A stretch of DNA of 47,051 nt from positions 1 through 47,051 of the IMG/VR virus record IMGVR_UViG_3300032207_000263. One strand, written 5' to 3'. Below are positions 1 to 47,051 of the stretch, piece by piece. The notes under the pieces were generated by a model that saw nothing but the letters and a program-made list of their open reading frames with translations, was not told the DNA's origin and did no database searches. Both the position numbers and the translations under genes were made by a program. Each line of letters begins with the position of its first letter. Within the stretch, counting starts at the first letter, position 1. Source of the DNA: a virus.

Positions 1-227
1 GCACCCATAATGCCTTCCTGCATAGCTTTGCCAACAATTTGATCCGCTACTGTCGCATCTGATGGCTTGTTCTGCTGAGCCGCGTATTTTTCTCTGGTCT
101 TTCTGTTCTCTTGCAGTTGCTGTACAGCCAAAAACTGCGGGAACCCCGGCGGCGGATTTTGAGCGGCCTGTATGAGTTGGGCGTCACTCATCCCTTTTAC
201 GAGATCGTCGTACTCAAGAAGATTCAT
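1..227 (-). CDS. Virion-associated protein, N-terminal part (cut by window edge)
   Basis: The gene starts with ATG at 227, two bases after the stop of the 331-residue gene upstream, and runs off the left edge after 75 codons. The visible protein begins MNLLEYDDLVKGMSDAQL and is Gln/Ala-rich and helical. Its place at the end of the virion operon suggests an internal or ejected virion protein, but I do not recognise a domain. If the window is circular, the frame continues at 47051 for five more codons and stops with TAA directly before the GTG of the nuclease gene, giving about 80 residues. Confidence 0.7.
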   Translation of the reverse strand, partial: MNLLEYDDLVKGMSDAQLIQAAQNPPPGFPQFLAVQQLQENRKTREKYAAQQNKPSDATVADQIVGKAMQEGIMG

Positions 228-229
228 TA

Positions 230-1225
230 TCATCCTCGACCCCCTCCAAATGCGTTATACAGGCCAGCCGCCGCAATCCCCGTTCCCAGCAACTGTTGCA
301 TGGTGGACGGCGTCATACCGAACGACGAAATGGTCTGCCCCGGAGATATCGGGGTTCCCTGCAACATCTGGCTGTAATATGCAAGTTGCTCTCTCGGATA
401 CGACCTTTGTCGCAGGAAGTCCTGATAGCCGATATCCATGCCTGTCTGGCGTAGCCTACGCTCTGCTTCGCCAGCCGCCTGCATGTTACGGAGTCTTTCG
501 ATCTCCATTCTCTGACGCTGACTTGCGTAATCACCTAGCATTCCAGCCGCCGCTATACGCTGTGCATCTCCAGCGAGAATATTGCCGTAAGCCGCCTGAC
601 CCAGCCTAGCGGCCTGATCCGCGTAAGCCCTATCTAAATCAAGGCCTCGCTGTGCCTGAGCGAACGCCTGTTGCATACCGGCGCCATAGATGTCGCCAAG
701 CTGACGATTCAGGTTGCGCTCACGCTCGGCCTGCATGATGCCCTCACGGTAACCGCCAAGGCTCCCTATCCCAGCCGCCTGCAACCCCATCTGCTGACCC
801 GCAATGTCTGACTGGCGACGGGCCTCTCGCATCTGGTTATCAAGAACAAGTTGCTGATAAGGGTTCATGTATCGGCTAATCGCATAAGGGTCTGCCATTG
901 ACGGCATTTCTTGCGCTCGACGGGTTGTCTCAAGCATTGTCCCTGCGTAGGGACTACCCATGCCCACCGTGCCAGCAATGTTGCCAGCTACATCAAGCTC
1001 GGGTGGTGTGCCTGAAACACCCATCTCCGTAAAGCGAAACATAGCCTCCTGCTCGGCAGGAGTGAAGTACGCCAGTCGCGCCGCAGGGTAAGGAGTGTAT
1101 GGCTCAGCAGACTCATATCCAGTGCGAGCCAGTAGGTCTTTGTAATATGGTTCTGCGTATTCTGGTAGATTTGACTGAACTACCTTGGACTCTGTAGGTC
1201 CGCTACTTCCGCCGCCCTTAGACAT
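230..1225 (-). CDS. Putative internal virion protein (331 aa)
   Basis: This protein is rich in Ala, Gln, Arg and Tyr with long predicted helices, for example the stretch around QQMGLQAAGIGSLGGYREG. It starts Gly/Ser-rich and ends with a hydrophobic Gly/Ala segment (about residues 310-331). There is no signal peptide and no catalytic motif. It overlaps the GNAT-like gene upstream by 8 bases, which fits coupled translation. Position after the stabilisation protein and the 781-residue virion protein suggests an ejection or internal core protein like those of short-tailed phages. That role is inference. Confidence 0.6.
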   Translation of the reverse strand: MSKGGGSSGPTESKVVQSNLPEYAEPYYKDLLARTGYESAEPYTPYPAARLAYFTPAEQEAMFRFTEMGVSGTPPELDVAGNIAGTVGMGSPYAGTMLETTRRAQEMPSMADPYAISRYMNPYQQLVLDNQMREARRQSDIAGQQMGLQAAGIGSLGGYREGIMQAERERNLNRQLGDIYGAGMQQAFAQAQRGLDLDRAYADQAARLGQAAYGNILAGDAQRIAAAGMLGDYASQRQRMEIERLRNMQAAGEAERRLRQTGMDIGYQDFLRQRSYPREQLAYYSQMLQGTPISPGQTISSFGMTPSTMQQLLGTGIAAAGLYNAFGGGRG

Positions 1226-1637
1226 CGCCTAATTCCTTTTCATAAAATGCCGCTGACTTCTTGAAGCCATCAGCCTCTAAAAATTTCCAAAACCCAAACC
1301 TCGCCACGCCCTCGATGCTCTGGCACCCAAGGTCTTTTGCGTAGCGGCTGATTTGTTCCAAAAGAAGGTTGTACCACTTGTCGAAGTCCTCTCCGCCCAA
1401 GAAGTGCATAGAAAGTATTCGCTTACCGGGATAGTGGGTGACCTCCGTAGTCAACGCACCCCAGACCTTTTCCTCATCAAAGGCAACCCAAAGCTGGGTA
1501 CTGCCCATGGAAACTGCGGCACATAGATGCTCCATCGTCCAGCGCCCATTGCACCTATCCACCGCTGGTTCCAAGTAATGTCGGACATCGTTCCATGCCG
1601 ACGCGGCGTGCTCTAACGGGACTAGACTTATGTTCAT
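1218..1637 (-). CDS. GNAT-like acetyltransferase fold protein
   Basis: A 139-residue protein with the strand-helix layout of small GNAT proteins: a central strand pair around LWVAFDEEKVWGALTTEV, then a helix, then IEGVARFGFWKFLEADGFKK, which resembles the GNAT C-terminal region where a residue in the last strands follows a G-F-x-K turn. T7-group phages carry a GNAT-like protein next to internal virion genes, so it may be structural or a morphogenesis factor rather than an enzyme. It overlaps both neighbours by 4-8 bases. The fold call is moderate; the substrate is unknown. Confidence 0.55.
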   Translation of the reverse strand: MNISLVPLEHAASAWNDVRHYLEPAVDRCNGRWTMEHLCAAVSMGSTQLWVAFDEEKVWGALTTEVTHYPGKRILSMHFLGGEDFDKWYNLLLEQISRYAKDLGCQSIEGVARFGFWKFLEADGFKKSAAFYEKELGDV

Positions 1638-3979
1638 GCAGGCATCACTTTCCTTTCATCGATTGGAGGAGCCTGCCTCGTTGTGCCATTGCGTTCCATG
1701 CGGACTCTGTCCATCATCTCATCTAGCTTTTTTGCTCCAGCATCAGAGCTTCCTTCGCCAAGACCAGACACCACATCCGCAGGAACAATAAACTCTCCGG
1801 GCGACACGGCAACAGGCTGTTCACTGCCTATCATACCTTGAACCATGTCATCCATCCCACTGCCTTGACCGCTAATCATGCCCTCAGTCTGGGCATTAGG
1901 AGTGGACCTCCTCAAGATTGACTCTCGTGCAACCCTGTAAACGTCTGGGCCGTACTTCTGCACGAACATGTTAGTAATTTGTTCTGCAAGCTCTTCGTTT
2001 ACCTCGCCCAAAACAGCCGCTTCAAGAGCCTGCACATCCCTCATTACATCTTCACCTTCCTCACCGAAAGGCATTCCTGTCATCTTGTTGAGTCTCTGCT
2101 GTTGCTCTGAGGCTCCCGTGAACTCCGTGGGAACCTGAGCGATGCCGCCGCTTGGAACAGATGTTTCGCCAAGGGACGTTTGCAACCTAACCTCCGGCAT
2201 CTGCCCGCCCGTATTAAAAGGAATCGGGTTAATGCTTAAATCAGCAAGCGCCCTAGCCTGCGCCTCCGTCAGGTTTGGATACATTGCCATAAGCGTCTCT
2301 GGACTGCCTAAGGGGCTGACATCGTTCGGACCCACGCCCGCCTGCATCGAGAGAGCAAGTGCGTTTGCGGCAGTTGGGTCTGTTATGTTGTTAGCTAAGG
2401 TGAAAATGTTGCCGCTTTGATATGACGCAAGACGATCCCTGATCTCCTGATCTGTCATGCCCGGAAAGTAACTTCTTAGCTGATCTGTTATCGGGAACTC
2501 CGTGTTTGGAGATGTGGTCGTATCGTCAGTGGTTGTGTCTGGCTCTGGCTCGGGCGCTGGGGGCTGAGAGTAATACGCCTGAAACACATTCTGCTGTGGT
2601 GTAGACAACGTAGAGCCCTCAGATGCGAGCCCCATAACACTGCCAATGTCTAAAGGTCCGGGGTCCATCTGCTCTAAAGTACGCCGATACTCGTTCATTT
2701 GAGCGTTGGACTGAGGCGCCTGAAGAATCGGATCAAAGTACTGACCACGAGATATAACGCCCTGTCTCATAGGCCTGTATGACCGATCAGGCACTGATAT
2801 ACCCTCAGATGCGTCTTGGAAGTAACTAAACTCCGGCTCAAACCCGGGCATATAATCTCTGGGGGGCGCGATAGTGTCCGGCCCTCGCAGTCTTTGCTGT
2901 ACAGTCACCGGATCAATCCCGAAGTATCCTCTGGGACCACCAAGAAACCGCGCCACATCACGGGCAGTGCCAAGCGCCGACCCTTGCGCGTAGGGGTTAT
3001 CGTCAACCCGCTTGTCGTTTCCGTTCTCTTTTGTCGAGGTTGAGCCGCCTTCTTTTGCGTACATGGGAGGCGGGGTACGGTAGCTCATCTCTGATCTTGC
3101 ACCTGACAAGCCTGTAGGTATGCCCTGTGCGGCGTATGCTCTTTGCAGGTCTTCAAAGGAGCCTCTACGCTCCTTTTCAGCCTCGTCACGCATTGCCTGC
3201 CCACGCGCCCTTGCCTCCTCGCGCATCTCCATGTCACCTATAGCGCCCTGAGAAGCGCCCAATATGCCAAGGTTGCCCATGGTGCCAAGATTGCTCACGC
3301 CTTCGTTTATCCTACTCGCTATGCTGGGCGCTGGAGATGCCATATCCAGAGGGGCACCCCTGAAGAGGTTTTCGGGAGCAACGCCTGCTAACTGATCGGC
3401 GTTAAGCCCCTGTGTTACAGATTGAGTTAGCGGGCTTGGCGACATGGGGGCCGAAAGCGCCCTTTCCATGCCAGCCTCTAATGTGCCAGAGGCTCCCTCC
3501 ATAGCCTGCTGAAATCCTACATCAGAGATCGTTGAGGCTGTGTTTGCCGCCGCTTCTATACCAGCCTTAGCCGCCGCCTCAGAGCCAGTAGTTGCCGCTT
3601 GTGTTGCCGTCTGCGTTGCCGCATCAGTTCCCATCCCAAACAGGTTTCCTAGCTTTTGACCAAGAGCACCAGACGCTAACCCGCCTATACCAGCCAAAAG
3701 CCCCTTGCCAATATCCTTTTCCGTTACAGCGGTGATTCCGCCCACAAGAGCCGCGGAGGCGAGTGGCGTCATGCTTATCCCTGCGGCACCCAAAAGCATC
3801 GGCGCAAGGAAGGCAAATGCCTCAGGTTGCCCTGTAACTGGGTTAGTTGTCAGGCCACCCGGGGTCAGGGAGGCAATACCTGCCACCTCCACAGGGTTCA
3901 TGTGGACAAGCATCGTATCGCCATAGCGACCATGCTTTGCCATCTCGTCCATTATTGGTTTTGCTGGATATTGATTCAT
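1634..3979 (-). CDS. Large virion protein (781 aa), possible internal or ejection protein
   Basis: Residues about 45-115 hold Gly/Ala-rich hydrophobic segments (ITAVTEKDIGKGLLAGIGGL region) that could insert into or cross a membrane. The middle is Pro/Ser/Thr-rich and low in complexity, with an acidic PEPEPDTTTDDTTTS linker. The C-terminus has a conserved-looking block, VSPGEFIVPADVVSGLGEGS followed by AGAKKLDEMMDRVR, that I associate with virion proteins of uncultured marine phages. Size, membrane-like segments and place beside other core proteins suggest a DNA-ejection protein. No lytic transglycosylase motif is visible. The role is inference. Confidence 0.6.
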   Translation of the reverse strand: MNQYPAKPIMDEMAKHGRYGDTMLVHMNPVEVAGIASLTPGGLTTNPVTGQPEAFAFLAPMLLGAAGISMTPLASAALVGGITAVTEKDIGKGLLAGIGGLASGALGQKLGNLFGMGTDAATQTATQAATTGSEAAAKAGIEAAANTASTISDVGFQQAMEGASGTLEAGMERALSAPMSPSPLTQSVTQGLNADQLAGVAPENLFRGAPLDMASPAPSIASRINEGVSNLGTMGNLGILGASQGAIGDMEMREEARARGQAMRDEAEKERRGSFEDLQRAYAAQGIPTGLSGARSEMSYRTPPPMYAKEGGSTSTKENGNDKRVDDNPYAQGSALGTARDVARFLGGPRGYFGIDPVTVQQRLRGPDTIAPPRDYMPGFEPEFSYFQDASEGISVPDRSYRPMRQGVISRGQYFDPILQAPQSNAQMNEYRRTLEQMDPGPLDIGSVMGLASEGSTLSTPQQNVFQAYYSQPPAPEPEPDTTTDDTTTSPNTEFPITDQLRSYFPGMTDQEIRDRLASYQSGNIFTLANNITDPTAANALALSMQAGVGPNDVSPLGSPETLMAMYPNLTEAQARALADLSINPIPFNTGGQMPEVRLQTSLGETSVPSGGIAQVPTEFTGASEQQQRLNKMTGMPFGEEGEDVMRDVQALEAAVLGEVNEELAEQITNMFVQKYGPDVYRVARESILRRSTPNAQTEGMISGQGSGMDDMVQGMIGSEQPVAVSPGEFIVPADVVSGLGEGSSDAGAKKLDEMMDRVRMERNGTTRQAPPIDERKVMPA

Positions 3980-4308
3980 TAGCTTGTCTCTACCCCAAAC
4001 ATGTTAAAGCTAAGGCCGGTGCCGCTTGCGTACACCTTGACCACGTCGCTTTGGTTGAGTGTCAGACCTAGCACAGCAGAAAATGTGTCTGTCGCCGAGA
4101 CTGACTTGTCATAATAAATAAACTGCTTATTGTCTGCTCCCGCATCCGCAACATGGACGCTAAGCCTGAAGGTCAGTGCGCCCGATGTGCGGTTACAAAC
4201 ATTGATAGAACTAACGGTTGTCTGATTCAGGTCAGGCACCGTATACAGCGTGGTTGTAGTGGTTGCCGCCGGATCAAGCTGACCCAGCACCTTAATGACA
4301 TCAGCCAC
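3979..4308 (-). CDS. Small beta-rich virion protein (109 aa)
   Basis: Thr/Val/Ser-rich sequence with alternating strands (LYTVPDLNQTTVSSINVCNR, then GALTFRLSVHVADAG). The stop overlaps the start of the 781-residue gene by one base, and its own start overlaps the end of the next gene upstream. This compact beta-sandwich type of protein is common among minor virion proteins of marine podovirus-like phages. No specific function is recognised. Confidence 0.55.
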   Translation of the reverse strand: MADVIKVLGQLDPAATTTTTLYTVPDLNQTTVSSINVCNRTSGALTFRLSVHVADAGADNKQFIYYDKSVSATDTFSAVLGLTLNQSDVVKVYASGTGLSFNMFGVETS

Positions 4309-4498
4309 TGCTTGCTCCCATCAACAAGAACTGAAACCGGCGTAAAGCCAGCGACGAGTCCTTGTTTGTCTTGTTTGTGTTGCCTTCTACAGTTGACGAT
4401 ATGTCTTGTAGGGACTGCTCTATTGTCCTGCGAGCAACCTGCTCGTTCTCTCGCTCATACTCTTGGCTGGCTACCGGCAGTGTTGTGTATTTAGGCAT
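4301..4498 (-). CDS. Small hypothetical protein (65 aa)
   Basis: A short, largely helical protein (EYERENEQVARRTIEQSLQD). It lies between the stabilisation protein and the 109-residue protein and overlaps both, so it is translated as part of the same message. Helical content and position suggest a minor virion or assembly component. No family is recognised. Confidence 0.55.
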   Translation of the reverse strand: MPKYTTLPVASQEYERENEQVARRTIEQSLQDISSTVEGNTNKTNKDSSLALRRFQFLLMGASSG

Positions 4499-6348
4499 TA
4501 GCGGCGCCCATCCGTTCTGATGTCAAACCGCAAGTCACCAAGCGTCCAGCCGTATCCCGAGCCGTTACTGGATATCTTAATGATCATCTCTCTGGTTCTA
4601 GCCCTCAGATGAAACTGACCTGTATTGCTCGCTATTGTCGCTGTATCGAGAAGCGCCTCTGTATCTAGCGGAAAGTCCTTTCCCTTGACCTCAAGCGACA
4701 GGTCAACAGCCGCAGAGTTGCCTCTGAAGGTAAAGTCTGGGATCACTCTGCGAACTGCGGCAAACTGCTCACCATCCCCAAGACCAATACCGCCAGAAGC
4801 AACAAACGCATTTAGCGGTTCGCCATCAGCCGTATGACCGATCTCGTGAATATACAAGTAGTTGTCGCTGGTCAGGCTGTTAGAGGCGGCAAGCGGAAAC
4901 TCCTTGGTTGGCGCATGAATAAACGCCCCCCGATCCAGCGTGCCTATAGTCCAGTTGTTCTCTTGATAGTTATATGTAACGTAGTTTGTGATGTCTGCGC
5001 TTGGAGTGCCGACTGGGTAATACCACGTTACCTCTGAGTCGTCAGGGTTAGTGGTGGCGAATATCTTAAACCTCTGCTGGAACTGGAGGTTTGAAAACAC
5101 ATGATCTAGCACGGAGCAGGGCAGTCTTTGCACTGAGCCGCGATAAACATAGAACCCTTCCCTGTCCATGAAGAAAACAGAGTCAGCCGCCGCAACCCCG
5201 GCCTTGGGCGAGATCATGCTGACGTTTTCCGCCACCGGAGAGAAAGAGTAAATAAACGGGGCGCCCACGAAACGCATGGCTTGGATGCCAACGTCTGTAA
5301 ATATCAGTATTTCTTGACGAGTCTTGATCGCACCTACAATAGTTGTGCCGGTAGAGAGAACCTGACCTCCAGCACTGTTCGTCGCAGTAGGAGTCCAGTC
5401 TACCGCGCTTTCTTGGTCAGACCATCGGATAAACAGCGGGTCTAACGTCGCAGAGCCAATCGGGTTACACCCAAAGCAGATAACGTGCCGGTCAATGTCA
5501 GACACCATGACCTGAAGCGCCTCAACTGGCGTGTTTGAAGCGCCTCCTAAGCTAGAGAGCGAAACTGCCCTCGTTGAAAGACCGCTACTCTCATCCCAGA
5601 AATACACAGAACTGCCTCTGGGGTTGAATATAAGGTCATCGCCAAATGCGTCTTGGCTGTACAGGCGTAACTGGTTTGACGAGGTAATCGCCACAGACTC
5701 GCCAAACGTCCCAGCGCCCCACGCACCCACACCCCAGCCTGTGCTGTCTACATAAAAGTTGGTGCCGGTGTTGATCTGATACACACCAACGACAGAGCTA
5801 CCACCGTTCCCAGAGTCGCTGGAATTGGCTGTCACTGTGGCGCCTGACGTGTCCTTTGCTGTGATGTTGTAGCTGTTGGTATTTACGATAACGCCAATCT
5901 GATACTCCTGATTTAACACGTCAGCAGTAATGTTGCCTCCCAGAGAGGCCGCGCCAGAGTACGTTACAAAGTCGCCCTCTACAGCGCCGTGCGAGGTATC
6001 ACTAACCACTAGGGTTGACGACCCATTCGTTGCGGCAAACGTCACGTCGCCAGCCGCAGTGGTCTGCCTGATGGGGGTTACATCTGCTACCGTGCCGCCA
6101 GACTCTACATAAAACTTCAGGTTTGTGCCGACACCCAGATACTTGTCGCCATCAGCCGCGCCCCAGTCAAACAATGACCGCGCCACGCCCTTGATCGCCG
6201 TGCTGACGTACTTCTGCCAGCCGCCTATCGTCTCGACGCGGCCTTTTCTGAAGCGAATGCGATCTGAGTCAAACCAGCCGGAATCGGCACTGTACTCTGT
6301 GCCCTCCTTGTCGATCCCCGGCTTAAACTGTATCTTCGTTAAGGCCAT
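4498..6348 (-). CDS. Tail stabilisation protein (P22 gp10-like)
   Basis: About 616 residues, beginning MALTKIQFKPGIDKEGTEYS, then GGWFDSDRIRFRKGR-like and VETIGGWQKY motifs. This is the typical opening of the P22 gp10 / phage_stabilise family, which plugs and extends the portal-adaptor in short-tailed phages. The rest is beta-rich, as expected. An ATG at 6360 gives four more residues, but the ATG at 6348 overlaps the stop of the endolysin gene as TGATG, typical of coupled translation, so I prefer it. The family call is fairly sure from the N-terminus. Confidence 0.7.
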   Translation of the reverse strand: MALTKIQFKPGIDKEGTEYSADSGWFDSDRIRFRKGRVETIGGWQKYVSTAIKGVARSLFDWGAADGDKYLGVGTNLKFYVESGGTVADVTPIRQTTAAGDVTFAATNGSSTLVVSDTSHGAVEGDFVTYSGAASLGGNITADVLNQEYQIGVIVNTNSYNITAKDTSGATVTANSSDSGNGGSSVVGVYQINTGTNFYVDSTGWGVGAWGAGTFGESVAITSSNQLRLYSQDAFGDDLIFNPRGSSVYFWDESSGLSTRAVSLSSLGGASNTPVEALQVMVSDIDRHVICFGCNPIGSATLDPLFIRWSDQESAVDWTPTATNSAGGQVLSTGTTIVGAIKTRQEILIFTDVGIQAMRFVGAPFIYSFSPVAENVSMISPKAGVAAADSVFFMDREGFYVYRGSVQRLPCSVLDHVFSNLQFQQRFKIFATTNPDDSEVTWYYPVGTPSADITNYVTYNYQENNWTIGTLDRGAFIHAPTKEFPLAASNSLTSDNYLYIHEIGHTADGEPLNAFVASGGIGLGDGEQFAAVRRVIPDFTFRGNSAAVDLSLEVKGKDFPLDTEALLDTATIASNTGQFHLRARTREMIIKISSNGSGYGWTLGDLRFDIRTDGRR

Positions 6349-6698
6349 CAGTACGTCCACATAACCGGCGTAGATGCTCGCTTATCGACATGAACAAATG
6401 TCTTAGCGACCCCTATGCCGTTAAACCCCATCTCTATCGCCTTCCAGACGATCAACATTCTTTCAGCGCCGTTTTTAACCTGTATGTCGGCGGCTATACC
6501 ATGCGCGTGCATTCCGGGCTTTTCTTTCTTGACCTCTAGGCTGTGGCTGTTTGACCTGTAGCCAGATGTAATAATGAAGGGAAAGCCGCAGGACTCTCGT
6601 AACTCGTCAAGATCCATGATGAAGTCAAGGTCCATTTCGTTTTCGCCGGTTTCCTGACAATCGAAATCAGACAGCTTGAAATACTTAAACTCTTTCAT
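6348..6698 (-). CDS. M15-family peptidase, endolysin
   Basis: The 116-residue protein matches the peptidase M15_3 / VanY-like fold: ITSGYRSNSHS near residue 44, the H-x-x-G-x-A-x-D zinc motif at His64-Asp71, and the third ligand in FVHVD at His103. Such enzymes cut the peptide stem of peptidoglycan. An in-frame ATG lies further upstream at 6809, but the ATG at 6698 overlaps the stop of the upstream gene as ATGA and gives the normal family start (MKEFKYFKLSDF). It follows two membrane proteins, forming a lysis cassette. Confidence 0.85.
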   Translation of the reverse strand: MKEFKYFKLSDFDCQETGENEMDLDFIMDLDELRESCGFPFIITSGYRSNSHSLEVKKEKPGMHAHGIAADIQVKNGAERMLIVWKAIEMGFNGIGVAKTFVHVDKRASTPVMWTY

Positions 6699-6898
6699 TC
6701 TTTTTTGCCTGAGCCAAGGAACAAGCCAAAAGCGCCAGTGAGCGCCCCAGTCATAACGCTTACCAAGGCCGCTTGTTCTGGGTTTGGGTCCGGCAGATCC
6801 ATAAACCACTCAACCACGCGGTACGTCATAACAATCATCACGAACATGACCAGTCGCGGAAGTATCCGCCAGCGGTCAAGCAACTCGGGGGTAATCAC
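6695..6898 (-). CDS. Small two-segment membrane protein, holin-like
   Basis: 67 residues with two likely membrane segments: LPRLVMFVMIVMTYRVVEWF and VSVMTGALTGAFGLFLGS, and a short charged tail GKKE. It sits between a 3TM holin-like gene and the endolysin and overlaps both by 4 bases. This size, topology and context fit a second holin, antiholin or pinholin component. The sequence alone does not distinguish these. Confidence 0.6.
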   Translation of the reverse strand: MITPELLDRWRILPRLVMFVMIVMTYRVVEWFMDLPDPNPEQAALVSVMTGALTGAFGLFLGSGKKE

Positions 6899-7296
6899 TT
6901 CTCTCTTGCAACCTGCTTGGTCTTTTCAAACGTCCTCAAGCCGCCCAACCCTAGCATCCCAAGAAGAACCGTCAGCAGGCTTTCCATTTCAAATACAGGT
7001 AATGGAGGGGCGTCCACACCAGCAAATGTAATAACAAAAACAGCAATAGGCTGGCCCACAAAGTGCCAAGCCAAAGCAACGCCGCAAGTCCAGCCCACAA
7101 ACGGCCTCCAGCCTGCGACAAACATGCTTTTGTGTGCCGCTTCAGCCTTGTTAATCTCAATCTGGCCCTTGGCAAGCTCTTGGGCGTGTCGTTCCGACAT
7201 CGTCGCAATTTCGTGCGCGAGCCTCGCTCTTTCGTCCGCATCCGGTATGAACTTATCCAGAAGCCCCGTAACTGGGCCAATCAACGCTTCTAACAT
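6895..7296 (-). CDS. 3TM holin (GTA holin-like)
   Basis: 133 residues. An N-terminal amphipathic/coiled part (about 1-55) is followed by a hydrophobic core with the characteristic GWRPFVGWTCGVALAWHF block, then further hydrophobic segments (IAVFVITFAGV and SLLTVLLGMLGLGGL). This pattern matches the holin-of-3TMs family first defined in gene transfer agents. It starts the lysis cassette holin, small membrane protein, M15 endolysin. It would form holes in the inner membrane to release the endolysin. Confidence 0.75.
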   Translation of the reverse strand: MLEALIGPVTGLLDKFIPDADERARLAHEIATMSERHAQELAKGQIEINKAEAAHKSMFVAGWRPFVGWTCGVALAWHFVGQPIAVFVITFAGVDAPPLPVFEMESLLTVLLGMLGLGGLRTFEKTKQVAREK

Positions 7297-7305
7297 GACG
7301 CCTCC

Positions 7306-8289
7306 TTAGAATGTGGACAGTGCGACCCTCTTCCACGAGTTTGTTGCGACACATACGTAGATGTAGTCACTGTCGTAGGCGATCTCGCCTTTAGTGCCTG
7401 ACGCTGAAGAATTGGCTGGCGTCTGGGTAGTGTCGATTCTGATGTTGTCACCAGTGGTGGCTAGGGCGTTGAATGTGCCAGCACCCGGGGTAGACGCGCC
7501 TATGTTAGTGCCGTCGATGCTTCCGGCGTTGATGTCTACAGTGGGTAGTGTTGCTGTACCTGTAGTGCTGAGTGTTGTAAACGCACCCGTACTGGCAGAG
7601 TTGGCCCCAATCGGGGTGCCGTCTACAGCGCCGCCGTTGACATCAATCGAAGAAAATGAGGACGACCCCGTCGAGGTCACGTTCCCCGTCACGTTTCCCG
7701 TCACGTTTCCCGTCAGGTCGCCCGTCACGTTTCCCGTTACGTTTCCCGTCACATTGCCGGTGACGTTTCCCGTTACTGCGCCCGTGACATTCCCTGTCAC
7801 GTTACCTGTAAGGTTGGCAGTCACTGTTGTTGCTAACAGGTCAACAAAAACCTGCGTAACCGTAGCGCCCGACCCAGAACCGCTAAACTTCAGCACTGCA
7901 TCCTTGCCGCTGGCAAGCTCAAAGTCATTCGAGGCGTTATATGTGCCTTGGAAAAGGATTACTGACCGGCTTGACGACAGGCTATTACGAACAAATACAA
8001 TCTTTTCCGCGTCATTTGGGGTCAGCCTGACATACGCTGTGCCGCCAAGATCGCCGCCATCCGTAAACTCAATAAACTTGTTTCTACCGTTAGACACAGC
8101 GCCGTCCGTAACAGGGATGTCGGTTGGGGACGCCGAACTTCCGGCACTTGTCAGGGTCAGTGACAGTATTCCGTTGACAGCCTGATCCAGAATGTCGAAG
8201 TTGGTGTTGGTTGTATCGCCCCATGTACCAGACTGATCGCCTGTTGCGATCTTCTCTATGCCTAGATTGGTCGTATATGTGCTAGTCAT
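7306..8289 (-). CDS. Tail fibre protein with TGNV tetrapeptide repeats
   Basis: 327 residues. The N-terminus (NLGIEKIATGDQSGTWGDTT then NFDILDQAVNGI) is the familiar virion-anchoring head of many marine phage fibres. A middle region holds about eleven T-G-N-V repeats with variants TGAV and TGDL, likely a beta-spiral or triple-stranded fibre shaft. The C-terminus ends DYIYVCVATNSWKRVALSTF, a small beta domain seen at fibre ends. It probably contributes to receptor binding or the fibre shaft. Start ATG at 8289. Confidence 0.7.
   Translation of the reverse strand: MTSTYTTNLGIEKIATGDQSGTWGDTTNTNFDILDQAVNGILSLTLTSAGSSASPTDIPVTDGAVSNGRNKFIEFTDGGDLGGTAYVRLTPNDAEKIVFVRNSLSSSRSVILFQGTYNASNDFELASGKDAVLKFSGSGSGATVTQVFVDLLATTVTANLTGNVTGNVTGAVTGNVTGNVTGNVTGNVTGDLTGNVTGNVTGNVTSTGSSSFSSIDVNGGAVDGTPIGANSASTGAFTTLSTTGTATLPTVDINAGSIDGTNIGASTPGAGTFNALATTGDNIRIDTTQTPANSSASGTKGEIAYDSDYIYVCVATNSWKRVALSTF
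7678..7824 (+). repeat. 12-bp tandem repeat within fibre gene
   Basis: About a dozen imperfect 12-bp units based on CACGTTTCCCGT run in tandem. On the minus strand they encode T-G-N-V repeats of the fibre shaft. Unit differences are mostly third-position changes (TTTCCC, TTACCT, TTGGCA), which shows selection for the peptide. The tract is a likely site for repeat-number change by slippage. Confidence 0.8.
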
Positions 8290-8292
8290 GTC

Positions 8293-9069
8293 TTATGCCG
8301 CTATCTCTGTCCAATTCGGGTCTTGATTCGGGTTAATCTCATTCCATGCCACAACGGACGCTCCAGAAGTTGACGCTGTCGCCGATACCCCCGTTATAGG
8401 AACGGTAAGACTTCCCTCGCCAACCACAATGCCGACTTGTCCCTGCGCGGACAGCGACCCAAGAGCAATTATTGGTCCTGTTCCTTCGGTTACCGTGACA
8501 GACCCAACTCCGCCCGTTCCTGCTATTCCAGTAACAGCAACAATTGCATCCCCGTCAATAGTGACAGAGCCAACCGACGCAGTTGCCGAAACTCCGGTAA
8601 CACTCGCGCTCGCATTGGAATTTACTCCAACACTGCCGACTGACCCAGTTGCCGCTATTCCTGTAACAGACTCGGTTACACCCAACTGGAAGGTTATTAA
8701 TAAATCGCCGTCGCTCAGTGTTGCGAAAGGCTCTTCGGAAAAACTCAAGCCGCCGAACAGAGATGCGCCTGTCTCTGTTGATGTCATAGGCATGGATGCA
8801 GAAACGCCGGTTACGCTCACATTCGTGAGAACAGAAACAGACGCAGAACCTACACTTCCAGTTGCCTGAAGCCCAGTTACCGCCACTGACTCAGTAAAAA
8901 CAAGCGCACCAACAGCGCCTGTAGCGCCAAGGCCGGTTACCGACACCTCGACGTTGCCGTTAACGGTGACAGAGCCTACTCCCCCAGTGGCCGCTACACC
9001 TGTTACACCAACTGGGCCAGTGGGGCTTTGACTAAATGACGACGCGGAAAAGGGATTAGAGCCAAACAT
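8293..9069 (-). CDS. Repeat-containing virion protein (V-T-G beta repeats)
   Basis: 258 residues, built from roughly eight imperfect repeats of about 22-25 residues with pattern VTG-(V/L/I)-x-ATG-x-VGSV-x-V. A short nonrepeat insert (FGGLSFSEEPFATLSDGDLL) sits near the middle. It ends NPNQDPNWTEIAA, a terminal motif shared with many marine phage structural proteins. The repeats suggest an elongated beta-solenoid or fibre. It lies among other fibre genes. Exact role unknown. Confidence 0.6.
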   Translation of the reverse strand: MFGSNPFSASSFSQSPTGPVGVTGVAATGGVGSVTVNGNVEVSVTGLGATGAVGALVFTESVAVTGLQATGSVGSASVSVLTNVSVTGVSASMPMTSTETGASLFGGLSFSEEPFATLSDGDLLITFQLGVTESVTGIAATGSVGSVGVNSNASASVTGVSATASVGSVTIDGDAIVAVTGIAGTGGVGSVTVTEGTGPIIALGSLSAQGQVGIVVGEGSLTVPITGVSATASTSGASVVAWNEINPNQDPNWTEIAA

Positions 9070-9075
9070 GAGTTA

Positions 9076-9306
9076 CTATTTATCCGCCTTAGAATCTATT
9101 TTGGCCTCTATGGTGTCCAGCTTCTCAAATATACGTTGTATATCCTGACGAAACTCATCTCGCTTTACATACTCGCGAGCCACCAACACCTCTATGTCAC
9201 TAACCTCTTTCTCCAGCCTTCTTACGGAGTCCCATAGTGTCTTCATAGTCCAGCCAAAAATACCAGCACCGAGAGTGATTACTGTATTGATCAAACCCTG
9301 ATCCAT
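9076..9306 (-). CDS. Small membrane-anchored coiled-coil protein
   Basis: 76 residues: a hydrophobic segment near the N-terminus (GLINTVITLGAGIFGWTMKT) followed by a charged coiled coil (RLEKEVSDIEVLVAREYVKR onward) to the end. Topology resembles small phage spanin/holin accessory or XhlA-like proteins, but no family is certain. A GTG at 9312 overlaps the upstream stop; I prefer ATG 9306 because a GGGG ribosome-binding stretch lies five bases before it. Confidence 0.6.
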   Translation of the reverse strand: MDQGLINTVITLGAGIFGWTMKTLWDSVRRLEKEVSDIEVLVAREYVKRDEFRQDIQRIFEKLDTIEAKIDSKADK

Positions 9307-9308
9307 TC

Positions 9309-9785
9309 TCACCCCTTATTCATTATCGCCTTTACAATTATGCTAATTAGCCAAGCCGCCGCACCCGCTAAGATTGCAATCCAAGCTGACTTAACTGCTG
9401 TGTCTTTGGCTTCCTGCTGTGCGTACACCTCTCTTTCTCGTTGTGCCTGCACCTCTTTCATGCACCTTCGGTATTCCTCTAAGCCTTCGTTCCCATATGC
9501 GTACTTCAAAAGGGTAACTATTTCTTTACGTTGATTTTCAATCCGCTTTTTAGCGGCAAACATCTGTGCGGCCTCTGCCTCAACGGAGCTAGAAAACACA
9601 ACTGCTTTAAACGGGTTTGTACGTTTTTTTTGACGCTGACTTACATACAAAATATCTGATGCATGGCCCTGCCATCTAGCCACCACCTGAAACGTGTCTT
9701 CAATACTTTTACCGGCTTCAATAAAGGCTCTGACCCCAGCATACGCTTTGGTTGCCGCCGCCGCCGCTGTGATTGGGTCAATCAT
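9309..9785 (-). CDS. Conserved hypothetical protein with C-terminal membrane helix
   Basis: 158 residues beginning MIDPITAAAAATKAYAGVRA, an opening I associate with a protein found across marine phages. A charged helical middle is followed by one membrane helix (WIAILAGAAAWLISIIVKAI) at the C-terminus. Tail-anchored topology and the neighbouring TM/coiled-coil gene suggest the two act together at the inner membrane, perhaps in lysis or DNA entry. That link is inference only. Confidence 0.6.
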   Translation of the reverse strand: MIDPITAAAAATKAYAGVRAFIEAGKSIEDTFQVVARWQGHASDILYVSQRQKKRTNPFKAVVFSSSVEAEAAQMFAAKKRIENQRKEIVTLLKYAYGNEGLEEYRRCMKEVQAQREREVYAQQEAKDTAVKSAWIAILAGAAAWLISIIVKAIMNKG

Positions 9786-9830
9786 TAGAAACCTCGTAAA
9801 CTACATAGGGATCACGGTAGCCCCTTTACT

Positions 9831-10415
9831 TTACATTTTTGCGGCGCAATGTATGAATTTTGTTACCGCATAGCGGTCATGCCCCTGCAAAGTCGTCACT
9901 CCGTGGCATACCCAGCCCGGAAAAATAACCGTCTTGTTGTCTTCTGACTCAATGGTGTAAGAGTGTTTTGGAAAAAATAAATCCCCCCCTGCGCCTCCAG
10001 CTTTCTCAAAAGTGGTGGAAACCAAGGCATTTACCCACTGATCTATATGTGGCTCGTAGCGACTTAACGGTGGGTATTTTCGGAGCTTGGTGTAATCTGT
10101 GTTTGAGTGCTTTATACAATTCCAGTACTCATTTTCATCTACAAGTTCTTCAATAAACTCCGTGTTGAGGAATATTTTTTTGTTAAAGATGGACAGGATG
10201 TCCGAAACGCCTCTATCTCCATATGCTACATCCAACGATATTCCAAGTGCGTCAGTGTAATAATCCCCTTCTGGATTTTTGGCGGCAGAATACTCTTCCG
10301 GCAATTTTAGCTTGCTCTCAAGAAACTCTATCTCTCTCCAAACCAGTGCATATTCCTCATCGTTCAAATAATTTTCGATGATAATGTGCGGAAATGGATC
10401 ATTTTTGATCCGCAT
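9831..10415 (-). CDS. 2-oxoglutarate/Fe(II) oxygenase (prolyl-hydroxylase-like)
   Basis: 194 residues with a double-stranded beta-helix pattern. The iron triad is visible: His123 and Asp125 in YEPHIDQWV, and His171 in FPGWVCHGV, with Arg181 (HDRYAVTKF) as the probable 2-oxoglutarate anchor. Such enzymes hydroxylate proteins using O2 and 2-oxoglutarate and are frequent in marine phages. Its start abuts the end of a Gly-rich adhesin-like gene (11272-10415), so fibre modification is one possible role. The substrate is unknown. Confidence 0.8.
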   Translation of the reverse strand: MRIKNDPFPHIIIENYLNDEEYALVWREIEFLESKLKLPEEYSAAKNPEGDYYTDALGISLDVAYGDRGVSDILSIFNKKIFLNTEFIEELVDENEYWNCIKHSNTDYTKLRKYPPLSRYEPHIDQWVNALVSTTFEKAGGAGGDLFFPKHSYTIESEDNKTVIFPGWVCHGVTTLQGHDRYAVTKFIHCAAKM

Positions 10416-11272
10416 TAAAACGCAATACTCCCCGAACCCGTAAAGGTGTATATGTTGTAGTCGCCGTCCGTAGACTCAGACGGTGATCCTGTGGTCGCAC
10501 TTGCGCTTTGAAGAGTCCTGATGATTACTACGCCCGAGCCGCCGGAGGAGCCGCCGCCTGAGTCATTAGCGCCGCCGCCACCGCCGCCTGTGTTGCTGGA
10601 CCCCGAGCTTCCTGCATTGCCGCCGCCGCCTGATCCGCCGCTTGCCGTGCCTTCAAAACCGCCGCCACCGCCACCGCCTGCTCTTGTCACAGAAGAGCCT
10701 GTAATAGAAGAGGCCGTTCCGGCTCCACCCGCTCCCCCGGTACGAGCGGCAACGCCACTACCCCCGCCGGTTGCACCGCCGCCGCCACCGCATCCGCCCT
10801 CATCCTGAGCGGACCCGCCACCGTTCCCTTGACCAGCAGTTCCCGAGCCACCGCTAGCGTTTCCGGGGTCACTAGCACCACCGCCACCTGATCCGCCACT
10901 AACACCGTTATGGTAGCCGTAACTGCTCCTACCTCCGCCGCCACCGCCACCGTATGATAAAGACACCGTGCCGACGCCTGAATCGCCGACAATCGAAGAG
11001 TTGCCCCCACTGCCGCCTCTGGTATCAACATTGCCGGAACTGCTGGAGCCACCACCGCCGCCACTGCCAACGGTTATGGTATAAGTAGCGCCCCTAGTTA
11101 TTGCATATTCAGAGGATGTCAGGTAACCGCCCGCCCCGCCGCCACCGCCTCTTTGATTACCTCCGCCACCGGCTCCACCGGCTACCACTAAATAATCAAA
11201 AACGCCGGGGTCGGTAAGTCCGGGGTTGAACCCCCTTATAGACCCTCCGCCTCTGCTGGACAGTACCGGCAT
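10415..11272 (-). CDS. Glycine-rich adhesin-like protein, copy 2
   Basis: 285 residues, extremely rich in Gly with runs of GGGGG, interrupted by short strand-like peptides such as ATYTITVGSGG and SGVVIIRTLQSAS. Poly-Gly segments of this kind are known from phage adhesins, where they form packed polyglycine-II helices. The start overlaps the stop of the upstream fibre gene as TAATG. It is a paralogue of the protein encoded at 12710-13657, with the same opening (a GFNPG motif near residue 15). Likely a fibre-tip component; inference. Confidence 0.65.
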   Translation of the reverse strand: MPVLSSRGGGSIRGFNPGLTDPGVFDYLVVAGGAGGGGNQRGGGGGAGGYLTSSEYAITRGATYTITVGSGGGGGSSSSGNVDTRGGSGGNSSIVGDSGVGTVSLSYGGGGGGGRSSYGYHNGVSGGSGGGGASDPGNASGGSGTAGQGNGGGSAQDEGGCGGGGGATGGGSGVAARTGGAGGAGTASSITGSSVTRAGGGGGGGFEGTASGGSGGGGNAGSSGSSNTGGGGGGANDSGGGSSGGSGVVIIRTLQSASATTGSPSESTDGDYNIYTFTGSGSIAF

Positions 11273-12315
11273 TATGCAAACTGTATCTGACTGGCAAGAA
11301 CGGTAAACGTAGCATCTGCCGTCTTGATTATGGTGAACGTGTAAGAGTCTATGGAGGAGGCGTTACCTGCGGAGGGTGCGCTACCCCCAGACCACTCGGG
11401 AGTAACAGACGACCCGTCAACCTGATAAGCGTTGAGGTAGTACGCTGAACTGCCCTGAGTCATCAATATAGCCGCTGTCATGCTTTCACCTACCGCCATA
11501 ATACTGTTCAGCGTGGTTGAGCCATCTCCACGGAAATTGATTGTTCTGTTTGCCGTTTGGTTGGCCGTGTATAGCTCTACGGCCTGAGTAAGAAAGTCAA
11601 AGTTGATCGTGCCTGTAGTGCTTGTCTGGACGGTAACCTTTTCAATAATTTCAGCAATAGATGTTGTGCCGCTAAGAGAAACCTTACCGCTTGCATTAGA
11701 GCCAATAAGGTTTCCTGTTACCGTTGGAAGCGTAAGGGTTACATTTCCAGAATAAGCGGCATGAAGCGCAGATTGTATCTGTGTGTAGTGAGCATTGCCT
11801 GACTCGCAGTAGAACTTTACATTTGAAACAGAGCCGCCATTTTTTATGTCGATTGTTCCGTTTGTAACCTCTACCCCCGTATCAAGAACAACTTTACCCG
11901 CTCCATTCGGAGTCAAAGCAATGTTGCCGTCTGTGTTGGTAGAGCTAATCGTATTTGTATCAACCTTTAGGTTTTCAATAGAAACCGTGCCATCAGAGTC
12001 TTCTATAACCGCCTTATCAGCGGGAAACGCACAAAATATAGACTTGGTTCCTGCTTGCAAGTCAACAGCAGAGCCGCTGTTTGAACTCGCCAAAACTGTA
12101 GTCCTCGTAAGGGTGTTACCACTACTGGCGTAAGTCCCGAGACCCACCTCAAAGGCTGAGTTGCTGGTGTCTACAATCGCATAATAAGTTGTGTCTGCAT
12201 CCGATAGGACAGACGAAAACGTCACAAAATTGGTGGCCGCGCCGCCTAAAGCAATCGCACCCGTTCCGGTGGTCGTCGTTGTTTCCTTAACCCTATCTTT
12301 AATCACAAGAGCCAT
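11272..12315 (-). CDS. Tail fibre protein, copy 2
   Basis: 347 residues. The N-terminal head (MALVIKDRVKETTTTTGTGA) and a following beta domain form a virion-attachment part; the C-terminal domain includes NFRGDGSTTLNSIMAVGESM and ends TFTVLASQIQFA. The head and tail are closely similar to the 298-residue protein at 13657-14553; the middle (about 105-190) differs and carries TNTDGNIALTPNGAGKVVLD, a common fibre element. It pairs with the Gly-rich gene directly downstream through a TAATG overlap. Confidence 0.7.
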   Translation of the reverse strand: MALVIKDRVKETTTTTGTGAIALGGAATNFVTFSSVLSDADTTYYAIVDTSNSAFEVGLGTYASSGNTLTRTTVLASSNSGSAVDLQAGTKSIFCAFPADKAVIEDSDGTVSIENLKVDTNTISSTNTDGNIALTPNGAGKVVLDTGVEVTNGTIDIKNGGSVSNVKFYCESGNAHYTQIQSALHAAYSGNVTLTLPTVTGNLIGSNASGKVSLSGTTSIAEIIEKVTVQTSTTGTINFDFLTQAVELYTANQTANRTINFRGDGSTTLNSIMAVGESMTAAILMTQGSSAYYLNAYQVDGSSVTPEWSGGSAPSAGNASSIDSYTFTIIKTADATFTVLASQIQFA

Positions 12316-12325
12316 AAAGTAACCT

Positions 12326-12700
12326 TTAAATTTCAGCGGCAGGGTTGTCGTTTACAACCCACTCCTGATCTTCTTCAGACCAGTTATACGCGTTGCCGTC
12401 ATTTGGATATGGAACAGGGGCTTCCCAATCGTAGTCGCTATTTAGCGTCCAGCTAGGGAATGGCTTTGGGTACAAAAACACATTGTTCCCCGAGTCATAC
12501 GTTCCTCCTATATAAGCAAAACGCTGTCTAAAGTTGTTGTTGTAGCTTGTCTGCACCCATGTTCCACCCAGCAAATTTTGACAAAAATCCTTCCCCAACT
12601 GCTCTTGCTCAACGCCGTCACCGTCCGTGATAACGTCATTGTTAACCACGATAACCCTAAGAACTGTGCCGTCGTTAGAAATTTCTGCAAAATGAGCCAT
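12326..12700 (-). CDS. Conserved virion-associated protein between duplicated modules
   Basis: 124 residues starting MAHFAEISNDGTVLRVIVVN, a family I recognise from cyanophage and other marine phage genomes, with aromatic-rich C-terminal half (WTLNSDYDWEAPVPYPND). It is probably a minor tail/fibre component. It stands alone between the two fibre/Gly-rich modules and has no second copy here. Confidence 0.6.
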   Translation of the reverse strand: MAHFAEISNDGTVLRVIVVNNDVITDGDGVEQEQLGKDFCQNLLGGTWVQTSYNNNFRQRFAYIGGTYDSGNNVFLYPKPFPSWTLNSDYDWEAPVPYPNDGNAYNWSEEDQEWVVNDNPAAEI

Positions 12701-12709
12701 ATGCCTTAC

Positions 12710-13657
12710 CTATGAGATGGTGATTGTTCCAGATGACTCCCACTTGTAATAATCATAGCCAGCGGTGTTGTGAGTCGATGGGCCACCCGTAGTGACTACG
12801 GTATAACCGCTGTCTGGAACGGCAATCATAAAAAATCCGCTTCCGCCGTTACCGCCCGTAAAAGAGGATGCCGCCTCAGTGCGTGAGCCGCCGCCTCCGC
12901 CGCCTCCGGTACCTGTTGACCCGCTAGTCCCGCTATTGTTGTAGCCACCGTTGCCTGCGCCATCGCCTCCGACGCCCCGAGAACCGTAATAACCACCGTG
13001 AGATGTATAGTACAAACCACCGCCTCCGCCGCCAGAGCCAAGATATCTTGAGGCGTATCCGTAATAAGCGCCGGTACCACCATCGCCGCCGTCATACCAA
13101 TAGTTTGGAGTGCCAGAAGAGGTGTAGTGACCGTTACCGCCTACTGCGTTTTTTCCGCCACCACCACCCGGACCAGAGTAAGAGTCATTGGGCAAGCCAC
13201 CATCATTACCCTGACCGGCTGTTCCTTCACCGGCAACAGTTGCGTACAAGCCTGAGCCACCACCGGAGCCGCCGTTTCTGCCTTGACCATTGCTGTTATG
13301 GCCGGGGCCACCGCCTCCGCCCCCAGTTGCAGTAATAGTTGTAATGTCAGACCCAGAAAATGTACTGTTACCACCATCGCCGCCTTGGCCGGTGCCGTTA
13401 GATGCTCCTGAGCCTCCACCGCCAATGGTTATGGTGTATGTAGTGCCAAGATATAGTACAACACTATTAAGGTACTCAAGCACACCGCCACCACCTGCGC
13501 CACCACCACCAACACTACCGCCGTCGGACGTGCCGGGACCGCCGCCTCCGCCGCCTGCCGCAATCAAGAAGTTTGTTATGGTCAGGGGCGTAGCACTTGC
13601 GCCGGGATTGAATCCAATTGCTGAATTAGCGCCAAATGTCGATAAAAGTGGAGGCAT
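12710..13657 (-). CDS. Glycine-rich adhesin-like protein, copy 1
   Basis: 315 residues, Gly-dominated with Tyr- and Ser-containing variants (YYGSRGVGGDGAGNGGY). Begins MPPLLSTFGANSAIGFNPG; contains TTYTITIGGGGSG, and ends in a non-Gly strand domain (YYKWESSGTITIS). Paralogue of 10415-11272 and likewise translated from a TAATG overlap with the fibre gene before it. Probably a polyglycine-type adhesin or fibre tip. Confidence 0.65.
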   Translation of the reverse strand: MPPLLSTFGANSAIGFNPGASATPLTITNFLIAAGGGGGGPGTSDGGSVGGGGAGGGGVLEYLNSVVLYLGTTYTITIGGGGSGASNGTGQGGDGGNSTFSGSDITTITATGGGGGGPGHNSNGQGRNGGSGGGSGLYATVAGEGTAGQGNDGGLPNDSYSGPGGGGGKNAVGGNGHYTSSGTPNYWYDGGDGGTGAYYGYASRYLGSGGGGGGLYYTSHGGYYGSRGVGGDGAGNGGYNNSGTSGSTGTGGGGGGGSRTEAASSFTGGNGGSGFFMIAVPDSGYTVVTTGGPSTHNTAGYDYYKWESSGTITIS

Positions 13658-14553
13658 TATGCGTACTGAGTCTGACTAGCCAAGACAGTAAACGTAGAGT
13701 CTGCTGTTTTAATGAACGTGAAGATGTACGAATCTATAGAGTTTGCATTTCCTGATGATGGCGCAGAACCACCTGACCACTCAACCGTAACTGACGAGCT
13801 ATCAACTTGATAAGTATCTAGATAATACGCAGAGCTACCTTGAGTCATTAGTATAGCCACTGTCATGCTTTCGCCTGTAGCCATAACAGAATTTAACGGC
13901 GTAGAGCCATCACCGCGAAAGTTAATCGTCCTGTTCCCCCCTTGGTTTGCCGTATAAAACTCAACGGCTTGAGTGAGAAGGTCAAAGTTAATCGTACCCG
14001 TTGTACTGGTTTGGGTAGTAACCTTTTCAATCATCTCGGCAACAGAGGTAGTGCCAATAAACTTAACCTTGGCATTTGCATCCGCTGTTACTGCTTTTGA
14101 CGCCTCCGAGGTGCCAAGCGTGGTGATGTCAAGATAGTTAATCTCTGTGGCTGTAGCTGTTACACCATCTAGGATATTTAGCTCTGCCGCAGTGGACGTA
14201 ACTGCCGTCCCATTGATCACTAGCTGATTGGAGGCATTTAGGAAAACAGATTTTCCTGCGGGGTAGTTAATAAATACGTCTTTTGTGCCCGCCTGCAAAT
14301 CAACGGCTGACCCACTATTAGAGCTAGCAAGCACGGTGGTTCGCGCCAGCGTGGTCCCGCTTGCAGTAAAGGTTCCAAGACCTACCTCAAAAGCAGTATT
14401 GGTGTCATCGACAATGGCGTAATAGGTAGTGTCACCGTCTGACAGGACCGAGGTGAACGTAACAAAATTAGGTTCAGCCCCAGCAAGCGTAATTGCGCCC
14501 GTGCCTGTCGTAGTGGTCGTCTCTTTTACGCGGTCAGCAACAACAAAAGCCAT
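13657..14553 (-). CDS. Tail fibre protein, copy 1
   Basis: 298 residues. Same head (DRVKETTTTTGTGAITLAG) and same C-terminal domain (NFRGDGSTPLNSVMATGESM) as the 347-residue copy at 11272-12315. The middle instead holds an LNILDGVTATATEINYLD element seen in many phage fibres. It starts four bases after the stop of the gene upstream. The paired arrangement with a Gly-rich partner is repeated downstream, which points to module duplication. Confidence 0.7.
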   Translation of the reverse strand: MAFVVADRVKETTTTTGTGAITLAGAEPNFVTFTSVLSDGDTTYYAIVDDTNTAFEVGLGTFTASGTTLARTTVLASSNSGSAVDLQAGTKDVFINYPAGKSVFLNASNQLVINGTAVTSTAAELNILDGVTATATEINYLDITTLGTSEASKAVTADANAKVKFIGTTSVAEMIEKVTTQTSTTGTINFDLLTQAVEFYTANQGGNRTINFRGDGSTPLNSVMATGESMTVAILMTQGSSAYYLDTYQVDSSSVTVEWSGGSAPSSGNANSIDSYIFTFIKTADSTFTVLASQTQYA

Positions 14554-14555
14554 TT

Positions 14556-15002
14556 TTATGCAATCCGAATAACAGCGTTAGATGCGTCAGCAGTTGGGAA
14601 CACGATGGTAAAATCGCCAGAACTGGAGGATTTATCAGAACCAAAATCCAAAACAACAACTGTGTTTGTGGTTCCGCTTCCGCTACCTGCCGTGGTGTTA
14701 TATATAAGTGCTCCACGCGCCGTTAAAGTACTGCTGGAGAACGTGAGATCGGCGAAGTCGGTAAGGGCCGTTGTTCCTGACGTGGTAGGAGTAACGTTAG
14801 TAAGCGTCCCGCCACCGGCTGAATAGCCTGTACCACTAATCTCATTAGATGTTGTGTACGCGGTGGTTGCCGCATTAAAAGAAGCACTGTTGGTGTACAT
14901 TGCCAGCTTATATGTATCACCCGAGCTATTTGTAAAATCATGTTTCGCCTGAAGCAGTTCCTGCTTAAACGACGTACACATAAAGTTTCCGCTAAAAGCC
15001 AT
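14556..15002 (-). CDS. Conserved virion protein (148 aa)
   Basis: Thr/Ser/Gly-rich beta protein beginning MAFSGNFMCTSFKQELLQAK, with LAMYTNSASFNAATTAY and a C-terminal strand domain (SGDFTIVFPTADASNAVIRI). This opening is typical of a minor virion protein encoded near fibres of marine podoviruses and siphoviruses. It lies between the connector genes and the fibre module. No enzymatic motif. Confidence 0.6.
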   Translation of the reverse strand: MAFSGNFMCTSFKQELLQAKHDFTNSSGDTYKLAMYTNSASFNAATTAYTTSNEISGTGYSAGGGTLTNVTPTTSGTTALTDFADLTFSSSTLTARGALIYNTTAGSGSGTTNTVVVLDFGSDKSSSSGDFTIVFPTADASNAVIRIA

Positions 15003-15003
15003 A

Positions 15004-15294
15004 TCACATTCTCCTGATAAGTTCGGCTAGGTCTTTTTGCCCCGCATCAAGAAGGGCGTTGTACACTGTAGTTCGGTCGCTTTTCGCGGCCTCTTTCATG
15101 TAGAAAACAAGAACCGCTCTAATGTGATCCTTGAACGCCTGCGCCTGTGCCTGCACTTCTGGCAACGCAGTATCGGCTACCGAGATGATCTTATCTAAGC
15201 ACCTCTCAGCAATCTCATCTGGGGAAAACCCCCTGTTCTGTGTCGTGTGGACATTAACGCTACCCACCTCAAAACCACCGCTAACACCAATCAT
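15004..15294 (-). CDS. Conserved hypothetical protein (96 aa)
   Basis: Short helical protein with N-terminal glycine turn (MIGVSGGFEVGSVNVHTTQN) and the motif GFSPDEIAERCLDKIISVAD. It overlaps the adaptor gene upstream by 4 bases. I have seen this type between connector and fibre genes in uncultured marine phages; function is not known. Confidence 0.55.
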   Translation of the reverse strand: MIGVSGGFEVGSVNVHTTQNRGFSPDEIAERCLDKIISVADTALPEVQAQAQAFKDHIRAVLVFYMKEAAKSDRTTVYNALLDAGQKDLAELIRRM

Positions 15295-15932
15295 CCTCTA
15301 GGCTTCCTTACCTCACCGCTACGATAACTGTCTGTCGTGCTGTATCCCTCTCCCAACTGCTCAAGTTTTGCTAATGCCTCTGCATACCTTTGGGCATATA
15401 ACTGCATTAAATCTGGGTCGCCCTTCAGGTATGTATATGCCTCTACTAGACACCCATATAAAAGCGTGGACTCAGCGTTAGTACCGAGCCAGCTAGTGCC
15501 GTCTCCAGATGTAGTGATTGAGGTAGGCTTGTGGAAGTAATGCAGTTCTGCATCGTATGCAGAGTCAGGGGTGGGGCCGAGAATAAACGCGGTGCGGCTA
15601 AAAATGCCGTAGTACTTGGGCGCTCCCTGCGTTGTCGTTAGCGGGTACGCCTGACGTATAAAGTTTACGTCCTTAAAGATCAGATACTCAAAGCCGGAGT
15701 TGTCGATAGCCAATGAGTAGGGTGTCAGGAAGTCTGACGGCATAACCAGATATTGGTTGCCGCTGGCTACCGAACCAGACACGTTCTTTCTAAAATCAGG
15801 CAGTTGCACTGTCTTCAGGATTTTGTCTTCTGCCTGCGTAATGATTGTTGTCAAATTATTGACAAAGCTAGTCTCGTTTGACTCGCAATAATCCTGTATC
15901 GCCTGTTTTAGGGAGGTAAACGTAAACGCCAT
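15291..15932 (-). CDS. Head-tail connector/adaptor protein
   Basis: 213 residues starting MAFTFTSLKQAIQDYCESNE, then helix-rich ITQAEDKILKTVQLPDFRKN and VMPSDFLTPYSL. The pattern (N-terminal helices, a beta middle, and a C-terminal helical part with LYGCLVEAYTYLKGDPDLMQ) matches adaptor proteins that sit under the portal in podovirus-like phages, such as the T7 gp11/SU10 adaptor group. It overlaps the gene before it by one base and the one after by four. Confidence 0.6.
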   Translation of the reverse strand: MAFTFTSLKQAIQDYCESNETSFVNNLTTIITQAEDKILKTVQLPDFRKNVSGSVASGNQYLVMPSDFLTPYSLAIDNSGFEYLIFKDVNFIRQAYPLTTTQGAPKYYGIFSRTAFILGPTPDSAYDAELHYFHKPTSITTSGDGTSWLGTNAESTLLYGCLVEAYTYLKGDPDLMQLYAQRYAEALAKLEQLGEGYSTTDSYRSGEVRKPRG

Positions 15933-16276
15933 CAGGATGTCTCCACCGTTACCCGCCCAACAACACCCGCCATATCAAGACCGACAGTCCGGCTTCCAAG
16001 CGCCGTATTGCCTCCCCCGACAGGATCGAACGCAGAAAGCGCACGACTTTCATCAAGGCTGTCGTCAGGTCTCGGAAACCGAAGCGCCTGTGGATCGTTC
16101 GCATTGACATCCCCCAGTTTCAACTGAGGCTGATCCTGATCTACAACATCCCTGCCAACCAGCAGACCGTTCCAGCGGCCATCCTCAATCTGTCTGACCA
16201 AGTCGCGCAGTGGATATCGGAAACCTGTCCGATCACAAAATCCAAACGCCTTGGAGCCTTTCGCGTAACTGCTCAT
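15932..16276 (-). CDS. Conserved small structural protein (114 aa)
   Basis: Begins MSSYAKGSKAFGFCDRTGFR, a motif (AFGFCDRTGFRYPLRDLV) widely shared among marine phages in the connector region. The C-terminal half is less ordered (Asp/Pro-rich, then GNTALGSRTVGLDMAGVVG). Probably a connector or minor virion component. The Cys-x-Arg-Thr pattern has no partner cysteines for metal binding. Confidence 0.55.
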   Translation of the reverse strand: MSSYAKGSKAFGFCDRTGFRYPLRDLVRQIEDGRWNGLLVGRDVVDQDQPQLKLGDVNANDPQALRFPRPDDSLDESRALSAFDPVGGGNTALGSRTVGLDMAGVVGRVTVETS

Positions 16277-16968
16277 AAATTGTTATACCCACCGGGAGCC
16301 ATGTAAAGCGATGCCTTTTCTCTGGATGCGTCTGCCGCCAGATTCCACTGCTCTTCGTACACATCCTTGAGTGCTGGTGCCAGTTGTATTGATTCAGGCT
16401 TCTTGCTCGCTATGTAATAGGCTAGACCAGCTACCATGCACGGCAGATACCGCGCCGGTACATCCATGTTGTTGGACGCTGGCTTTCCGGTGTCCTCTAT
16501 CCTGTCTAGGTAGTAATACGCAAACGTGTAGGTTGTTGTTGCGTCTGGCACAGGCCAGAAGTGCAACGTCAGTCCCGCAGGCTTGCGCTCAACGTAATAC
16601 TGTAGCGGCCTGCCCTGCGTCAGCTTGTTGGTCTGATGAGCGTACTGGCTCACCGAGATTCTTTGCATTGTCAGATCAGACTGCTTGGAGGTGTCTCCTG
16701 CGTCAGTTCGCAAAAGCCCTTCTACAATATCCTGCTTTTCCGAGGTCAGATCGTATGACGAGGTGCCTGCGGTCAGAGTCTGCGTAGCATCCCTTACTGT
16801 CCACAAGTTAAGACCACGGTTCTGCCACTCCAGCATCAACAAATCCAGACTGCGCCGTGCCGTCCGGTAGTCATAGCCGCTTCGTAGTTCAGAGCCTGCT
16901 CGCTCAAACGCCTCCTCAAATATATCTGACAAGTCAAGAGTAAAGGCTGTCGTACCGCTAGTCGCCAT
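16273..16968 (-). CDS. Tail accessory factor (P22 gp4-like)
   Basis: 231 residues. Opening LDLSDIFEEAFERAGSELRS and SLDLLMLEWQNRGLNLWTVR followed by TQTLTAGTSSYDL are diagnostic of the P22 gp4-like tail accessory factor, the first adaptor ring bound to the portal. The remainder alternates strands and helices (YYVERKPAGLTLHFWPVPD). Overlaps the following gene by 4 bases. Together with the gp10-like protein it supports a short-tailed virion. Confidence 0.75.
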   Translation of the reverse strand: MATSGTTAFTLDLSDIFEEAFERAGSELRSGYDYRTARRSLDLLMLEWQNRGLNLWTVRDATQTLTAGTSSYDLTSEKQDIVEGLLRTDAGDTSKQSDLTMQRISVSQYAHQTNKLTQGRPLQYYVERKPAGLTLHFWPVPDATTTYTFAYYYLDRIEDTGKPASNNMDVPARYLPCMVAGLAYYIASKKPESIQLAPALKDVYEEQWNLAADASREKASLYMAPGGYNNL

Positions 16969-17231
16969 CAGACCATCCTCCCTCTAGTCCTGCCCCGCAT
17001 AGCTATGCCATTCCTGCATTTTGCGGGAGGTATTCTGCCGCCACCAGACTTCTTGCTGACGCCAGCCTCAGACAAAGCAATAGCTATCGCCTGCTTCTTG
17101 TTTTTGACTTTTTTGCCAGAGCCGCCGGACTTCAGCTTGCCGTCCTTAAACTCTTTCATCACCTTCTTAACCTTTCGGGAAGCGGGTGCATTTCTGGTTT
17201 GCTTGCCAGTCTGCGCTCTGCTTATGGGCAT
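16968..17231 (-). CDS. Very basic small protein (87 aa), DUF6496-like
   Basis: Lys/Arg/Gly-rich, with KKVMKEFKDGKLKSGGSGKK then KNKKQAIAIALSEAGVSKK, a short helix-turn pattern I associate with the DUF6496 group found in phages and bacteria. C-terminus RNGIAMRGRTRGRMV is Arg/Gly-rich. First in translation order after three further basic proteins. High positive charge suggests nucleic-acid contact, perhaps neutralising packaged DNA; inference. Confidence 0.6.
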   Translation of the reverse strand: MPISRAQTGKQTRNAPASRKVKKVMKEFKDGKLKSGGSGKKVKNKKQAIAIALSEAGVSKKSGGGRIPPAKCRNGIAMRGRTRGRMV

Positions 17232-17235
17232 ATCG

Positions 17236-17505
17236 TCACCAGTTCTTGCAAGACCAATAACGAGCAGACATCTTGCTTGGCGGCTTGGAGTCGCACTTGT
17301 GTCTAGCGCGGAAAGACTTGCGTCGCCCCGGCTGGCTCTTCTTGATCTTCATGTTCTTGTCGCCATAGCGGATGATTTTCTCTTTTCCATCCTCACACGC
17401 CTTGACCACAAACTTTTTCTTGGCGTGGCTGGGTGTCCGCTTTGGCTTGTTGCACGACATGGACTTCTTGTTGACCTTGCCGCCCTTCTTGTAATAAAGG
17501 CGCAT
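17236..17505 (-). CDS. Very basic small protein (89 aa) with Cys residues
   Basis: Starts MRLYYKKGGKVNKKSMSCNK. Contains RTPSHAKKKFVVKACEDGKE and KIIRYGDKNMKIKKSQPGRR, and ends PSKMSARYWSCKNW. Four Cys are spread along the protein. Similar proteins occur beside capsid genes in marine phages. It shares the YYKKGGK opening with the 70-residue protein at 17759-17971, which suggests the two are related or carry the same sorting tag. Confidence 0.55.
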   Translation of the reverse strand: MRLYYKKGGKVNKKSMSCNKPKRTPSHAKKKFVVKACEDGKEKIIRYGDKNMKIKKSQPGRRKSFRARHKCDSKPPSKMSARYWSCKNW

Positions 17506-17759
17506 TACTTTCGATGCCTCGCTGTCTTCTTGGCAATCCGCTTGGGTTGCTTTGAATGTTGCTTGCCCTTCTTGGTATCTGCGCGTTTTTTCCGCGTAGT
17601 CGCGGCATATTCTTTGGATGACATAGACTTGATGGCCTTCTCAGGAAGGTAACGCTCGCCAGTGGCTTTTGCACCCTGAGTGCTGGGTTTACCAGACTTG
17701 GTGCGCCACTTCTGCTTCGTCCACTTCTTGAGGGACTTTTGCGACTTCTTGAGCGCCAT
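17505..17759 (-). CDS. Very basic small protein (84 aa)
   Basis: Begins MALKKSQKSLKKWTKQKWRT, then SGKPSTQGAKATGERYLPEK and a Lys-rich C-terminus KQHSKQPKRIAKKTARHRK. I recognise the family by its KSLKKWTKQKW and GERYLP motifs from marine phages; no function is established that I know of. One-base overlaps with both neighbours (stop/start TAATG type). Confidence 0.55.
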   Translation of the reverse strand: MALKKSQKSLKKWTKQKWRTKSGKPSTQGAKATGERYLPEKAIKSMSSKEYAATTRKKRADTKKGKQHSKQPKRIAKKTARHRK

Positions 17760-17971
17760 CAGTCTTTGTATCCTCCCCCAGCTTTCTTGTAGGCAGAGGC
17801 AAGCATCTGCGCCTTACGCGCCGACCACTGCCCCGGCTTACCGCCCTTGCCGCCAGCTTTTATTCGATTGAATAGCCGCTTTCGCATTCCGGGCTTGGTG
17901 TAGTTTCCAGCCTCATTGACGCGAGACTTGGACTTCTTAGTCTTGCCGCCTTTTTTGTAATACTGTCTCAT
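17759..17971 (-). CDS. Very basic small protein (70 aa), KGGKPGQWSARKAQ family
   Basis: Starts MRQYYKKGGKTKKSKSRVNE and contains the conserved block KAGGKGGKPGQWSARKAQML, a short domain (DUF5872-type, from memory) also reported from large DNA viruses. It ends AYKKAGGGYKD. Arg/Lys/Gly dominate. Member of the four-gene basic cluster; likely binds nucleic acid or another virion component. Confidence 0.55.
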   Translation of the reverse strand: MRQYYKKGGKTKKSKSRVNEAGNYTKPGMRKRLFNRIKAGGKGGKPGQWSARKAQMLASAYKKAGGGYKD

Positions 17972-18378
17972 CAGCCGTAATTCTTCTTCACCTTCATAAC
18001 GACTGTATACGAGTCGCCATTCGAGTGGCCCACGGTGGTAAATTTGATGTCGCCAGTCTTGCCTGAGCCTGCATTGTTGGGGATTCCAACAAACTCAGAA
18101 AAATCCAGTGAGTCTGAGTAATCAGCAGGAAGCTCCCACGCTAAAACGTCTGTGGATGCATCAAACAAAATCTCTACACCCATACCAATCGTTGAGTACC
18201 AGATGCACTCAATGTTGACACTAGAGCAGGCGGCGCTATCAGCGGGGTTTGCAGAGAGAGCAGAGACATCAATCTTGGTAACTGCGGACTCGCCTGTGCC
18301 ATCACTGACGTTGGTAAACGCAAGAATGGCAGTGCGAGGACCGTCTTCGATTGTCTGACTGGTAACTGTGTCAGCCAT
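17971..18378 (-). CDS. Conserved virion protein, beta-rich (135 aa)
   Basis: Begins MADTVTSQTIEDGPRTAILA and is a compact beta protein (NIECIWYSTIGMGVEILFDA, then GDIKFTTVGHSNGDSYTVVM). The strong ribosome-binding site GGAGGTCAAG lies just before ATG 18378, so the TTG four codons further up is not the start. A terminator hairpin stands right in front of this ribosome-binding site. Likely a minor head or decoration protein; no domain named. Confidence 0.6.
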   Translation of the reverse strand: MADTVTSQTIEDGPRTAILAFTNVSDGTGESAVTKIDVSALSANPADSAACSSVNIECIWYSTIGMGVEILFDASTDVLAWELPADYSDSLDFSEFVGIPNNAGSGKTGDIKFTTVGHSNGDSYTVVMKVKKNYG

Positions 18379-18388
18379 CTTGACCTCC

Positions 18389-18409
18389 AAAAAAGGGGCT
18401 TGCGCCCCT
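18389..18409 (-). terminator. Rho-independent terminator / attenuator with GCAA loop
   Basis: On the minus strand GGGGC-GCAA-GCCCC is followed by six T. The loop is a stable GNRA type. It lies after the gene at 18422-18895 and the T-run touches the ribosome-binding site of the next gene (ATG 18378). Partial read-through would lower expression of the downstream virion genes relative to the capsid genes. Confidence 0.8.
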
Positions 18410-18421
18410 GTAGTCTATCTA

Positions 18422-18895
18422 TTAGGCGTCAGCAAAAGGAGTGGCAAGGGTGCCCGATCCTAGCAATGTGCCGGTAACCAGATACTCATCTGTACCAATC
18501 GCTGTCACTTCCAAGGTAGAACCTGCGATTCCGCCTTTGGTTGTGCCGTTCATGGTGATGACATCGTTAGTTGCCGCCGGAGCAAAGCCTCTTGCTTGAG
18601 AGGTAGCCGCCGCCGCGAGGACAAGCATTCCCGAAAACTTATCTGTTCCATCAGTCTTGATGTCCAGATCGGTAGCGGTTGTGCCGATAAAGAACTTGTA
18701 AGTGGCACCAATGGTGTCACTGGTGATGGCTGGCAAAGTCACAGCGCCATCGGCGTCATTGACTTCGATAATGCGACCAACATGGTCGGCGTAGGTCAGC
18801 GTTTCTTCTGCGGTGATCTCAACCACAGCGGTAGAGCCAACAGCCGTAAAGCCGCGCTCAGATCGTACTGGACCTGAAAAAGTAGTAGTACCCAT
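18422..18895 (-). CDS. Putative head decoration/virion protein (157 aa)
   Basis: Begins MGTTTFSGPVRSERGFTAVG and is beta-rich with ATYKFFIGTTATDLDIKTDG in the middle. Start ATG 18895 has AGGAG six bases upstream; an in-frame ATG further up at 18940 lies inside a palindrome and gives an unlikely N-terminus. It stands directly behind the major capsid gene, with a terminator on each side, so it can be made in a different amount from its neighbours. Probably a decoration or head protein. Confidence 0.6.
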   Translation of the reverse strand: MGTTTFSGPVRSERGFTAVGSTAVVEITAEETLTYADHVGRIIEVNDADGAVTLPAITSDTIGATYKFFIGTTATDLDIKTDGTDKFSGMLVLAAAATSQARGFAPAATNDVITMNGTTKGGIAGSTLEVTAIGTDEYLVTGTLLGSGTLATPFADA

Positions 18896-18923
18896 GTCAT
18901 GCTCCTGTCTTGGGTTGGTCTGA

Positions 18924-18939
18924 TGTTCCACATGGAACA
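18924..18939. repeat. parS-like palindrome TGTTCCACATGGAACA
   Basis: Two perfect 7-base arms (TGTTCCA / TGGAACA) flank a CA centre. The sequence differs by one central base from TGTTCCACGTGGAACA, the form of the chromosomal parS partition site I recall for Pseudomonas, and by three from the general TGTTTCACGTGAAACA. It lies between the capsid terminator and the next gene. It may also simply be an RNA hairpin in the leader. Confidence 0.6.
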
Positions 18940-18949
18940 ATCAGTCAGG

Positions 18950-18972
18950 AAAGAAAGGGGGCCGAAGCCCCC
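18950..18972 (-). terminator. Rho-independent terminator after major capsid gene (UUCG loop)
   Basis: The minus strand reads GGGGGC-TTCG-GCCCCC followed by TTTCTTTCC. The six-pair GC stem with a UUCG tetraloop is very stable. It begins six bases after the capsid stop codon, suiting a stop or strong reduction of transcription after the most abundant protein, or protection of the capsid mRNA 3' end. Confidence 0.85.
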
Positions 18973-18978
18973 GTACTA

Positions 18979-19887
18979 TCAGGAAGTTCCGGGCGAGCCG
19001 TAAATCCCCAGAGGATCGGATACGCCGAACGAGTAACGAGCGCGGGCTTTGTAGCGCACGTTTCCTGTGTCGAAGTCTCCGTCCATTGAAGTTTCAAGCG
19101 CGGTGCGCTCAAAGTGCTTCATGCCGTTCGGTACATCGGTGATCAAGAAGAAGGCATTGGTGTCAGTCAGGAAGTGATTGACAGAGTAGCCTTCTGGGAT
19201 TGACCCGTTGTTGCGAAGGGCGTTGATGTCGTTGTCAGCAGTTCCGACTCGACCTTCAGTCTCAAGCAAGCGAGTTGCTACAAACTGAAGTGCGGGGGGA
19301 ACAATCAAACGACGGGGGCGAGCCGCGATCAGCAGTCCACGCTCATCGGTAAATGCGGCGATGTTAATCACAGCATCTTCCAGTGAGGTTTCGTTCAAAT
19401 CAGCCGCAGTGGTAGGACGGTTAGCGTTAGTGCCGCCGTTTACCAGTGGGTGAGATGTGCTGAACAGCGTTACGCCGTCACCAGAGTTGAAGGTGTTGAA
19501 GCCGTTGTTAAGGGGGTTAGCCGCCTTAACCTGCTTGGTATGAGCCATTGCCCTTGCAAGAGCTTTTGTGTATCTTGCAGACAGTGAGTCATATAGATTG
19601 TCCTCCATTGCTTCTTCTGTGATACTGAAGCCGAGAGCAATCGTTTCATGATTATACCTAGCAGTGAACGACTCCTGCGCCGAGTCATAGCTGATGGCCG
19701 CGCCTTCAGCTTTAACTGGTGCGGCACCAAAGCCGGACAACTTCACCTCTTCCTCAAACGAACGCTCAGATGATTCAGTTTCGTAAATCATCGTGTGCTC
19801 GTCGTCGTACCGCTCATACTCCAAGCCGAACAAGGCGTTCAGACCGGGGAGCAGTTCTTTCAACATTTGTGCGCGTGAAATAGCCAT
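18979..19887 (-). CDS. Major capsid protein (Mu gpT-like)
   Basis: 302 residues beginning MAISRAQMLKELLPGLNALF, then YETESSERSFEEEVKLSGFG and YNHETIALGFSITEEAMEDN, the pattern of Mu gpT-like HK97-fold capsid proteins. The substrate-like motif PRRLIVPPALQFVATRLLET and the C-terminal RARYSFGVSDPLGIYGSPG also fit. No N-terminal delta domain is needed because a separate scaffold gene lies upstream. It is followed by a strong terminator, as expected for a highly made protein. Confidence 0.8.
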   Translation of the reverse strand: MAISRAQMLKELLPGLNALFGLEYERYDDEHTMIYETESSERSFEEEVKLSGFGAAPVKAEGAAISYDSAQESFTARYNHETIALGFSITEEAMEDNLYDSLSARYTKALARAMAHTKQVKAANPLNNGFNTFNSGDGVTLFSTSHPLVNGGTNANRPTTAADLNETSLEDAVINIAAFTDERGLLIAARPRRLIVPPALQFVATRLLETEGRVGTADNDINALRNNGSIPEGYSVNHFLTDTNAFFLITDVPNGMKHFERTALETSMDGDFDTGNVRYKARARYSFGVSDPLGIYGSPGTS

Positions 19888-19900
19888 TTCCTAAGTCTCC

Positions 19901-20488
19901 TTAAACGCCGAGCTTGGTTTCGTAGGCATGGCTAAGTGGCAGATAGGTCACAATGCAGTCGGTGAAGGCATCACCTACTGAACTCTTGGGACCGTCCACA
20001 AAATCCACGATACGAAGCGGAAGCGTGTTGGTGGTTGCGATTGAACTAGCGTCAAGAGCATTTTTGCTCCTGCCGATAGAGGTTGACCCAGCAGTGCTGA
20101 TAGCTGAGACGTTATTACCCAGACCAGTCTGAGCAATAGAGTCATCACCCTGCATCTGGAACAACAGCTTGGGATCATCAACGACATAGGCCACGATGTC
20201 ATCCGCCGCAGTTGAAGCAGGATACTGCTGGTTAAAGGTTTTCTGGTTGGTGTTCGGATCGGTGTAAGCGCAACCGACAAAAATGCCGACAGTGCCTGCA
20301 ACGACAGCAGTGGTAACCGCCGCCTTTTCTACCGTACCGGTAGCAACCAGCTTGACGAAATCGCCATAAAAAATTGCCGTTCCATACGCATTGGCAATCT
20401 TGATATGGCGCACTTTTCCGGTGAAAGAACCAGAAGCACTAAGAGTGCCTACGGGTTCCGCACCCATCGGAGTAGCTGTAGTAGCCAT
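19901..20488 (-). CDS. Head protein next to major capsid (195 aa)
   Basis: Beta-rich protein, MATTATPMGAEPVGTLSASG at the start, with NAYGTAIFYGDFVKLVATGT and ending LPLSHAYETKLGV. This gene type lies directly upstream of the capsid gene in many marine phages with gpT-like capsids. It could be a decoration or capsid-lattice protein. No motif settles the role. Confidence 0.6.
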   Translation of the reverse strand: MATTATPMGAEPVGTLSASGSFTGKVRHIKIANAYGTAIFYGDFVKLVATGTVEKAAVTTAVVAGTVGIFVGCAYTDPNTNQKTFNQQYPASTAADDIVAYVVDDPKLLFQMQGDDSIAQTGLGNNVSAISTAGSTSIGRSKNALDASSIATTNTLPLRIVDFVDGPKSSVGDAFTDCIVTYLPLSHAYETKLGV

Positions 20489-20523
20489 CTTTAGTCTCCA
20501 TACTTAGAGTTAAGATCAAAGCT

Positions 20524-20539
20524 CTCCGGCAAACCGGAG
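20524..20539 (-). terminator. GC hairpin after gene 20540-20995, weak terminator
   Basis: A perfect hairpin CTCCGG-TTTG-CCGGAG (minus strand) starts right at the stop codon of the gene at 20540-20995. It is followed by AGCTTTGATC rather than a T-run. It may protect or process mRNA, or reduce read-through weakly. Confidence 0.45.
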
Positions 20540-20995
20540 TCAACTTCGACCAAAGGTCGTCCGAGTTGACCGCTCAGGGTTGAGAACGGGCATTCGGGGA
20601 TCGTTTTGCTTTAAGAAGTTGTTGTCCACGGATTCCATCTGACTGTTGGCAACATTCTGGAAATGGTCTTCTCGTGCCTGCGCGTTAGCCTCTGGCTGTT
20701 TGCACAGAAGAAGTCCGCCGATTTCGATGTTTCCCTTGAATCGGGAGTCGATATCGGACATTACCTCTAGCTCTGGATGATCTTCCGCCTTCACAGGAAC
20801 CCAGCCCTCCCGAAACTTCTGGGAGACGTTCGTGTTATCCGCGTGGCCCAATGTGCTGGTGCGTACCCACCGAAACACCCATCCCTCTTGAGGGGCGGGG
20901 TTTGGCAATACGGAGGCCGGAATCCACGAATCGCTAGGTCTTGCATCAAAAACTTCTCTGGACTCTGCGTCCCTTTTAGTGCGCTGTTCTGCCAT
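20540..20995 (-). CDS. Conserved head-region protein (151 aa)
   Basis: Contains ASVLPNPAPQEGWVFRWVRT and NTNVSQKFREGWVPVKAEDH, motifs I associate with a protein between scaffold and capsid genes in marine phages, then an Asn/Gln-rich helical C-terminus ending STRTTFGRS. ATG 20995 overlaps the scaffold stop as TAATG. Probably a capsid assembly or minor head protein. Confidence 0.6.
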   Translation of the reverse strand: MAEQRTKRDAESREVFDARPSDSWIPASVLPNPAPQEGWVFRWVRTSTLGHADNTNVSQKFREGWVPVKAEDHPELEVMSDIDSRFKGNIEIGGLLLCKQPEANAQAREDHFQNVANSQMESVDNNFLKQNDPRMPVLNPERSTRTTFGRS

Positions 20996-21999
20996 TACTG
21001 AGCCTCCTTCATAAGCTGGTTGGCATACTGTTCAGGGGTTATACCTAGCCTCTTGGCTAGGCTTAGCTGGGTGCGAGTCAGCTTAACCTTGCGTGGCTTT
21101 GCACCGTTATTCCGCGAGGAAGGCGCTGTGACCACGGGTGGACTTTTGGCAGAGACTTCGTCTTCACCAAAATATTCGGGAAACTTAGACCGCATAGTGC
21201 GATCAATTTCCTGAAAGTACTCGTCAGAGTTAGGGTCATATCCCTCATCCCTGACTAATCGCTCATGGACGCCATACGCCAGAGCGGTCATGTCTTTTTC
21301 CTGCCCAAACCACTGATTCTCTTGCGCCCACCTAGCCGCTTTTTCTGTGGGCTGTGGGGGCTGTTCTGGTTGTGGCTGTGGCTGTGGTTGCTGTTGGACG
21401 GGTTGCTGGGGCGCTTCCATTTGCGCCTGTTGCCACTGCTTCCACTGCTCTCTGTTCTGGGTGATTTGGTTGAACTGCTGATCGGCAGAGCTAAACTCCG
21501 CCTGAGCACGCATCATAGCCTCTTGGGCTTCGACAACCTTATCCGTGTTTCCCTCTTCGTATGCTTGGCGATACTGACCTTTAGCTTGCTCCAGAGCCAG
21601 ATTAGCTCGCTCTCGAATCTGATGAACCAGATACTGCTCACCTTCTTGGATGATCGCATGATACTTCTTGTTCTCATCCGCATACTTTTGCGCCACTCGT
21701 ACAGCTTCTTCGCGCATCTTTTCAGCGGCTTCCCGCTGTCTTCGCTCCTCATGCTGTTGGTAGCGGAGCTTGTTGATTCGCTTCTTAACTTTATCCGAGT
21801 AACCGTCCATTTCATCATCGCCACTGTCTTCCTCCTTGGCTTCTTTTGCGGGAGGGCGGCGATCCTCTGGGGGTCGGTCATCTATAACTTCAACGTCCAC
21901 GTCCTCGGCGGGTGTTGCCTTTTCGTCAAACGTCGCCTTGACACCAAAAAACTTGTCCTCAGAGGACATAGTCTGTTCTTCCATCTGCTCTTCGCTCAT
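20995..21999 (-). CDS. Scaffolding protein
   Basis: 334 residues with scaffold character: an acidic disordered N-terminus (about 1-65), a long charged coiled coil (about 66-190, including KKRINKLRYQQHEERRQREA), a Gln/Pro-rich linker (QQPQPQPQPEQPPQP), and a basic C-terminal helix ending LTRTQLSLAKRLGITPEQY. The basic C-terminal helix is what binds coat protein in P22-type scaffolds. Located between portal and capsid genes. Confidence 0.75.
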   Translation of the reverse strand: MSEEQMEEQTMSSEDKFFGVKATFDEKATPAEDVDVEVIDDRPPEDRRPPAKEAKEEDSGDDEMDGYSDKVKKRINKLRYQQHEERRQREAAEKMREEAVRVAQKYADENKKYHAIIQEGEQYLVHQIRERANLALEQAKGQYRQAYEEGNTDKVVEAQEAMMRAQAEFSSADQQFNQITQNREQWKQWQQAQMEAPQQPVQQQPQPQPQPEQPPQPTEKAARWAQENQWFGQEKDMTALAYGVHERLVRDEGYDPNSDEYFQEIDRTMRSKFPEYFGEDEVSAKSPPVVTAPSSRNNGAKPRKVKLTRTQLSLAKRLGITPEQYANQLMKEAQ

Positions 22000-22352
22000 A
22001 CCTTCACTATCCCCCTCGGGTCTTCAACTACTGCCTCAACGCTGTCGTCATTGATAAGGCGAAACTCCTTACCATGAACCTTGAACCGCGTTCCGCTATA
22101 TGAGCGCATCAGCACCCAATCTCCTTCCTCGCACCATGGGCCGCTAGGAAACCTATTGGCATCTCCGTAAGCGTCAGCGCCCATCTTCAGTACAAACCCG
22201 CAAACAGAGCCAATTTCTTCCATCTGCATTGTTTCTCGTGCTTTAAGGATGCCTCCCTCCGTCATCTCATCGGGTTCTGGGAGAGCAATCAGTAATTTGT
22301 AACCTTTAGGCTCAGGTAACTGCTTTGCAGTCTGAGTGTCTTCTTCAGTCAT
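21996..22352 (-). CDS. GroES-like co-chaperonin
   Basis: 118 residues. KGYKLLIALPEPDEMTEGGI with ILKARETMQMEE matches the GroES N-terminal strand and the mobile loop that binds GroEL; CEEGDWVLMRSYSGTRFKVH and GKEFRLINDDSVEAVVE match the C-terminal half (G-D-x-V-x-x-x-x-Y-x-G-T). Start ATG 22352 has AAGGA five bases before; the ATG 14 codons upstream lacks one. No GroEL is encoded here, so it would act with host GroEL, as T4 gp31 does for capsid folding. Its stop overlaps the scaffold start (ATGA). Confidence 0.75.
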   Translation of the reverse strand: MTEEDTQTAKQLPEPKGYKLLIALPEPDEMTEGGILKARETMQMEEIGSVCGFVLKMGADAYGDANRFPSGPWCEEGDWVLMRSYSGTRFKVHGKEFRLINDDSVEAVVEDPRGIVKV

Positions 22353-22414
22353 AATGTCCTTCCTGCACCAGAGATAGGTGTCTGGCGTCACCATGCGTTA
22401 CCTCGTGTAACGAA

Positions 22415-22615
22415 TTACTCGCGCTCTATCCTTTCGTCTAGGTCTAGTAGCGTGCGCTCTGCGTGGGCAAGCCCTTGAATGATGCCCACATTGCGAGAGT
22501 ACTCATTCATATCCTTGCAACCACCAACAGCAAGGTGATCTGTCACCTCGTTCATTTGGGTGCGAAGATCAGCCTGTATTGTCTGTAACAAGTTATTGCT
22601 TGCTTTCTTCGTCAT
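22415..22615 (-). CDS. Small conserved protein (66 aa) after portal
   Basis: Helical protein with LLQTIQADLRTQMNEVTDHL, a CKDMNEYSRNVGIIQGLAHA stretch and an acidic end (LLDLDERIERE). Overlaps the portal gene end by 23 bases. Similar short helical proteins sit between portal and scaffold genes in related marine phages; function unknown, maybe an assembly factor. Confidence 0.55.
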   Translation of the reverse strand: MTKKASNNLLQTIQADLRTQMNEVTDHLAVGGCKDMNEYSRNVGIIQGLAHAERTLLDLDERIERE

Positions 22616-25046
22616 CTATGATGTCCTTCACCATATTGAAACCAGCCTTAAAGCCCTCTATCTCTTGTTGAGAGGCCTCTTTGCTGTCTTGCATCGCAAC
22701 CTTGGCCGCGATCTTTGCGCTTTCTAAGCGTTCCTCTTGATCCAGCTTCTCCATGTCAAGCATGGCCTTGGCTTGAGCCTTCCCTGCATCAACCTGAACT
22801 TTTGCCATGTCGGTTTGCGCCTTAGCCATAGCCTGCTGTTCTTTGAGCGCCAACTCTCGTTGTTGCATCTGAACAATCGGGTCTTGCTGTTGCTTGGCGT
22901 TTTGCTCGGCTTGGGCCATCATCTGGGCCTTTCCGGTAACTTGCTCTGCGGCAGGTGCCGCCAGTCTGGAAATGCGGAGTTCGATATCCTCCGGTAGCTT
23001 TTCGTCTGGGCCGGGAAGCTCTACACCAAGCTCCTTCTCGATCTTGGCCCTGTAGGCAAAGGCAACGTGCTCTGCTATGTGAGCAGACATTGCCGCCTCA
23101 ATAGCCTTCTTGTTAGGCGCTCTAGCAACCATCTGCTGAATTTCAGGGTTCTGCAACGCCGCCATGTGAACTTGGATGTGCGCCTCGTGGTCCTGATAAA
23201 TGAACGCCTTGACCGGCTCGCCAGTAATGATGTTCATGTTTTCTGTAACAGGGTCTGTCGGCTTGATGTCGTTCTCTGTCGGGACGATCTTGTCAGCGTC
23301 CTGAATACCCAGAACGTCTAACATCTGGCGGTGAAGCAGTGGCATGTCATACATCTGGGGTGCCTGAGCCGCCAACTGCAACGCCGCCTGATACTGCATG
23401 ATCCTTTGCGCCATGGTGCCTGCGTTAGGATCGCTGACCGGAATAATGTCTACCCGATCATCAAAGTCCATTGGTAGCGCCTGCCCATCGTCATCCTCAT
23501 ACGGATAAACTTCGGGGCCGTAGTCCCTGACAAGTTCCGCAAGTATCTTGAGTTCTTTGGAGACTGCCGCGTGAACACGAGCCTGTACCGCGCTCATCAC
23601 CTTCATCTCTCGCTCAAGTACAGCAAGCGTGGTGCCAACCGGCGCTTCGCCATTGATGTCTGAGGCTTTCACATCCGCCGCTGACGCGAATCGACGCCCC
23701 TCCTGAACAATGTCACCCAGCAACTGGTAAAGGACGTTGCTCGGCTCCTTGTAAGGCAGGAACGTGATGTTGTCGCGGATTGCACCACCCGGAACGTCTA
23801 CGTCACGGAACTCTCCGGGCATGATGGGAGTATCATCGCCCTTGATCCTGAGTCCCCGAGATTTCAATCCCCCCGGTAGGTTGGCAAGTGTTCCAGCGTC
23901 TACCAACTGTCTCAGCAACGAAGTCGCTGACTTGGATAGACCGCCGATCATATGTACTAGGCCGAACCCATAAAAGCCCAGCCCGGGCAAATACTGGTAG
24001 TGAACATAGTGATCCCGCTTTATCTTCTTGGGATCGTTTTCGTACCAGTTGCGTCGAATCGACAGGATTGTTCTTGATGACTTGTCAATGGTAACGACGT
24101 AAGGCAAAGCAATGCCCGTAGGCTTGCCCTTGTCTGTGTCCTCAAACCCTAGCAGGTCGATGTCAACGTGCATCTCAAGCAGGGTATGGCGATTGTCGAA
24201 CTCGTAATTGTCCGAATCTCCGGTCAGCCGATCATACTTCTGCTGTATTTCTGAAATGTCCGGTGTTGGTGCAGGCAAGTCTACATCAGAATAAAACCCG
24301 CTTACCTGTAACTTCCTGATTTCGTTGGAAGTTTTCTTCATTACATGCGTGGCACGCTCGCAGGTGGTCAGGTCTGATGCACCATAACTAACCACGAAAT
24401 CCTCTGCTGGCACAAACATGGCACAGGGTCTGCCCATACTTGGGTCAAAGTAGACCTTGCGGAATGCGGAACCTGCAATCGGCAGGGAGAACAACAGCTT
24501 CTCCGTCTCCGTCCTGTACTCAGTCATCCGCTGTGTAATCAGGTAGTTCAGATAGTTCTGTACCCTGTGCGCCTGCTTTGTCTTGTCATCGGTGATCTTG
24601 CCAACGATAGACGTTCTAGCTGGCCCGCTGGCAGGATATATCTCCTGTATGGTCTGCGCCTGAAAGCGGATAACCGCTTCAGATAGCATGGGGTGAAACA
24701 CCCCGCAGGCTCCTTCCCAAGGGGTAGACCTGTCCTCAAACTTTAGTCCTAACAAGTCAAGGCCACGGACATAGGAGTCTTCCCAGTCTGCACGGCTCAT
24801 CCTGTCAGCATCAAACTGGGACACTAACTCACTGGCGAGACTGTCTAGGTCACGCTCATCCATGTACTCAGCAAGGTTAGAGCCATGCTCAACGCCCATA
24901 AGGGCAGGCATGTTCGGGTCGAAATCAATAATCATACCCCCGTCTTCGTCCATCACGCTGACAGACTCAGGGTTTTCGATAACGATCTCTAGCTCTTCGC
25001 CAGCCCCTTGAGGGGCAAAAGGCGTTGCTACGCGGTCAATAGCCAC
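22593..25046 (-). CDS. Portal protein (P22-like)
   Basis: 817 residues. DRMSRADWEDSYVRGLDLLG, then TPWEGACGVFHPMLSEAVIR and FQAQTIQEIYPASGPARTSI are typical of P22-type portals. A long Gln/Met/Ala coiled-coil C-terminus (from about 700, including QQQDPIVQMQQRELALKEQQ) corresponds to the extended barrel of this family. It would form the 12-fold ring for DNA entry and exit. Start GTG at 25046 follows the stop of the basic gene upstream as TAAGTG. Confidence 0.85.
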   Translation of the reverse strand: MAIDRVATPFAPQGAGEELEIVIENPESVSVMDEDGGMIIDFDPNMPALMGVEHGSNLAEYMDERDLDSLASELVSQFDADRMSRADWEDSYVRGLDLLGLKFEDRSTPWEGACGVFHPMLSEAVIRFQAQTIQEIYPASGPARTSIVGKITDDKTKQAHRVQNYLNYLITQRMTEYRTETEKLLFSLPIAGSAFRKVYFDPSMGRPCAMFVPAEDFVVSYGASDLTTCERATHVMKKTSNEIRKLQVSGFYSDVDLPAPTPDISEIQQKYDRLTGDSDNYEFDNRHTLLEMHVDIDLLGFEDTDKGKPTGIALPYVVTIDKSSRTILSIRRNWYENDPKKIKRDHYVHYQYLPGLGFYGFGLVHMIGGLSKSATSLLRQLVDAGTLANLPGGLKSRGLRIKGDDTPIMPGEFRDVDVPGGAIRDNITFLPYKEPSNVLYQLLGDIVQEGRRFASAADVKASDINGEAPVGTTLAVLEREMKVMSAVQARVHAAVSKELKILAELVRDYGPEVYPYEDDDGQALPMDFDDRVDIIPVSDPNAGTMAQRIMQYQAALQLAAQAPQMYDMPLLHRQMLDVLGIQDADKIVPTENDIKPTDPVTENMNIITGEPVKAFIYQDHEAHIQVHMAALQNPEIQQMVARAPNKKAIEAAMSAHIAEHVAFAYRAKIEKELGVELPGPDEKLPEDIELRISRLAAPAAEQVTGKAQMMAQAEQNAKQQQDPIVQMQQRELALKEQQAMAKAQTDMAKVQVDAGKAQAKAMLDMEKLDQEERLESAKIAAKVAMQDSKEASQQEIEGFKAGFNMVKDIIDDEESKQ

Positions 25047-25286
25047 TTAGGCGTCACCGTCCTTCATGATTTTGCCGCCCTTGAAGTAGCCTTTGGGCAT
25101 CATCTTGTTGGCTACCCTTGTCTTTCCGCCGCCTGCCATCTTCCCTTTGCCGTCTGCGGCAAAAAATGGCACCTCTTGGCCTTTGTCGTTCGTGACCATT
25201 TTCAGCTTGTCGCTAGTTGTCCTTCCCGACTTCATGCCCGGACCCATGGCCCTCATCTTAGTTCCCATCTTGGATTTCTTTCTCAT
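25047..25286 (-). CDS. Small basic protein (about 79 aa)
   Basis: Met/Lys/Gly-rich: MRKKSKMGTKMRAMGPGMKS at the start and MPKGYFKGGKIMKDGDA at the end. ATG 25286 with AGGTG six bases before is preferred to GTG 25295. It overlaps the 234-residue gene by 29 bases and abuts the portal gene. Composition matches the basic cluster at 17 kb, so it may also be a DNA-binding virion component. Confidence 0.55.
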   Translation of the reverse strand: MRKKSKMGTKMRAMGPGMKSGRTTSDKLKMVTNDKGQEVPFFAADGKGKMAGGGKTRVANKMMPKGYFKGGKIMKDGDA

Positions 25287-25962
25287 CACTCTCACCTGCG
25301 TATAAGTTGTCGAATACTCTGTTTACGTCCAGCGTGTAGTCCAAGTCGGACTTGGAGTAATGGATATGCTGTGACGGCCTGAAATCTGGTGCGCCTTCTC
25401 CTGCCTCCCACCATGCTGGATGTGTCACCCGCACACGGTTGTTAGGTAGCGCCACGATATTGCCTGTCCACGGACCCGCATCCAGAAGCTCCATCACATG
25501 ACTCTGCTTGTGTTGAGCAGGGTCATCCGCGATCTCGTTGTCTGTGTAGTCCACCGTGAACATGTATTTCGCGGGGTAGAACTCCCCGTCTATCTTGGCA
25601 ATCCAAGGACACGGCGTTGCTCTATCAAGAACATAAACGCTGTGCTCCCTAGATGAGCAGTCCCACGGCTGGGCCGCGTAGACCGGCATCGGCTCGGGCC
25701 ACTCCTGAAGCGGAGTGTCTCCGACCAAGGCAGTGATAGGCATCCTTGCCCACATCGCGCCTCCATGGATGTTTGGCTCGTCGTTGTCATAGGTTTCAGC
25801 GCCAGTGAATATGATCTGGAAGCTGAGACACCGACAAGGCATCGTTGTTACTGCAACCGCCATAGCGTGTAGAAACTCGCCATGATATTTCTCGTGGTTG
25901 TGTGTGTATTCGCGTCTTACCCAGCACTTAAAGTGCGGAATGTTGCTTTGCAGGAATGCCAT
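25258..25962 (-). CDS. Conserved protein of unknown function (234 aa)
   Basis: Rich in Trp, His, Pro and acidic residues (FKCWVRREYTHNHEKYHGEF; MPVYAAQPWDCSSREHSVYV; HPAWWEAGEGAPDFRPSQHI). No signal peptide or membrane segment is clear. It overlaps the hydroxylase gene by 35 bases and lies between it and the portal cluster. The motifs look conserved rather than random, and I associate the opening with marine phages, but no enzyme class can be named. The His-rich start could bind metal. Confidence 0.55.
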   Translation of the reverse strand: MAFLQSNIPHFKCWVRREYTHNHEKYHGEFLHAMAVAVTTMPCRCLSFQIIFTGAETYDNDEPNIHGGAMWARMPITALVGDTPLQEWPEPMPVYAAQPWDCSSREHSVYVLDRATPCPWIAKIDGEFYPAKYMFTVDYTDNEIADDPAQHKQSHVMELLDAGPWTGNIVALPNNRVRVTHPAWWEAGEGAPDFRPSQHIHYSKSDLDYTLDVNRVFDNLYAGESDEKEIQDGN

Positions 25963-26686
25963 CTTCGCCGTAAAACCTCCGTTCCCACGCCTTGTGCCGC
26001 TGGATCGGTATCTTGTAGTACGGCAAGAATCGCCCTATGTAGATGCAAAACTTGTTCAACCAATGCAGAGGCAACGGGAGTGGCCTAAGATAATCAATAA
26101 ACAAAACCACCCTGATGTTGTCTGTCAGGTTGATCGCAAAATGCTCATAGGTATCGTCAAAAACAACGGCCTTGCCGTTCTTCCAGCGATACTCCTCACC
26201 CATCACGGACAACACGCATCCCTTCCCGTCTGTGGGTATATCTACGCCAAGGTGCATTCTCAGCACCCCAGACCACGGCCCCTCATGGGGTACAAGCATC
26301 TTGTTAGAGTCAAGGATAGAGAAATAGGCCGAAACAAGGTTCTTGTCGCTATCGACAACTTCCATCGTTTTCGGAAACAACTCACAGTTCCGGTCAAAGC
26401 GCACGTTGTTCGCCTTGAGAAAGAACATCCTCCACTTGTCGTCATTCGATATATAAACCTGCTCTGGGCTTATATCTTGGAACAACGGAAAATCCTGCAA
26501 TCGCTTTCTGACTCGATCAAACTCCCCGCGTATCAGGAAGTAGTTTTCCTCTAGCTTCTGGGTGATCGGAAAGTCTTTGTTGTCAAAGTAAGCCGGTCCT
26601 CCTAGCTTGGAGAATTGCCTGAATATCGGGCGTAACCTGCGCTCTATGTTATTGACAAAGTGATGCCAGCGATTGAGATCAGTAAT
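25928..26686 (-). CDS. Aspartyl/asparaginyl beta-hydroxylase-like oxygenase
   Basis: The core matches the Asp/Asn hydroxylase family: MLVPHEGPWSGVLRMHLGVD, WKNGKAVVFDDTYEHFAINL and RVVLFIDYLRPLP. These carry the two iron-binding His and the basic 2-oxoglutarate contacts. The first TTG is at 26500, but the frame stays open and protein-like 62 codons further (WHHFVNNIERRLRPIF; KLEENYFLIRGEFDRVRKRL) to a TAG at 26693, with no ATG, GTG or TTG in between. The best start is ATT at 26684-26686, overlapping the end of terL. A frameshift from terL or a base error is also possible. Confidence 0.7.
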   Translation of the reverse strand: MTDLNRWHHFVNNIERRLRPIFRQFSKLGGPAYFDNKDFPITQKLEENYFLIRGEFDRVRKRLQDFPLFQDISPEQVYISNDDKWRMFFLKANNVRFDRNCELFPKTMEVVDSDKNLVSAYFSILDSNKMLVPHEGPWSGVLRMHLGVDIPTDGKGCVLSVMGEEYRWKNGKAVVFDDTYEHFAINLTDNIRVVLFIDYLRPLPLPLHWLNKFCIYIGRFLPYYKIPIQRHKAWERRFYGEDGIPAKQHSAL

Positions 26687-28187
26687 AGTTTGCTACTCTT
26701 GAGTAGGGGTCAAAGTCATCTTCCTCGTCAGTGTGGAGCGATACAAAGCCGCCCTGCCTGAAACGGAGAAGTGCTTGCGTTGAAGAGTCCACAAGGTCGT
26801 CATGCTCCCCAGCGGGGAACGCGGCAAACTCTTCCATGACCTCTTCAGCGAATCGAGTCTCTGGCGCCCATACGTTGCCAGAGGCGAACAAGTCAGCAAC
26901 AGCGTTCACCCTTGCTATCTTGTCGTTGCCACGCGAGGGGGTGTATTCCGAAACCGGAATCCCCATCGCCCGTAGCTCAAAAATAAGCGGCATCCCTGCC
27001 GCCTTTCCTTCCACAATAAATGCGTCTGGTTGCATCTCACTCCACATTTCGTAAGCCGTTTTCTTTAGCTCAGGAAACTCCAGACGTTCCTTATAGGCAT
27101 CCAATAGGATGATATTTGGCTGTGATATGCCATCATCGTCGGGGTGATAAAACACGCCCCACGTTGTGCAGGCAGAGTAGTCTGCCCGTTGGGTTTTTAA
27201 GAAAGCTGTGTCCCATGACTGAATCACGAACTCACACTGCGGGGGATAGTCTTTCTCCCAGACTTTCCACCACTCTCTCTTGATTAGTGCGCCCTCTTCG
27301 GACGTTGGGTTTTGCTGATACTGCGCGTTCCACTTGGGGGAGGGCAGTTCACTCCGCAGAGCCTCAAGCTCCGTTTTGCTCCAGAACTCAGGCCACAGGG
27401 GGTTTCCTGACGGCATGATGGCTGGAAACTCTATAACCTCCCACTCGTCGGAGCCTACCCGCTGAGCAGAGGACTTAATAATCTTGCCGGTCAGATCACG
27501 CATATGCCAGCGTGTCATCACAATAACGATAGCGCCTCCCGGCTGAAGACGCTGTCGAGGCCCGGATGTGTACCAGTCATACGTCCGATCAAACACCGCT
27601 GGGTCTGCTGACTGGCCCTCCTGTTCTGAGTGAGGGTCGTCAATAATCAAAAGGTCGGCACCTTTACCTGTTACCGCACCGCCAACACCGATAGCGAAAT
27701 ATTCGCCGTTCTTGTTGGTGCTCCAGCGTCCCGCGGCTTTTGAGTCTGCTCTTAGCTGTAGACCGGGAAAGACTTTCTTGAAATCATCCGAATCTACAAG
27801 GTTTCTGACTTTTCGGCCAAACCCCACAGATAGCTCGGCGGTGTGCGCCGTTTGGATGATCTTTTTCTCGGGCATCTGACCCAAGAACCATGCTGGTAAC
27901 AAGTAAGAGGCAAACTCCGACTTGGTGTGTCGTGGCGGCATGTTTACGATCAGGCGCTTCAATTCGCCTCTGGCGATGCGCTCAAACGCCTCCGCCATGA
28001 TCTTGTGATGCCTGCCCTCAATAAAAGCAGGCCACACATACTTCACAAAACCCATGTAGGTGTTCTGTGCCGCTTCGACCTCTTTTGCGGTCTTGGCCTT
28101 TTCCAGTATTTCTGCGGCTCTTAACCGTATCTCTTCAGGTGCGCCCTGTAGCTTCTTAGCCAACTCGGGCGTGATTAGGTCTGACAT
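26679..28187 (-). CDS. terL: Terminase large subunit
   Basis: 502 residues. The ATPase part has the Walker A-like PPRHTKS (84-90), Walker B LLIIDD (179-184), and a coupling TRWHMRD block. The RNase H-like nuclease part has SWDTAF (324-329), VEGKAAG (392-398) and HDDLVDS (462-468), giving the catalytic acidic residues. It packages DNA through the portal. It starts one base inside the end of the small gene upstream. The last bases overlap the probable start of the hydroxylase frame. Confidence 0.92.
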   Translation of the reverse strand: MSDLITPELAKKLQGAPEEIRLRAAEILEKAKTAKEVEAAQNTYMGFVKYVWPAFIEGRHHKIMAEAFERIARGELKRLIVNMPPRHTKSEFASYLLPAWFLGQMPEKKIIQTAHTAELSVGFGRKVRNLVDSDDFKKVFPGLQLRADSKAAGRWSTNKNGEYFAIGVGGAVTGKGADLLIIDDPHSEQEGQSADPAVFDRTYDWYTSGPRQRLQPGGAIVIVMTRWHMRDLTGKIIKSSAQRVGSDEWEVIEFPAIMPSGNPLWPEFWSKTELEALRSELPSPKWNAQYQQNPTSEEGALIKREWWKVWEKDYPPQCEFVIQSWDTAFLKTQRADYSACTTWGVFYHPDDDGISQPNIILLDAYKERLEFPELKKTAYEMWSEMQPDAFIVEGKAAGMPLIFELRAMGIPVSEYTPSRGNDKIARVNAVADLFASGNVWAPETRFAEEVMEEFAAFPAGEHDDLVDSSTQALLRFRQGGFVSLHTDEEDDFDPYSRVANYY

Positions 28188-28438
28188 TACGCCATCCGTG
28201 CTGTTTTAGTGCGCTTAAATGACCTGTTCTTTGATCTGTTCGCCACCTTCAGGTTGCCCTTCTTGTTGGAGCCACCTTTTGCCAGTGGTTTCTTGTGGGC
28301 CACGTCCTTGCCGTCGCCCTTAGATACTTTGCCTTCCTTCTCCATCAAGCGCCTAGCGGCCTTCCGCTTGTCGTTGTTTCGACGCTGTTTTGGCTTGGAG
28401 TGGTAGTTGTCGTACTCCTTGCGGTAGTTACGGCGCAT
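28187..28438 (-). CDS. Small basic protein with HNH-like C-terminal motif
   Basis: 83 residues, very basic. The second half, DVAHKKPLAKGGSNKKGNLK followed by VANRSKNRSF, resembles the core of HNH endonucleases (H, then G-G, then N-L and N). The usual zinc-binding CxxC pairs are missing. HNH genes next to terminase genes are common and can aid packaging; this one may be a reduced version or a DNA-binding protein. ATG 28438 or GTG 28441 could start it. Confidence 0.5.
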   Translation of the reverse strand: MRRNYRKEYDNYHSKPKQRRNNDKRKAARRLMEKEGKVSKGDGKDVAHKKPLAKGGSNKKGNLKVANRSKNRSFKRTKTARMA

Positions 28439-28441
28439 CAC

Positions 28442-30412
28442 TTACCCAAAGTTGTTGGGGTTGTTCAGATACTCGCCCGTCAAATACCTTTCGTCATAAA
28501 ACCTTTGTTGCCCCGGCGTTGCGGTGCCTGCCGCTACCCTATCAAGGATGAACTGTAGGTTTTGATCAAATGTGGGCTTTGCTGACGAATCAAAAACCCT
28601 ATCGTCTGGAGACCCCGGAGTAAAATCCCGGTCATAAAGCCTTTCTCCATTTGGTCCGACTACGGGGTTCTCTTCGATGATGTCACCGCCGCCCATCGGG
28701 TAGGGGTAGGGCTGTATTCTTGGGCCACCCTTCCCGCCACCCATTGGGTACGGCATTGGTCTAGCCATCCCACCTTTGCCGCCACCAAATCTAGGTCGCT
28801 GGTAGCCGCCATAAGGGCCAAATCCTGTCGAGTAGCCGCCCATCAGTCCACGGTTGGGCATGTACTGCGAGGAGTATCCGTAGTTGAACGGTTGCATCGG
28901 CACGGTCATTCCCTGACCGAATCCACCCATGCCGCCGCCTTTACCACCACCGCCGAATCCGCCCATACCACCAAAGCCCATTGGGCTACTCATGCCATAT
29001 GGAACCATGCCGGAATAAAGCTGATTGCCAGTGATGTACTGGCCGGGCATTCTGTAGCCGCCACCAGCCTGATAGGTTCCGCCGCTCTGAGGCATAGCGC
29101 CACCAGTGCCGCCTTTTCCGCCCATTCCGCCCGTTCCGCCTTTTCCGGGGAATCCGGGCATCGTTCCTGCGCCAGTATCAGTGCCTGCTCCAGCCCCGGT
29201 TCCATCTCCAGCCCCGGCTCCAGCGTCTGCCAGCGCCTGATACTGGCTCAAGTCAGAGCCATATGGAACATTTGCAAACCCGCCGTCTATAGCGAATGGG
29301 TTGTTCGTTCTGTCGATGCCAAGTGAGTCCAGATAGGCTTGATAGTCTCTGCTGGTTCCCATGCCCTCTCCACGGCCATACGCCTGACGGACAAGGTTTG
29401 ATCGGAGTTTGTCAACGTCGCCGGTAAATGGAGCGCCTTCTGGGCGAAAGTTGTAAAAGCCTGTCTGACTTGGTGCGCGGCCAAACAGTTCTTGAGTTGC
29501 GGTAAAGAGTGGACCGCCAGCCTGTGAAGCCTCGTAGTAACCGCGATCCAGATCGCCAGCCCCAGAAATCAAGGCTTGTCTGAGATTGTCTGGGTTGATT
29601 CTGCCCTGAGCCAACTGCTCGTTAAAGTAATCAAGCCCAGCCTGTTTGGGCGCTCTGCCGAAAAGTTCTCGGTAATACTGATTAAGCTCGTCGGTATAAT
29701 TTGTCGTATTCGCCACTGCGCCCGTCCCCGCGTTAAAATCATCCACTACTGGGTCAGGTGTGTCCCTGACAGCGTCTGTGTAATAGGGGTCCGAGTCACC
29801 GCTAGCCCCTGCGAAAGATGGAGTTACGTTTACATTGCCTCTGCCAAGCTCATTGATGTCGTCGATTGAGTAGCCTTGGTTATACAGCGACTCAAGACGG
29901 TCAACATAGCCCGTGAACTTGTTAAACTCGCTTTCGCTTCTCCCTGTTTTATTTGCCTCATAAGGGCTAAACGCTCTGTTATCGCCCTCTGCTCGCATTT
30001 TGATGCGATCCCGTAACGCCTGAAGCGCGTGTATATGCGAATAGCCAAACTGGTTGCGTATATCTGCAAAAGACTCTGGGTCTTGGTTCGGGTCTTGGAA
30101 CTGCTTGTACATTCCCGAGTCGTCAAACTGGTAGGCCATCCCAGTCTGCGCTATTTGCTCGTCAGAAAGGCTGTAGTCATACCCCGGACGCGGGGCAAAG
30201 CTCCCCTTCTCTCTTGCCTCTTCGCTGTTGTACATTCTCCTAGCGGCAATGTGGGCTGGAAACTGCTGGTAGTACTCCAAACCGCCCGGATCGGCGCCAC
30301 GACCAAGGATGTCTTGGTAAAGACTCTCGATAATCTCCGCAGAAGCACGGCCTTGGGGCTGATTCTGGTAGATATCGATAATTCTTTCTCTGGCTTCGTC
30401 AGAAACAGCCAT
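28442..30412 (-). CDS. DUF4214-like repeat and Gly-rich virion protein (656 aa)
   Basis: First gene of the late operon. It holds at least two to three copies of a DUF4214-like module: IIESLYQDILGRGADPGGLE (about residue 27), YYRELFGRAPKQAGLDYFNE (about 245) and ATQELFGRAPSQTGFYNF (about 305). From about 395 it becomes Gly/Met/Pro-rich (GGMGGFGGGGKGGGMGGFGQ). The C-terminus returns to an ordered segment (QNLQFILDRVAAGTATPGQQ). DUF4214 occurs in surface proteins of marine bacteria and phages. ATG 30412 has GAGGAG in front. Probably structural; unproven. Confidence 0.6.
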   Translation of the reverse strand: MAVSDEARERIIDIYQNQPQGRASAEIIESLYQDILGRGADPGGLEYYQQFPAHIAARRMYNSEEAREKGSFAPRPGYDYSLSDEQIAQTGMAYQFDDSGMYKQFQDPNQDPESFADIRNQFGYSHIHALQALRDRIKMRAEGDNRAFSPYEANKTGRSESEFNKFTGYVDRLESLYNQGYSIDDINELGRGNVNVTPSFAGASGDSDPYYTDAVRDTPDPVVDDFNAGTGAVANTTNYTDELNQYYRELFGRAPKQAGLDYFNEQLAQGRINPDNLRQALISGAGDLDRGYYEASQAGGPLFTATQELFGRAPSQTGFYNFRPEGAPFTGDVDKLRSNLVRQAYGRGEGMGTSRDYQAYLDSLGIDRTNNPFAIDGGFANVPYGSDLSQYQALADAGAGAGDGTGAGAGTDTGAGTMPGFPGKGGTGGMGGKGGTGGAMPQSGGTYQAGGGYRMPGQYITGNQLYSGMVPYGMSSPMGFGGMGGFGGGGKGGGMGGFGQGMTVPMQPFNYGYSSQYMPNRGLMGGYSTGFGPYGGYQRPRFGGGKGGMARPMPYPMGGGKGGPRIQPYPYPMGGGDIIEENPVVGPNGERLYDRDFTPGSPDDRVFDSSAKPTFDQNLQFILDRVAAGTATPGQQRFYDERYLTGEYLNNPNNFG

Positions 30413-30450
30413 AGAATCTCCTCAATGAACGCTAGACAGGGCAAATCCCC

Positions 30451-30573
30451 CTAGTAATGTACTAGACCTAGGAAGGTTCTAGCTAGAACCACCCTATTAA
30501 ACAAAAACTTAGGAACTTACTAGGCTAGAACAGTCCTAGTTCTAGGAGATTTCTAGGCCTAGAACCTTTCTAG
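30451..30573. repeat. CTAG-N7-CTAG palindrome array 1 (seven elements)
   Basis: Seven 15-bp elements of form CTAG-N7-CTAG start at 30451, 30468, 30483, 30509, 30525, 30542 and 30559; the third and fourth have one changed outer base (CTAT, TTAG). Spacing is 15-17 bp apart from one 26-bp gap. Examples are CTAGGAAGGTTCTAG and its near complement CTAGAACCTTTCTAG. Twelve exact CTAG occur in 123 bp. It ends 38 bases before the ATG at 30412. Looks like a multi-site operator, or a recognition site for replication or packaging. Confidence 0.9.
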
Positions 30574-30855
30574 GTAGAAATACCCCCCGGATTGTACAGA
30601 ATATAGCCCCTTGACAGTAACATGTCTACAGTTAGACGGGGTTTTTGGTCGATTTTTTGGTAATTTTTGGCATTTTGGTCAAATTTTGCAGAAATATTGG
30701 GGGGTATGGGACTCCTAGGGCGATTTCCCATGAAAAATCCCCCGATGAGACAGTGTGACAGTGAGACAAAGTTGAAAATTAGCTCATTTTTTGAGCGGAT
30801 CACTATGTATATAGAAGCGACATGGCCTCGGCTCTAGGGGGGGGTGGGGGTCGCT
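30574..30855. other. Noncoding region between CTAG array and terS
   Basis: Apart from the promoter, this AT-rich stretch has a GAAGCGAC/GTCGCTTC inverted repeat (30814-30821 and 30850-30857) around a G8-T-G5 run, a small hairpin GCTCA/TGAGC near 30781-30795, and direct GAGACA copies near 30745-30770. A 77-codon open frame at 30570-30803 lacks coding character. I see no gene here. Confidence 0.6.
30600..30628 (-). promoter_or_regulatory. Sigma70-like promoter of the late operon
   Basis: The minus strand reads TAGACA (30628-30623), a 17-base spacer, then TATATT (30605-30600). Transcription would start near 30593 and run through the CTAG array, making it part of the 5' leader of the late operon. 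The same TAGACA -35 with 17-base spacing appears at 36251 on the plus strand. Confidence 0.55.
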
Positions 30856-31350
30856 TCAGTGGATGTCCATAGTATCTGGCCGATCTCGAGAAAAGTCGTA
30901 ATCGTCTGCGTCTGACGTGTCATCAGCAGTGGCAGAGTCGAGCATGGCATCGAGCTCAGCGAGCAGGTCAGCCGATGATCGGGCATCGACCTCAGCGTGG
31001 AGCTCGACAAAGGCGCCCGATGCGCGACCCAGCAGTTCCAGAGCGCGGAGCCTGCCGCTGTCCTGAGGGCTGGCAGTGAGGGCGAGGTCACGCAGGTGCT
31101 TCCTGACCATCTCACGGTCTGAGAGTGCAGAGGCAACCATACCGGCCTCCCTCGCCTTGATTAGCTGGTCATACCTTGCCCTTACCTTGCGGTTGGCCGA
31201 CAGCCTGCTGGCCTTCTCGTGGACGGTCTTCGCCTTGGTCTCTGGGCTGACTGAGAACGCTTCGCGGTATGCCTGAGATTGCGATAGGCCGCTGGCCCAC
31301 GCCCGACAGTAGTGGAGTTGGGCTGACGTGAGGGGTTTGTCATCTGACAT
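30856..31350 (-). CDS. terS: Terminase small subunit
   Basis: 164 residues. LTSAQLHYCRAWASGLSQSQ, then AYREAFSVSPETKAKTVHEK and ASRLSANRKVRARYDQLIKA form the helix-turn-helix DNA-binding part of the terminase_2 type. A helical oligomerisation region and an acidic tail (SATADDTSDADDYDFSRDRP) follow. Start ATG 31350 with AGGAG six bases before is preferred to the codon at 31380. Unusually it is separated from terL by the control region, a virion gene and a small basic gene. Confidence 0.8.
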   Translation of the reverse strand: MSDDKPLTSAQLHYCRAWASGLSQSQAYREAFSVSPETKAKTVHEKASRLSANRKVRARYDQLIKAREAGMVASALSDREMVRKHLRDLALTASPQDSGRLRALELLGRASGAFVELHAEVDARSSADLLAELDAMLDSATADDTSDADDYDFSRDRPDTMDIH

Positions 31351-31693
31351 GGTCTGCTCCTGTAAACTTGTTGCCTGCAAGGGGTCTGCCGATCCTAACC
31401 TAGAATTTACTTTAACTACACCCCCTAAGTGGTTCCGGTTCTAACTTCCGATTAAATATCAAAAACGCGCTCTCAGCCACGTTAACATGTTCTGAGTACT
31501 GGGGTATGGGTTTTTCTAACGTTGCTCACAGGGCCATACAGAGCCTCTCAGGGCATGTTCTACTGCAATTAAATGCTCTGAAACGCACTAAAAAGTCGTC
31601 GAAAAATCACGCTTACAGCCCGAACTTAAAGTAGATTCTAGGTGTGCTCGCAGTGCGTCATTGCGTAGGTATATAAAAGGCACCATGACTTCT
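31351..31693. other. Noncoding part of divergent control region
   Basis: Lies between terS (minus) and the early genes (plus). It is AT-rich with isolated CTAG sites (near 31402 and 31637) but no N7 pairs, and a TTAACATGTTCT palindrome near 31484. An 81-codon open frame at 31588-31833 overlaps the promoter and start of the first early gene and does not look coding. No clear promoter for terS is visible. Confidence 0.5.
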
Positions 31694-31709
31694 GTGGTAT
31701 TATTACCAC
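31694..31709. promoter_or_regulatory. Operator-like palindrome GTGGTA-TTAT-TACCAC
   Basis: A perfect 6-base inverted repeat with a 4-base centre, about 42 bp upstream of the -10 of the early promoter. The half-site ends in ATTACC, which recurs twice downstream (31786-31806). This suggests a repressor or activator site for the early promoter. Confidence 0.55.
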
Positions 31710-31728
31710 TATACTTCTTTGTGACATG

Positions 31729-31756
31729 TTGCTGGTAGCACTCAAGTCGGTATAAT
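31729..31756 (+). promoter_or_regulatory. Sigma70-like early promoter
   Basis: TTGCTG (31729-31734), a 16-base spacer, and a perfect TATAAT (31751-31756). Transcription would begin near 31763 and give a leader of about 64 bases before the ATG at 31827. It should drive the plus-strand early operon with the MoxR/VWA cassette. Confidence 0.65.
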
Positions 31757-31785
31757 CCGCTCACGGGCAGAGGATATGCCCTGTA

Positions 31786-31806
31786 AATATTACCGTGAAT
31801 ATTACC
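31786..31806 (+). repeat. Direct repeats AATATTACC, 12 bp apart
   Basis: Two exact 9-base copies at 31786-31794 and 31798-31806, in the leader of the early operon, just before the ribosome-binding site. They share ATTACC with the palindrome at 31694. They may be bound as DNA downstream of the promoter or act in the RNA leader. Confidence 0.6.
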
Positions 31807-31826
31807 AATCCTGTAGGAGGGATCAC

Positions 31827-32126
31827 ATGCCACTAAACACCACTGAAGCTCAGGAAATCGCTGACCTGTTCACCAGCATCACGGTCTGCAACATGATGCT
31901 CGACAAGAGTGAGTCCTGCTCACTCGAATGGTATCTGCACAGGGAGAGGGCGGCTCGTGCCACCATCGAGCTTGCCGACACATACGGCATCGAATTGCCT
32001 TGCTTGGAAGAGCACCGCAAGGACGTTCGCCGGTTCACTCTCAAGGTAGAGCAGATGCTGGAACAGAAGGGGATGAACAAGCGCGAAGACAATCTCATCA
32101 ATGCCGATCTGGAGGTATCGCAGTGA
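31827..32126 (+). CDS. Small early protein (99 aa)
   Basis: First gene of the early operon. Starts MPLNTTEAQEIADLFTSITV at ATG 31827, seven bases after a strong AGGAGG; an in-frame ATG at 31776 lacks this. The protein is helical, with three Cys, and the middle WYLHRERAARATIELADTYG is amphipathic. Its stop overlaps the GTG of the next gene. Not recognised; possibly works with the MoxR/VWA genes that follow. Confidence 0.65.
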   Translation: MPLNTTEAQEIADLFTSITVCNMMLDKSESCSLEWYLHRERAARATIELADTYGIELPCLEEHRKDVRRFTLKVEQMLEQKGMNKREDNLINADLEVSQ

Positions 32127-33082
32127 GCACATTCATCGAGAACCTATCCAACAACATGCTACTGCTACCCGTTTCGATGGGGCGTATCCAGCTTGAGGTG
32201 AAGACCAAAAAGGGCGCCGATGCGATCAAGTCCGCGCTGGGTGTCGCTGAGGGTGTCCGCGCTGGGGGCACCATCGGTGCGCTGGGCGCCATGACTGATC
32301 TGGCCGCTGAGTTGATCAACCGCCCCTACGGTCACGCACGCACCTACACCTACACCCACACGCTTGCCGCCGCTGTTCGTGGGCATCGCATCGTGACCAC
32401 CACCCGCACGCCTGAGCACCTGACCCGCTACGCTGAGTTCAGGCACGCAATGACCAATGGCATCAATGAATTCATGCCGCAGTATGAGGCCTACTACGCT
32501 AGCACCAACGGCGTCGCAGACATGGGCTCCAGTCAGATCACGATCCCGCACCCTGACACCGTTCGCGAGAAGGCCTATATCAACATTGGCGTGCCCCAGT
32601 TGATCCGGCCTGCTGACCTCGATGGGATGAACCTCCCCGCCGGTCTGGCCGCTGACATTGCCGCACGCACTGACGCCCACATCATGCAACAGGCTGAGGC
32701 CGCGAAGACCGCCGCCGTCGAGGAGTTGGCGAAGGCTGTCGATAACATCGAGAAGCAGTTGACCTCAGGCAAGCGGCTCCACGACTCGCTGATCTCAAAC
32801 GCGCAGAATGCCTCCCGCAACCTGCGTGAGTTCACCGACTCATTCGACAATGATCCCCGCCTGATCGAGGCCTGCGATATCGTCGATGACCGCATTGCGT
32901 CATCTACTCTCGAACAGGTTAAGAACAGTGAGACGTTGCGCTCTCAGGCAGTCCGCGCCGCGTCCACTGCAAGTAAGTCCCTCAAGAAGGTTGCATCGGC
33001 TCCCGCTATATCGGCGCCTGTACCGGCTGAGGTTGGCACCATCATAACCGGCGATTCACTACTCGCTGACCTAATCGACTAA
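32123..33082 (+). CDS. DUF3150-like protein, partner of MoxR/VWA genes
   Basis: 319 residues from GTG 32123 (GGAGG seven bases before; GTGA overlap with the previous stop). N-terminal part LLLPVSMGRIQLEVKTKKGA with a probable helical rest and a central coiled-coil part (AVEELAKAVDNIEKQLTSGK). The C-terminus is Ala/Pro-rich. In other phages a DUF3150 protein is found before a MoxR ATPase and VWA protein, and this gene has the same place, so I assign it by context and general look, not by a firm motif. The Ala-rich helices suggest an adaptor or substrate-recognition part. Confidence 0.55.
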   Translation: MSTFIENLSNNMLLLPVSMGRIQLEVKTKKGADAIKSALGVAEGVRAGGTIGALGAMTDLAAELINRPYGHARTYTYTHTLAAAVRGHRIVTTTRTPEHLTRYAEFRHAMTNGINEFMPQYEAYYASTNGVADMGSSQITIPHPDTVREKAYINIGVPQLIRPADLDGMNLPAGLAADIAARTDAHIMQQAEAAKTAAVEELAKAVDNIEKQLTSGKRLHDSLISNAQNASRNLREFTDSFDNDPRLIEACDIVDDRIASSTLEQVKNSETLRSQAVRAASTASKSLKKVASAPAISAPVPAEVGTIITGDSLLADLID

Positions 33083-33106
33083 TCATCCTGTAGGAGGGAT
33101 ATCACT

Positions 33107-34252
33107 ATGGCAGATACAGTAATTTCAGCAACGATGGCGGACGTGGATAAGATGATCCCCACTATGCTCGCATCCCCCCAAGGCTTCCAGCCTCTGGGCC
33201 TGATCGGCGCCCCCGCCATGGGTAAAACCATGTACTTCCAGACTCGTTTCCGCGAGCACATGGCGAACCACTATGGCGTGCAGGTGGACGATATCGGCAT
33301 CGTGATCGAGAAGATCGGGCAGGCCGAAGATGCCGCCGCGGTTAACGGGCTCACCCTGCCCAGCAAGCTGGCTGACGGCTCAGTCGCCACCATCAAGTCG
33401 AAGCCCTCGATACTGGTACGCATCGAGGCGACTGGCAAGGAGTACGGCGTCCTGTTGCTCGACGAGGCGGCTCAGGCTGGCACCAATGTTGTGGGCTCGC
33501 TGGGCGACACCTTCAACCGTGCAGAGCATAAGGTGGGCGATTGGGATCTTCCTGAGGGCTGGGTAGTGGTCTTCACCGGCAACCGTGTCGAAGATAAGTC
33601 GGGCTCCAAGCGGTTCCCGTTCCACCTGATTGCAGGCCGCGGCCTTCTCGTTAACTTGATACAGGATACCGCAGGCTGGGTCCGCTGGGCTGGACCTGCC
33701 GGTATCAATCCGCTCTTTGTCGGATTCATCGAGTCCGGTATCAACAATGTCGGTTTCGCTGACGCGGTGCCTGAAAAATACGGCCCCTACCTGACGCCCC
33801 GCTCAGGTGTTGCCGCCGCCGCTCACCTCGATGCCTTCATGGCCTCAGACGAGTTCGATGGCACTGAGATCCCCGCCCACATCATCACCCTGATGGCGAT
33901 GAATATCGGGCAGACTGCGGCCTCTTCTCTGAATGAGTACATCAAGACCGCCGACAGCGTGCCGATGGGTCACGAGATCCTTGCCGACCCCACGGGCGCC
34001 ATGGTGCCAGACGATACTGGCTTCCAGCAGTTGGCCGCGAACCGCGCCATGAATGCCATCGTGAGTGAGGCTGACGCTGATGCCGCCCTCACCTACATCG
34101 TGCGGTTGCGTCCTGACCTGCAGATATCGCTGGGCACCAAGCTGATCCGCCGTTCTTCACGAGAGGGCTGGCCTATGATCTCGCCGATTGCCAACGCCTT
34201 CATGAATAAGTTCTCCGAATTCCTTCCCCTTGCCGCAGAGGAGCGCCAATAA
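33107..34252 (+). CDS. MoxR-type AAA+ ATPase
   Basis: 381 residues. Walker A GAPAMGKT (34-41), Walker B VLLLDE (115-120), a sensor-1 Asn in VVVFTGNR (153-160) and following SKRFPFHLIAGRGLLVNL carrying candidate Arg-finger residues. These fit the MoxR/RavA/CoxD/NorQ/CobS group, which work as hexamers with a VWA partner to remodel or insert metal cofactors in target proteins. The partner is the next gene, overlapped as TAATG. The ribosome-binding leader CCTGTAGGAGGGATATCACT also occurs before other early genes. Confidence 0.8.
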   Translation: MADTVISATMADVDKMIPTMLASPQGFQPLGLIGAPAMGKTMYFQTRFREHMANHYGVQVDDIGIVIEKIGQAEDAAAVNGLTLPSKLADGSVATIKSKPSILVRIEATGKEYGVLLLDEAAQAGTNVVGSLGDTFNRAEHKVGDWDLPEGWVVVFTGNRVEDKSGSKRFPFHLIAGRGLLVNLIQDTAGWVRWAGPAGINPLFVGFIESGINNVGFADAVPEKYGPYLTPRSGVAAAAHLDAFMASDEFDGTEIPAHIITLMAMNIGQTAASSLNEYIKTADSVPMGHEILADPTGAMVPDDTGFQQLAANRAMNAIVSEADADAALTYIVRLRPDLQISLGTKLIRRSSREGWPMISPIANAFMNKFSEFLPLAAEERQ

Positions 34253-35670
34253 TGAAAGCCAAAAAGCTATACGCCGCAACCGACGATCTGACCAACAGCC
34301 GTAAGCATGTCGCGGCCATGATCATCCTGAACGCGAAGGCGCCGGTTCACTACACCACACTGGTAGCGACTGAGACCATCTGGACCTCAGCCATCCCCAC
34401 CGCCGCCACTGACGGCGTGTATGTTTACGTCAACCCTGAGTTCTACCGCGGGTTGGCGACTGACGGCCAGCGTGCGTTCCTGCTGGGTCACGAGGTGTCG
34501 CACATCATCCTGCGTCACCCCCAGCGCAGTCTGGCCTACCAGAAGCGCGGGTTCTTCCGCCATGGCATGAAGTTCGTGCACAGCATCTACAACAGTGCCG
34601 CCGACTATGTGATCAATGATGACCTGATCGCCATGGGTCTGGAGCCCATCCCGCAGGGACTGTACTCCGACACCTACAAGCGTGATGACGTTGTCGATAC
34701 CGTGTACGCGGACATCTACAAGGATCAGCCAGAAGAGCCTGAGCACGGCGAGCCTGAGGGTGAGGAGGGAGGTTTCCCGTCTCCTGAGTCTGGCAACTCT
34801 CAGCCCAATGGGGACGGTGAGGAAACCGAAGGTGAGCCCAATGGTGCAGGTACTCAGAGCGGCGAGTCTACTGACAACATGTCAGGAGAAGGTGACCTGC
34901 CCGCACCCGCAGGCCACGACTACCATCTCACCCCCGAGTATGAGGGCGACGCCGACGAGCAGGCTGATGCCGCCGCTCAGGACGAGCACGATATCAGTGA
35001 GGCGATTGACCGCGGTCTGGATCAAATGGACGCTGAGGGTAAGGACACCTCCAAGGTCTCCGGCAACGTCAGGGACGGCGGCAACCGCTACCGCTCAGGC
35101 AAGCAGTCCAATGTCGCTTGGAACGCGGAGCTTGCTGACCGTGTCACCCGTGTCGGCAAAGGCGAGCGCACCAGCTTCTCCCGCATCAAGGTTCGGCAGT
35201 ATGCCACTATCGGCGTGATCAGCCCTGAGACGCTGGGCGAGTTTACCCGCCTGACCGTGATCAGTGATATCTCATCGTCTGTCAGGGACGAGCCCTTCAA
35301 GGCTTACCTGAACGAGTTGGCCGCAATCCAAGACGCAGTCAATCCCGTCGAGGGCGTGACCATCCTGTGGACTAACCACCATGTTGCGCGGGTTGATGAA
35401 GCCTACTCAAGCGATGAGCTTCTCAACCTCGACATGCCTTGGAAGGGCGGCGGCACTGAGATGTCTGCCGGTTTGGACTGGCTGGATCAGAACGGCGTCG
35501 AGTCTGACCTGATCATGGTGTTCACCGATGGCGAGTTGTGGGGCGATGACTGGACCCGTCTGGCCGCTGAGGATGACCTGCTGGTCGTGCTGGACCGCGA
35601 GCCAGACCTCTACACCAAGCGTGAGCTTGACGGCCACAACATCGACTACATCGTCGCGGAGGCCGCATGA
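34252..35670 (+). CDS. VWA-domain protein with N-terminal metallopeptidase-like part
   Basis: 472 residues. The N-terminal domain has a zincin motif GHEVSHIILRHP (HEVSH at 80-84) with a possible third ligand in SAADYVINDD (about 116-124), as in the DUF2201 metallopeptidase-like group. A long acidic Glu/Gly/Pro/Ser linker (about 160-250) follows. The C-terminal VWA domain has a complete MIDAS: DISSS (339-343), Thr402 in GGGTEMSAG, and Asp426 in VFTDGE. This architecture pairs with MoxR ATPases. Whether it cleaves protein is unknown. Confidence 0.8.
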   Translation: MKAKKLYAATDDLTNSRKHVAAMIILNAKAPVHYTTLVATETIWTSAIPTAATDGVYVYVNPEFYRGLATDGQRAFLLGHEVSHIILRHPQRSLAYQKRGFFRHGMKFVHSIYNSAADYVINDDLIAMGLEPIPQGLYSDTYKRDDVVDTVYADIYKDQPEEPEHGEPEGEEGGFPSPESGNSQPNGDGEETEGEPNGAGTQSGESTDNMSGEGDLPAPAGHDYHLTPEYEGDADEQADAAAQDEHDISEAIDRGLDQMDAEGKDTSKVSGNVRDGGNRYRSGKQSNVAWNAELADRVTRVGKGERTSFSRIKVRQYATIGVISPETLGEFTRLTVISDISSSVRDEPFKAYLNELAAIQDAVNPVEGVTILWTNHHVARVDEAYSSDELLNLDMPWKGGGTEMSAGLDWLDQNGVESDLIMVFTDGELWGDDWTRLAAEDDLLVVLDREPDLYTKRELDGHNIDYIVAEAA

Positions 35671-36038
35671 AGTACAAGGTCACAGTGATCGAGTCATATG
35701 AATTGGAGGTCGAGGCCGACTCAGCAGAGGACGCTAAGAACTTCATGATGGTCGGACAGCCGTGGGTCAGCGGCAGGCACTCAGAGGTCTGCGGCGTCCC
35801 ACGCCAGACCGGCTACCGCAAGACGGCATACGCCAGCATCCTGCCCCCAGAGAAACCAACCGACGATGGGGGCTACCTCGACGTGCTGAATGAGATGGCA
35901 CGCTACGAAGAATCGGACATGCGTCATGCTCCTAACTTGTTAAAGGACTGGTATGGGATCAGCAAGGCCGAAGCGATGCGCCTGTTCAACATGTGGATCA
36001 GGTCGCTGTCAGATGAAGAACAACTGAATCTTTTTTAA
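35667..36038 (+). CDS. Small early protein (123 aa), DpnD/PcfM-like N-terminus
   Basis: MKYKVTVIESYELEVEADSA followed by EDAKNFMM resembles the short beta-alpha DpnD/PcfM-like fold. The C-terminal half (LKDWYGISKAEAMRLFNMWI) looks like a separate helical unit. ATGA overlap with the VWA gene. Function unknown; may be regulatory. Confidence 0.55.
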   Translation: MKYKVTVIESYELEVEADSAEDAKNFMMVGQPWVSGRHSEVCGVPRQTGYRKTAYASILPPEKPTDDGGYLDVLNEMARYEESDMRHAPNLLKDWYGISKAEAMRLFNMWIRSLSDEEQLNLF

Positions 36039-36048
36039 GGAGAAACAA

Positions 36049-36243
36049 ATGAATACTTATACCGTGTGGGTCACAGAGACCAGTGAATGGGAGGTCGAGG
36101 TCGAGGCTCCCGATCAGGAAGAAGCCATGCGCTTAGCTGAAGAAGAGGTAAACAGCGTGCACGTCGAGGGCAAACTGCTGGGCATTGAGATAGAAGCCGT
36201 CAGCCTGCGGCTCGACAAGGAACTAATTGTCCATAGTAGTTAA
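36049..36243 (+). CDS. DpnD/PcfM-like small protein (64 aa)
   Basis: MNTYTVWVTETSEWEVEVEA, DQEEAMRLAEEEVNS and a final strand match the single-domain DpnD/PcfM pattern. AAGGAG lies seven bases before ATG 36049. Related to the N-terminus of the previous gene, so the two may be paralogues. No activity is known. Confidence 0.6.
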   Translation: MNTYTVWVTETSEWEVEVEAPDQEEAMRLAEEEVNSVHVEGKLLGIEIEAVSLRLDKELIVHSS

Positions 36244-36250
36244 AGAGGTT

Positions 36251-36279
36251 TAGACATAGGCGTCATTGCCTGTTATCAT
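36251..36279 (+). promoter_or_regulatory. Promoter TAGACA-N17-TATCAT, extended -10
   Basis: TAGACA at 36251-36256, a 17-base spacer, TG-N before the -10 hexamer, and TATCAT at 36274-36279. It would give a leader of about 20 bases before the ribosome-binding site of the gene at 36308. The -35 is the same as in the late-operon promoter at 30623-30628. Confidence 0.6.
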
Positions 36280-36307
36280 CAAATCGTATCTGTAGGAGGA
36301 TATCATT

Positions 36308-36577
36308 ATGTTTTGTAGCGAATGCTTGAGATCAAACGGACATCATCCCAACTGCCCCAACGCAGAGGACATGCCTGAGCCAACCTTCACCGTCTGGCAG
36401 GTTGGTAAGGTGCCCGACACTGTGCTCAGGTCTGAGAGCGCCATGCGAAGCGCCGCCAGCAAGCTGGGCTTTGACGCCAACGTGGTCATCTCAGAAGGCG
36501 AGGCAGACATCGTAAACGAGGTCGGGATCGTGATGGGCGGTTGCTACGTCAACGAAGAGGGGCACGGTTATGTTTAG
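36308..36577 (+). CDS. Small zinc-ribbon-like protein (89 aa)
   Basis: The N-terminus has FCSECLRSNGHHPNCPN, with Cys-x2-Cys and His/His-x3-Cys that could bind zinc. The rest alternates strands and helices (TFTVWQVGKVPDTVLRSESA). ATG 36308 follows TGTAGGAGG. The last bases overlap the next start. Unknown function. Confidence 0.6.
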   Translation: MFCSECLRSNGHHPNCPNAEDMPEPTFTVWQVGKVPDTVLRSESAMRSAASKLGFDANVVISEGEADIVNEVGIVMGGCYVNEEGHGYV

Positions 36578-36800
36578 GCTCCCGAAAAAAGACCCGCTCA
36601 ACACTGACCGGCTGGTGCGCTCTGCGATCTCAGGATCTGCCGGTGAACCATACTGCTGTCTTATTCTTGACTCGTTAGGAGTAGAAGATTACAGCCACTG
36701 GTCGCTCGACGATATCCAAAAATTCTGGGATGACGCCAGCCAGTCTGATCTGACGGTTGCTGAGTTTATCCTGCTGAAGAAGCAGGAGGTGGCCGCATGA
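36570..36800 (+). CDS. Small early protein (76 aa)
   Basis: MFRLPKKDPLNTDRLVRSAI and VEDYSHWSLDDIQKFWDDAS; helical with one CC pair in EPYCCLILDSL. Overlaps the gene before by 8 bases and the one after by 4 (ATGA). Not recognised. Confidence 0.6.
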   Translation: MFRLPKKDPLNTDRLVRSAISGSAGEPYCCLILDSLGVEDYSHWSLDDIQKFWDDASQSDLTVAEFILLKKQEVAA

Positions 36801-37804
36801 AACGCCCCGACTCTGATTTGATTCGTCGGCTTATTAAGCACAATGCGCTGAGCACCAAAACAAATTTTGCTTATCCGACATCCTCTGAATCTTTCGCCAG
36901 TGCCAACAGCAGGAACGACATCATCCATAAGGCTATGTCGCTCGACCAAGTTTTAGAGTTGCCATATTTTCACATGGCTTACAAGGACATGGACGATTTT
37001 GAGTTTGCGGCTGATGATTATTTGCTTGATAAGCCCGACGATGCGATGAGAACAGAGCTTGTATATGACGAGTTTGTATTGTCAGCCAGAACGGAGGTAC
37101 GGCTAGAACTCCACGACTCCTCTATTCAGACGGTGCCTGCCAATTACTGGGGCGTTGTCAAGGCGGTTCATGACGGTGCGAACTTTTCCGATTCGGTTTT
37201 ATTGTTTATCGATTACCCAGAGGCTCCAAGACAGATTGTAATCTGGGAGGGCTGGGCAAAATCAAACTTCCCATCTCACGGGAAGACAGACATGGTGCTG
37301 GCGCCTGAGTACGAAAAATATATGAGAACGTGGTATCAAGAGCTTGTTGACAGCGCCCATGCTGTCGAGGGCGGATTCGACAAGTATATGAGCGGCATTA
37401 CCAATCAGGCAGGTAACTGGTATTGGTTTGTTCGTAGGCTGATGGCTTACATCAAGTACGGTGACAAGCATGTCGTCGAGGTGACTCCTACTCCTGACAA
37501 GTTAGCAAAAGCAAAGCGAAACCCAGTCAACCGCAAACGCCCGTGGGCCAAGTCAAGTGGGCCTCATGTCTTGCTGTTGGATCGGATGCCGACAGAGAAA
37601 ACGGAGTCCACAGGTACGCACGCTAGTCCAAAGCCACACAAGCGGCGAGGCTACTGGAAAACACTGCGAGACCCACGGTTTCGTCACCACCCGCAGTATC
37701 AAAAACAAATCTTTGTGAAGCCCTGTTTTGTGGGCGAAAAGCAAGTCACATACGAAGGCAACATTTACAGGCTCGTTGAGCCATTAGAAGGGGTCGCGGC
37801 ATGA
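36797..37804 (+). CDS. Conserved phage protein (335 aa), unknown function
   Basis: The N-terminal two-thirds are mixed alpha/beta with many aromatic residues (NWYWFVRRLMAYIKYG). The C-terminal part has a basic motif PKPHKRRGYWKTLRDPRFRH followed by KQIFVKPCFVGEKQ, a pattern I have seen in several phage families where R-G-H/Y-W/L-R precedes a V-x-P-C strand. It may bind nucleic acid. Overlaps both neighbours by 4 bases. No enzymatic motif is clear. Confidence 0.6.
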   Translation: MKRPDSDLIRRLIKHNALSTKTNFAYPTSSESFASANSRNDIIHKAMSLDQVLELPYFHMAYKDMDDFEFAADDYLLDKPDDAMRTELVYDEFVLSARTEVRLELHDSSIQTVPANYWGVVKAVHDGANFSDSVLLFIDYPEAPRQIVIWEGWAKSNFPSHGKTDMVLAPEYEKYMRTWYQELVDSAHAVEGGFDKYMSGITNQAGNWYWFVRRLMAYIKYGDKHVVEVTPTPDKLAKAKRNPVNRKRPWAKSSGPHVLLLDRMPTEKTESTGTHASPKPHKRRGYWKTLRDPRFRHHPQYQKQIFVKPCFVGEKQVTYEGNIYRLVEPLEGVAA

Positions 37805-37977
37805 GCATGGTAGAAGAGATAATTGAGGAGCTTCAAGGGTCGATCACTTGGATTTCCAATCACAAGGGAGCAGGCTGGACCCACGAGGGTCGATGTAACG
37901 AGGAAGACATGGCTCAGTTGCATGAGCTTGCATGGCAATTAGTCAATCTAACGAGACCAGAGGAGGAGATCGCATGA
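37801..37977 (+). CDS. Small early protein (58 aa)
   Basis: Starts MSMVEEIIEELQGSITWISN and ends LVNLTRPEEEIA. ATGA overlaps with both the gene before and the gene after give good evidence that it is translated. Acidic and helical, with Trp residues; no family recognised. Confidence 0.65.
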   Translation: MSMVEEIIEELQGSITWISNHKGAGWTHEGRCNEEDMAQLHELAWQLVNLTRPEEEIA

Positions 37978-38279
37978 AGGTGATGCAGACGGTAATTAGG
38001 GGCCAGCAGACTGGCCCGTTGATATTCTTTGTCGAAGACTTTATGGACGTATATCGTGTGGTTTACGCGCCTTTTGATCGTTGGCTTTTGGCAGATAGAG
38101 TTACCGACAACCTGCCAATGTCATGCGTGACATCAACCGATATTAGCCCCAGAGCAGAGCATGGAACGCTGTGCTCCCATGAGGAGTTCCGTAAGCGTTG
38201 CATCAAGTGGCTACGCAAGAAGGAGCGCAATGATCACCCTCCGGTTGCGGTGCTGGCAACGGGGGATGACAATGGATAA
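37974..38279 (+). CDS. Small early protein (101 aa)
   Basis: ATG 37974 (after GAGGAGGAG) gives MKVMQTVIRGQQTGPLIFFV; an upstream in-frame ATG at 37932 is inside the previous gene. The middle DVYRVVYAPFDRWLLADRVT looks like a beta domain; the C-terminus has a basic helix (EEFRKRCIKWLRKKERNDHP). Unknown. Confidence 0.6.
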   Translation: MKVMQTVIRGQQTGPLIFFVEDFMDVYRVVYAPFDRWLLADRVTDNLPMSCVTSTDISPRAEHGTLCSHEEFRKRCIKWLRKKERNDHPPVAVLATGDDNG

Positions 38280-38442
38280 TGCAATTTCTATTTGGGCGGG
38301 GGTATTAACTTTCCTGCTCATTTTGGGAGTGGTTGGACGCGAAGATTACGAAGATCAGATCGCCGCAGAGCGCCACTACTGTGAAATGGTTGAGGACAAG
38401 GTTTGGCCTGCCTACAACCCAAACATCAACTGTGAGGAGTAA
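38266..38442 (+). CDS. Small membrane protein (58 aa)
   Basis: A short N-terminus MTMDNA, one membrane segment ISIWAGVLTFLLILGVVG, then a charged C-terminus with two Cys (HYCEMVEDKVWPAYNPNINC). ATG 38266 or 38272 may be used; both lie in the end of the previous gene. The Cys pair would face the periplasm if the N-terminus is inside. Function unknown. Confidence 0.55.
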   Translation: MTMDNAISIWAGVLTFLLILGVVGREDYEDQIAAERHYCEMVEDKVWPAYNPNINCEE

Positions 38443-38446
38443 TCAC

Positions 38447-38752
38447 ATGCAAAGGCGAAGATGGACAAACGAAGAAGATGACGTGATCGAGGACGGCATC
38501 GCAGAAGGGTTGACGTACAGACAGATTGCGGAAAAGCTACCTGACCGGACAGAAACCGCCGTGTCGAATCGAACCCATGTTATGCGGACGAAGTATTCGC
38601 GCTACAACATAAGGCGAAACCAGACAGAGCCGCCTGAAATCAAGGCGGTGATCAATGACGGCAGGATAGGTATCATGTTCTGGGCCGCGTGCGTGGCGGC
38701 AATCGCCTCGTCTCTTACCCTGATGATTTGCATTGGGGCAATGTACTCTTGA
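38447..38752 (+). CDS. Myb/SANT-like DNA-binding protein with C-terminal membrane helix
   Basis: 101 residues from ATG 38447 (GAGGAG before). RRWTNEEDDVIEDGIAEGLT with YRQIAEKLPDRTETAVSNR is a Myb/SANT-type three-helix DNA-binding domain with the conserved W and hydrophobic core. The C-terminus has a clear membrane helix (FWAACVAAIASSLTLMICIG). A DNA-binding head with a membrane tail could tether phage DNA to the envelope or be a membrane-controlled regulator; inference. Confidence 0.65.
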   Translation: MQRRRWTNEEDDVIEDGIAEGLTYRQIAEKLPDRTETAVSNRTHVMRTKYSRYNIRRNQTEPPEIKAVINDGRIGIMFWAACVAAIASSLTLMICIGAMYS

Positions 38753-38763
38753 GGAATGATGCG

Positions 38764-38928
38764 GTGATAGCCGTTCAGGCGGCAACGCAGATGGCTGAGA
38801 TATGGGGTGAGGATGTTGCGATTATGTCCAACCTCCGCATCAAGCCTTTGCGCGAAGCGGTGGGGACCGTGCTAGAGATAGTGCGGTGCCCTGCCTCTTT
38901 GAAAAAACAGGATCGTGACGTAGACTGA
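38764..38928 (+). CDS. Small conserved protein (about 54 aa)
   Basis: From GTG 38764 (GAGG nine bases before) it reads VIAVQAATQMAEIWGEDVAI and ends near IVRCPASLKKQDRDVD. TTG 38749, overlapping the previous stop, is another possible start. The pattern W-G-x-D-V-A-I-M followed by VLEIVRCP is one I associate with small phage proteins. No function. Last gene of this plus-strand block. Confidence 0.5.
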   Translation: MIAVQAATQMAEIWGEDVAIMSNLRIKPLREAVGTVLEIVRCPASLKKQDRDVD

Positions 38929-39011
38929 AGTTGGGGGACACTCCTACACGGCGTGCGGCGGCGTCGATAGAGTTTACGCATTCCCCCGATCCTTAGTGAT
39001 TTAGCGTACTC

Positions 39012-39491
39012 TCAACCGCCGCTCTTCAAGTGCCTCACCGGATTCTTACCGCCAGCCATGCGTCTCTCAGCAATCCAGCCCAGCCCCTTTTTCAGGGTGA
39101 CAAGTCTTTCTTTTGACGCCGACACGTCCCAGCCATGGATTACCACCTCCTCGACAAGATACTTGGCATAGTCGCCATATCGCCTGCCAACAAGGTTCAA
39201 AGTCCTCCCATACCGCATTAGAGCGTCAGACGCCATCGAGTCTGGGTTTGCATCTCCTGATCCCGCCTCGTACCTGAGGGGCTTGGAAAAGATGCCTGCC
39301 TTCACCGCCTGACTCAGAACATACTCCCCAGCCTGATGCTCACCCAGCGTCAGCAAGCCGTCCATGAGATACCTGTCGATCAGGTTCTGATCCATGACCT
39401 TGGCGCGAGGCATTGTGCCGCCCTCCACCATGACGGCGTGGCGTTTGTGGATTTCTTTCGTGCCTAAGTCTGTGTGTAACTTGTCAGTCAT
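39012..39491 (-). CDS. Conserved phage protein (159 aa), helical
   Basis: HKRHAVMVEGGTMPRAKVMD, then LIDRYLMDGLLTLGEHQAGE and ASDALMRYGRTLNLVGRRYG. The C-terminal part ends RMAGGKNPVRHLKSGG, a motif I associate with a phage/rhodobacterial DUF6456-like group. It is likely DNA-related because it follows the primase-helicase gene. AAGGATTCTT precedes ATG 39491. Converges on the plus-strand block. Confidence 0.5.
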   Translation of the reverse strand: MTDKLHTDLGTKEIHKRHAVMVEGGTMPRAKVMDQNLIDRYLMDGLLTLGEHQAGEYVLSQAVKAGIFSKPLRYEAGSGDANPDSMASDALMRYGRTLNLVGRRYGDYAKYLVEEVVIHGWDVSASKERLVTLKKGLGWIAERRMAGGKNPVRHLKSGG

Positions 39492-39560
39492 AAGAATCCT
39501 TCCCGGGCGCTGAAATTGTCCCCGGATAATAAAAACTCTACTGAGAACTTGTTAACAGTA

Positions 39561-41309
39561 CTAGAACTCATCGAAGTCATCCCATGCTCTTCCCCGCAAT
39601 TTAGACAGGCCAGTCGCTGGTGGATCTGGTTCAGGTGTCCTCTCGGTGTATGTACCGTTAGACATGTTATAGCTTAACTGCGCGACACCCTGCGAGCCTA
39701 CCCATTTGAATCTAGATTTCCAGCAATGAATCTCGACGCATTCATCTGTCCTGTGAACCGTCACACCCAGATCAGCCTTGGCAAACCAAGCCGCTGACCC
39801 TGAGATATTCATGCCTTTTGGCACAGCGTAGGTGCCATCCTCACGGGGGTACATCTTCTGGGGGTGGGCGACAAACCAGACGTGGATGCCGTGGGCCTTG
39901 GCAAAACTGGTGATGCGGGTCAACATCTGGGAAATGTTGCTGTGCTCCTCCTGACTGCTCGACTCAATGTAGTTGTACGGGTCGATGATCAGACCCCGCA
40001 CACCCATACGCATAACCGCTTGCTTGGCCCTGTCGATGATCGAGTCAATCGTGCTGAGACCGCCGTCCTTGCTTTCAAGGAACACAAAGTGGTCGTTGAT
40101 GAACTCGACAGCCTCGCCTAGCTCATCCTCGCTCATCCGCTGGCTCAGTCCGGTGTAAAACGGCTTGCCTGACACCTTCTCAGCGAGCTTGGCAATGTGC
40201 ATGTGGGGCGGGTTTTCAAACGAACAAACCGCAAACTTCCACGACTCACGCTGAGCGAGATTGATCATAATCTGGTCGATGAACTCAGACTTGCCGCTTG
40301 ATGGCATGCCGGTGACCACCGAAAGCTGGCCCTCAGCAACGGTAAATAGCTCGTCAATAGAATTAAATCCAGTTGAGGCGCCACGCCCATGTCCGTTCTG
40401 GTAGATGTCTTTAACCGCGTCCAAATACTCGCTGGCACCATACACGCCAGACAAAGGTATCGGCTCGGGATTGTCGAAGATGCGTCGTGTTTCCTCTGCC
40501 CCTAACTTGTCAACAGCATCGTTCGCGTCCTTGGCGCCCTCGGGAAACTTAACCCGCCAGCACTTTGCTCTGCCCACTCGGCGAGCAATCTCCTCTGCCA
40601 GTGCCTCGCCAGCCTCATCGCTGTCTGTCGCCAGAACGATCTTTTTGCACCGATCCAATCGCTCGCGCTCATTCCACACAAACGCAAACTTTTTGTCCTC
40701 TTCAGGGTCGATACGGTTGTGCGATACCTTTATCGGTGCCCCATTTGGGCAGGAAACGGCCTTAATTCCGATGCTGGCTAGGGCAATGACATCACACTCC
40801 CCCTCAACTATCGTTAATTCTTCGGCCTCTTCCTCTATGTTTTCTATGCCGTAAAAGGATCTTGGTGCGCCATCACAGGTGAATCCCTTGCCTTCCACAG
40901 ATCGCCACTTGATTGCTGTTGGCGACTCCCGTGTTCCGTACACAAAGCCAACCGCCTGCTTTTCCTCACCGCCAAACCACTTGGTGCCAGTGGTCATTAG
41001 AGGTAAGTCATTGATGTCGTTGATTTTGACTCCTCGAGAGGAGAAGAAGTTCTTAACAAGTTCTACGTTATCGTTCAGTTGGGTGGGTATCTTCACTACT
41101 TTGTCTTGTTTCATATGAGCCTCGTAAAATTTTTCACGCCGGTAAGAACCAGACAAGCCGCAATGGTGGCAGTGGTAAAGGGTATGGTCTGGTTTTACGG
41201 TGATTGAAAGTGTTTTTATGCTTTTCTTTTTGCGTGCATCTGAGCAGTCTGGGCAACGCTCTCTGGCGTCTTGATTGTGACTCAGGATGAAGTCTTTCAA
41301 GCTGTTCAT
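39561..41309 (-). CDS. DNA primase-helicase (T7 gp4-like)
   Basis: 582 residues in the order zinc ribbon, TOPRIM, helicase. The zinc ribbon has Cys19-x2-Cys22 and Cys47-x2-Cys50. TOPRIM has VEGECD (168-173) and DSDEAG (229-234). The DnaB-type helicase has Walker A GMPSSGKS (334-341), Walker B IIDPYN (441-446) and HVWFVAHPQKMYP with the H motif. It would unwind the fork and make primers. AGGAGG lies 11 bases before ATG 41309. A palindromic CTAG array lies directly upstream. Confidence 0.88.
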   Translation of the reverse strand: MNSLKDFILSHNQDARERCPDCSDARKKKSIKTLSITVKPDHTLYHCHHCGLSGSYRREKFYEAHMKQDKVVKIPTQLNDNVELVKNFFSSRGVKINDINDLPLMTTGTKWFGGEEKQAVGFVYGTRESPTAIKWRSVEGKGFTCDGAPRSFYGIENIEEEAEELTIVEGECDVIALASIGIKAVSCPNGAPIKVSHNRIDPEEDKKFAFVWNERERLDRCKKIVLATDSDEAGEALAEEIARRVGRAKCWRVKFPEGAKDANDAVDKLGAEETRRIFDNPEPIPLSGVYGASEYLDAVKDIYQNGHGRGASTGFNSIDELFTVAEGQLSVVTGMPSSGKSEFIDQIMINLAQRESWKFAVCSFENPPHMHIAKLAEKVSGKPFYTGLSQRMSEDELGEAVEFINDHFVFLESKDGGLSTIDSIIDRAKQAVMRMGVRGLIIDPYNYIESSSQEEHSNISQMLTRITSFAKAHGIHVWFVAHPQKMYPREDGTYAVPKGMNISGSAAWFAKADLGVTVHRTDECVEIHCWKSRFKWVGSQGVAQLSYNMSNGTYTERTPEPDPPATGLSKLRGRAWDDFDEF

Positions 41310-41347
41310 CTGTTTGACTACCTCCTACTTGTATGCTATTGGTAGCC

Positions 41348-41415
41348 CTAGGACTGTACTAGACTAGAATATTCCTATTTAAAATAGGTATATATCTAGA
41401 CTAGAACCTTCCTAG
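41348..41415. repeat. CTAG-N7-CTAG array 2 with dyad layout
   Basis: Elements CTAGGACTGTACTAG (41348), CTAGAATATTCCTAT (41364), ATAGGTATATATCTAG (41384, one base longer) and CTAGAACCTTCCTAG (41401) are mirrored around 41381-41382. The centre is the near-palindrome CCTATTTAAAATAGG, and the outer ends are CCCTAGG and CCTAGGG. The left end is 38 bases before ATG 41309, the same distance as array 1 to its gene. Element types are shared with array 1. Candidate operator or replication origin. Confidence 0.9.
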
Positions 41416-41436
41416 GGTTCTTACTCTTTGAGCTTT

Positions 41437-41460
41437 AGCCCCCAATAGGGGGCTTTTTTT
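41437..41460 (+). terminator. Rho-independent terminator (plus strand)
   Basis: AGCCCCC-AATA-GGGGGCT followed by seven T on the plus strand. On the minus strand the hairpin directly follows the stop codon of the gene at 41459-41710 but has no T-run. There is no plus-strand gene just upstream, so it may end a short transcript through array 2, or block antisense transcription from entering rusA. Confidence 0.75.
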
Positions 41461-41710
41461 ATGCACACTGGAACAACTCTTCCATCACCATCTGAGCAAC
41501 AACCCTCTGTTGCGTCCGGCTCAGGCAAAGCATTTCGTCCAGTGCGTCTTGCAAACCGACAGGGTAACCCGCCAACCGGCAGTGATAGACAAAAGCGTTT
41601 GATTTCAAATATTTAATGGCGGCATCACGGTCAACTTGCTGGTTACAAACCAAGTCCTTGATCGCCTGAAGGATGACCTTGCTATAAACAATTTTATAGG
41701 TGTCTGACAC
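41459..41710 (-). CDS. Small protein (83 aa) after RusA gene
   Basis: MSDTYKIVYSKVILQAIKDL, then RDAAIKYLKSNAFVYHCRLA and a C-terminal helix (CLSRTQQRVVAQMVMEELFQ). Helical with three Cys. Overlaps the resolvase gene by 17 bases. Probably a replication or recombination accessory by position; not recognised. Confidence 0.6.
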   Translation of the reverse strand: MSDTYKIVYSKVILQAIKDLVCNQQVDRDAAIKYLKSNAFVYHCRLAGYPVGLQDALDEMLCLSRTQQRVVAQMVMEELFQCA

Positions 41711-42050
41711 TGATCTCTGCGCGTGGATTTTCCTTGTCCACTCCCCCCCAATAAATATGCTTTTCTTTCACCTGCCTGTCGTTTTTATACACGAAGCCCT
41801 GCATCACGTCTAGAATCAGTGACTCATCCAAGTCGGGGCGTCTGGATTTGTAGTAGATCGTGATTGTCACCGACAGGTCGCCATCGAGAAGCGGGTCCAT
41901 CTTTTTGCACTGCTGATGGAACATCTTGACGTATCCCAACGCCTTCTTTGACTTGATAACCATTGGGGCGCCAGCCCTGCTCTTGACAATCCTACGGCTA
42001 TTCGCTTTGCTACACGGCTCTCCTAAAATTACCATGCTTACCTTTGACAT
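41694..42050 (-). CDS. RusA-like Holliday junction resolvase
   Basis: 118 residues. MVILGEPCSKANSRRIVKSR, the strand pair DGDLSVTITIYYKSRRPDLD and the core ESLILDVMQGFVYKNDRQVK with following EISVRHL match RusA, in which conserved Asp residues (here DLDE, LDV, KND) bind the metal. It would resolve branched DNA before packaging. GGAG lies seven bases before ATG 42050. Divergent from the recombination block. Confidence 0.8.
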   Translation of the reverse strand: MSKVSMVILGEPCSKANSRRIVKSRAGAPMVIKSKKALGYVKMFHQQCKKMDPLLDGDLSVTITIYYKSRRPDLDESLILDVMQGFVYKNDRQVKEKHIYWGGVDKENPRAEISVRHL

Positions 42051-42101
42051 ATGTTGACTCCTACGTTAGCATCCGTTCTCCACATTGAGGAGTGTATCAC
42101 G

Positions 42102-42359
42102 ATGAGCAAAATGGGACGTTATGTCTTTGATGTACAGATGGCTGAGGAGGCCGAGTTTTATGGACATTCAGATAGAAAAGCATGTGCCAATCCCCAAGCG
42201 GACGAAGATACCGGACCTGCCACTGGCAGAGATGGAGATCGGCGATTCTTTTGTGGCACCCATCGATGCGGACGAGCAGACGGAGGTCAGAGCACTCCGA
42301 CAGCGGATTTCCCGATGGCAACGGGATCGACACCCCGTGAAGTTTTCCGTCGTTCGTGA
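42102..42359 (+). CDS. Possible overlapping early ORF (85 codons)
   Basis: ATG 42102 follows GAGGAG by nine bases. The first 24 residues, MSKMGRYVFDVQMAEEAEFY, look like a real short phage protein start; the rest, out of frame with the gene at 42160, is low-quality (Gly/Arg/Thr/Pro). Either a short coupled leader peptide whose frame drifted, an overprinted gene, or a truncated gene. Translation start is likely; the full product is doubtful. Confidence 0.35.
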   Translation: MSKMGRYVFDVQMAEEAEFYGHSDRKACANPQADEDTGPATGRDGDRRFFCGTHRCGRADGGQSTPTADFPMATGSTPREVFRRS

Positions 42360-42393
42360 CGGCGAGCAGATGAGGGTATTCCGAGTCGCGTGA
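42160..42393 (+). CDS. Small conserved phage protein (77 aa)
   Basis: MDIQIEKHVPIPKRTKIPDL then LAEMEIGDSFVAPIDADEQT, RQRISRWQRDRHPVKFSVVR and DGEQMRVFRVA. GGAGG lies nine bases before ATG 42160. I have seen this M-E-x-G-D-S-F ... R-V-F/W-R pattern in many phages near replication genes; it is likely a small DNA-related beta protein. Its stop overlaps the next start as GTGA. Confidence 0.65.
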   Translation: MDIQIEKHVPIPKRTKIPDLPLAEMEIGDSFVAPIDADEQTEVRALRQRISRWQRDRHPVKFSVVRDGEQMRVFRVA

Positions 42394-43265
42394 AAATCAC
42401 TAACCACACAAACTTACCTGAGCCTGTATTCAAGGCGCTGACGCACAGTGACTATTCAAGGGGTCACAGCAACCGCTCAGTCACCCAACTGATAGACAGC
42501 CCCCGTGTACGCATTCTCCGCAAGGAGCATGACGACGAAATCACGGAGGATGTGTCTGACATGTTGTGGAGTGTGCTGGGCACGTCAGTACACACCATGT
42601 TTGAACGGCATCAACCTGAGGGGCATATCGTTGAAGAGCGACTATTCGCTGAGGTTGACGGGTGGAGTATCAGTGGGGCGATTGATTTACAGCGTTCGGA
42701 AGCTGACGGCACGATGACCATTATGGATTACAAATGCACCTCAGTGTGGTCTGTGATTCATGGCAAGGTCGAGTGGCACAAGCAACTCAATTTCTACGCA
42801 TGGCTTGCTGAGCAGAAGGATGGGGTCGAGGTGGCTGGCTTACAGATTGTTGCTGTCCTGCGTGACTGGCAAAGGTCAAAAGCCAAGATCGAAACCAACT
42901 ACCCGCTGGCGCCAATCGTTATCGTGGATGTCCCGCTCTGGTCGCCGGAGGAAAGGGACCGCTATGTCCGCAAAAGGGTGAAAATCCATCAGGAAGCCGA
43001 GTACGAACGGCTAACAGGCGGTCACATACCCCACTGTAGTGACGAAGAGCGTTGGAAGCGGGAAGACACCTTTGCTGTCAAGAAAAGGGGCAACAAGCGT
43101 GCCCTCCGTGTTTTCGACAATATGGCTGAGGCAGAGGCGTTTGCTGAAGAGGCGTCAGAGCGCGAGATAGAAGAGCGTAGAGGTAAGTGCGTCCGGTGCG
43201 AGGACAACTGGTGCCGTGTGGCGCAATGGTGCGAACAATACGAGAACGAGGCGTGGTGTGATTGA
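42390..43265 (+). CDS. PD-(D/E)XK nuclease with C-terminal Cys cluster
   Basis: 291 residues, GTG start at 42390. PD-(D/E)XK signature: His68 in VLGTSVHTMFE, Asp99 in SGAIDLQRSE, Asp113-Tyr-Lys115 in TIMDYKCTS, and Gln132 in HKQLNFYAWL. The last 25 residues hold five Cys (CVRCEDNWC, QWC, AWC) that could hold an iron-sulphur cluster or zinc, as in Cas4/AddB-type exonucleases. Together with the Sak protein it may form a two-part recombinase (exonuclease plus annealing protein). Confidence 0.75.
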   Translation: MKITNHTNLPEPVFKALTHSDYSRGHSNRSVTQLIDSPRVRILRKEHDDEITEDVSDMLWSVLGTSVHTMFERHQPEGHIVEERLFAEVDGWSISGAIDLQRSEADGTMTIMDYKCTSVWSVIHGKVEWHKQLNFYAWLAEQKDGVEVAGLQIVAVLRDWQRSKAKIETNYPLAPIVIVDVPLWSPEERDRYVRKRVKIHQEAEYERLTGGHIPHCSDEERWKREDTFAVKKRGNKRALRVFDNMAEAEAFAEEASEREIEERRGKCVRCEDNWCRVAQWCEQYENEAWCD

Positions 43266-43479
43266 GACTGACCCCGAGTTCTATCGCAAAGTGGTGGCGA
43301 TGAACCAAACGTCAAAGCAAAAGCTGAAGATAACCGTCAGCGGAGATGTCGTCCGGTTTTATCTTTCTGATAAACATGTTGGAGATATAAATACTGGGCT
43401 TTTTTTCCGCCTGACACCACAAGAAATCTGGAAAACCCTAGGAGTATCAAGTGACCACAAAAAAGACTGGCTCTCCTGA
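43258..43479 (+). CDS. Small protein (73 aa) between nuclease and Sak
   Basis: From GTG 43258 (GAGG six bases before) it overlaps the nuclease end by 8 bases. ATG 43300 is a second possible start. The protein has a strand-rich part (KQKLKITVSGDVVRFYLSDK) and ends DHKKDWLS inside the start of the Sak gene. Not recognised. Confidence 0.55.
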   Translation: MIETDPEFYRKVVAMNQTSKQKLKITVSGDVVRFYLSDKHVGDINTGLFFRLTPQEIWKTLGVSSDHKKDWLS

Positions 43480-44188
43480 GCCGACTTATGCAAGCGTCTG
43501 GAAAACGCTCAGTGCAATAGACTGCTCTGAAAAGGTAGAGAAGAAGAACGGGCTGAGCTACCTGTCGTGGGCATGGGCATGGGGCATTCTGATGGAGCAT
43601 TACCCAGAAGCCACATACCAGTTCCTCAACGAAGAGTGGGACAATCAAGGACACGCAACGGTGTGGGTCAGCGTCAAGATAGGCGAGCTTGACCGGATGA
43701 TGTGGTTGCCCGTAATGGACTACAAAAACAAAGCCATTCCCAACCCAGACACCAGAGCGGTGTCAGACACCCGAATGCGTTGTCTGACCAAGTGTCTGGC
43801 GATGTACGGGCTGGGCCACTATATCTATGCTGGCGAAGACCTTCCTGCCAGCAGTGACGCCGCGGAGGAGAAGCCTGCCCCTAAGGAAAAGCCCAAGCCG
43901 AAAGCAAAGGCCAAGCCCAAGGCAGAGCCAAAAACTGAGAAGCAGGCAGAGCCTATCCCCGATCATATCGGAGATGAAGAAGAGGCTGACGGGGTGCTGG
44001 GGTTCTTGTGCGGCACTGCTGATAAATTTGCAGGAACAACAGAGGGGGAGCTTATCGAATGGTGGCAATACCCTGAAACCAAGAAAGCGGCAGACCTTCT
44101 CGATCAAGGATACCCAGAACATTACAAGCAACTCATGGCGCATTTGTCTGCGTTACGAGCATCATTAAAGGAGAGTGACGATGAGTAA
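43451..44188 (+). CDS. Sak-family single-strand annealing protein (DUF1071)
   Basis: 245 residues, GTG start. SVWKTLSAIDCSEKVEKKNG followed by LSYLSWAWAWGILMEHYPEA is the Sak/DUF1071 signature; RMRCLTKCLAMYGLGHYIYA follows as expected. The C-terminus has a Lys/Pro/Glu-rich linker (KPAPKEKPKPKAKAKP...) and an extra helical part. Such proteins bind ssDNA and anneal strands in phage recombination. GGAG lies six bases upstream. Confidence 0.85.
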   Translation: MTTKKTGSPEPTYASVWKTLSAIDCSEKVEKKNGLSYLSWAWAWGILMEHYPEATYQFLNEEWDNQGHATVWVSVKIGELDRMMWLPVMDYKNKAIPNPDTRAVSDTRMRCLTKCLAMYGLGHYIYAGEDLPASSDAAEEKPAPKEKPKPKAKAKPKAEPKTEKQAEPIPDHIGDEEEADGVLGFLCGTADKFAGTTEGELIEWWQYPETKKAADLLDQGYPEHYKQLMAHLSALRASLKESDDE

Positions 44189-44534
44189 GTACCACAAGAC
44201 CGAAGGTGGCCTCTGGCCTAACGACGAAAAGTCAAAGCCCTCACACCCTGACATGAAGGGCCGCGTAGAGGTCAGCAAAGAGCAGATAAAGGGCTTGATC
44301 GCTATGCATAAGGAGGGCAAGACGCCCAAGATCCAGCTTGCCTCATGGAACCGGAGGGCAAAGGATACTGGTCAGGAGTACCAGTATGTCACCGCAGAGG
44401 TGTTTTATGATCCAGAGGCTGAAGACGCAAAGCGTAAGGCGGCTGAGGAGGAGGCGCAAGCCGCGCCGCCTCCCCCGCCTCCACCCCCAGAGCCTCAACT
44501 GATCGACATGCCAGAGGATGATATCCCGTTTTGA
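44181..44534 (+). CDS. Putative ssDNA-binding or SSB-tail protein (117 aa)
   Basis: MSKYHKTEGGLWPNDEKSKP opens the protein, then a small mixed domain (VSKEQIKGLIAMHKEGKTPK and YQYVTAEVFYD), a coiled stretch, an eight-Pro run and a final acidic tip PEDDIPF. That tip equals the C-terminal interaction tail of bacterial SSB (D-D-I-P-F). The body is not a clear OB fold. It follows the Sak gene by overlap and may serve as the phage SSB or mimic its tail. Confidence 0.65.
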   Translation: MSKYHKTEGGLWPNDEKSKPSHPDMKGRVEVSKEQIKGLIAMHKEGKTPKIQLASWNRRAKDTGQEYQYVTAEVFYDPEAEDAKRKAAEEEAQAAPPPPPPPPEPQLIDMPEDDIPF

Positions 44535-44854
44535 TCCGGTCCAAAAAAATGCTGGATGCGGCACGGGATCAGGCCTGTGTTAACTGCGGTGTCAGGGATG
44601 GCACCGTGGTTGCCGCCCACTACACCGGATTACGCGCTAACTTGTTAGGAAAAGGCACCGGCCACAAGCCACACGATCTTTGTGTTGCTGATCTTTGTCA
44701 TAAATGCCACTACCACTTTGATGTGGGGGGCGGCGGCTCGACCTTTGAAAAAAAGATAGACAAGTCAGAGCAATTTCTGTTCAACATAGTTAAGACGCTA
44801 ATACGGCGAATAGACCAAGGCGTCATTGAGGTCAAGGGACACGACAATGAGTGA
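44531..44854 (+). CDS. YbcO/DUF1364-like nuclease
   Basis: 107 residues, TTG start overlapping the previous stop as TTGA (ATG 44549 is a second option). ARDQACVNCGVRDGTVVAAH, then ADLCHKCHYHFDVGGGGS give paired Cys and His like the zinc/HNH-type YbcO family found beside phage recombination genes. Probable metal-dependent DNase or structural zinc protein. Confidence 0.6.
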   Translation: MIRSKKMLDAARDQACVNCGVRDGTVVAAHYTGLRANLLGKGTGHKPHDLCVADLCHKCHYHFDVGGGGSTFEKKIDKSEQFLFNIVKTLIRRIDQGVIEVKGHDNE

Positions 44855-45050
44855 GATCAACCCGTTTATATTGCTAGAGAGGCACCCTACCCGCGCCAAG
44901 GCGATCAAAGCCATGTGTGCGGCGTGCATGGGATGCACAAAGGAAGAGCTAGAGCCCGGTTTTAGGCGCTATATACGCGACTGTGTGTCCGTAAAATGCC
45001 CCTTGCACCAGTTCAGACCCTATCAAGCAAAAGGAGGAGAGGATGAGTGA
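44847..45050 (+). CDS. Small Cys-rich zinc-binding-like protein (67 aa)
   Basis: AIKAMCAACMGCTKEELEPG, then YIRDCVSVKCPLHQFRP: five Cys and a His arranged as in a widely spread phage protein with a K-C-P-L-W/H-x-F/Y-R end. Likely binds zinc. ATG 44847 lies in the end of the YbcO-like gene. Function unknown. Confidence 0.65.
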   Translation: MSEINPFILLERHPTRAKAIKAMCAACMGCTKEELEPGFRRYIRDCVSVKCPLHQFRPYQAKGGEDE

Positions 45051-45475
45051 TGGAGATACACCTACCGCAAAACAGGACAATCCAGCGGATGCGAGTGCTT
45101 CAATCTCTGTGTCAGGAGTTTCCGCTAGTGGCGCCACAGATACTGGAGGTCAATCTTCAGTCGAGGCACGGAGTCACTCTGGAGGTGAAACCATTACGGA
45201 CTCACCGATCAAGACCGCAAGAAAACTACTACAGAAAGTGGTGCGGTGGGTTCGCAAAGTTCTGCGGATTGACGCCTGACGAAATGCACGAAGAGATCCT
45301 CTGTCAGTGTTATGGCTCTGAGGAGATAGATACGCCGTTCGGGGTAAAAAGAAGGCCAATGAAGAGAAGCGGTGATGCTACCCGTGGCGACTACTCTGAG
45401 CTTATTGAGACACTGTGCAGGGTGGCGGCAGAGATGGGATATGACGTCCCGCCCCCAGCTAGGGAGGAAGAATGA
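45050..45475 (+). CDS. NinB/Orf-like recombination protein
   Basis: 141 residues. LQSRHGVTLEVKPLRTHRSR, QENYYRKWCGGFAKFCGLTP, DEMHEEILCQCYG and an end with RGDYSELIETLCRVAAEMGY follow the NinB/lambda Orf order (R-S-x-x-Q-N-x-Y-W, helical middle, E-x-I-E ... E-x-G at the end). Lambda Orf acts as a recombination mediator with SSB. ATG 45050 overlaps the previous stop as TGATG. Family call moderate. Confidence 0.6.
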   Translation: MEIHLPQNRTIQRMRVLQSLCQEFPLVAPQILEVNLQSRHGVTLEVKPLRTHRSRPQENYYRKWCGGFAKFCGLTPDEMHEEILCQCYGSEEIDTPFGVKRRPMKRSGDATRGDYSELIETLCRVAAEMGYDVPPPAREEE

Positions 45476-45690
45476 CAAAACTGACACTTGAGCTAGAAGG
45501 CGAGGCCTACGCAGACGGCCTTGCTACTGCTGACAAGTTTCTGGCACTAATGACCGAGAGACTTGATCGAATCGACAAGATTACCGACAACATCCTCGAC
45601 CTCACCAACATGAATGCCGATGCGCTCGATGATATACGCGCCGCAATCAAGGATCTGGAGGAGGCAAAAGCCGCCCTTTCAGGTGACTGA
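45472..45690 (+). CDS. Small coiled-coil protein (72 aa)
   Basis: Acidic helical protein: TERLDRIDKITDNILDLTNM followed by LDDIRAAIKDLEEAKAALSG looks like a coiled coil. ATGA overlap with the gene before and 8-base overlap with the gene after. Not recognised. Confidence 0.65.
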   Translation: MTKLTLELEGEAYADGLATADKFLALMTERLDRIDKITDNILDLTNMNADALDDIRAAIKDLEEAKAALSGD

Positions 45691-46135
45691 TATCAGGCTG
45701 ACCCTTTCAGAAATGCAGATCGCCGCCCACGTTGGGATACAGCGGCAGTTGCAGAACCTCAAAAACAACGCAAGACCGGCATACGGGGCTGGCTCGTCGA
45801 ACGACTGGCAGTTGCATGTCGAGGGCGCACTTGGGGAGATGGCTTTGGCAAAACACCTAGGTATTTATTGGGACGGCAAGGGCCAAATGAGGGCGCCTGA
45901 TGTCGGGTGTTTTGATGTGCGGACTAGGAGTAAGCATACATATGACTTAATAGTCCATGAGCGTGATGATGATGACAGGTACATTTATTTGCTGACCGGC
46001 GGCAATGGAGTTTATAGATTTCACGGCGGCATTTACGCCAGAGACGCAAAAGATGAGCGATATTGGAAAGACCCAGCCGGAGGTCGCCCGGCGTACTTTG
46101 TTCCTCAGAACAAGTTAGGAGTAATAAATGGATGA
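45683..46135 (+). CDS. Conserved phage protein (150 aa), possible nuclease fold
   Basis: From GTG 45683. HVEGALGEMALAKHLGIYWD, then PDVGCFDVRTRSKHTYDLIV and YIYLLTGGNGVYRFHGG. The order E...D-V-x-x-x-D/E-V-R-T...R, then strands resembles reduced PD-(D/E)XK-like phage proteins, although the last catalytic Lys is not certain. The domain is probably DNA-related; weak call. Confidence 0.55.
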   Translation: MTDIRLTLSEMQIAAHVGIQRQLQNLKNNARPAYGAGSSNDWQLHVEGALGEMALAKHLGIYWDGKGQMRAPDVGCFDVRTRSKHTYDLIVHERDDDDRYIYLLTGGNGVYRFHGGIYARDAKDERYWKDPAGGRPAYFVPQNKLGVING

Positions 46136-46217
46136 AATACCAGAGCACTACGTCGCACTTTGGATAGTCTGCTTTATCAGCATCTACACCATGTTGGTGA
46201 TAGCGCCAAAGTATTGA
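46128..46217 (+). CDS. Tiny membrane peptide gene (29 aa)
   Basis: MDEIPEHYVALWIVCFISIY then TMLVIAPKY: one membrane span. AGGAG lies six bases before ATG 46128 and the start overlaps the previous gene by 8 bases. Short single-span peptides are common in phages; possible regulatory or lysis-timing role, inference only. Confidence 0.55.
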   Translation: MDEIPEHYVALWIVCFISIYTMLVIAPKY

Positions 46218-46253
46218 TACACTCAACATCCGTGCAACAAGTAGGAGCATGTA

Positions 46254-46589
46254 ATGTCAAAGTATCTCACAGCCATCATCGCCCTGTTCTTTTCTTCTGC
46301 GGCGGCATCTCAAACCGTGATCTACTACGAGGACGGGACCGCGTACACGCTCAAAGACAATGAGCACGTCTATGTCAGCAAGGCCCGACAGGTGTACCAG
46401 AAAAAAACCTACGACAACGGCAACGTGTACTTTACACACAGGAAACCGAATGATCAGGTAGACCCAGAAGAATCTGCTACGGACGGCTTAGAACCGGGGT
46501 CTCCGGCTTGGTGTGACGCTTATACCCCTTACCTGCTGGGGTATACATGGGACGATCAGATGTACGAAAGAGCCTGCGATCAAGGCTAA
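46254..46589 (+). CDS. Exported protein with signal peptide (111 aa)
   Basis: MSKYLTAIIALFFSSAAASQ is a classic signal peptide, with cleavage likely after the Ala/Ser run. The mature part is strand-rich (TVIYYEDGTAYTLKDNEHVY, then QVYQKKTYDNGNVYFTHRKP) and has two Cys that could form a disulphide (WCDAYTPYLLGYTWDDQMYE then RAC). GGAG lies six bases before. A periplasmic phage protein made early could act in superinfection exclusion or envelope change; inference. Converges with the nuclease gene by 4 bases. Confidence 0.65.
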   Translation: MSKYLTAIIALFFSSAAASQTVIYYEDGTAYTLKDNEHVYVSKARQVYQKKTYDNGNVYFTHRKPNDQVDPEESATDGLEPGSPAWCDAYTPYLLGYTWDDQMYERACDQG

Positions 46590-47035
46590 GGTATTCGCCC
46601 CTCAGCCCTGTGATGCTGTACGTTGATGAGGTGCTGGTTGATGATGTCTTCCTTTGACTGTCCGTGGTACGGCACAGCAAGAAGCTCATCCAACAGAATG
46701 TCGTTAAGGCTTCTGGGCTGATACCCCTCTGTATCGGGCGCTTCTGGCATAAACACCTCAGCCAGTATGCGTCCGAATTTACCCCGCCCATCTAGATGTG
46801 TTTTCAGTAGGACTTCTGAGCCTTCTGGAATCATCTGGGACACATAGTCCTTTGCCAGATTGCCAAGCGCCTTCAGTTCGTCGGTCCCGCCACGAGTCTC
46901 TGCCGTGTCAATGCCGTACAGCCGCACGGACTGTGCCCTCAACTGGATATCAAATCCGCAGTCGATATCAAATATGACACTGTCGCCGTCAACACAGCGC
47001 ACCACTGTCGCTTTGTATAAATATGTTAACAGCAC
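46586..47035 (-). CDS. Thermonuclease/SNase-like nuclease
   Basis: 149 residues, GTG start. VVRCVDGDSVIFDIDCGF, VRLYGIDTAETRG and GKFGRILAEVF match the staphylococcal-nuclease fold, with Asp/Asp/Glu calcium-type ligands and the two catalytic Arg (RLYGID, GRILAE). A final LLDELLAVPYHG also fits. Its strand and place suggest it is the last gene of the late operon if the window is circular. It could degrade host DNA or aid recombination; unproven. Confidence 0.8.
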   Translation of the reverse strand: MLLTYLYKATVVRCVDGDSVIFDIDCGFDIQLRAQSVRLYGIDTAETRGGTDELKALGNLAKDYVSQMIPEGSEVLLKTHLDGRGKFGRILAEVFMPEAPDTEGYQPRSLNDILLDELLAVPYHGQSKEDIINQHLINVQHHRAEGRIP

Positions 47036-47051
47036 TTACAACCCCCTTATC

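Follow-up and report, generated by a model that had tools for sequence, protein, structure and literature searches.

Results

Gene surroundings of the CTAG clusters

The window analysed here, i.e. the whole stretch of DNA under study, corresponds to a virus record 47,051 bases long. Because its portal protein is 39–44% identical to the portals of the Pelagibacter phages HTVC023P/HTVC027P, the Roseobacter phages CRP-901/902, and phage DSL-LC04, the phage is an uncultivated relative of that tailed-phage group, and its own group has the abundant HTVC023P-type phages of SAR11 as distant relatives. No sign of lysogeny was seen among the genes examined, and neither the leader of the virion operon nor the 159-aa protein described below has a match in any annotated phage of the collection. 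The relevant features are as follows:

28442–30412, minus strand: first gene after the late array, encoding 656 aa with a short DUF4214 match
30451–30573, minus strand: late (virion-operon) array, a putative operator array of seven 15-bp units with an AT-rich gap at 30498–30508
30856–31380, minus strand: terminase small subunit (TerS; PHROG 51), upstream of the late promoter and a candidate binder
39012–39491, minus strand: 159-aa all-helical protein, candidate regulator
39561–41309, minus strand: primase-helicase (Toprim, DnaB_C)
41348–41415, minus strand: second putative operator array, preceding the primase-helicase gene; its units are interrupted by an AT-rich gap
41437–41454, plus strand: intrinsic-terminator-like hairpin with a T run, between the second array and an 83-aa gene

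Downstream of the late array, the minus-strand operon contains in order the 656-aa gene, an 84-aa gene, and the genes for the terminase large subunit (TerL) and the portal; at the other locus, the gene for the 159-aa protein comes directly after the primase-helicase gene. For both arrays in the window, the distance from the end of the array to the next start codon is 38 bases. The early region (33107–35670, plus strand) carries a gene pair for an ATPase and a metallopeptidase/VWA-like (DUF2201) protein, the second of which is named HNH endonuclease by PHROG.

CTAG palindromes are confined to two arrays

The first-pass annotation had described seven tandem CTAG-N7-CTAG palindromes at 30451–30573. 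We find seven units, only five of which are exact (starting at 30451, 30468, 30525, 30542, and 30559), while two carry one mismatch (30483, CTAGAACCACCCTAT; 30509, TTAGGAACTTACTAG). The start-to-start steps of 17, 15, 26, 16, 17, and 17 bp agree with the spacing of 15–17 bp with one gap reported there, and the half-sites of the 15-bp unit are, as also reported, 11 bp apart. We also recovered the reported 12 exact copies of CTAG in these 123 bp; when the window was simulated 200 times with a first-order Markov model, the densest stretch of this length contained 3–6 copies. CTAG as such is only mildly scarce, with 107 copies in the whole window versus ~145 expected.

The earlier description covered this stretch only and did not include the second array at 41348–41415, in which the units at 41348 and 41401 are exact and the unit at 41364 has one mismatch. 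Altogether, the 47-kb window contains seven exact CTAG-N7-CTAG pairs, all inside the two arrays, versus a mean of 0.37 and a maximum of 2 in shuffled sequences. Such pairs are, therefore, not equally frequent elsewhere in the genome; nor are the arrays unconserved, as both are kept in relatives (see below).

Hairpins lie close to both arrays. In an alignment of the virion leader (30436–30454 of the window, minus strand) with the leaders of relatives, most have a short GGG..CCC hairpin directly after the last late unit; it overlaps the final CTAG, is often followed by T-rich sequence, and is a possible pause site or weak terminator. The hairpin at 41437–41454 faces away from the primase-helicase gene, and a similar hairpin is present in most relatives.

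Position of the arrays relative to predicted promoters

Among 12 aligned virion leaders, the most conserved block reads TTGTCA or CTGTCA, N15, TACAAT. A promoter before the late array had been proposed from the single sequence, and the alignment supports it in the form of this block rather than as the TAGACA-17-TATATT pair picked by a consensus scan, which is less conserved. Two promoter elements were assigned:

30591–30617, minus strand: virion-operon promoter block from the alignment of 12 leaders, i.e. CTGTCA (30617–30612), N15, TACAAT (30596–30591)
41333–41338, minus strand: -10-like element TAGCAT of the primase operon, read by eye from the alignment

Based on the promoter block, transcription of the virion operon would start near 30584, which would place the late array at about +11 to +133. 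At the primase operon, relatives have TATCAT, TATCAC, or TATCAG in place of TAGCAT, and in an alignment of 13 primase loci this TAGCAT/TATCAY element lies 9–14 bp beyond the proximal unit, so that the proximal unit would cover the -35 region. Judged by this geometry, i.e. the -35 region at the primase operon and about +11 to +133 at the virion operon, repression would most likely be the mode of action; an array over the -35 region could activate instead.

Both arrays are conserved in relatives and absent elsewhere

To identify relatives, we scanned IMG/VR with the primase-helicase and terminase proteins and obtained 155 loci. A weight matrix was generated from 58 distinct exact units, giving the consensus CTAG-D-A-[AC]-W-[GT]-T-H-CTAG. 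With this matrix we scanned the window and nine further class-A genomes or partial genomes (ten in all: G000, G001, G004–G009, G011, and G014), and all sites of at least 10 bits were in one of the two arrays, while the Markov expectation for sites in the window was 0.37; the matrix derives from exact CTAG pairs in these very lineages and is thus uninformative on looser sites, although finding no sites elsewhere involves no circularity. Among primase loci of at least 70% identity, 26 of 27 had two or more sites in the 180 bp before the gene (19 distinct upstream sequences). For the virion leader we counted sites in the 14 terL loci that had enough upstream sequence and the promoter block GTCAAG-RGG; ten of these had at least two sites, one had a single site, and three had none. 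In all 11 virion loci with sites, the first unit starts 41–43 bp from the GTCAAG of the promoter block. When all genomes were scanned for dyads in general, the CTAG dyad came out as just one of several weak signals, since such a scan counts pairs and is blind to clustering. The same scan revealed genome-specific dyads, namely TAAC-N2-GTTA, with ten copies in G001 (L196–L198), and TCACT-N4-AGTGA, with five copies in G006 (L190–L191).

We also considered that the late array could be a packaging (pac or cos) site bound by TerS, as the first-pass annotation had allowed. The late array lies between terS and terL, a usual place for pac or cos, and TerS is among the few non-structural proteins common to all motif-bearing lineages. 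A packaging site, however, occupies one place per genome, whereas here an array is also found 10–11 kb away upstream of the primase-helicase gene in nearly all relatives; moreover, the late array holds a fixed distance to the promoter, and class-A TerS diverges to 34–49% identity while the motif is constant. We rejected the pac/cos reading on account of the second array, and consider it very unlikely. The other part of that annotation, a binding site for a phage regulator in the virion leader, is well supported by the fixed promoter distance, the second array, the conservation, the lack of dispersed copies, and the replacement of the motif at both places described below.

Alternatively, the two arrays could be the parts of a bipartite replication origin, much like ori and crr in satellite phage P4, with the units serving as iterons for a phage replication initiator and the AT-rich gaps as melting sites, one array beside the primase-helicase gene and the other about 10 kb off. 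In line with such an arrangement, repeats adjoin a replication gene, both arrays include an AT-rich gap, and the arrays are 9.5–11.3 kb apart in every genome compared. This equal distance, however, may simply follow conserved gene order, and an origin would not need the constant spacing of the late array to its promoter. In addition, the units are palindromic rather than direct iterons, GC skew tracks the gene strand and singles out neither array, and an initiator gene was not found. On balance, we regard an origin as unlikely.

Because the late array lies in a transcribed leader and its palindromes can pair as 6-bp hairpins, each unit might also act as a short hairpin in the leader transcript. 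Among 73 distinct units, however, mirror positions 5/11 pair in 38 units versus 34 expected if independent and positions 7/9 in 34 versus 30 expected, and pairing that does not exceed expectation favours recognition at the DNA level over an RNA hairpin. Moreover, the CTAG halves do not vary in sequence, folding of the leader RNA is only a little better than that of shuffled sequences (z -1.5), and no Rfam match was found, making an RNA element very unlikely.

To address whether the motif occurs outside of this phage group, we searched for the doublet CTAGDANNNTHCTAG-N0-3-CTAGDANNNTHCTAG. Among 2.9 million viral contigs it was present in 34 stretches, all of them kin: the 28 newly fetched stretches all encode TerL, primase, or neighbouring proteins of the phage group, and the remaining six had been recognised as kin from their proteins before. 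In ~85,000 prokaryote genomes the doublet was found once, in a phage-like 61-kb contig (L244, PBMQ01000020.1) of a metagenome-assembled genome titled Euryarchaeota archaeon SP209. The genes at this doublet are those of our phage (TerL 97%, portal 96%), and this is probably a viral contig binned by mistake. The doublet is thus not a common host regulon element, and we rejected a widespread host regulon because the doublet is absent from the prokaryote chromosomes in these ~85,000 genomes; a host protein that binds single sites is compatible with this result.

Several sister lineages carry another motif at both places

In the primase tree, class A forms a clade with G012 as its sister. G012 has kept the virion promoter block described above, and palindromes other than CTAG-N7-CTAG occupy both array places, e.g. 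CGTATATATACG and CGTAAATTTACG in the virion leader and CGTATATAAACG at the primase gene. In G013/G023, the virion promoter is followed by AAGGATTACCCTT-like repeats, and the primase gene has no intergenic space in front of it; in these two, only the virion leader has an array. In a deeper clade, CTAG-containing palindromes are again clustered at both places, i.e. clusters of the TACTAGTA type in G018/G019, of the ATAACTAGTTAT type in G015, and of true CTAG-N7-CTAG units with 16-bp steps in G029 and L228; no array was evident at either place in G020. The motifs of G012, G013/G023, and G015 were read by eye from few copies, so that their exact consensus is only tentative. Overall, motif clusters at the two places are widespread; which motif they contain depends on the lineage, and most genomes have the same one at both. 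A motif that is exchanged at two loci far apart points to one trans-acting factor.

A separate dyad, AAGTT-N6-AACTT (AAGTTAN4TAACTT in G029), occurs 6–8 times per genome in G015, G019, G020, and G029 (loci L179–L187 and L247–L250). Several of the copies in G019 and G029 are scattered over intergenic regions, also close to the primase promoter, and this dyad looks like a second regulon with single sites.

Candidate binding proteins

We compared the non-structural protein families of motif-bearing G029 with those of the window. In profile comparisons of 25 families of the window and 24 of G029, three were common to both, i.e. TerS, the 159-aa protein, and an SSB-like protein; a homologue search added the 83-aa protein as a fourth. 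Besides TerS and the 159-aa protein listed above, two proteins were considered in particular:

41459–41710, minus strand: 83-aa five-helix protein beside the second array, candidate binder (AlphaFold2 pLDDT 91.8)
38447–38752, plus strand: 101-aa Myb/SANT-domain protein with a hydrophobic C-terminal stretch, weak candidate

The first-pass annotation had suggested the Myb/SANT-like protein as binder. This protein is encoded in 12/12 class-A contigs with a primase array and in 0/13 others with a primase locus; this co-occurrence follows the tree and can be due to shared ancestry. Neither tblastn nor profile comparison found a homologue in motif-bearing G029, and phages that share the motif differ in the recognition helix. 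Based on the lack of a G029 homologue and a varying recognition helix opposite a constant motif, we rejected the Myb/SANT protein as binder. It has weak similarity to GcrA, its C-terminus is possibly membrane-spanning, and G001 has two tandem copies. An 89-aa CxxC protein and a small membrane protein were likewise rejected because they were not found in G029.

For the 83-aa protein, the PDB fold search gave no match. The 159-aa protein is conserved in all lineages examined, its gene coming after that for the primase-helicase throughout the group, and its model, based on 24 homologues, has a pLDDT of 72. With this model as query, a Foldseek search against viral models matched a phage DUF6456 protein (probability 1.00, E 1.3e-3, TM 0.53, rmsd 8.0) as well as uncharacterised phage proteins, and sigma-factor folds at non-significant E-values; the PDB fold search gave nothing significant. 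Thus, neither of the two proteins matched a DNA-binding protein in the PDB. The PF20057 (DUF6456) profile had no match in ten genomes at E 0.1, while the Caulobacter control was found.

DUF6456 is found in homologues of GafA, which are activators of the virion genes of gene-transfer agents (PMC9638019), and in Caulobacter, the antiterminator GafZ has a sigma-like helix-turn-helix and depends on a palindrome located between -10 and -35 (PMC11150451). We therefore considered that the arrays could be loading sites for an activator or antiterminator, with the 159-aa protein binding to them in a GafZ-like manner and modifying RNA polymerase at both operons. The fold-level resemblance, the location of the 159-aa gene in the primase operon, its conservation in all lineages, and the location of the late array downstream of its promoter agree with this idea. 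However, the confidence of the model is moderate, the sequence profile match is absent in all ten genomes, the GafZ site lies inside the promoter rather than in a long leader array, and the family is also present in G020, which has no evident array. Loading sites of this kind are, accordingly, quite unlikely. From the modelled fold, the 159-aa protein is likely a late regulator, which may or may not be the array binder.

Discussion

We suggest that the two arrays are probably operator arrays, through which a phage DNA-binding protein controls the replication and virion operons together. Specifically, a phage-encoded protein, probably a symmetric dimer, would read CTAG-D-A-[AC]-W-[GT]-T-H-CTAG; with half-sites 11 bp apart, the dimer would contact two adjacent major grooves from the same side of the helix, and with a unit step of 15–17 bp, proteins would fill the units side by side, presumably cooperatively. 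One such protein would exert joint control over the replication operon, comprising the primase-helicase and 159-aa genes, and the virion operon. A role as repressor, which is less certain than the single trans-acting dimer, would mean that at the virion promoter it blocks the start or early elongation of transcription until removed or overridden. Counting against the operator model are the three virion leaders without sites, the lack of an evident array in G020, the array-free primase locus of G013/G023, and the failure to find a classical repressor among the proteins scanned with Pfam or PHROGs.

Tandem palindromic phage operators are of a known kind. The operators of lambdoid repressors (lambda OR/OL and 434) are palindromes of 14–17 bp with half-sites about one turn apart, several of which lie side by side at lytic promoters. 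The arrays described here resemble them as short palindromes with half-sites 11 bp apart that lie side by side at the virion and primase operons, and as motifs that differ among related phages. They differ in having 3–7 units rather than three, in that no repressor gene was recognised, and in the location of the late array downstream of the promoter; no classical repressor domain was found among those proteins of the window, itself an incomplete genome, that were scanned with Pfam or PHROGs. The operator of the Trp repressor also has CTAG as the core of the half-site and binds tandem dimers; CTAG spacing, however, is 8 bp in trpO versus 11 bp here, and a TrpR-like protein was not found. Stoperators are asymmetric and occur as single sites across the genome. 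The sites here are similarly phage-specific and differ in specificity among related phages, but are symmetric and confined to two clusters. In cluster A mycobacteriophages, stoperators are phage-specific, can act on elongating polymerase, and differ in specificity among relatives (PMC9283540, PMC6550527). Finally, control by GafZ/GafA would share with our system a DUF6456-like, sigma-like regulator of virion genes and a palindromic promoter element (PMC11150451, PMC9638019); the resemblance of the 159-aa protein is at the fold level only, and the GafZ element is a single palindrome inside the promoter.

A more speculative version of the operator model, which we regard as possible but doubtful, is that a protein of a new DNA-binding family fills the arrays at both operons, that arrays and specificity switch together between sister phages, and that perhaps a GafZ-like antiterminator carries polymerase through the bound leader array.

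In the records and open-access literature that we searched, we found no description of the phage group, the motif, the two-operon arrangement, or the motif replacement. Gene control in this phage group has so far been essentially uncharted; in the transcriptome of HTVC027P, only early genes of unknown function were found (PMC12753301). The arrays direct attention to two promoters, a precise motif, and a small set of candidate proteins, making the regulator directly testable, and sister lineages in which the motif has been exchanged at both places provide a natural series for studying how regulator and site change together.

Follow-up and report, generated by a model that had tools for sequence, protein, structure and literature searches.

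Does the same short palindrome, repeated and mirrored before two unrelated genes of one phage, mark shared control, a replication origin or a structured RNA? The DNA analysed here is a virus record of 47,051 bases (the window), in which one array lies before a primase-helicase gene and another at the start of the late operon. The original prediction had described CTAG-N7-CTAG elements at both places, spaced identically from the downstream genes, and proposed either a single regulator for the replication and late genes or an origin.

A 15-bp palindrome repeated in two arrays

The window contains seven copies of the motif CTAG-N7-CTAG where 0.37 would be expected, five in the late-operon array (array 1) and two in the primase array (array 2). 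None of 100 dinucleotide-preserving shuffles reached seven matches (mean 0.37), and the arrays that had been predicted are therefore real. Thus palindromic sites are repeated well beyond chance, as in operator arrays. A consensus was built from 35 distinct 17-mers, the exact sites of the window together with those of twelve relative sequences. It shows that the N7 spacer is constrained rather than free. The element is an odd 15-bp palindrome, CTAG-D-A-M-N-K-T-H-CTAG (15-mer form CTAGGACTGTCCTAG), with A and T nearly fixed at positions 6 and 10 and other positions variable. Scanning the window with the corresponding weight matrix returned nine good sites, every one of them inside the two arrays; weaker matches outside, at 44114 and 45218, are within the range of shuffled sequence. 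Two further array members, at 30483 and 41385, scored under the threshold and were placed by spacing.

Array 2 lies upstream of the primase-helicase gene (39561–41309, minus strand; phrog_239, E 4.6e-83). Its four mirrored elements were confirmed by direct reading, the outer two being exact and the inner two imperfect. The outer sites, CTAGGACTGTACTAG (41348–41362) and CTAGAACCTTCCTAG (41401–41415), were also recovered by the pattern and by the weight matrix. The inner sites are CTAGAATATTCCTAT (41364–41378), with a weight-matrix score of 13.9 of 22.3, and TAGGTATATATCTAG (41385–41399), which was assigned from its position. Between the two halves lies the palindromic A+T-rich core CCTATTTAAAATAGG (41374–41388). 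Both this core and the CCCTAGG/CCTAGGG outer ends read as originally described, and CTAGAACCTTCCTAG is indeed the exact reverse complement of the array 1 element at 30468.

Array 1 comprises seven sites between 30451 and 30573, five exact and two imperfect, the latter (30483 and 30509) having been missed by the exact pattern. It precedes a 656-aa gene with a DUF4214 domain (28442–30412, minus strand), the first gene after the array in the late operon. Two exact sites, 30451–30465 and 30468–30482, are nearest to this gene. They are followed by the weak site CTAGAACCACCCTAT (30483–30497), at whose position G029 and G030 have a scored site. Beyond the A+T-rich core TAAACAAAAAC (30498–30508), read directly, lie the site TTAGGAACTTACTAG (30509–30523), detected by the weight-matrix scan, and three exact sites (30525–30539, 30542–30556 and 30559–30573), the last of which is nearest to the late promoter. 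All five exact sites were found by both the pattern and the weight matrix.

Conservation of the arrays and their joint replacement in a sister phage

Relatives of the primase-helicase were collected at 75 loci, and 69 were tested for an array in the leader; L030, L066, L072, L074, L078 and L079 had no usable leader or start. The array is present at all 26 tested loci with a primase identity of at least 73% and at 0 of the 43 others, where in many distant cases the primase match begins at residue 16–19, so that part of the 150 bases tested is coding. Array 2 has four sites in the type of the window and five in the L010 type. Among the 47 of the 75 loci that were inspected for it, relatives have an A+T-rich core at the corresponding place in array 2. 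Both arrays are present in each of the seven records that contain the two loci (the window, G003, G004, G007, G008, G015 and G031), with array 1 reduced to 2–3 clear sites in G007, G008 and G015. The array 1 spacing of 17-15-26-16-17-17 is the same base for base in the window and G029, is mirrored in G004 and G003, and differs by no more than 1 base in G030 and L105 (central step 25). It also recurs in the sibling contig L117/G031, with one site under the threshold.

The distance between array and gene is less regular. In the window both arrays end 38 bases from the ATG (30412 and 41309), as had been noted. Across the 26 loci, the last strong array 2 site is 38, 39, 40, 43 or 44 bases from the first aligned primase codon, and array 1 is about 37–40 bases from its gene (four relatives, counted by eye). 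Since the distance ranges from 37 to 44 bases in relatives, the coincidence in the window is approximate and is no evidence for shared control.

The sister phage G019 (primase identity 70%) lacks a CTAG array. Instead a different palindrome, CGTATATATACG, occurs four times within 2 mismatches in 24.5 kb, twice downstream of the late promoter (2430 and 2498), twice in the primase leader (13076 and 13126) and nowhere else. In 30 shuffles of G019 it occurred 0.83 times on average and at most three times. The motif has thus been replaced at both array loci together; of all the evidence, this joint change argues most strongly for one binder acting in trans. The proposal that one regulator serves the replication and late genes has lost its spacing argument, but it is supported by the same element at both loci and by the same different element at both loci of G019.

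Promoters beside the arrays and the predicted antisense RNA

Upstream of array 1, a promoter-like element, TGTCAAGGGGCTATATTCTGTACAATC (30590–30616, minus strand), was aligned across the array 1 loci and G019. It has the form TGTCAAGGGG-N-TATATTCTGTACAATC and is conserved in relatives, including G019; its TACAAT is 17 bases from the start of array 1. Pattern matches in G015 (minus), G029 (plus) and L112 were disregarded as chance. Just upstream of this promoter lies an inverted repeat, GTCTACAGTTAGAC (30624–30637), which is GTCTWACTGTAGAC in most array 1 relatives and could be an activator site.

At array 2 the predicted promoter reads antisense to the primase. It consists of TTGACT, 17 bases, and TATTGG preceded by TG-N (41314–41342, plus strand), with a start near 41348; the first base of array 2 is the predicted start of the antisense transcript. 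Every one of 24 leaders matches the pattern TTGNCY-N14-TGNTAW. They come from the window, G031, G033 and 21 loci, a set that was gathered with the pattern itself, though none failed it, and that leaves aside L013, L015, L017, L020, L022, L027 and the other distant loci. Among 17 distinct leaders, TTG.C, TG.TA and two spacer T's are invariant. The window has one match against 0.30 expected, and a quarter of shuffles have at least one; the weight of the promoter therefore rests on its conservation. This arrangement accounts for the conservation seen between ribosome-binding site and ATG. A sense primase promoter with its -35 in the last site was rejected as less consistent than the antisense promoter. 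An intrinsic terminator follows just past the array (41437–41460, plus strand) and is also found in relatives; the terminator search placed it at 41437–41454, which would end the RNA near 41460. In L006–L008 the terminator script halted at an earlier T run. From promoter and terminator together, a short transcript of about 113 nt is predicted to run antisense to the primase leader (41348–41460, plus strand). Array 2 was correctly placed upstream of the primase, but its better-conserved relation is to the start of this predicted transcript. At the level of sequence, sites adjoin promoters at both arrays, and the leader of a replication gene has an antisense promoter and a terminator opposite it.

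On balance, the arrays are probably operators of one putative phage-encoded dimeric regulator at the start of two transcripts. The half-site of such a protein would be CTAG-D-A-M. The 15-bp palindromes follow one another every 15–17 bp, in an order that is conserved, to either side of an A+T-rich core. Each array starts where a conserved promoter is predicted to initiate or just beyond, the promoter being that of the late operon for array 1 and that antisense to the primase leader for array 2. The protein would fill the sites cooperatively and, once bound, would block early elongation or unload RNA polymerase at both promoters. Late transcription would thereby be timed directly, and primase synthesis via the short antisense RNA. 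The counterpart of this protein in G019, with another specificity, would act likewise on the CGTATATATACG sites. Operators downstream of the start site are unusual for an activator, and the sign of control is therefore an inference.

A fuller form of the proposal is a timing switch of lytic phages. One regulator would act on mirrored arrays at the first transcribed bases of two promoters, the antisense RNA would limit the primase-helicase, replication and late expression would be coupled, and the DNA specificity would change at both loci together between sister phages. We put it forward tentatively, as unlikely to hold in all its parts. If the operator reading is right, an uncultured phage group couples its replication and late genes via one set of sites, and the natural swap of specificity would allow proteins to be matched to sites and the regulator to be traced in this way. 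The system would also offer a clean way to ask whether lytic phages limit their replication proteins by antisense RNA.

Two reports on Cluster A mycobacteriophages (PMC9283540, PMC6550527) describe stoperators, many copies of a short site at which a phage immunity repressor halts transcription, with immune specificities that evolve among relatives. Here, too, a phage genome carries one short site many times over. However, stoperators are asymmetric and spread genome-wide, whereas these are palindromes packed in two ordered arrays. Lambda-type operators and the iterons of lambda O offer another comparison, being tandem palindromic sites of 15–20 bp in cooperative arrays near promoters or an A+T-rich origin. 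The likeness lies in tandem palindromes beside promoters or an A+T-rich stretch; unlike the lambda sites, those of array 1 number seven, and a fixed spacing mirrored around a core recurs at two loci.

By analogy with lambda O, an alternative is a replication origin, or more than one, at which a phage initiator would bind the sites as iterons, the A+T-rich core would unwind and the promoter would supply primer RNA or activation. Tandem palindromic sites and an A+T-rich stretch do lie beside the primase-helicase gene, as iterons would, and the promoter points into array 2. We nevertheless regard an origin as unlikely, because a second array of the same sites is found 10 kb off at the late promoter and no initiator was recognised. 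GC skew tracks gene orientation with no independent break, and is therefore uninformative on an origin.

More doubtful still is the view that array 2 is mainly an antisense RNA gene, whose hairpin of about 113 nt would pair with the primase mRNA leader and limit primase synthesis. The precedent is CopA/CopT of plasmid R1, where a short antisense RNA that has a terminator lies across from the leader of a replication gene, and the likeness extends to the predicted short RNA and terminator found here. The invariant promoter columns and the terminator beyond the array speak for it, as does the fold. Array 2 as RNA forms one long hairpin in the window (z -5.7) and in every one of 10 relatives, where z lies between -4.2 and -7.2, and G019 keeps the hairpin with a different sequence. 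Moreover, arms pair better with their own partner than after swapping (p 0.001 without G019 and 0.0002 with it), a test confounded by array length and in which the window and G031 arms ran into the terminator.

The scrambling control speaks against such a gene. When the same sites were placed in random order and orientation, the fraction folding at least as well as the native array was 0.07–0.94 for nine array 2 types and 0.33–0.87 for four array 1 types. Native arrays fell in the best 5% of scrambled ones in 0 of 9 and 0 of 4 cases, respectively. The hairpin thus follows from the repeated palindromes, and RNA folding has lost ground as the reason for the symmetry of the arrays. Pairs changed on both sides numbered 4 of 21 in an alignment of seven mixed types and 0 of 33 in an alignment of eight five-site types, and a search of window positions 30000–42500 against Rfam 15 gave no match at the gathering score. 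An RNA gene also leaves array 1 unexplained. The present case differs from CopA/CopT in that its hairpin consists of protein-type sites found again at an unrelated promoter, with pairing beyond the sites unsupported by the scrambling control. We conclude that the unit of selection is the element itself, as a putative double-stranded protein site; a structured antisense RNA at array 2 is possible.

Candidate binders and the phages that carry the arrays

The putative operators call for a cognate DNA-binding protein. Among the genes common to the array phages there is no evident repressor, and of four candidates examined none was assigned as the binder. The gene after the primase encodes a 159-aa protein that had been presumed to resemble DUF6456/GafY. 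The DUF6456 assignment was not supported by the Pfam profile, which matched 0 of 13 orthologues at E<=1 and 0 of 5 records at E<=10, and Foldseek returned nothing below E 1.5. An 83-aa protein gave no match. Both proteins hardly differ in G019.

The third candidate, a Myb-like protein (38447–38752, plus strand; phrog_323, E 6.4e-9; c-Myb by sequence, E 5.6e-5), occurs in the array loci with long enough flanks. It combines a Myb/SANT-type DNA-binding part with a hydrophobic, membrane-like tail, and L005 has two copies. Its DNA-binding helices change fast among phages with the same sites. It was set aside as a candidate binder, since the window and G031 have nearly the same arrays but strongly different versions of its DNA-binding part. 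The fourth is a DUF7303 protein (42160–42393, plus strand; Pfam PF23978 in 5 of 14 members, best E 3.8e-4). Its identity falls to 38% in G019, but that of the ssDNA-annealing protein likewise falls as low as 39%. The model of the DUF7303 protein is beta-alpha-beta-beta (pLDDT 87.6); a fold search with it gave no informative match (best Z 4.9), and a literature search found no paper on DUF7303.

That no phage regulator was found among these candidates, and that both G019 loci change together, would also fit a host transcription factor through which the phage senses the state of its host, with a host factor of other specificity for G019, but this is very unlikely, since in a collection of 84,980 species tandem site pairs occur in just one contig, itself a sibling phage.

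Tandem site pairs were found only in this phage group, in 14 viral contig stretches and that one contig of the species-genome collection. The contig, PBMQ01000020.1 (61 kb; L117, L120–L123 and G031:C20), sits in the bin 'Euryarchaeota archaeon SP209'. Its primase is 97% identical to that of the window and it aligns over most of the window; it is therefore a sibling phage, probably binned by mistake, or else a rare clue to the host. Siblings have about 8–11 kb extra between window ends 1 and 47051, with long genes of 957 and 2786 aa in G004 and of 1988 aa in G031, and the window record looks incomplete at its ends.

A megablast search of window positions 30300–41800 against the phage collection gave no match, and a narrow literature search found no paper on such an array. 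The terminase of the window (26679–28187, minus strand) is closest to those of Pelagibacter phage HTVC027P, DSL-LC04 and 023Pt_psg01 (54–60%). No array was seen in the part of each of these records that was examined, and their annotated primase, helicase and DNA polymerase differ from the single primase-helicase of the window; the window and these phages are mosaic in their modules. Finally, the leaders of three distant relatives (L036, L061 and L068) carry A+T-rich repeats before the primase match, with CTAG about 10 bases apart, which are possibly another type of array.
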